From positions 1 to 23,012 of the IMG/VR virus record IMGVR_UViG_3300001798_000017: a DNA stretch of 23,012 nt; one strand, written 5' to 3'. Below the pieces are notes generated by a model that saw only the letters and a list, made by a program, of their open reading frames with translations, had not been told where the DNA came from and searched no databases. Origin of the DNA: a virus. This document shows, in pieces, positions 1 to 23,012 of this stretch (positions within the stretch are counted from its first letter, which is position 1; each line of letters begins with the position of its first letter). The position numbers and the translations under genes are program-made.

Positions 1-376
1 TTTCGAGGGCTTTGGCAGCATCCTTATACAGAGCTTCGCGCTGTAAATCGATATTCTTAAAGCTGACATATTTATCGGTTGCCGATGAATTCATATCCCT
101 TTCTGATTCGAGAATTCCGCCATTCCGGAAACGAGCGCTCATGATCAGAAGCAAAGCCCGGTAACCGAGTTTCCCCTGGGCTCGCCGGAATTGCCGAACC
201 TTGCGAGCCTCGGTCCCGACAGCTATTTCAATTTCGGTCAAAACAGCTTCGCCGCACATCGAAGCGATCTCGTCGATCCCTTCGTCCAGACATTGAGTAA
301 TTTGGGCAGATGAGATCTCGGTGGCGGATTCCGTCACATACAAATCTTTGAATTCGTCTGCCGTCAGCCAAGCCAT
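1..376 (-). CDS. Head-completion (head-tail connector-like) protein, 3' end outside window
   Basis: The frame opens with ATG at 376 and stays open to base 1, giving at least 125 residues beginning MAWLTADEFKDLY; the C-terminus is beyond the left edge. It is mostly alpha-helical, with an acidic N-terminal half and a basic middle (EARKVRQFRRAQGKLGYRAL). Its position straight after the capsid and the small head protein, plus the helical character, suggest a gp6/DUF1320-like connector that closes the head at the portal ring. A GGAG ribosome site lies about 11 bases upstream and the preceding gene ends 3 bases before the start. No diagnostic motif is visible, so the role rests on gene order. Confidence 0.6.
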   Translation of the reverse strand, partial: MAWLTADEFKDLYVTESATEISSAQITQCLDEGIDEIASMCGEAVLTEIEIAVGTEARKVRQFRRAQGKLGYRALLLIMSARFRNGGILESERDMNSSATDKYVSFKNIDLQREALYKDAAKALE

Positions 377-379
377 AAA

Positions 380-721
380 TTATTTCACTCCTAAAATTGC
401 CTCGGCGATCTCCGCTTTTTTAGCATCCTTGTGGAATTCCACTCCGAGTTCAGCAGCCTTTTGGACCAGCTGGTCACGGGAATGTTTTATTAGCTCTTCC
501 AAAGTATCGTCACCACCGGCAGCCAATTCAGCTTTTTCAGCCTCTAATTTAGCGATCCGGGCTTCCAGGTCAGCGTTTGCCTGGGCCTTTTCCTCGGGCG
601 TTTTGGCTAATTGGGCAGCGGAAGGCAATTGCTTCAACCGGGTGGCTAATTTTCCGCTTGGCAATAAAACCGAACCGCCGCCTTTGATCGTTTCTTCCAT
701 TTGTTTTCTGGATAAAGCCAT
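380..721 (-). CDS. Small phage head protein with coiled coil and Rho-N/HeH-like C-terminus
   Basis: 113 residues. Residues 12-45 contain a Gly-rich SVLLPSGKLATRL segment, residues 45-70 are an Ala/Glu/Lys coiled coil, and the last 40 residues (DQLVQKAAELGV ... KKAEIAEAIL) resemble the helix-extended-loop-helix fold shared by Rho N-terminal and SAP-like domains, often found in small phage head proteins. A clear AAAGGAG site precedes the ATG. It lies between the major capsid and connector genes, the usual place for a small head-associated protein such as lambda FI. The exact role is not determined by sequence. A plus-strand frame over the same bases is a shadow. Confidence 0.65.
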   Translation of the reverse strand: MALSRKQMEETIKGGGSVLLPSGKLATRLKQLPSAAQLAKTPEEKAQANADLEARIAKLEAEKAELAAGGDDTLEELIKHSRDQLVQKAAELGVEFHKDAKKAEIAEAILGVK

Positions 722-792
722 AAAGATTTTTCTCCTTTAATAAAATTTTTTATGGAACGGGAGAAAAATCCCCCATTCCTCAATTCATCGAA

Positions 793-1944
793 TTATTCGA
801 ACGGAATTTCGTCGAAATCGATAGTTTCTTCGATCGAACCGGTTCCATAATCGGGAGCAACTGTTAAACAGGCGGTCGCCTGCATCAAATGACGACGCGG
901 GAATCCCCGTCCGACTCCCCAATAAGTGACGCTCGGCGGATCATCGACAGCTGTGGTGTAGCCGACCGGACCGCGGGCGTTCATCGGGAGCTGGCCTTTG
1001 ATGGTCGAACCCGGAATATTCGAGATCAGAGCTTCGGTGACGACGCCGTTGGCAAAATCGATGACGCTGGCGTTGTTATCGCTCTGGGTCGATTCCAGAA
1101 TGACCTTATTGAGCGGAAGGAACGGACCGCTTTCCAAAGCGCCTTCCCGGGTTTCCGTCCAGTACCGGGCATCATAGATCTCGATTTCCTTCAAGCCGAA
1201 AACATTTTTTGCCAAATTCTTTTGATAATCGGTGTCCGCGGCATTGAGATTGGTAAAGGAAACGTTCGGCGCCAGATAGGTCCGGGCTTTGTTCTGGAAT
1301 TCGGTCGTCGCGATGGCGGCATTGAACGCGGCCAAGGTTAAGACCATCCGGTCAAAAACGATGCCGTATTTGACCTGGCCCAAACGTTTCGCCATCAATA
1401 CATCAGCCACGGGAGTGGCATTGGAAGCGTCCGTCCATTCATTGACCGGCGTGATCTTCAGATCCGAAGGCATCCCGAAGGTGACGCCTTCCATCTTGAT
1501 GCCCAGTTTATCGTAGGAAAAACCTCCGATCCGGGCGGCGATATTCAAAGTTTCGATCCGCTGGAAAACCCCTTGGCGCAGATTGTCGATGATCCTCGAT
1601 TCCGTATAAGGGAAAAGATCATCCATGACCTGAATGCCAGCCATTTTCGTTTGAAGCTGATTAAGCTCAGTCTGGTTTAAAGCCGTCCCGATCTTCAGAT
1701 TCGGCGGATTGGTCGTTTCCAGAAAGAGTTTTCCGGCCGAATAGACGCCGGCGCGTTGGCCGTCGGCGATCAGGTCGGCGATCAGAATTTGCCCCATGAA
1801 GCGGGCCATGATCTCGCCTTCGGCCGCCGGGACCATCGGAGTCCGGTTCGTAAATAAAAGACTTTGCGGAGTTCCACGTTTGTCCTGCAAAGAAGACATC
1901 AGTTTATTGACACGCACCGCACCTAAAAGTGTAATTGGATCCAT
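793..1944 (-). CDS. Major capsid protein, lambda gpE-like
   Basis: 383 residues, a little longer than lambda gpE (341). The protein forms the icosahedral shell. Family-like features are the N-terminal half with TNRTPMVPAAEGEIMARFMG, the helical stretch around QTKMAGIQVMDDLFPYTESRI, and the C-terminal part with NARGPVGYTTAVDDPPSVTYW, close to the region before the C-terminal strand in the PF03864 (Phage_cap_E) family. The order protease/scaffold, decoration protein, capsid matches lambda C-Nu3-D-E. AAGGAG lies 8 bases before the ATG. The C-terminus reads DFDEIPFE, rich in acidic residues. Family assignment is from recalled sequence features, without a database search. Confidence 0.85.
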   Translation of the reverse strand: MDPITLLGAVRVNKLMSSLQDKRGTPQSLLFTNRTPMVPAAEGEIMARFMGQILIADLIADGQRAGVYSAGKLFLETTNPPNLKIGTALNQTELNQLQTKMAGIQVMDDLFPYTESRIIDNLRQGVFQRIETLNIAARIGGFSYDKLGIKMEGVTFGMPSDLKITPVNEWTDASNATPVADVLMAKRLGQVKYGIVFDRMVLTLAAFNAAIATTEFQNKARTYLAPNVSFTNLNAADTDYQKNLAKNVFGLKEIEIYDARYWTETREGALESGPFLPLNKVILESTQSDNNASVIDFANGVVTEALISNIPGSTIKGQLPMNARGPVGYTTAVDDPPSVTYWGVGRGFPRRHLMQATACLTVAPDYGTGSIEETIDFDEIPFE

Positions 1945-1956
1945 TTTTTATTCTCC

Positions 1957-2040
1957 TTAATTGTTAATTGTTAATTGTTAATAAGTTAATGTTTGGAATT
2001 AAGAGTTTTCTTCAATTAACCATTTACCATTAACCATTAA
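1957..2040. repeat. AT-rich TTAATTGTTAA / TTAACCATTAA short repeats
   Basis: The spacer between capsid and decoration genes holds three to four tandem copies of TTAATTG, then TTAACCATTTACCATTAACC in the opposite sense. The same motif family recurs after the integrase stop (about 16630-16665: TTAATGGTTAATTGTTAATT). It contains stop codons on both strands and lies at gene ends, so it looks like an interspersed filler repeat of this genome. No promoter or terminator fold is apparent. Confidence 0.6.
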
Positions 2041-2043
2041 TTT

Positions 2044-2847
2044 TTAGTCGGCGTAATCAATACGCGGAAAGGCTGCTTCAAATTCGGTGACAGTCGGCCC
2101 CGCAGCCAGTGTATGAGTGCCGGTTGTCATAATGATCCGTTTTTTCCAAACGGTTCCGCCATCGAAGACCTGCGGGTGATCAGTGACGACATTGTTGATG
2201 TTTTCACCATACCCGTGTTGTTTAACGGTTTTGTTGATGATGAAACATTTGCCTCTCGATAAGGTTTGCCGCCCATCGGTCGCATCCGGATCATAAGGAC
2301 CGTATTCGCCGCCAGTCTCAACCCCGGCTGTCGTAGTCAAAATAGTTACGGCAAAAGTATCGCCGCCACCCCCGGTCAGATCCGCCGCGGATGAAGTGAC
2401 CGCATCCACGTTCTCGGCATCCGGCGGGAAAGTAATCGTGTAAACGAAACCCGTTTTGGAAACCGTCACATACGGGGCATAAGGATGATCAAGCGCATTG
2501 ATCAAAGCCTGCAAAGCCGCGGCTGTCACATTCCAGGGAATATCTTCGATCGTGTGACCGAGGATGGTCAGCGGGAAAGTTCCGCCGGTCGGATCGTCGT
2601 CTCCGGAAAGATCGACCGTCTGGACCTCGGATTTAGTGACCTCGCAAATGATCTGCCCGTACCGAGCATATTTTTCACCGGTTTTGATCGGGGTCTGATC
2701 CGTCAGCAACGAGTCCGCGCCGGCGGCTGCAAAAAGTGACCAGTCGAGCGTAATTCCGCCGACCTTGAAGGCCGCATTGACCAGGCTGGCAAGAGCGGCA
2801 ACGTCACGTCCGGTTTTATTCAAAACTTTTCTTCCATAAGTACCCAT
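2044..2847 (-). CDS. Capsid decoration protein (lambda gpD-like) with an inserted beta domain
   Basis: 267 residues, far longer than lambda gpD (110). The outer parts (residues 1-74 and about 176-267) read as one decoration-type protein: LASLVNAAFKVGGITLDWSLF near the start and GRQTLSRGKCFIINKTV ... HPQVFDGGTVWKKRI near the end. Between them, residues about 76-175 form a separate unit: GGTFPLTILGHT, then WNVTAAALQALINAL, then VTVSKTGFVYTITF, then a Gly-rich turn. This pattern is typical of a beta-sandwich unit found as insertions or tandem repeats in phage and surface proteins. It probably stabilises the shell and displays the inserted domain outside. AAAAGGAG precedes the ATG. Confidence 0.7.
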   Translation of the reverse strand: MGTYGRKVLNKTGRDVAALASLVNAAFKVGGITLDWSLFAAAGADSLLTDQTPIKTGEKYARYGQIICEVTKSEVQTVDLSGDDDPTGGTFPLTILGHTIEDIPWNVTAAALQALINALDHPYAPYVTVSKTGFVYTITFPPDAENVDAVTSSAADLTGGGGDTFAVTILTTTAGVETGGEYGPYDPDATDGRQTLSRGKCFIINKTVKQHGYGENINNVVTDHPQVFDGGTVWKKRIIMTTGTHTLAAGPTVTEFEAAFPRIDYAD

Positions 2848-2875
2848 TTATTCTTCTCCTTTTTATTAAATTGCC

Positions 2876-2911
2876 GTTATTTAACGACTTCGAGTTATTT
2901 AACGACTTCGA
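2876..2911. repeat. 18-bp tandem duplication of the protease gene's last codons
   Basis: The unit GTTATTTAACGACTTCGA occurs twice back to back (2876-2893 and 2894-2911). On the minus strand it encodes the end of the protease/scaffold gene, LEVVK plus TAA, so the last five codons and the stop are followed at once by a second identical set. This is a recent slippage-type duplication that does not alter the protein. Confidence 0.9.
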
Positions 2912-3479
2912 GTTTTTTAGGCTTAGGATTTACCGTTGCCACATACGAATCGGTCTGAGCTTCGATCTCTTCAGCCAATTTGGCATCGACCGATTGCTCT
3001 CCGATCAACACTTTAAAGCCGGTTGAAGGCTCTAAAATCTCTTCGGTCAGTCCATGTTTCGGACGTGCTTCCTGGGTGGCCTTCAGATTGGCGACCCGCG
3101 AACCCGACTCCAGGGGCGATGCTTCATCATCTTTAGCGGCCTGCAAGTAAGTGGATAAAAAGCCATCCTTTTCCGCCGGATAAAGCCGGCCGGCCGTAAT
3201 TTCCGCGGAAACGAATTTTTCAGCATCTTTCTGAAGCTGCTCGCGTTTTTCCTGCTCGCGATCGGCTTTCATTTTTTCCAGTTCGATCTCCGCTGCACTT
3301 TTGGCAGTCGATTGAGCCTGGTGATCACCCGAACCAGAAGAACTGGCATTCGATGATTCGTCAGCCGGCTTTTCAACCTTAGTTTTCTTTTCTTCAGCTT
3401 CAGTTTCAGTTTCCGGTTTTTCTTCAACGCGGAAACCGAGTTTCGCGCTCATTTCTTTAAATGTGTCTTTCCAACTCAT
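2895..3479 (-). CDS. Nested scaffold protein from an internal start (Nu3-like)
   Basis: Inside the protease gene, in the same frame, ATG at 3479 (MSWKDTFKEMSAKLGF) is preceded by GAAGGAG about 8 bases upstream, as good a ribosome site as those of the flanking genes. It falls exactly at the junction between peptidase and charged region. The product would be 194 residues of acidic coiled coil: a free scaffold made in addition to the fusion, as lambda Nu3 is made from within gene C. The coding frame is certain; separate translation is an inference from the ribosome site and domain boundary. Confidence 0.65.
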   Translation of the reverse strand: MSWKDTFKEMSAKLGFRVEEKPETETEAEEKKTKVEKPADESSNASSSGSGDHQAQSTAKSAAEIELEKMKADREQEKREQLQKDAEKFVSAEITAGRLYPAEKDGFLSTYLQAAKDDEASPLESGSRVANLKATQEARPKHGLTEEILEPSTGFKVLIGEQSVDAKLAEEIEAQTDSYVATVNPKPKKLEVVK

Positions 3480-4385
3480 TTCTATTTCTCCTTCGTTTTC
3501 CGCGCCGAACGACGCTTTATTTTTGCCTTTGCGGGCAAGTTCCTTGATGACGGTTTCGAGACTGCCCACCCGGTCAGCCATTCCCGCCTTGACAGCATCA
3601 CTGCCGCATAAAATTCCGCCCTGGTTAAAATCAGCAATCACATCGCGGTTAGTTTTCTTCCCGCGATTCCGGCGAACCGCTGAAATAAAGACATCTTCCA
3701 TCGCGTCAAGTTCAGCCTGGAATTCCTTCAATCCTTCCTCGGTATTGAGGTCCAGCCGTTTTTTCGGGGCATTGCTGGAGGTGACCACTTTTTTATTAAA
3801 ACCAAGTTTTTTATAAGCTTCGGTGTCATCGATCCACATTGAGACGACCCCGATGGAGCCTAAAAATGCCGATTTATCACAAACCACTTCATCGCAGGCC
3901 GAAGCGATCCAATACGCACCCGAACAACCCAAACCGGAAACATAAGCCGACATGGGTTTTTTGCCCCGGGCATTGTAAATATGCTGCGAAAGTTCGTTGA
4001 TGCCGAAGGCTTCCCCGCCGGGCGAATCGATATTGAAAACGATTGATGAAACATTCGGATTGTCGAGCGTGGTTTGAAAATCTTTGAGCAAAGTTTCGGT
4101 CGAGGTCCCGCCCGAACAGATCTCCGCAAAAAATCCCATTCTTTTAGCGATCCGACCATAAACGTCAATAATGGCCACCCCGTCGCGGATCTCCACATAA
4201 CGGGTATTCATCAGCCTTTCGCCGCGTTTGGTCGTCATCGCTTCCGGAAGGGGTTTGCTTTCAGCCTCAGCCGCAATTTCTTCGAGCGTGTCGAGTTGGC
4301 GAAAAGCGACCATCATCATCACGTCGAATTCGTGCTGGCGCATCGCCCAGACCGAAGATGATAAAAAATCTAAAACTTTGCTCAT
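2895..4385 (-). CDS. S49 (SppA/ClpP-like) prohead protease fused to scaffold, lambda gpC-like
   Basis: 496 residues in two parts. Residues about 60-300 are an S49 serine peptidase: strand VAIIDVYGRIAK, motif FNIDSPGGEAFG (about 117-128), nucleophile Ser155 in GLGCSGAYWIASACD, then GSIGVVS and a candidate general-base Lys208/209 in SNAPKKRLD. Residues about 303-496 are highly charged (Glu/Lys/Asp/Ser) and coiled-coil forming, as expected of a scaffolding region. In this family the protease cleaves scaffold and other head proteins during prohead maturation. The start overlaps the portal stop by the ATGA arrangement (4382-4385), so the two are translationally coupled. A nested scaffold start lies at 3479. 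Confidence 0.88.
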   Translation of the reverse strand: MSKVLDFLSSSVWAMRQHEFDVMMMVAFRQLDTLEEIAAEAESKPLPEAMTTKRGERLMNTRYVEIRDGVAIIDVYGRIAKRMGFFAEICSGGTSTETLLKDFQTTLDNPNVSSIVFNIDSPGGEAFGINELSQHIYNARGKKPMSAYVSGLGCSGAYWIASACDEVVCDKSAFLGSIGVVSMWIDDTEAYKKLGFNKKVVTSSNAPKKRLDLNTEEGLKEFQAELDAMEDVFISAVRRNRGKKTNRDVIADFNQGGILCGSDAVKAGMADRVGSLETVIKELARKGKNKASFGAENEGEIEMSWKDTFKEMSAKLGFRVEEKPETETEAEEKKTKVEKPADESSNASSSGSGDHQAQSTAKSAAEIELEKMKADREQEKREQLQKDAEKFVSAEITAGRLYPAEKDGFLSTYLQAAKDDEASPLESGSRVANLKATQEARPKHGLTEEILEPSTGFKVLIGEQSVDAKLAEEIEAQTDSYVATVNPKPKKLEVVK

Positions 4386-5743
4386 AACTGTTCGTCTTCC
4401 TCCCCAGCTTCAGCCGGCCGATTTTCCGGTTTTTTGTCAGCTGACTTTTCCGCTTTTTCGCGAGGGTCCACGCCGAACTGGGCATCGAGCTGGCGGAAAT
4501 GTTCCTCGGCAAAGGTGTAACCGGCTGAAGCTGCCGCCTGGACATCAGTCGCCCAATCGTTGGCTTCGGTATCGCCGAGAAAACAATCCGGAGTTAAATG
4601 AGCTTTTTCTTCGCCGAAATTAACGATCGTCAAAAGGCGGAAAAGGTCTTTTTTGACGGTTGAGGAAATTGCCCGGCGAAAATTCTGTTTGCGGATATCG
4701 GAAACGTCCTTGGCAGATTCGCGAGCCGCCCGGGCATCTTTATCCGCTTCACCGGTGGTCAGGGCATCGCCGACAATAACTTTGCGGATCTGGGAGTTTT
4801 GATATTTAAGGGCAGTGGTAAATTGCTGACCGGTCCCCTGGACCTCGAGCTGCTGGATGGTCGTCCCGTTCGGAGCGGTAACTACCGAATTGTTGGCAAA
4901 ACCTTCGAGGGCGTTCATTAAGGCTTTTTCCGGGGTAATAGTTTTCGGCCGGCCGTTTTCCAGCACCGTGTTTCCACTGGAATCCTTGACCGGCATTTCA
5001 CCTTTGGCAGGACCGGTTATTCCGACTTTTTTCGGGATCGCCGAAGTGCGGCGCCATTCCTTCCATTGTTTGCGGGTGTCCTGTTTGTCACACCAGTCTT
5101 CAAAAGCGGCATCGATCTCCTCGATGCCGCGGGGATCGTTGTCGCAAAGCTCAAAATTAAGAACAATAAAATGATCCCGGCGGATGACCTTTTTCCCGTC
5201 AACCGTGACTATCCCCTCGCTTGGCTGAAAAAGCTGATTGACCGGAACGATTCCCAAAACGTTTAAAAATTTATCGCAGAAAAAAGCAACGGATGAATTC
5301 GGCTTCGGATTGATCCGGTCGAGTACAAGCTGGTCTTCATCCGGACGAAGAACGATCTCAGCCACTTTCACACCGTCTATAAAAGCTTCCTTGAACATTT
5401 CGCGCAAAACCGTCTCCAGTGGGCGCTGCGGATCGGAGGTGGCGTTATCGATAAAAGCGGCAATTTCTCCGGCTCCTTCGAATTCCGGATCATCTTCATT
5501 AGTGACCGAGGGAACGACCGTCACGCTTTCGCTGAAAATGGAATCGGCCAGCATCGAAAGCGATGATTTGACCTCGGAATCACGGCGGAGCCTTTGCCGG
5601 GCTTCAGGAGTTAAAAGCGGGTTGTAAGGATTAAATTGATCGAGATAAAGGGTATCGGCGGACAACCAGGAATTTCCGCCGACGACATATTCGCCCTGGA
5701 GTTCCTCATCCGATTGTTTTTTAGCGGTTGTTGCTCTTGGCAT
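4382..5743 (-). CDS. Portal protein, Mu gp29/DUF935-like
   Basis: 453 residues, normal for a portal. It would form the dodecameric ring at the DNA-packaging vertex. Visible features: an N-terminal arm, a helical stem-like region (EARQRLRRDSEVKSSLSMLADSI, in pieces), the segment LREMFKEAFIDGVKVAEIVL where DUF935 portals have their conserved DG..EI motif, FIVLNFE, and a helical TTGEADKDARAARESAKDV segment. The C-terminal 30 residues are charged and probably disordered. It sits between terminase and protease and overlaps the protease start by 4 bases. The ATG lacks a clear Shine-Dalgarno sequence and lies about 20 bases after the structured leader at 5760-5864. Portal identity is strong from context; the subfamily is less certain. 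Confidence 0.82.
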   Translation of the reverse strand: MPRATTAKKQSDEELQGEYVVGGNSWLSADTLYLDQFNPYNPLLTPEARQRLRRDSEVKSSLSMLADSIFSESVTVVPSVTNEDDPEFEGAGEIAAFIDNATSDPQRPLETVLREMFKEAFIDGVKVAEIVLRPDEDQLVLDRINPKPNSSVAFFCDKFLNVLGIVPVNQLFQPSEGIVTVDGKKVIRRDHFIVLNFELCDNDPRGIEEIDAAFEDWCDKQDTRKQWKEWRRTSAIPKKVGITGPAKGEMPVKDSSGNTVLENGRPKTITPEKALMNALEGFANNSVVTAPNGTTIQQLEVQGTGQQFTTALKYQNSQIRKVIVGDALTTGEADKDARAARESAKDVSDIRKQNFRRAISSTVKKDLFRLLTIVNFGEEKAHLTPDCFLGDTEANDWATDVQAAASAGYTFAEEHFRQLDAQFGVDPREKAEKSADKKPENRPAEAGEEDEQL

Positions 5744-5759
5744 TTTCGCGGATAAAATG

Positions 5760-5864
5760 GAAAACGCCTCGTGATCCTGATCTCAGAATTCACAAGGCGT
5801 TGTTGATCTTGCTTTTCGACACCGACTCCGCGGCATCACAACATTGTTTTCACTCTAAAAATAA
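5760..5864 (-). promoter_or_regulatory. 105-bp structured leader element, copy 1 (before portal)
   Basis: Nearly identical to 11529-11633 (three substitutions, at 5812, 5829 and 5856, in 105 bp). Read as minus-strand RNA it has hairpin H2 (arms 5831-5837 and 5818-5824, loop 5825-5830) followed by H1 (arms AACGCCTTGTG at 5791-5801 and CACGAGGCGTT at 5763-5773). Both stems contain G-U pairs in minus-strand RNA that would be A-C mismatches on the plus strand, so the functional RNA is minus-sense. All three substitutions fall outside the stems. Its upstream end carries a TATTTT -10 box. It ends 17 bases before the portal ATG. H1 is followed only by TTTTCC here. No named RNA family is recognised. 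Confidence 0.75.
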
Positions 5865-5886
5865 TTTATATAACCCTGCTTGTCAA
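5858..5886 (-). promoter_or_regulatory. Sigma70-type promoter for the portal/head operon
   Basis: On the minus strand TTGACA (5881-5886) is followed after exactly 17 bases by TATTTT (5858-5863). Transcription would begin near 5851, so the RNA starts almost at the first base of the folded leader. The -35 box lies outside the repeated element and the -10 box within it. The promoter lies between the terminase stop (5900) and the portal start (5743), so head genes can be transcribed separately from terminase. Confidence 0.6.
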
Positions 5887-5899
5887 TAAGATTCATACT

Positions 5900-7318
5900 T
5901 TACCCCGGAACCCCGGTTTCATAACTCCCCGCCGGAGGGATCGCGTAACTCAAACGGTACCTGGTCGAATCACCACTATGATCCTCTGACTTGAAATCAA
6001 CATCATCACGGTCTTTATCCGATCTGGGCAAAACCGGAACGGTCCTGATCCAGTGAGTGCAGTTGTTAAAAATAAAAAGGCCAGGCTCCTCCATCGGAAA
6101 TTTATGAGCGGCTTTTAAGAATCTGCGTAATCTTTGCCAACCCTGTTTTCTGCTTCCCGGTTTTTTATCGGCTTTGATCCAACCAACTCCGCGCTCGAGC
6201 ATTTCGTCGGCGATGGAGATAGATATTATTGGATCAGAATCCCAAATCTGAGTGTCGGCGGCCCCGTCATTTATAGTTAAATTTAGGAGAATTCCCTGAT
6301 GTTCGCGCTCAACGATCCCGTCAGCGATTTCGTGAGCTAAAAGCTTACAGCCTTCGTTGGGTTTCCCGTTCCAGCCATACCATTCCTGAATGGCGAACAT
6401 AGTCCCGCGGGGATAAGTAATTCCGTTCGGTGCGATAGTTCCGTCGCTTTCCGCCCACCAGTTGACCGAAAATGGTGCGGAGCTGCCCCAATCAAATGTC
6501 CGGTCCACATACCAGGAATATGGAATCTGGAAAGGAACAATAATATGAATTTCCCGCCGGAAAAGATCGTCAAGCATTCCGCCCGCGACAATATCCCAAT
6601 CTCCGTAACGCCATGCCCGCAATAATTCTTTATCCCCACCAACTGAGGCTTCGACTCTTTTCCAATAATTGGGATCATTTTTGGTCAATAAAGGGTTGTC
6701 ATCCAAGGTTGCCGGGATATAAATGCGCGTCACATTTTGTTCCGGATCAAAAAAAGGTCGCATCGGAGGAGAAGGATCGACATAACGAGCCTTGACCCAG
6801 TTGTGACCCACCCCGCCCGGATTGGCCGTCGCCCTGAAAAAACAAGGAACACCGGCTCCCGAACGCAAACAGGCGCGGAGTTTGTCAACCGGTTTCGGGC
6901 TTGGCCAGTTCGTCAGCTCCTCAAAACAAATCCAGGTGTATTCATGTCCTTGATATTTGGTCGCGTCTTCGTCACGTTCGAGAATCCGCATTTTGAGCAT
7001 GGCGCCGTTCGGGAAAAACCATGTTCTTTTTTGGGTTCGGTAAACCGCTCCAACCAGAGGAAAGATCTTTTGTGCGAATTCCTGGACTTGCTCAAGCTCA
7101 TCGTAGGTTTTCCGAAAGAAAACCCCTTTAGCGTTCGCGCCGTAAAGGTCCTGGTGGGAAAGCCAATCACCTAACATTCCGTAAGTCTTGCCGCCGCCCC
7201 TCGCCCCGCCGAACAGCAGATCTTCAAAAGGACAGGCGATCATCGCTTCCTGGGGAGTCCCGGCCTGGGTCTCAAAAGCAACTATTTCTCTGATTGGGGT
7301 TGATACTGTTCGGACCAT
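5900..7318 (-). CDS. terL: Terminase large subunit
   Basis: 472 residues, normal length. It is the ATP-driven DNA-packaging motor with a headful or site-specific nuclease. ATPase domain: Walker A GGARGGGKT (37-45), Walker B YTWICFEEL with acidic Glu133/134, and coupling motif TANPGG (about 164-169). C-terminal RNase H-like nuclease: Asp276 in RTFDWGSS, Asp351/355 in NDGAADTQIWD, and a late acidic set DDVDF ... EDHSGDSTRYRL (about 438-455). The gene overlaps the small-subunit gene by 37 bases and has no strong ribosome site, so coupled translation is likely. It is followed by the promoter and leader at 5760-5886. Confidence 0.95.
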   Translation of the reverse strand: MVRTVSTPIREIVAFETQAGTPQEAMIACPFEDLLFGGARGGGKTYGMLGDWLSHQDLYGANAKGVFFRKTYDELEQVQEFAQKIFPLVGAVYRTQKRTWFFPNGAMLKMRILERDEDATKYQGHEYTWICFEELTNWPSPKPVDKLRACLRSGAGVPCFFRATANPGGVGHNWVKARYVDPSPPMRPFFDPEQNVTRIYIPATLDDNPLLTKNDPNYWKRVEASVGGDKELLRAWRYGDWDIVAGGMLDDLFRREIHIIVPFQIPYSWYVDRTFDWGSSAPFSVNWWAESDGTIAPNGITYPRGTMFAIQEWYGWNGKPNEGCKLLAHEIADGIVEREHQGILLNLTINDGAADTQIWDSDPIISISIADEMLERGVGWIKADKKPGSRKQGWQRLRRFLKAAHKFPMEEPGLFIFNNCTHWIRTVPVLPRSDKDRDDVDFKSEDHSGDSTRYRLSYAIPPAGSYETGVPG

Positions 7319-7920
7319 TCTTCAGGGGATTGTTTAGGTGGAACCCGGACGACGCTTGAAGTTAAATTCACGTCAGACTCAATCTTTTCGGTGAACAATT
7401 TGTGAATTTTTCCAATATCTCTTTGTGCTTCGTGTGCCGAATACATCTCAAATTCGACCTCTTCATAAATAATTTCGGTTTGTTTAGTAAGGGGTTCAAT
7501 TTCATCATCGGAGAGTAAATTATTGATTTCTTCGTTGGGCTCGGTTTTACTTTGTTTGATGGTTCTCTTGGTTTTGATTTTTTTAAGCAAATGAGTTTTA
7601 TTGTTCTCTCGGGCCACCTTCAGGCTGAATTTCCCTTCTTCATCAAGAACATCATCTACATCACCTCTGGCAATCTCTGCAAGTCTCGCTATTGTTTCAT
7701 TTACACCCATCGCGTAAACTGCCAGCTTGTCTTCGATATACTGCGAAACCTTAGCATTTCTTAGCAATCTTGAAGCTGTGACGGCGAGCGTATTATTATC
7801 GCCCTCATATTGAGCTAAACGAGCTGCCTTGGTGCCATTAAAAAGTGCATCCCCGACATAAAAATCAGCAAAGAGCTTTTGTTTTCCTTTGAGAATTGTT
7901 TTCTGTTTTTCTTCACTCAT
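7282..7920 (-). CDS. terS: Terminase small subunit (Terminase_2 type)
   Basis: 212 residues. The N-terminus matches the Terminase_2 pattern: LKGKQKLFADFYVGDALFNG, then TKAARLAQYE ... AVTASRLLRNAKVSQYI, an HTH-like unit followed by oligomerisation helices (NETIARLAEIARGDVDDVLDE). The protein recognises the packaging site and loads the large subunit. Residues about 115-160 are charged and low-complexity, and the C-terminal tail (VRVPPKQSPEEWSEQYQP) probably contacts the large subunit. The 3' end overlaps terL by 37 bases. A 12-bp palindrome, GCCTAATTAGGC, lies at 7956-7967 upstream; it could be a binding site but nothing proves it. Confidence 0.88.
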   Translation of the reverse strand: MSEEKQKTILKGKQKLFADFYVGDALFNGTKAARLAQYEGDNNTLAVTASRLLRNAKVSQYIEDKLAVYAMGVNETIARLAEIARGDVDDVLDEEGKFSLKVARENNKTHLLKKIKTKRTIKQSKTEPNEEINNLLSDDEIEPLTKQTEIIYEEVEFEMYSAHEAQRDIGKIHKLFTEKIESDVNLTSSVVRVPPKQSPEEWSEQYQPQSEK

Positions 7921-7970
7921 CTTTACAGTGCCGGTTTTTCTCCCTCAAATGAGGAGCCTAATTAGGCATT

Positions 7971-8255
7971 TTAAGCCGGGTCCCATTTTCCATCCCGGAC
8001 ATAACCGTGAAAACCGCAATCAGTGCATTGAAAAGACGGGGATAAAGTCGGCTTTTCAAAGTCACCGTTGAATTCCCAAACCGGACGTTTGTCATCATCC
8101 TTAAACATCGAACGATCAAACCAAAAAGAAGCCCAGCATTCACCGGATTCATTCTTTGGGTTGGGATGGGTAATGATCCCGCCGATCCGTTTGCCTTCAG
8201 CTTGGGTCCAACCGATAAAAACCCCGTTTCCCAAATCTAAATGTTTTCTTGGCAT
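7971..8255 (-). CDS. DUF6527-like phage protein, divergent paralogue
   Basis: 94 residues. It shares the core PVWEFNGDFEKPTLSPSF with its upstream neighbour at 8267-8551 (PPWTFNGDLENPTVSPSI), so the two are paralogues from a tandem duplication. This copy has an N-terminal half of different sequence (LDLGNGVFIGWTQAEGKRIGG) and a shorter end with CTDCGFHGYVRDGKW. The Cys pair CTDC and His could bind a metal, but the full ligand set seen in its neighbour is reduced. Function is unknown. Plus and minus shadow frames across this region were discarded because they lack this conserved core. Confidence 0.72.
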   Translation of the reverse strand: MPRKHLDLGNGVFIGWTQAEGKRIGGIITHPNPKNESGECWASFWFDRSMFKDDDKRPVWEFNGDFEKPTLSPSFQCTDCGFHGYVRDGKWDPA

Positions 8256-8266
8256 AAATATTTCCT

Positions 8267-8551
8267 TTATCTATTCAAAACTTCTTTCATTGAAGTCCAA
8301 TCGGGTATTTCGACTGTTTGCCCTTTTAATTCATGACTGCAATCATCTAAAAACTGAATCATTCCGTCTTTGACAAAAGAATGACATCGGGGATGAGATT
8401 TAGAACCAAAGACCAAAATTGATGGCGAAACGGTTGGGTTTTCCAAATCACCGTTAAATGTCCAGGGAGGCGTCTGGATCGAATGAAGCGAACCGCAGCC
8501 CGGACAATCAAAAACCCAATAATCATCTTTAACCTTGTGAACTTTAGCCAT
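8267..8551 (-). CDS. DUF6527-like phage protein
   Basis: 94 residues with the hallmarks of the DUF6527 family as I recall it: CPGCGSLHSIQT, WTFNGDLENPTVSPSI, then RCHSFVKDGMIQFLDDCSHEL and GQTVEIPDW. The conserved Cys and His residues (CPGC, CHSF, CSH) suggest a zinc site. Family members are common in phages and have no firmly established function. It lies between the membrane-protein/lysis side and the terminase, in a place where small accessory genes are usual. The downstream paralogue begins 11 bases after its stop. Confidence 0.8.
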   Translation of the reverse strand: MAKVHKVKDDYWVFDCPGCGSLHSIQTPPWTFNGDLENPTVSPSILVFGSKSHPRCHSFVKDGMIQFLDDCSHELKGQTVEIPDWTSMKEVLNR

Positions 8552-8605
8552 AATTTTATCCCCGACAATTTCCGCAAAGCTTGTTTATATCCGCCTTTCA
8601 ATGGA

Positions 8606-8667
8606 GGACGCTTGTTTCGCTGAAGGTTCAAATTTGCATTGTGCACAAAATCCCTTCCCAAGCGTCC
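8606..8667. repeat. Separated 9-bp inverted repeat
   Basis: GGACGCTTG (8606-8614) and CAAGCGTCC (8659-8667) are perfect inverted copies 44 bases apart, in the 125-base gap between the membrane/coiled-coil gene and the DUF6527 gene. There is no T-tract, so it is not a normal terminator. It could fold in the leader of the DUF6527 pair or bind a protein. Confidence 0.45.
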
Positions 8668-8676
8668 GTAACTATT

Positions 8677-9204
8677 TCAAACAATCCCCGATTTTTGATC
8701 TCCCCCTGTTAAATTATGCTTGGCTATCTCGGCAATGGCCATTTTGAGGAATTTTTCTGATGTTTTTTGCGCTTTTATCAACTCCAGAAAATCTGCCCGA
8801 TGATCATGGCAATCATTCTCTAATGCACGTTCGATAACGGCGGACATTTCATTGATAGAATTATGATTGCCTTCCGAGTGGGACAGTATTTCCCGCACAT
8901 CTTTCAAGGTTCTCCGGTATTGGTGATTCGCTTCGTCTAATTGCAGAGCTTCCCTGGCAATCAACTGGCAGTTTTTTACCCAAAGCGCCATTTCGTTCTG
9001 AACTTCGATTAAAAGGGTCGTTTCAGAACGATGAATATCCGCTTGAGTCTTTTCGATTTCAACCGCGGTTTTTTGCCTGGTTTTCCGGTCAAAAAGCCAT
9101 TTCAAAAACGCGCCGAAAAACAAAAATCCGGCACTCATCAAAATTTTCAAATAAGTGTCCTGACTGAATAAATTTTCAACTTGAAATAAAAATCCTGGGA
9201 GCAT
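8677..9204 (-). CDS. Membrane-anchored coiled-coil protein, function unknown
   Basis: 175 residues. One hydrophobic segment (about 19-37, YLKILMSAGFLFFGAFLKW) is followed by a basic stop (DRKTRQK) and a long helical, mostly coiled-coil region rich in Glu, Gln and His to the C-terminus. A short N-terminus followed by a basic patch suggests the long domain stays in the cytoplasm. It is 3 bases downstream of another membrane protein and lies in the same run as the lysis genes, so a lysis-accessory or superinfection role is possible but unproven. GAGG lies 8 bases before the ATG. Confidence 0.68.
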   Translation of the reverse strand: MLPGFLFQVENLFSQDTYLKILMSAGFLFFGAFLKWLFDRKTRQKTAVEIEKTQADIHRSETTLLIEVQNEMALWVKNCQLIAREALQLDEANHQYRRTLKDVREILSHSEGNHNSINEMSAVIERALENDCHDHRADFLELIKAQKTSEKFLKMAIAEIAKHNLTGGDQKSGIV

Positions 9205-9207
9205 TTT

Positions 9208-9621
9208 TTACCTCAGACTGTTTAAGTTTTTCAATTTTTCCTGAGTGACTAAGATACTTCGCCATAAACCATCAATCCGCTCAGGTAATGACTTTTCCAT
9301 GCCTGGAAATTCCGGCCCGGATAAATTCAATTGTTCAACTCTTTTGCGGGTTCGACGAAACACTAAGAGCCACGAACCGCACCAAAAAAAGATTGCCGCG
9401 AACAAAGACAGATTAAACGTAAGTTTTAATATTAACCCTAAAAAAACTGTTCCGATAATAATTACGCAGTAAACCCCTAGCGCGTTGCGTAATCGGTATA
9501 AAAGCCTGGTTGATTGCAGCTTGAGGCGATCTGCCAGAAGGTTTATTTCAAATGAACATAAAAAAATAAACAATCCGAGTAAAAGTTTAAGACTGGTATC
9601 AATAATTGTGACTAATTCCAT
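9208..9621 (-). CDS. Multi-pass membrane protein, possible second holin or accessory
   Basis: 137 residues with three hydrophobic segments: about 10-27 (SLKLLLGLFIFLCSF), 49-66 (GVYCVIIIGTVFLGLIL) and 70-88 (LSLFAAIFFWCGSWLLVF), then a basic cluster RRTRKR and a soluble helical tail. Size and topology would fit a class I holin, but the small two-helix protein beside the endolysin is the better holin candidate. The next gene starts 3 bases after its stop. No family recognised. Confidence 0.65.
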   Translation of the reverse strand: MELVTIIDTSLKLLLGLFIFLCSFEINLLADRLKLQSTRLLYRLRNALGVYCVIIIGTVFLGLILKLTFNLSLFAAIFFWCGSWLLVFRRTRKRVEQLNLSGPEFPGMEKSLPERIDGLWRSILVTQEKLKNLNSLR

Positions 9622-9669
9622 AATGGATCACTCTTTTTGGGAGAATGTTTTAATTTAAATTAATGTTTT

Positions 9670-9695
9670 GCCGGAGCCCCCTTGAAGACCCCGGC
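9670..9695 (-). promoter_or_regulatory. GC-rich hairpin before the membrane-protein pair
   Basis: In minus-strand RNA, GCCGGGGTC can pair with GGCTCCGGC across nine positions including two G-U pairs that would be mismatches on the plus strand. It lies 49 bases upstream of the ATG at 9621. There is no following U-tract, so it looks like a leader hairpin or processing site more than a terminator. Confidence 0.4.
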
Positions 9696-9736
9696 TCTTT
9701 AAACAAAAAAAATGAAATTTCAGGCTCTTTAGAAAT

Positions 9737-10009
9737 TTATTCGAGTCTGACGATGACCGGTTCCGAACGGGTTTGTTTGGGTAAAAACGACTTTTTAAGC
9801 CCGTCTGATTTCCTTTTTATTTGATTATTGGAATAAACACTAAACTCCCGGACAGTTACCGGAAGCGGGTATGTAGCAGAATTGTTTGACACATTATCCG
9901 AAAGGATAATATCGTTTGGCGGGTTGGCTGCGGGATCTGCGATCGTCGAGAGAATTCCGACGATGAACGCAAAGACTAAAATTGTTAAATTATAAATTCG
10001 GAGCTTCAT
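9737..10009 (-). CDS. Small exported or membrane-anchored protein
   Basis: From ATG at 10009 the product is 90 residues: MKLRIYN, a hydrophobic stretch LTILVFAFIVGILS, then polar IADPAANPPND, the layout of a Sec signal or anchor. The mature part is Ser/Asn/Lys-rich with no cysteines. The chosen start has GGAAG 6 bases upstream; the longer frame from 10063 adds a basic, antisense-like N-terminus and is not preferred. It overlaps the end of the DUF1508-like gene by 20 bases. Near a lysis cassette, a spanin-like role is conceivable but no lipobox is present. Confidence 0.55.
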   Translation of the reverse strand: MKLRIYNLTILVFAFIVGILSTIADPAANPPNDIILSDNVSNNSATYPLPVTVREFSVYSNNQIKRKSDGLKKSFLPKQTRSEPVIVRLE

Positions 10010-10202
10010 CGTTTTCTTCCGCTTCTTCGGCCGGAACTTCAACCACCGGCGCGTCCCCCGCATTGTTTTTAATCAGGTCGATGGCCCGGAGCATATCGCC
10101 TCGATTTTTGTAGCCTTCCGAAGAAAAAAAAATCTCTCCGTTAGCCGCGACAAAACGAAAATACCAATTAGCTTTTCTACTCTTGAAAATTTCAAATCTC
10201 AT
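9990..10202 (-). CDS. DUF1508 (YegP-like) domain protein
   Basis: 70 residues from ATG at 10202, with AAAAAGG 5 bases upstream. The sequence MRFEIFKSRKANWYFRFVAA, then NGEIFFSSEGYKNRGDMLRA and IDLIKNNAGDAPVVEV, follows the DUF1508 pattern (FEIYK ... WRWRL.A.NGE.IA.SEGY....A...I..VK.NA.DA.V.D) from start to end. A short acidic tail follows. Domain members form small symmetric beta-alpha proteins; their function is not known. Its presence within a phage late operon is unusual. The longer upstream reading frame in the same phase is non-coding extension. Confidence 0.78.
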   Translation of the reverse strand: MRFEIFKSRKANWYFRFVAANGEIFFSSEGYKNRGDMLRAIDLIKNNAGDAPVVEVPAEEAEENDEAPNL

Positions 10203-10251
10203 ATTTTCCTTTTTGAGTTTTACCCAAAAACGTATACTTCCGATTTCGGTT

Positions 10252-10521
10252 TTAATTGAAAAAGGGTATTTTGAAACCGAAACTGCTGGCCGCAGATTTG
10301 ACGGCATCAACCGGGACTGCATATTTTTCAGGTTTAGCCGGATTGATATTGGTCCCTTCCCAATTAGCCGGGTAAACATCGGGCGGAAATAAAAGATTCA
10401 GGTAATTGCGGATCCTGATCAGCCATTTGGCGTATTTGGCGGCTGAAGCAGGTTTGACCAGGAAATTACCGATCATCGGTAAAATAAATTGCAGCAAAGT
10501 ATCTAAACTAAAAAAATTCAT
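10252..10521 (-). CDS. Small phage protein next to holin, function unknown
   Basis: 89 residues. The N-terminal third is amphipathic to hydrophobic (FSLDTLLQFILPMIGNFLV), followed by helical AAKYAKWLIRIRNYLNLLF and a C-terminal Pro/Ala/Lys region ending FGFKIPFFN. It has a strong AGAGGAG site 5 bases from the ATG and overlaps the holin stop by 4 bases (10518-10521). The tight coupling suggests a lysis-linked function such as an antiholin or membrane-associated partner. No family recognised. Confidence 0.6.
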   Translation of the reverse strand: MNFFSLDTLLQFILPMIGNFLVKPASAAKYAKWLIRIRNYLNLLFPPDVYPANWEGTNINPAKPEKYAVPVDAVKSAASSFGFKIPFFN

Positions 10522-10829
10522 TTTTTCTCCTCTAAATTTTCGACGGCGTTTTCAATCTCGCCGGGTTGAATGTTTTGTAAATTCGTACTTTCGGACGGCG
10601 CTGAAACGATCACATCGCCCGATTCCGTGTTGGCCGATTGGCTGGCGGTTTGCTGACGCTGCATACCCAAGGCGGTGAATAACGCGGATAAAATTAAACC
10701 TGTCCATTCTTTGTAAGCGCTGTCGTTGGTATAAAAATAAAACCCGACAAATGTCAGCGTTAGAAAAAGCAAAGGTATCCATGCCGGGAAATTCCGAAGG
10801 AAGTATAAAAATGGTGAGTCGTGGTTCAT
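10518..10829 (-). CDS. Holin candidate
   Basis: 103 residues with two hydrophobic segments (about 17-33, WIPLLFLTLTFVGFYFY, and about 42-56, WTGLILSALFTALGM) separated by a short polar loop, then a polar acidic C-terminal tail. That is class II/III holin-like topology. It overlaps the endolysin stop by ATGA (10826-10829), the commonest holin-endolysin arrangement, although here endolysin comes first. It would form pores in the inner membrane to release endolysin at the set time. The tail (SGDVIVSAPSESTNLQ) is longer than usual. Assignment is from topology and context. Confidence 0.65.
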   Translation of the reverse strand: MNHDSPFLYFLRNFPAWIPLLFLTLTFVGFYFYTNDSAYKEWTGLILSALFTALGMQRQQTASQSANTESGDVIVSAPSESTNLQNIQPGEIENAVENLEEKK

Positions 10830-11512
10830 ATCCCTAAAGCTTTTTTGGTGCGATCTCCAACCATTCCGTCAGCAATTAAATTCCGTGACTTCTGAAACCG
10901 TTGGACTGCCGATTCCGTCAAGATTCCAAAATCAGAATCAATCTGGTGATGTTTCATAAATCCTTTTTCAACTAACTTTGTTTGGATCAATTTGACCTGT
11001 TCACCTTTCGCACCTCTCCCGATAACGCTATTTGTAGCGACTGTCGGCGGTGTGACTGGCTTTCCGGTTACGGTTGGTGTTGCGCCTAGATTCCATTCTT
11101 TCTCACTATTGAAAAGCGACTCGTCGGCTACCACCGAAATGTGTAAATGATGTTTATGCGGATTTTTTCCGCTATATTTGCGCCAAATCCAGGGTTGTTG
11201 TTTGCTGGAGATAATCTGACCGTTCCATATAATATATTTGATCCGGGGGTCTTTATCTTTAACCAAAACTTTGGCTAACCAGTGGCAATCTATCCCGACG
11301 CCATCGGCCGGGTTATTGTCAAAGGTAAAATCGCGGGCGGTCACGACTCCGACATTATTTTTATCCTTGACGTGGGGTAAATGGTCGCTGGTTCCCGCCT
11401 TCTGATGCGCAACGTCTCCTATACCGCCATCCGAAACTTTTGACCGATCCGGAAACATTTCATTTAACTGTTTCCGCAGAACTTCCAAACTTTTTGCCAC
11501 ATACCAACTCAT
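10826..11512 (-). CDS. Endolysin: M15-type peptidase with C-terminal peptidoglycan-binding domain
   Basis: 228 residues from ATG at 11512. N-terminal domain: zinc-peptidase M15 pattern with His44 in TSDHLPH, Asp61 in VVTARDFTFD and His124 in NPHKHHLHISVV, the expected three zinc ligands. It cuts peptide cross-links in peptidoglycan. After a Pro/Thr linker (about 138-162), residues 165-228 are a PG_binding_1 domain (GEQVKLIQTKLVEKG ... SAVQRFQKSRNLIADGMVG). A TTG start at 11524 is possible but it lies in the U-tract after the leader hairpin; the ATG with GGTG before it is preferred. It is the first gene after structured leader copy 2. Confidence 0.88.
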   Translation of the reverse strand: MSWYVAKSLEVLRKQLNEMFPDRSKVSDGGIGDVAHQKAGTSDHLPHVKDKNNVGVVTARDFTFDNNPADGVGIDCHWLAKVLVKDKDPRIKYIIWNGQIISSKQQPWIWRKYSGKNPHKHHLHISVVADESLFNSEKEWNLGATPTVTGKPVTPPTVATNSVIGRGAKGEQVKLIQTKLVEKGFMKHHQIDSDFGILTESAVQRFQKSRNLIADGMVGDRTKKALGI

Positions 11513-11528
11513 AATTTTCACCAAAAAA

Positions 11529-11633
11529 GAAAACGCCTCGTGATCCTGATCTCAGAATTCACAAGGCGTTGTTGATCTTGTTTTTCGACACCGACTCGGC
11601 GGCATCACAACATTGTTTTCACTCCAAAAATAA
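11529..11633 (-). promoter_or_regulatory. 105-bp structured leader element, copy 2 (before endolysin)
   Basis: Matches 5760-5864 at 102 of 105 positions in the same orientation. H2 arms are 11600-11606 and 11587-11593; H1 arms are 11560-11570 and 11532-11542. Here H1 is followed by TTTTCTTTTTT on the minus strand, a much stronger U-tract than in copy 1, so this copy looks like an intrinsic terminator or attenuator placed directly before the endolysin start. The TATTTT box (11627-11632) is conserved; at 17 bases upstream the sequence is TTGCAG (11650-11655), a weak -35. The element therefore probably brings its own transcription start and a folded leader that could gate lysis expression. Confidence 0.72.
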
Positions 11634-11658
11634 ACTTTTTATTTTAAAACTGCAATCT

Positions 11659-11862
11659 TTATTTAGGTTTGCACTTTTTCCATTTTACGAGCTGACCACA
11701 GCCCTTGCAGGGAAAGCCCATATAAAAAGGCTTGCCCTTAACTAATTCTTTGCCAAAAAAAAGATCTATACCATTGGTTTGGGCAACAATAGTTAAGCAT
11801 TTTTTCCCTGAAGGAAGTAAATTTTTACAGCGAAAATTAACCAGGGGTATTGTATTTTCCAT
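11659..11862 (-). CDS. Small zinc-ribbon protein (Com-like)
   Basis: 67 residues with Cys12 and Cys22 in NFRCKNLLPSGKKC, and a CKGC pair at 52-55 in FPCKGCGQLVKWKKC, a four-cysteine zinc-ribbon layout reminiscent of the phage Mu Com protein, though the spacing of the first pair is wider. Com-type proteins bind phage mRNA to control translation, so a nucleic-acid-binding role is reasonable but unproven. It lacks a clear Shine-Dalgarno site. It is transcribed away from the divergent nuclease gene and its stop is 26 bases before leader copy 2. Confidence 0.55.
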   Translation of the reverse strand: MENTIPLVNFRCKNLLPSGKKCLTIVAQTNGIDLFFGKELVKGKPFYMGFPCKGCGQLVKWKKCKPK

Positions 11863-12018
11863 TAAAAAGGAGAAAGAATTCCACTCTGAGCGAACGGAAT
11901 TATCAATAAATTTGTTGAATTTTATTGATTGAGGGGTGTGATGATATTAGCAGAAAAATTTCTATTGTGGAATAATGTCACACAATAATTAACAAGAAGA
12001 CTTTAAGGGAAAAATAAA

Positions 12019-12873
12019 ATGAGCCAATCTGAACAGGAGGTCTCTCAACTACTCAAAAAATCGCTGGATTTCCATGGGCATAGTTTTCATTATGCAGTAA
12101 TGAAAAAACTGGAGGAATTAGGAAACGCACAAACCCCTTGGGGGAATTTCTTGACGGAGTTTCCGGTTCAAAACAAAGGACAAAATTCTCACATCGACTT
12201 TGTTTTGGGTTCCGTCGACCGGAATACATTTTTAATTGCTGAATGTAAAAGGGTTGATCCCGCGAAAGGAAACTGGTGTTTTGTTAAAACCCCTTATTTT
12301 TGGAAAAATGACCAATTTATCCAATTGGACAAAATCGAAGGAACAACTGCCACCGGATTGACAACTTCCCGAACCGTAATGGATGTTCATCCTTACAACT
12401 TAGGTTTCGAAGTTAAAACGGATCAAAAAGGTGACGGAATTGGAAGTAGTGATAAGTCGCCGATTAACGCTGCAATTACTCAGGCGCTAAGGAATACCAG
12501 TGGATTCATCAATTATTGTTTTGAGAAATTAAGATGGACGAATACAAATCAGCAACTTATTTATAGATTTATCCCCGTAATTTTTACAACCGCTAATCTT
12601 TGGGTAAGCGATGTGGACATCGGTAAAAGCAATCTTTCCGATGGTAAACTACCAAATGATTTAGTAAACGCAAAAAAAGTTGATTGGATTTGGTTTAATC
12701 AAAATCGCCCAGACACACTTTCGCCGGACCTTTTTTTGTTGGGAAAACAAAATTATCCCGTTTCTTACGAATATTATAAATTTTTACGGTCAGTTGCTAT
12801 AGTGGGTTCGAGCGGTGTTGAATCGTTCCTAACCAAGGATTACCCAAGTTACTTGCAAAACACCGATAAATGA
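12019..12873 (+). CDS. PD-(D/E)XK nuclease-like protein, candidate phage-borne defence gene
   Basis: 284 residues, not assigned to a named family. The N-terminal third carries a restriction-endonuclease-like core: Glu48 in FLTEFPVQ, Asp60 in HIDFVLGSVD, then after 14 residues FLIAECKR with Glu75 and Lys77, i.e. D-X14-E-X-K across two predicted beta strands. The rest is mixed alpha/beta with LWVSDVD, IWFNQNRPDTL. It stands alone on the plus strand inside minus-strand phage genes, next to a gene hit by an insertion sequence, which marks an accessory (moron) locus. Likely role: DNA cleavage against competing phages or plasmids; this is inference. Weak AAGGG site before the ATG. Confidence 0.6.
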   Translation: MSQSEQEVSQLLKKSLDFHGHSFHYAVMKKLEELGNAQTPWGNFLTEFPVQNKGQNSHIDFVLGSVDRNTFLIAECKRVDPAKGNWCFVKTPYFWKNDQFIQLDKIEGTTATGLTTSRTVMDVHPYNLGFEVKTDQKGDGIGSSDKSPINAAITQALRNTSGFINYCFEKLRWTNTNQQLIYRFIPVIFTTANLWVSDVDIGKSNLSDGKLPNDLVNAKKVDWIWFNQNRPDTLSPDLFLLGKQNYPVSYEYYKFLRSVAIVGSSGVESFLTKDYPSYLQNTDK

Positions 12874-13031
12874 TGACGATAGCAAAGTTTTCCAAATTGT
12901 GAAACCAACAAATTAAGTGATTTCCTCTTGTTCAACTTTCCAATGCTTTCGTTCAATATATTCAGATACCAAATCATCTGATATCCCTATAAACTTATAG
13001 GCTACTTCAATTATTTTCTTTTGAGTTTTGA

Positions 13032-13035
13032 TATA
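13032..13035. repeat. Left target-site duplication TATA of the IS
   Basis: TATA immediately outside the left inverted repeat; the partner copy is 13940-13943. Only a 4-base duplication restores the reading frame of the interrupted gene; 2 bases would not. Confidence 0.8.
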
Positions 13036-13939
13036 GAACCTGTTTGCAATTTGTTCATTAAGTAATTCTCCGTAATATCAAGCGGATTGCACAAATTCTA
13101 ATCTTAGTTTCGCTCGTTACTAAAAGACCTTCACAATTCTTCCACAATACTCGACATTGATTGATCCACGCATTTGTTCGTTCGACTATCCACCGCTTGA
13201 AAATTACCACAAATCCTTGTTTTGCTGGATTTTCTTGTTTTGATGTTGCCTTTTGCTCCGGCGTGATTTTGGCTGATATTTCAATCTTTATTTTATCTCT
13301 TAATCGCTTTTCTATTTTCTCTATCTCGTTTTCCAAGAACTCTTTATGATAACCATTATCCAACAAAATCGTGATAATGTGTCCTTCGGGCAAGTCAAGA
13401 AAATACTCTTTGTTAGCTCTGATTATTTCGAGCATTCCATCATCATCACTTATATTTGCCGCCGTGCATTTAACAAAATACGGATTCCCCAACACATCCA
13501 CCAACAAGTGTCTTTTGATTCCATTCGTGCATTTGTAGTGACAATATCCTTTAGTTTCAATGTTTGCCGTATCCGTGTTTTTGGCACACATCGAATCTCC
13601 TAAGAATAAACTTGGATACTCGCTTTTTTTTGCTTTTTGCGCTCTATTTTCGCTAAAGTTGTCAAAACTTCTTCCCAAGTTCCATCAAGTCGCCATCGCC
13701 GAAATTGGGAATAGACCGTTTGCCAGTTTGGAAAGCTGTCTGGTAAATCACGCCATTGACAACCGTTTTTCAGTTGGTAAAGAATAGCATTGACCATCAA
13801 ATGCTTGGTAATAAAGCCTTTTTTCGTTTTACTCTGGGGTAACAATTCTGCTAAAACCTCAAATTGTGCTAAGGTTAAATCTGTTGTATATGCCATTATC
13901 AAAGTAAAAACGATTATGGTTTTAATTGCAAACAGGTTC
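13036..13939 (-). mobile_element. IS5-family insertion sequence, 904 bp
   Basis: Bounded by perfect 16-bp inverted repeats GAACCTGTTTGCAATT (13036-13051) and its complement (13924-13939), flanked by TATA on both sides. It contains one transposase gene split in two overlapping frames. Size, end sequence and frameshifted DDE transposase fit the IS427-like part of the IS5 family. Both ends and both frames look intact, so the insertion is probably recent and the element may still be active. Confidence 0.92.
13058..13896 (-). CDS. IS5-family transposase, made by -1 frameshift
   Basis: The first frame (ATG 13896 to the stop at 13600, starting MAYTTDLTLAQFEVLAELLP) has the DUF4096-type N-terminal domain (YQLKNGCQWRDLPDSFPNWQTV). 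The second frame (13058-13678) carries the DDE catalytic domain: first Asp in LGDSMCAKN, second in ILLDNGYHKEF, Glu in WIVERTNAWIN. The frames overlap by 79 bases; within the overlap eight A residues on the minus strand (complement of 13624-13631) give a classic A-AAA-AAA slip site that moves ribosomes to the -1 frame. The fused product would be about 280 residues, the usual length. The N-terminal frame alone may act as an inhibitor. Confidence 0.9.
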
Positions 13940-13943
13940 TATA
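13940..13943. repeat. Right target-site duplication TATA of the IS
   Basis: Second copy of the 4-base target duplication, directly outside the right inverted repeat and within the codons for Tyr-Tyr of the interrupted gene. Confidence 0.8.
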
Positions 13944-14505
13944 GTATTCAATTTCATCTTCAGACGATGCATGTCGGTCCCCGATTATGAAGTTCAGCGC
14001 AATATCATCAGCCAAGGCATAATGTAGATCTCCCCATTGGTCGCTGGTTGAACTTACAAACGTATATTTTGGTAAGTTGAGTGTTTGTAAAGTTTTAGAA
14101 ATTGGATCTGAATCGACGTGAAATGAAATCCCATTTCGCCATTTATTCAACACATGATCTTTTAAATATTGATGATAGGGGTCCTTAAAAAATCGAACAA
14201 ATGGTTCTTTTTTTTTGAAAGAAATTGGAAATATTCGTCCAATTTCGGGGATAATTCGAAAAGCCTCATACAAGACACCGCTAAGGAAATAAAGGGCGTT
14301 TTGAGTTTGTCTGAGTCCTTTAGGTGAAAAATCATCAGTGAAATTTAAGTATGCTTCTACACAAAACATTAATTGGTTTATGAATCTACCAAGCCTTATT
14401 ATTATAATGAATTTAGGATCATCTTTTAATTTTTTAATTTGGTTCTGAGGTATTTTAATAAAGGTTATTTCTGAGTGTTTGTTCATTTATTTATTTCCAA
14501 TGAGT

Positions 14506-14751
14506 TTATTTTTCTCGTGACCTCCTTTTTGCTAAGGTTGCAGCCGATGGGTTATCAAGACGCGGTTTGCCCCGACCTTCGGGTTTAACGAAATTCTCCA
14601 AATCCCTTTCCGGAATCTGCCAAACGTCGAAACCAAACCCGGAATCGACTTTTTTGGCGTTCGGTAACAACCCGCGCTCGCACCATCCCTGGACGACCCG
14701 CTTCGTAACTCCGTATTTTTCCGCCACTTGTTTTGCCGTTAAAAACTTCAT
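14506..14751 (-). CDS. HTH_17/MerR-like DNA-binding regulator
   Basis: 81 residues. An N-terminal helix-turn-helix of the excisionase/MerR type (LTAKQVAEKYGVTKRVVQGW, then CERGLLPNAKK) is followed by a wing-like segment FGFDVWQIPERDLENFVKP and a basic tail KRRSREK. It is the gene on the minus side of a divergent, operator-rich promoter region, so it is the obvious candidate for the local repressor of itself and of the plus-strand SWIM operon. It is not a classical CI (no peptidase domain) or Cro. Its promoter would give a transcript beginning only about two bases before the ATG, so translation may start on a leaderless mRNA. Confidence 0.75.
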   Translation of the reverse strand: MKFLTAKQVAEKYGVTKRVVQGWCERGLLPNAKKVDSGFGFDVWQIPERDLENFVKPEGRGKPRLDNPSAATLAKRRSREK

Positions 14752-14759
14752 AGCTTCCT

Positions 14760-14788
14760 TTTATAACCTACCTACGAAAAAATGTCAA
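14760..14788 (-). promoter_or_regulatory. Promoter of the HTH regulator gene
   Basis: Minus strand: TTGACA (14783-14788), 17-base spacer, TATAAA (14760-14765). The predicted start is near 14753, two bases before the ATG at 14751, so the mRNA would be nearly leaderless, as in lambda cI expression from PRM. The spacer contains CGTAGGTAGG, related to the operator core. Confidence 0.7.
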
Positions 14789-14797
14789 AAATTATTT

Positions 14798-14813
14798 GCA
14801 TAGGTGCGCTATT
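14798..14813. promoter_or_regulatory. Operator repeat O1
   Basis: GCATAGGTGCGCTATT, one mismatch to the copy at 14830-14845; starts are 32 bases (about three helical turns) apart. It lies just upstream of both -35 boxes, where a bound regulator could act on both promoters. Confidence 0.65.
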
Positions 14814-14818
14814 TTGTC

Positions 14819-14847
14819 TTGACATATTCGCATAGGTGCGTTATTAT
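14819..14847 (+). promoter_or_regulatory. Promoter of the SWIM/acidic-protein operon
   Basis: TTGACA (14819-14824), exactly 17 bases, TATTAT (14842-14847): a near-consensus sigma70 promoter. Operator O2 (14830-14845) occupies the spacer and most of the -10, so a bound protein would block polymerase. The transcript would start near 14854, at the inverted repeat 14852-14871. Confidence 0.8.
14830..14845. promoter_or_regulatory. Operator repeat O2, inside the rightward promoter
   Basis: GCATAGGTGCGTTATT, 15 of 16 bases identical to O1. It overlaps the spacer and -10 of the rightward promoter, the typical place for a repressor site. Confidence 0.65.
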
Positions 14848-14851
14848 TAAA

Positions 14852-14871
14852 GAGTAGGAAATAACCTACTC
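14852..14871. promoter_or_regulatory. Inverted repeat at the transcription start
   Basis: GAGTAGG, six bases, CCTACTC: perfect 7-base arms. It overlaps the expected start of the SWIM operon mRNA and could be another operator or a 5' hairpin. TAACCTAC in its right half also occurs at 14764-14771 beside the leftward -10. Confidence 0.55.
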
Positions 14872-14885
14872 GGAGAAACAAACAA

Positions 14886-15449
14886 ATGATGAACAACCAA
14901 CCAAAACAACTAACCAAATTAGAAATCGGTGATGAAATCGGTTTCGTGACCTTAGCCCAAAATGTTGACGATAAAGACCGCGTGGTTTTCTTTCCAGTGG
15001 TTGAAGTAACCACCCGCGACGGAGAACGTGCTTACCGCTATCTTTATCCCGACGGCCAAGTTTCGGCTTCAGCTATCAAAGAATCGAATCTTGATAACTA
15101 CACCATCAAAATCCACCGGTGCGAGGTCATCGCACCACAAGTCGAAAATGTTCCAAATTTAGCAATTTGCCTAAATGACCGCAAAGACGAATTCAGAGGT
15201 GCCTTAAAACGCGGGATGGATAATGACCTTCAAGTTTCTGACGGCTGGGATAAAGATTCTTTTTTCGTGACGAATCGCACTAATAAAAGCGAATATCGGG
15301 TAGAGTTTGAAGCGGTTGACGGGCGGGTTTATGCAGATTGTGAGTGTGCTGACGCCCTTTATCGGAAAAGAATTTGCAAACATATAGCTGCGGTTTTGGA
15401 AGATAATTTTTTTGGAGTCGTCGAATCAATGGGAGTTGAATTGGTCTAA
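14886..15449 (+). CDS. SWIM zinc-finger protein
   Basis: 187 residues (a second ATG follows at once at 14889). The N-terminal half is an alpha/beta region of no recognised family with EIGDEIGFVTLAQNVDD and RDGERAYRYLYPDG. The C-terminal part is a SWIM zinc finger: C152-E-C154 then C164-K-H166 in YADCECADALYRKRICKHIA, the CxC...CxH pattern. SWIM domains bind DNA or proteins and occur with recombination and mobile-element proteins. A GGAG site lies about 10 bases before the start. First gene of the operator-controlled plus-strand operon; a small hairpin (15455-15472) follows the stop. Confidence 0.78.
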   Translation: MMNNQPKQLTKLEIGDEIGFVTLAQNVDDKDRVVFFPVVEVTTRDGERAYRYLYPDGQVSASAIKESNLDNYTIKIHRCEVIAPQVENVPNLAICLNDRKDEFRGALKRGMDNDLQVSDGWDKDSFFVTNRTNKSEYRVEFEAVDGRVYADCECADALYRKRICKHIAAVLEDNFFGVVESMGVELV

Positions 15450-15494
15450 AATTCAGGCGGGTAAAACCGCCTCACAAATCGGGAGGATAAAAAT

Positions 15495-15791
15495 ATGGAA
15501 TGGAAATTATACGCAAACGTCAAAGACGCATCCTCGATGCACAAAACGGAAACCGGCTGGGAACGCGATCAAACGATTCATATCAGTTCGGCTAAAACTT
15601 TAGGTTGGGAAAATATCGAAATAAATTCGATGGAAGATTTTGAAAAACTTCTTTCTGAAAATCCGAAGGTCAACCACGTCATGTATTACTTCGGATGGTG
15701 TCCGCGTCGCGGGACTGACCCCGAAAAAGCGATTAAATGGGTAAAAAAATTACTCAAAACTAAAGACGAAATTAATAATTCGAGGAGATAA
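15495..15791 (+). CDS. Small protein of unknown function in the SWIM operon
   Basis: 98 residues, balanced charge, with WERDQTIHISSAKTLGWENI, an acidic segment NSMEDFEKLLSEN and a C-terminal basic helix WVKKLLKTKDEINNSRR. The motif YYFGWCPRRGTDPEKAI is distinctive, but I recognise no family. GGGAGG is 8 bases before the ATG, and the next gene begins 4 bases after its stop with its own AGGAG, so the three plus-strand genes form one operon. Confidence 0.62.
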   Translation: MEWKLYANVKDASSMHKTETGWERDQTIHISSAKTLGWENIEINSMEDFEKLLSENPKVNHVMYYFGWCPRRGTDPEKAIKWVKKLLKTKDEINNSRR

Positions 15792-15795
15792 AAAT

Positions 15796-16038
15796 ATGGG
15801 ATGGGCCAGCGAAAGAGCAATCGGGATTCACAATGAATTGATCGCAACCGATGAGGAATATGCCGATGAATATTTTCGTCAGGATGCCGAATATCAAGCC
15901 TGGTTTGAATGGCTGGAAGATTTGATCGAAGAAGAAATTGACTGGTTTGAAGATTTCAGGTTGGCGCATGACGGTTATTGTGAAATAGATGAACCGATCT
16001 TTTCAACCGATTTGTCGGATGACGACATTCCATTTTGA
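15796..16038 (+). CDS. Very acidic protein ending in an SSB-type C-terminal tip
   Basis: 80 residues containing 26 Asp/Glu, three Arg and no Lys (net charge about -23), with many Trp, Tyr and Phe residues. The body (about 14-55) is a run of acidic aromatic helix such as YQAWFEWLEDLIEEEIDWF. The last nine residues are DLSDDDIPF; DDDIPF is identical to the C-terminal tip of E. coli single-stranded DNA-binding protein, which docks RecQ, ExoI, PriA, RecO, TopoIII and others. There is no OB fold, so it is not an SSB. The composition also resembles DNA-mimic proteins. Likely role, by inference: decoy for SSB-partner enzymes. AGGAG precedes the ATG. Confidence 0.7.
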   Translation: MGWASERAIGIHNELIATDEEYADEYFRQDAEYQAWFEWLEDLIEEEIDWFEDFRLAHDGYCEIDEPIFSTDLSDDDIPF

Positions 16039-16079
16039 TAGGTAGTTCTGACTCCTACTTAAAATAGGTAGTTCTGACT
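16038..16079. repeat. Two 16-bp direct repeats
   Basis: ATAGGTAGTTCTGACT occurs at 16038-16053 and 16064-16079, starts 26 bases apart, directly after the acidic-protein gene. It shares ATAGGT with the operators at 14798 and 14830, so it may be a further regulator or integration-protein binding site. Confidence 0.6.
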
Positions 16080-16116
16080 TCCCTTTTGGTAAGCATAAAA
16101 ACAGCTGAAACACCAC

Positions 16117-16157
16117 AAAAATTCCAAATTACGTAATTTGCGTAATTTGGAATTTTT
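16117..16157. terminator. Long inverted repeat, probable terminator of the plus-strand operon
   Basis: AAAAATTCCAAATTACG (16117-16133) and its exact complement (16141-16157) form a 17-bp perfect stem with a 7-base loop, followed on the plus strand by CAGTTTT. The stem is AT-rich but long and ends in five T. It lies about 80 bases after the last gene of the plus-strand operon and before attP, so it can end that transcript; it is symmetrical enough to work from the other side. Confidence 0.65.
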
Positions 16158-16413
16158 CAGTTTTAAATCCCCATTGTGCAAATATTGTGTAAATGAGGTG
16201 TAAATGACCTTGAATTTTATCGATTGAGTGAAAGTGGGTTTTGAGGGTTTTGTAAGTAGATAAAGGTAAACGCTCTCGCGGGTGCCGGGTAAAAGTCACC
16301 TCCGAACACTGCAAAACCTTTATTCATCATTTTGAACCTTGCAAAAGTAAACCTAAAATAAAAAAAAAATCCATCAGCTCCCACCATTTTCACACCATTT
16401 CATTTTCTAAATC

Positions 16414-16450
16414 TAAAAAGACTTGCAACATTGAATTGCAAGTCTTTTTA
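16414..16450. terminator. Bidirectional hairpin next to the att core
   Basis: TAAAAAGACTTGCAA (16414-16428) pairs perfectly with TTGCAAGTCTTTTTA (16436-16450), 7-base loop. With a U-run on one side and an A-run on the other it is a two-way intrinsic terminator. It lies 17 bases beyond the tRNA 3' end and may serve transcripts leaving the integrase gene, or may belong to the captured tRNA locus. Confidence 0.7.
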
Positions 16451-16467
16451 TTTTGCGGTTTAGAGTA

Positions 16468-16514
16468 TCGGGATGGCGAGATTTGAACTCACGACCTTTC
16501 GCACCCCAAGCGAA
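16468..16514 (-). other. 3' half of a tRNA-Pro(GGG): att core
   Basis: On the minus strand: anticodon arm TTCGC-TTGGGGT-GCGAA with anticodon GGG and G37, variable AGGTC, T arm GTGAG-TTCAAAT-CTCGC, then CATCCCG as the 3' acceptor strand and discriminator A; no CCA. Upstream a D-arm-like TAGTTAAGGATAGCTA can be drawn, but the 5' acceptor strand CGGGATG is absent, so this is not a working tRNA. Phages integrating into tRNA genes carry this portion to restore the gene, so the host site is inferred to be tRNA-Pro(GGG). Confidence 0.75.
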
Positions 16515-16657
16515 CTAGCTATCCTTAACTACCTCTAATCACAGCCAACTACATCAATTTTTATGGTGGGAATTAGACTTGATTCGCCCTCTTTTTATGT
16601 CACCATCCCACCATTTTCACACCATCTTATTGATTGTTAATTTTTAATGGTTAATTG

Positions 16658-17797
16658 TTAATTGTTTTCCGAACTGACAAAGATCGTATCCTGCTTGACG
16701 TTGTTCGTCAAAACCTCCAAAACGGTTCTTAAATTATCATCGAGAACGTGAGAATAGATTTGGGTCGTTTTGACGTTTGAATGTCCAAGCGAAGTCTGGA
16801 TCATTTTTTCGGTGGCGCCGATTGAGAGCAGCTCGGTGGCAAAAGTATGGCGGAGGTCGTGAAATCGGAATTCTTTGATTCCCGCATCATCCAACGCCGA
16901 ATGCCAGGATTTTGAAAAGGTCTTGAGCCTGGCGCCGGTCCGCGGATGGGTAAATAAAAAATCTTCTTTGTCTTTTGCCAGGGAGGTCAGGATCAGCCAG
17001 GTCCGGACCGCAACCGGCACTGTTCTCTGTTTTTGCTGTTTCGATCTGATTAACGTGACCGCCTGGTTTTCATAATTCAAATTCGTTTTTCTTAAACTTA
17101 AAATCTGCCCGCGCCGCCAGCCGGTAAAAAGCGCAATCAAAACAATCGCCAGTAATTGTTTTTTATCCTGTAAAACTTCCAAAAGCCGTAATTTTTCAAC
17201 TTGAGTTAAATACCGTTCGCGGGGTTCCGGTTCGGGTAGTTTTTTGACGGATTGACAGGGATTTTCCTGAATTTTCCGGTGTGTTTTAGCTAATGACATA
17301 ATTGCCGAAAGCGTGGTCAGCTCACGGTTAACCGTGGAAGGCGAAACGGTCGGACTTTGACATTCGGATAAGGTATGCAGCTCGTGAGCGCATCTCTGGC
17401 AATGAACTTTTTCAGATAATCTTTTTTTCTTATATGATTCGATGTTAGCGGGAGTGATCGTTTTTAAATAACCGTCGCGGAAAAACTTTTTCAGGTTATT
17501 TGTTTCGGTAACTTTTTGTTTATAGCTCGGATTATGAAGATAAGCATTGGGAAGGTAAACATTATCAACGTAATCGGTAAAATGAGTTTTATCTTTAAGA
17601 AATTCTAATTCCCCGTGATGAATTTGGGCGATCAGAAGATCTTCAGCGGTTTGGGCATCATCTTTTGTTTTAGCGGTTTTAAGTGATTTGTGATAACGAA
17701 CGCCGTCAATGGCGCCTTCAGCAACCCAGGTGCCTTTATTGTAGTTAGGGTCTTTTCTGGTGACACGGTTGCCTTTGTAGCGTTTATAAACAGCCAT
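16658..17797 (-). CDS. int: Tyrosine-recombinase integrase with a Cys-rich insertion
   Basis: 379 residues. The N-terminal arm-binding region (AVYKRYKGN ... GTWVAEGAIDGVRYHKS) is followed by a core-binding domain (about 70-185) and the catalytic domain with Arg228 in LFTGWRRGQIL, Lys253 in RSKQQKQRTVPV, His313-x-x-Arg316 in FHDLRHTFA, His339 in SLGHSNV and nucleophile Tyr348 in TTQIYSHV. All catalytic residues are present. It catalyses site-specific recombination between attP and the host tRNA gene. The core-binding domain contains an extra segment at 131-148 with Cys133, Cys136, Cys146 and nearby His, possibly a zinc knuckle. It is the last gene of the replication/regulation run, ending about 145 bases before the att core. 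Confidence 0.95.
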   Translation of the reverse strand: MAVYKRYKGNRVTRKDPNYNKGTWVAEGAIDGVRYHKSLKTAKTKDDAQTAEDLLIAQIHHGELEFLKDKTHFTDYVDNVYLPNAYLHNPSYKQKVTETNNLKKFFRDGYLKTITPANIESYKKKRLSEKVHCQRCAHELHTLSECQSPTVSPSTVNRELTTLSAIMSLAKTHRKIQENPCQSVKKLPEPEPRERYLTQVEKLRLLEVLQDKKQLLAIVLIALFTGWRRGQILSLRKTNLNYENQAVTLIRSKQQKQRTVPVAVRTWLILTSLAKDKEDFLFTHPRTGARLKTFSKSWHSALDDAGIKEFRFHDLRHTFATELLSIGATEKMIQTSLGHSNVKTTQIYSHVLDDNLRTVLEVLTNNVKQDTIFVSSENN

Positions 17798-17833
17798 ACA
17801 GAAGTAAAAGGTTTGAAATTTTGTAGTTCACGA

Positions 17834-18166
17834 TTATTGAATATTATCATTCTCAATGTCAATCTTTTGCTTTTTCGCGGCGAATTTTCGCTCCTTTTCG
17901 CGCCCGGACCATTCGCGGATCTCCGAATAAAAGAATCGCGGATCGGAGCCGACATAATCCACCGGCAAGGGATTATCATCAGGTTCGCGGTTCATCCAAT
18001 TGAGAATGGATTGCTTGTTGACCTGCCAGAAATCGGCGAGCTGCGCGAGCGTCATTACTTCCCGGGGCTTTGGGCGGGAAAATTCCAGACGGTCTAAAAC
18101 TCTGCCGGCAACTTCCTCAAGTTTTTGCTCCAATTCGTCTTGCTGAATGATAACTACTCCATTCAT
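17834..18166 (-). CDS. Excisionase-like HTH protein
   Basis: 110 residues from ATG at 18166 (MNGVVIIQQDELEQ). An N-terminal coiled-coil-like segment (ELEQKLEEVAGRVLDRLEF) precedes a helix-turn-helix of HTH_17/Xis type: MTLAQLADFWQVNKQSILNW, followed by a wing (DYVGSDPRFFYSEIREW) and a basic C-terminus. Its position one gene before integrase, and the fold, fit an excision directionality factor, though a regulator is possible. The start overlaps the preceding stop as ATGA (18163-18166), so a longer upstream extension is not used. It ends 36 bases before the integrase start. Confidence 0.72.
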   Translation of the reverse strand: MNGVVIIQQDELEQKLEEVAGRVLDRLEFSRPKPREVMTLAQLADFWQVNKQSILNWMNREPDDNPLPVDYVGSDPRFFYSEIREWSGREKERKFAAKKQKIDIENDNIQ

Positions 18167-18384
18167 AATTTTAATCCCCGTTTTTGAAATTCGTCTCTCA
18201 GTTTTTTCTTTGCCCGCTTTTCGATGTACCAAATATCCTGTTTATTGCATCCGCAGACAAAGGCTATTTCTTCAAGCATCAGTTCGACTCCTCTGGGCGT
18301 GACGGCTGAAAGGATTGTTAGCCCCGCATCTAACCCGCCGTCCTCCAAAATTATTTCATCACTAAACTTTTTAATTCCCCGCAT
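18163..18384 (-). CDS. Small protein with a sigma70 region 4-like HTH
   Basis: 73 residues from ATG at 18384. The C-terminal half, MLEEIAFVCGCNKQDIWYIE then KRAKKKLRDEF, matches sigma region 4.2 (LEEIG..LGV.R.RVRQIE.KALRKLR) position by position, with W in place of the usual R/V. There is no region 2, so it cannot be a full sigma factor. Such proteins are common in phage replication/regulation runs and may activate late promoters or act as DNA-binding regulators; target unknown. It starts 1 base after the previous gene's stop and overlaps the next by ATGA. Confidence 0.7.
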   Translation of the reverse strand: MRGIKKFSDEIILEDGGLDAGLTILSAVTPRGVELMLEEIAFVCGCNKQDIWYIEKRAKKKLRDEFQKRGLKL

Positions 18385-18385
18385 C

Positions 18386-18649
18386 TTATTTCTTCTCCCT
18401 GTTCCTGAAATCCTTACTAAACGGGCAGTTGGAATAGTGACTGATATAAAGATTCTTATTTTCCCGCCGGGCAAATTCAATTTCCGTTTTAGTAGCAAAA
18501 CGATAAATACCTTTATTTCGATCAATGACCAGGTTTCCTTTTTCGTGCGGCTTGACCTCGATCGGATTTGGACGCGGATTCGGATTCCTGGGTGTCGGCA
18601 GAGCGGTCATCCAGATTATTTCGGCTTTGCATTTGCAGATATAAGGCAT
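18386..18649 (-). CDS. Small Cys-containing phage protein
   Basis: 87 residues. MPYICKCKAEIIWMTALPTP and the C-terminal YISHYSNCPFSKDFRNREKK recall small phage zinc-binding proteins that begin with CxxCG...IIW and end in a HF..CP..F.K motif; here the N-terminal pair is CKC and the central residues are RNPNPRPNPIEVKPHEKGN. A metal site is plausible. There is no Shine-Dalgarno; the start is 2 bases after the previous stop, so translation is coupled. Function unknown. Confidence 0.62.
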   Translation of the reverse strand: MPYICKCKAEIIWMTALPTPRNPNPRPNPIEVKPHEKGNLVIDRNKGIYRFATKTEIEFARRENKNLYISHYSNCPFSKDFRNREKK

Positions 18650-18651
18650 AA

Positions 18652-18849
18652 TTATTCAACATTCATCATTTCTTCAAAAAGTTCCTGAGTTCGTTCGCCA
18701 TTGTTGTATCTAACCGCTAATGGTTTAAAAACAAAGTCTAAAGCAAATGAAGTATTTACACCCGAAAAACCTTCCAAATCCAAATAAACCTGTCTGATAA
18801 AATCAAAATGCTTTTTCGCTTTTTCCCAATCCAAATTTTCTGTTTCCAT
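18652..18849 (-). CDS. Small acidic protein of unknown function
   Basis: 65 residues (METENLDWEKAKKHFDFIRQ ... ELFEEMMNVE), helical, no cysteine or membrane segment. AGGAG is 7 bases before the ATG, and it lies in a tight run with genes on both sides (12 bases after the upstream stop, 2 bases before the downstream start). No family recognised; the operon context and ribosome site support it as real. Confidence 0.55.
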   Translation of the reverse strand: METENLDWEKAKKHFDFIRQVYLDLEGFSGVNTSFALDFVFKPLAVRYNNGERTQELFEEMMNVE

Positions 18850-18861
18850 TTTTAAAACTCC

Positions 18862-19068
18862 TCATTTATCTTCCAAAAATTCAGCTTCCAAAATCTCATT
18901 CGATAAGTGCTTGCACCGAAACCGGCATTGAGACGTTTCCAGGCGTTTGCAGGTCTCAAAATGAACCATCCTCAGTTCGTTCAATTGATTCCGATAGGCT
19001 CTGGCACGGGCAAAACCGATCAGTGCCAGAGCGAGCAGTGAAATTATGACGATCAAAACTATTTCCAA
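18862..19068 (-). CDS. Small single-pass membrane protein, TTG start
   Basis: 68 residues. Hydrophobic segment 4-19 (VLIVIISLLALALIGF) at the N-terminus, then basic ARARAYRNQL and a soluble helical tail with three Cys (TCKRLETSQCRFRCKHL). The start codon is TTG, chosen because GGAGG lies 7 bases upstream and no in-frame ATG exists before the hydrophobic stretch. Probably an inner-membrane anchor with the tail in the cytoplasm. Role unknown. Confidence 0.58.
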   Translation of the reverse strand: MEIVLIVIISLLALALIGFARARAYRNQLNELRMVHFETCKRLETSQCRFRCKHLSNEILEAEFLEDK

Positions 19069-19120
19069 ATCAAACCTCCATCTTCAAAACATCAGGTCAA
19101 AGCTTCAAACCCTGTCGAGT

Positions 19121-19393
19121 TTATGTTTGTAGTAATGCCCGGCGGTTGTAAGCCGCCAATGCCTTGCCATAGTGTTCCCGGCAAAAATCGGTTTCTCCCG
19201 AAGTTCCTTTTTTCGTGTGAATTTCACAAAGGGGTTTATCACAGGTTTTCCATTTACCGTTTTTTTGTTTTTTGACCGGAAAATCGCATAAAAATTCGTG
19301 TATCCGCGAGCAGTAATAACAAACCTTTCGTTTTTGTCCGCGTGAACAAAGCAAACCGGTCGAATTTCCAATTTTTATCGGCGTGCAAGGCAT
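19121..19393 (-). CDS. Cys-rich zinc-binding phage protein
   Basis: 90 residues with nine Cys and three His. MPCTPIKIGNSTGLLCSRGQ is followed by VCYYCSRIHEFLCDFPV, then KTCDKPLCEIHTKKG and DFCREHYGKAL, a treble-clef or double-zinc arrangement that I recall from small phage proteins lying beside replication genes. AGGAG precedes the ATG, which overlaps the previous TAA by one base (TAATG). Another reading frame over the same bases lacks this pattern and was rejected. Function unknown; nucleic-acid or protein binding is likely. Confidence 0.7.
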   Translation of the reverse strand: MPCTPIKIGNSTGLLCSRGQKRKVCYYCSRIHEFLCDFPVKKQKNGKWKTCDKPLCEIHTKKGTSGETDFCREHYGKALAAYNRRALLQT

Positions 19394-19593
19394 TATTTCA
19401 CTCCTAAAAACTTTTTCCGCTGCCTGAGCTGATCCCTGAGAGCGTCAACCAATTCCGATAATTCCGACAAATCCATTCTTCCGAGGTCTAGCAATTCCCT
19501 TTTGACCTTCAAAAAGACCAATTCGTTTTGGATCTGACGAATTTCCGTGATCAATTCGCTGCGGTTTGTTTGTTCAATTCCTGTATCAGCCAT
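19393..19593 (-). CDS. Small coiled-coil protein
   Basis: 66 residues from ATG at 19593 (MADTGIEQTNRSEL), chosen over TTG at 19599 because GGAGGAGG is 7 bases from the ATG. The rest is one long helix with heptad pattern (ITEIRQIQNELVFLKVKREL, then ELSELVDALRDQLRQRKKFL). Its first 43 bases overlap the end of the replication gene. It may be a replication accessory protein, for example a helicase-loader partner, but this is only from position. Confidence 0.62.
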   Translation of the reverse strand: MADTGIEQTNRSELITEIRQIQNELVFLKVKRELLDLGRMDLSELSELVDALRDQLRQRKKFLGVK

Positions 19594-20591
19594 GTCCAAT
19601 CCTCCTCCGGGTAAAATTTTTGATAAGGCGAAAGGTCTTCACCTTCAGCCTGAAGCTCGAGTAAAAATTCCAAGGCTTCATTTCGGTCAATTTCCCCCGG
19701 TTCCTCGTATCTGCCAGCGTTCTGCCAATCTTTTTCGGGCGGTTTGCCGGTCAACTGCACAGGGTTTTCGCTAAAGACCTGGGGAAGTTTTCCCGTTTTA
19801 TTGGGGATGAAAACCCAGCCCTGCAAATTTGTCGGTTTGCCGTCGAATGACCGCCAGATCGTCCAGCAGCTGCGGAAAAACTCAATATCGGGATTTTTGC
19901 CGATCTCCTTGATCAGCTGATCCCACTGGTCTTTATGGGGAAATCTTCCGCTGATCTCCCTGACCATTTTGACTGCCGGATGTTCCCGGCGATTGTCGGG
20001 CTTAGTTTCTGCACAATCAGGACTCAAGCCGTTTTTGGGATTGATTTTTTTTGGCGTAGTTTCGGCTCTTTCCGGACTCACCCCAATTTTTGAAAAATCA
20101 ATCTCAAAATGTTTTTCGGCGGGAATGGCGTCAGCCGGTTCCGCGCTATAACTGGTTAAATGGGCTGGTTTAAAAGGCTGGTTAAGATTTCCTTTAAAGA
20201 GAGTTCTAATAATTAGAACAAAAGTTCTATTCTTTAGAACCAGAGTTCTAATAATTAGAACAAAAGGAAGACTCGTTAAAAGCCTTTTGAGCCTCATTTT
20301 CAAAATTTCCTTATCAGAAATAAATCCTTTCAACGGTCGGATCACGCCTGTCGGATAAACTTCAATCCAGCCGCATTCTTCTAAAAAATCTCGGAGCATC
20401 GAAACGTTTGATTTCGGAATGCCCGTATCGTTGACGATGGTTTTACCTTTCGGGAATGCAAAACCGGAATTCCGGTTCCGGCATTTACAGTAATAGCCGT
20501 AGAGCGTCAGCGCAGCGTGTTTGATCTGCCCTTTTTCGCTGACGAGTTCAAATTTTGCATCCGTGTAACAAACATCGGGAACATACGCCAT
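19551..20591 (-). CDS. Winged-helix replication initiator
   Basis: 346 residues. The N-terminal 70 residues resemble the HTH_36 winged helix of phage replication proteins: ALTLYGYYCKCRNRNSGFAF, PKGKTIVNDTGIPKSNVSML, then RDFLEECGWIEV. A repeat-rich linker (about 105-135) is encoded by iteron DNA. Residues 140-210 are Pro/Lys/Glu-rich and disordered. The C-terminal third has HKDQWDQLIKEIGKNPDIEF and FYPEEDWTWLIQELNKQ, possibly for helicase-loader contact. The arrangement (DNA-binding head, origin inside the gene) parallels lambda O. It probably begins the replication operon; a weak GAGG lies about 13 bases before the ATG. Confidence 0.72.
   Translation of the reverse strand: MAYVPDVCYTDAKFELVSEKGQIKHAALTLYGYYCKCRNRNSGFAFPKGKTIVNDTGIPKSNVSMLRDFLEECGWIEVYPTGVIRPLKGFISDKEILKMRLKRLLTSLPFVLIIRTLVLKNRTFVLIIRTLFKGNLNQPFKPAHLTSYSAEPADAIPAEKHFEIDFSKIGVSPERAETTPKKINPKNGLSPDCAETKPDNRREHPAVKMVREISGRFPHKDQWDQLIKEIGKNPDIEFFRSCWTIWRSFDGKPTNLQGWVFIPNKTGKLPQVFSENPVQLTGKPPEKDWQNAGRYEEPGEIDRNEALEFLLELQAEGEDLSPYQKFYPEEDWTWLIQELNKQTAAN
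20203..20261. other. Iteron cluster: candidate replication origin
   Basis: Three palindromes: GTTCTAATAATTAGAAC (20203-20219), GTTCTATTCTTTAGAAC (20224-20240) and GTTCTAATAATTAGAAC (20245-20261). Starts are exactly 21 bases apart, two helical turns, so bound proteins would lie on one face. All three lie in the coding sequence of the winged-helix replication protein, and moderately AT-rich DNA follows on the right (about 20293-20330). Placement within the initiator gene parallels lambda ori within O. Confidence 0.68.
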
Positions 20592-20606
20592 AACTTATTG
20601 AAGGCC

Positions 20607-20729
20607 TCAATTCAAATTTCCGATCGGAGCATGAAGAACAAGCCAGACCAGGCGCGAACGCTCTTTTTTGAGCCTCAGCGGCTCGCGTAGAACCTTTGTC
20701 GGAGATTCTTTTTGCTTTGCTCTACTCAT
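20607..20729 (-). CDS. Very small basic protein
   Basis: 40 residues from ATG at 20729: MSRAKQKESPTKVLREPLRL, then KKERSRLVWLVLHAPIGNLN. AGGAG lies about 12 bases upstream. It starts just downstream of the terminator at 20777-20809 and ends 16 bases before the replication gene, so it may be the first gene of that operon. Strongly basic with a hydrophobic C-terminal third. No family recognised; the ribosome site and position are the main support. Confidence 0.42.
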   Translation of the reverse strand: MSRAKQKESPTKVLREPLRLKKERSRLVWLVLHAPIGNLN

Positions 20730-20776
20730 TTGATTTATACTTCTCCTATCATTTGATTTTTTCCATTTATTTTTGT

Positions 20777-20809
20777 AAAAAAGTCGGAGCTGGTTACTCC
20801 GGCTTTTTT
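20777..20809. terminator. Intrinsic terminator between early genes and replication operon
   Basis: AAAAAAGTCGGAG (20777-20789) pairs with CTCCGGCTTTTTT (20797-20809): 13 pairs with one G-T, loop of seven. T-runs on both strands make it work in either direction. On the minus strand it would end transcripts of the small zinc-protein genes to its right before the replication operon. Confidence 0.78.
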
Positions 20810-20811
20810 CA

Positions 20812-20991
20812 TTATGCGAACTGATTCACTAAAAACATCGTCAATCCGATGGCGACGATCCCGGCAAATATTAAAATGGTAATATGCCCGTTTGAACAAT
20901 CCCGGCAAATATTTTACTTGCCGAAACAATTAACGTCCTTTTGGCAAACGAATTCGCCGTGACAATAGCGGCAACTATGAATGTGAATAAC
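20812..20991 (-). pseudogene. Cys-rich/membrane reading frame broken by a TAA, no standard start
   Basis: One minus-strand frame reads IHIHSCRYCHGEFVCQKDVN then CFGK, TAA (20914-20916), then NICRDCSNG and the hydrophobic HITILIFAGIVAIGLTMFLV ending NQFA. The CRYC...C...C and CRDC pairs before a membrane helix look like one zinc-ribbon/anchor protein cut by a stop. No ATG, GTG or TTG begins it; the frame opens just before the end of the upstream gene. Direct repeats ATCCCGGCAAATATT at 20858-20872 and 20899-20913 lie inside it. It could be a decayed gene, a frameshift product of the upstream gene, or chance. Confidence 0.35.
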
Positions 20992-21277
20992 TCACCGCCT
21001 GTTCGTGAACCGCTAAGAATTTCTTCAATGATCTCAAGACCATCTTTTTATTGCGGATTTCTTTTTCATTAAATTTCGGACGGTGCGACAATCTGATAAT
21101 TTCTTTTTCGCATTCCAAAATTCGTTCCTTCAAAATTTTTAAGTCTTTCGGATCAAGCATTTCACCTCTTTTGTTTATCCACCGCCACATCCCCATAACG
21201 CAGTCATCGCATAAATATGTATCGTGGTTGATATAGTCATCAGCTGAGCAGGGTTTGCCGCAAGAATCACAATCCAT
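20975..21277 (-). CDS. Zinc-ribbon plus helical protein
   Basis: 100 residues from ATG at 21277 (a GTG at 21280 is also possible). Zinc motif CDSCGKPC at the N-terminus with CDDC at about 23-26 gives four cysteines in treble-clef/ribbon spacing. A helical part follows (DLKILKERILECEKEIIRLS ... RSLKKFLAVHEQ). The start overlaps the preceding TGA. It belongs to the run of small early genes. Function unknown; nucleic-acid or RNA-polymerase binding is typical of such proteins in phages. Confidence 0.62.
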   Translation of the reverse strand: MDCDSCGKPCSADDYINHDTYLCDDCVMGMWRWINKRGEMLDPKDLKILKERILECEKEIIRLSHRPKFNEKEIRNKKMVLRSLKKFLAVHEQAVSYSHS

Positions 21278-21492
21278 CACGCCGCCTCTTTTATTGTGTC
21301 GAGATTATGGGTAATTTCCTGCCGGTCGCATTTGGAATGAACAGCTTGCCACTGAAGCTCCCCGCCAAACAGGAAAAGGTCGATCCAACCGTGTTTGACG
21401 CAGTATTTTTCGCGTTTCCAGTATGAAGTTTTACCGTGATTGACCTTGATTTTCTGTTCGTGAATATAACCGTGTTTGATTAGATTTATCAT
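21277..21492 (-). CDS. Small early protein of unknown function
   Basis: 71 residues from ATG at 21492 (MINLIKHGYIHEQKIKVNHG), chosen because AAGGAGAA lies 8 bases upstream; an upstream extension to 21555 has no ribosome site. It contains YWKREKYCVKHGWIDLFLFG and CDRQEITHNLD, with two Cys and several His, but no clear metal motif. Its TGA overlaps the next start. No family recognised. Confidence 0.58.
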   Translation of the reverse strand: MINLIKHGYIHEQKIKVNHGKTSYWKREKYCVKHGWIDLFLFGGELQWQAVHSKCDRQEITHNLDTIKEAA

Positions 21493-21579
21493 TTGCCATT
21501 CTCCTTTGTTTTGCTGCTCAATTGGATTCGTTGGGGTTCCCAAACAAGAATTCACTTGCTTTCTCCTCTAACATTTTCT

Positions 21580-21849
21580 CTAACAAATCTCTAACAGACC
21601 TCTTACACCCAAATCGTTTCGATCGACATTGTCGTCATTCTCCATAATCGCAAAGAAAAAGGCCTTCATTGCTTTATATCCGCCTGCCAATTTAGGCGAT
21701 AAAGCCACTTGATTCATTTGCCATTGAAAGTTGTCATAACCAGCTAAATAATTAAAAACTTCCGCCTGCAAATCTGCATCCATTTCCCAAAATATTTCTG
21801 CCAATTCTTTTGGCGTTAAGTCTATTTCCCACTCAATTTCTTTTTTCAT
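21580..21849 (-). CDS. Small early phage protein
   Basis: 89 residues from ATG at 21849 with AAAGGAG 5 bases upstream. The opening EIDLTPKELAEIFWEMDADL and QAEVFNYLAGYDNFQWQMNQ recall small phage proteins with the pattern TPEELAE.FW.MDS.EQA.FF, whose role is unknown to me. It is acidic and helical. The leader region to its right contains folded repeat A (22046-22157), about 200 bases upstream. Confidence 0.65.
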   Translation of the reverse strand: MKKEIEWEIDLTPKELAEIFWEMDADLQAEVFNYLAGYDNFQWQMNQVALSPKLAGGYKAMKAFFFAIMENDDNVDRNDLGVRGLLEIC

Positions 21850-22303
21850 TTTTCTCCTTTTTTTTTGAATCCGGCGGACAGATTGACGGGCAACCTGCAA
21901 CCCTAGATACCAATGCTATTTTCTCCACGAAACCCAAAGAACAGCCGCCGAAACCGGGTGGACATCGTTTCTTAAAAAAAAACCTTGAAGTTTGCTAAAA
22001 ACTCTCAAAACCTTTCCGATGTCCATAAAATCTTCAGTTGAAAAGTTGAAAAGTTGAAACAGTTTGCTTTTTCTCAAAAAACTAAACGGAGATTTTCCTT
22101 TTGTTTTTTTACGACCTCACCCGGTATTGCTGGGAAAGGAAGGTTTCAACTTTTCAAATCAAAATTGGCGGTTTGGTGAATGTCAGTTTTTACATTACTC
22201 ACATTTTCTATTTATTTTTTTAGGGTTTGGGTTTTACTTCCCAATCAAAAAAAAATGCTTTTACTTTCGTGTTCAAAGCGTAACGCCCAAACCGCCAAAC
22301 TTT
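21850..22303. other. Non-coding early region with repeat A
   Basis: No supported gene. It holds a copy of AGTTTGCTAAA...CTCTCAAA (about 21988-22010, also at 22569-22587), folded repeat A, and AACCGCCAAA / TTTGGCGGTT-like motifs near 22164-22175 and 22288-22299. Long A and T runs suggest promoter or bent DNA. Frames across it are low-complexity and lack ribosome sites. Confidence 0.5.
22046..22157 (-). ncRNA. Folded repeat A, structured leader or small RNA
   Basis: On the minus strand, TTGAAAAGTTGAAAC (from 22143-22157) pairs over 15 bases with GTTTCAACTTTTCAA (from 22046-22060). Inside is a hairpin CCTTTCCC / GGGTGAGG with loop AGCAATACC. Repeat B at 22646-22735 keeps the outer stem and the inner hairpin with different stem bases. 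Between inner hairpin and outer arm, A has a longer A-rich insert. It lies upstream of the gene at 21580-21849. Confidence 0.5.
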
Positions 22304-22522
22304 TCAAAAAACATCAAATTCTTTTAATCGTTTATCAAAATATTTATCTTCTGAGTGTTCCCAACTATGTTCGCCCATATAAATCATTGCGTTTGGGTGT
22401 TTTCGTTTAGCCTGGCAATCATATGGATATTGGCCACGTCCGACCGCCTTTAAAGTGATTGTCGGAAGTGACTTATCAAATGGATTGGCAAACGTAATTT
22501 GTATTGGTAACTTTTCTTCCAT
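22304..22522 (-). CDS. Small early protein of unknown function
   Basis: 72 residues from ATG at 22522 (MEEKLPIQITFANPFDKSLP, then TITLKAVGRGQYPYDCQAKR, then KHPNAMIYMGEHSWEHSEDK). The longer frame to 22645 runs through repeat motifs and is rejected as the start. No good ribosome site precedes the ATG. No family recognised. Its leader holds folded repeat B, in the same relative place that repeat A has before the next gene. Confidence 0.48.
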   Translation of the reverse strand: MEEKLPIQITFANPFDKSLPTITLKAVGRGQYPYDCQAKRKHPNAMIYMGEHSWEHSEDKYFDKRLKEFDVF

Positions 22523-22892
22523 AAAATTCGGTTTTGGCGGTCGGAATACTGGTTGATGAAATAAAATAAGTTTGCTAAACCTCTCAAACTTCCCGCGCTT
22601 CAAGGTACAGCGCGTTCCGAACCGCCAAATTTTCAAAATCCTCAATTGAAAAGTTGAAACATAACTAGGGTCGCGTGGATTTATTTTTACGACTTTTCCC
22701 GATGTTGCTGGAAAAAGAAGGCTTCAACTTTTCAAATCAAAATTTCAAAAATCATTGATTGAATCCGGCTTTGAATTTATCGCCGCCGGATATGCTCTGA
22801 GATTACAAACCTCAATCAAATGAGAGTCGCTTTCTTTCAGGTTGTAAGCTGTTTCAACCGGATGCGCCGGTTCCCATCTCCGGCAAAGGAAC
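22523..22892. other. Non-coding early region with repeat B
   Basis: No gene supported. It holds repeat B, GAACCGCCAAATTTTCAAAA at 22618-22637 (related to 22287-22309), and a GC-rich stretch 22846-22885 with CCGG-type inverted repeats (CAACCGGATGCGCCGGTT) that may form a hairpin after the partial gene at the right edge. Confidence 0.45.
22646..22735 (-). ncRNA. Folded repeat B, structured leader or small RNA
   Basis: Minus strand: TTGAAAAGTTGAAGC (from 22721-22735) pairs with GTTTCAACTTTTCAA (from 22646-22660), 15 pairs with one G-U that would be a mismatch on the plus strand. The inner hairpin is CTTTTTCC / GGGAAAAG with loop AGCAACATC: the stem bases differ from repeat A but pairing is kept, while the loop start AGCAA and following GTCGTAAAAA are conserved. 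It lies 124 bases upstream of the gene starting at 22522. Confidence 0.52.
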
Positions 22893-23012
22893 TTAAATCT
22901 CCGCGCAAGCCGTTATTTCGGCGGTGGAATTATTCAACCCGCTTTTCAGTCTTTCCGCGTAAGTTTCGGTTAAACAAACAAATGCCTTGGAAATATTTGA
23001 ACAAAAAAGAGG
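22893..23012 (-). CDS. C-terminal end of an unknown gene entering from the right
   Basis: The frame is open from the right edge to TAA at 22893-22895, 39 residues, ending ...KAFVCLTETYAERLKSGLNN then STAEITACAEI. Composition looks coding (helical, mixed charge), but the fragment is too short to name. It fits the minus-strand early run. Confidence 0.42.
   Translation of the reverse strand, partial: PLFCSNISKAFVCLTETYAERLKSGLNNSTAEITACAEI

Follow-up and report, generated by a model that had tools for sequence, protein, structure and literature searches.

Each of two near-identical repeat copies in the window, a 23,012-nucleotide stretch of phage DNA (IMG/VR record IMGVR_UViG_3300001798_000017, positions 1 to 23,012), is on balance probably a minus-strand late-gene control unit made up of a sigma70-like promoter, a leader with a hairpin (H2) and a terminator/antiterminator attenuator, as judged from sequence comparison. 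Units of the same plan precede the portal and endolysin genes in two further phages, and the resulting six elements in three phages constitute a concrete candidate for a late switch. Such a switch would join two ideas that are usually kept apart, late-promoter antitermination and terminator/antiterminator RNA, and one phage-specific hairpin would tie two operons together. The elements also provide a compact regulatory part, and their shared pattern is distinctive enough to serve in searches for further phages of this kind. Among phages that infect uncultured soil bacteria, for example Acidobacteriota, the timing of late gene expression is, to our knowledge, almost unstudied.

A repeated leader before the endolysin and portal genes

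The window carries a late array on the minus strand, to which all features below belong, with genes for a zinc-ribbon protein, an endolysin, several small proteins, the terminases, a portal protein and an S49 protease; the genes beyond the protease are probably head genes. The repeat copies lie at 5754-5864 and 11523-11633, are identical at 106 of 111 positions overall, are spaced 5769 bp apart and are the only two in the 3.7 Mb assembly. Over the shorter stretch named in a preliminary description of this DNA, the reported identity of 102/105 at the same spacing was confirmed. One copy is located between the gene for a 67-aa C4 zinc-ribbon protein (11659..11862), just upstream of it, and the endolysin gene (10826..11511, start ATG at 11511, peptidoglycan-binding domain PF01471). 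The other is located between the terminase genes (small, 7282-7920; large, 5900-7318) and the portal gene (4382..5743), beyond which lies the S49 protease gene (2895-4385). The copies thus stand before portal and endolysin, as had been described, but inside the late array, not at its two ends.

The preliminary description is correct in all its points about the sequence. Each has TATTTT, the putative -10 hexamer, at its upstream edge (5858-5863 and 11627-11632), followed by two hairpins, H2 (7 bp) and H1 (12 bp), and the G-U pairs in both stems exist only in minus-strand RNA. The minus strands of the copies fold at -35.5 and -34.9 kcal/mol (z -3.4 and -2.8), compared with -27.9 and -27.0 for the plus strands. 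All three substitutions counted earlier fall outside the stems, one each in the 5' leader, the H2 loop and the linker between the hairpins. In the endolysin copy, H2 (11587..11606; GAUGCCG/CGGUGUC, loop CCGAGU) has a pair probability of 0.95 in the full leader; in the portal copy it occupies 5818..5837 with the same stem and the loop CGGAGU. There, the minimum-energy fold is not H2 plus H1, and H2 has a probability of about 0.8 in the ensemble. The terminator-like H1 spans 11532..11570 before the endolysin, with a T tract (GTT TTCTTTTTTGG) at 11522..11531, and 5763..5801 before the portal, with the tract TTTTCCATTTT at 5752-5762.

The idea of a portable promoter requires revision. The -10 hexamer lies inside the repeat, which begins there, but the -35 hexamer lies just outside it. 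The consensus TTGACA at 5881..5886 gives, with TATTTT, a 10/12 promoter match at a spacing of 17 in the portal copy; in the endolysin copy, TTGCAG at 11650..11655 is weak (3/6 to consensus) and stands exactly 17 nt before TATTTT.

Equivalent units in two related phages

A terminase search of GTDB genomes yielded a single close relative, the prophage L105 of a Pyrinomonadaceae MAG, whose terminase and portal are 81% and 53% identical to those of the window. Its portal gene is preceded, at the same position as in the window, by the hairpin AACGCCTCGAAGAC...GTTTTCGAGGCGTT followed by TTTT, and a second unit of the same plan precedes an endolysin-like gene. A pattern scan for the H1 stem led to a further locus (L134) in a 45,485-bp IMG/VR record, G622, where the first unit precedes an endolysin homologous to that of the window and the second lies directly upstream of a homologous portal gene (47% identical, E 5e-163). 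The preliminary description had proposed a search for homologs with covarying stems, and both phages supply them.

Each of the three phages, which are related and little known, therefore has two units, before portal and endolysin, while DNA similarity between the phages has almost vanished. This placement persists even though the terminase of G622 is a different one and the L105 endolysin departs from the other two in its N-terminal part. Because the two sites are retained in three diverged phages, the element, real as the repeat is, is better described as positionally conserved than as portable. A remnant of an insertion element or MITE was considered and rejected, there being two copies only and the same two positions in three phages; no target duplication was seen by eye in the flanks of the copies.

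A portal profile search of 396 genomes of the phylum of G460 revealed no further phage, and a pattern search of 162 genomes of its class recovered the two real G460 elements and three other matches lacking the hairpin and T tract. Similarity searches with the repeat gave no match in phages and viral contigs, and in 70 family genomes they gave only chance matches apart from the two copies. Patterns based on H2 (in viral contigs) and on the promoter and leader likewise gave only chance matches apart from G622.

Anatomy of the six units

All six units share one order: a promoter-like motif TTG-N3-N17-TA-N3-T, H2, a linker, H1 with a T tract, and the start codon. The hexamers, always 17 nt apart, are TTGACA/TATTTT (portal) and TTGCAG/TATTTT (endolysin) in the window, TTGATT/TACATT and TTGAAA/TACTTT in L105, and TTGCAT/TACATT and TTGAAA/TAAAGT in G622. 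The motif, which was chosen after inspection of the data, occurs in 4-6% of dinucleotide shuffles per region, giving a product of 2e-8 over the six, and the promoter matches are weak in four of the units. H2 (4-7 bp) begins about 20 nt after the -10 hexamer (17-21 nt in 5/6), the linker to H1 measures 11-16 nt, and H1 (12-14 bp) ends 17-32 nt before the start codon (17-20 in 5/6). The leaders are about 87-95 nt long in five units and 117 nt in the sixth. When 3.8 Mb of fetched loci (both strands counted, most from other phages) were scanned for a promoter, H1, a T tract and a gene in this order, only these units were found.

The contrast drawn in the preliminary description between an unbroken TTTTCTTTTTT before the endolysin and a broken T run before the portal is present in the window. 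The portal tract of L105 is also broken, so H1 may terminate weakly before these two portal genes; as a general trait the contrast fails, the portal tract of G622 being CTTTTTATTTTT. The start codon lies outside H1 in an unstructured, AT-rich stretch. The reported lack of a Shine-Dalgarno sequence at the portal ATG was borne out and extends to the portals of L105 and G622, whereas the site of the window endolysin is fair (-7.4 kcal/mol).

Stems in the three phages were placed by hand in scripts for the pair counts; MAFFT alignments misplace H2. Searches of Rfam 15, with the whole window and separately with three of the six elements, gave only chance-level matches far below gathering scores, in agreement with the preliminary description, which recognized no named family. 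A leader peptide was discarded as a candidate, as neither the portal leader of L105 nor G622 has the ATG found in the window leader. H1 alone was likewise discarded as a signature, similar terminators being present in unrelated phages.

Covariation and a competing pairing

The two hairpins are conserved in different ways. The H1 stems of different phages are unlike at the majority of positions but remain paired: 12-14 paired positions are kept, with 6-10 of 12 pairs changed on both sides in most comparisons between elements. H2 is kept between the units of one phage (14/18 in L105, 17/20 in G622) and differs between phages. In L105, the H2 loop UAAAAUCU is identical in both units, and the stems GCUC/GAGC and GCCC/GGGC differ by a compensatory change of U-A to C-G. 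Neither H1 nor the -35/-10 spacer is kept between the units within L105 and within G622, and spacer identity between copies of one phage amounts to 15/28, 13/28 and 16/24; in both phages the two units are old. A hairpin common within a genome and replaced between genomes would be expected of the recognition site of a phage-specific factor.

An addition to the preliminary description is an antiterminator pairing between the linker (strand A) and the 5' arm of H1 (strand B), which is possible in 6/6 units and mutually exclusive with H1. In the endolysin copy, ACAAG at 11577..11581 can pair with CUUGU at 11561..11565, and in the portal copy GCAAG at 5808..5812 with CUUGU at 5792..5796; strand B would thus pair either with strand A or with the 3' arm of H1. 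The corresponding pairs are ACACG/CGUGU and UCGAG/CUCGA in L105, and CGAG/CUCG and CUAUCG/CGGUAG in G622. The enclosed loop is of the type A(U/G)UUAACGC (AUCAACAACGC in the window). When the leaders were folded as nascent transcripts still lacking the 3' arm of H1, L105 and G622 showed this linker and 5'-arm hairpin as a second hairpin; in the window sequences it can form but is not the minimum-energy fold.

In a fixed register across five distinct elements, 24 of 25 pairs form and four of five positions are changed on both sides. Permuting the partners among elements gave an equally good result in only 2/120 cases, which is the floor because two B strands are identical. Tested singly against shuffled linkers, the pairings are not significant (P 0.05-0.37), and Fisher combination over the five elements gives 0.008. 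With its 4-6 bp, the antiterminator is short and has a much lower stability than H1. Strand A is moreover similar to the 3' arm of H1, so that duplication of that arm could account for some of the A:B covariation.

Proposed control of late transcription

These observations support the general view of the preliminary description that a structured minus-sense leader, preceded by a promoter-like site, stands ahead of the portal and endolysin genes. From them we infer an active promoter, a working terminator and a switching signal with its timing. The promoter would yield a leader of about 90 nt carrying the phage-specific recognition hairpin H2, in which the H1 terminator would compete with the A:B antiterminator pairing. 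In the default state, transcription would mostly stop at H1, giving RNAs of about 90 nt. Late in infection, some factor would act on the leader and cause read-through, the simplest candidates being a phage-encoded protein or a host complex recognizing H2, as with nut/put RNAs, or one that holds the antiterminator. At one copy, read-through would bring the genes from endolysin to terminase under transcription, and at the other those for portal and capsid; with the same switch at both, the two late units would turn on together.

A candidate for a trans-acting factor, to be taken as a lead and not as a result, is the zinc-ribbon protein. In all three phages, a small C4 zinc-ribbon gene with the same cysteine pattern lies upstream of the endolysin unit. 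Homology is clear only between the proteins of L105 and G622 (E about 1e-8); for the window protein, an identity of 27-33% and the same cysteines are no more than suggestive of it. An AlphaFold2 model (pLDDT 60) was too poor for a fold search. A fuller scheme, in which a zinc-ribbon RNA-binding protein recognizes H2 of a two-copy, lineage-specific RNA switch, synchronizes the lysis/packaging operon with the capsid operon and co-evolves with H2 between phages, is speculative and of low probability.

Alternative explanations

The closest alternative is control of the lambda pR'-tR' type, in which a Q-like protein would bind DNA around the promoter and carry polymerase through H1, with H2 and the linker being incidental or pause elements. 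The layout is the same, namely a promoter, a short terminated leader and then lysis or morphogenesis genes, so that late genes would need read-through, and judged by sequence 6/6 units place a predicted promoter and, within a short leader, a predicted terminator ahead of late genes. In Stx phages, Q binds qut, located partly between -35 and -10, and polymerase then passes the terminator (PMC6266700). Conserved protein-binding DNA between -35 and -10 is what the present units lack: the spacer differs between copies of one phage, the window repeat starts only at -10, and the part common to both copies is the transcribed H2. This weakens the Q-type alternative, no Q-like gene was recognized among the genes scanned, the upstream position being occupied by the zinc-ribbon gene, and control by a Q-like protein is considered unlikely. 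There are further differences from pR'-tR', with two units per genome, one of them before the portal, and a conserved transcribed hairpin plus antiterminator. Still less likely is a two-copy small-RNA gene producing a trans-acting phage sRNA of about 90 nt, the downstream genes being expressed through read-through or from elsewhere. The unit would be a complete small transcription unit, and IsrK of Gifsy-1, a prophage RNA that is both a terminated sRNA and a read-through mRNA (PMC4825925), is a precedent. Against this, a role in cis is indicated by the strict position of the units, 17-32 nt ahead of the same pair of genes in all three phages, and much of the RNA (H1 and the linker) differs between the two copies in L105 and G622.

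Ranked lower again, and improbable, is a translational leader, in which H2 and H1 would gate ribosome access to portal and endolysin genes lacking a good Shine-Dalgarno sequence, for instance via a zinc-finger protein resembling Com of phage Mu, an RNA-binding translational activator (PMC6483171). The portal starts of all three phages and the small zinc-ribbon protein encoded beside the element would suit such a role, but the start codon lies outside H1 in its unstructured, AT-rich stretch, the window endolysin has its fair site, the T tract behind H1 suggests control at the level of transcription, and no Com-family match was obtained for the zinc-ribbon proteins in Pfam, PHROGs or NCBIfam. 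The least credible reading, very improbable in our estimation, combines ordinary host-style terminators of upstream units with constitutive promoters, the window repeat being a recent duplication of no regulatory role. Hairpins of the type AACGCCTCG...CGAGGCGTTTT are indeed common as terminators in unrelated phages, yet H1 lies downstream of a promoter-like site and upstream of a gene in 6/6 units, H2 and the spacing are conserved, and the layout is absent from the other loci scanned.

Comparison with known regulatory systems

The attenuated late promoter proposed here looks like a combination of lambda pR'-tR'/Q, nut/put sites and BglG-type attenuators, and is assigned to none of them; it is kept apart from the Q type because DNA recognition of that kind was looked for in the promoter spacers and not found. 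A literature search, with most subscription journals outside its reach, returned no description of such a unit. The nut/boxB sites of lambda N and the put sites of HK022, which are leaders with stem-loops, resemble it in having a phage-specific nascent-RNA hairpin that is common to both sites and differs between phages, as found here for H2. Sites of the nut/put kind belong to early operons and affect terminators some distance away, whereas here the hairpin directly precedes the terminator it would control, and no N-like protein was found.

In the RAT leaders of BglG/SacY systems and in riboswitch expression platforms, an antiterminator hairpin shares sequence with the 5' arm of the intrinsic terminator in the leader, and the loop is conserved. 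An exclusive pairing of a leader segment with the terminator 5' arm, short and co-varying, is present in 6/6 of the units, which differ in serving phage late genes, in occurring as two copies, in their extra upstream hairpin and in having no known ligand or RAT-binding protein. Repeated promoter and stem-loop units in a phage genome also recall the PeSL (promoter early stem-loop) cassettes of T4-type phages; those are early, mobile and many per genome, whereas the present units number two per genome at fixed late positions.

Probable attachment site and possible host

In the window, the integrase gene (16658-17797, minus strand) adjoins a partial tRNA (16476-16532, minus strand) that reads like tRNA-Pro and is likely to represent an attachment site. 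This partial tRNA matches G460, the Pyrinomonadaceae metagenome-assembled genome carrying the related prophage L105, at 96% over 55 nt, compared with 89% over 45 nt in the window's own bin. Given this better match and the 16S of the bin, which looks Bacteroidota-like, the contig may have been mis-binned, with an acidobacterium as the true host.

Possibly related layout and possible regulator

A further endolysin relative, in locus L159, has ahead of its gene (5900-6000) TTGCAC-N17-TATTTT together with a hairpin rich in GC and a T tract, but hairpin H2 is absent; this layout is possibly a simpler cousin of the promoter-leader element found in the window, L105 and the phage G622. In a small ORF of the window (18163-18525, minus strand), the C-terminal part resembles a sigma-factor region 4 helix-turn-helix, at a weak NCBIfam match (E 0.04); the product is a possible transcription regulator.

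Replication-like gene and other features

Three copies of a 21-nt palindromic unit of the AGTTCTAATAATTAGAAC type occur at 20200-20281, within the ORF for an HTH_36 replication-like protein (19551-20591, minus strand). Repeats placed in this way recall replication origins whose iterons lie within the gene for the initiator, lambda O being an example. A second direct-repeat pair (22106-22166 and 22684-22744) consists of 61-nt copies that are 87% identical. The window also encodes a SWIM zinc-finger protein (14886-15449, plus strand), a homologue of which is encoded in the early region of L105. The phage region also contains an inserted transposase of the IS4/5 family (13058-13902, minus strand), which occupies two reading frames that overlap.
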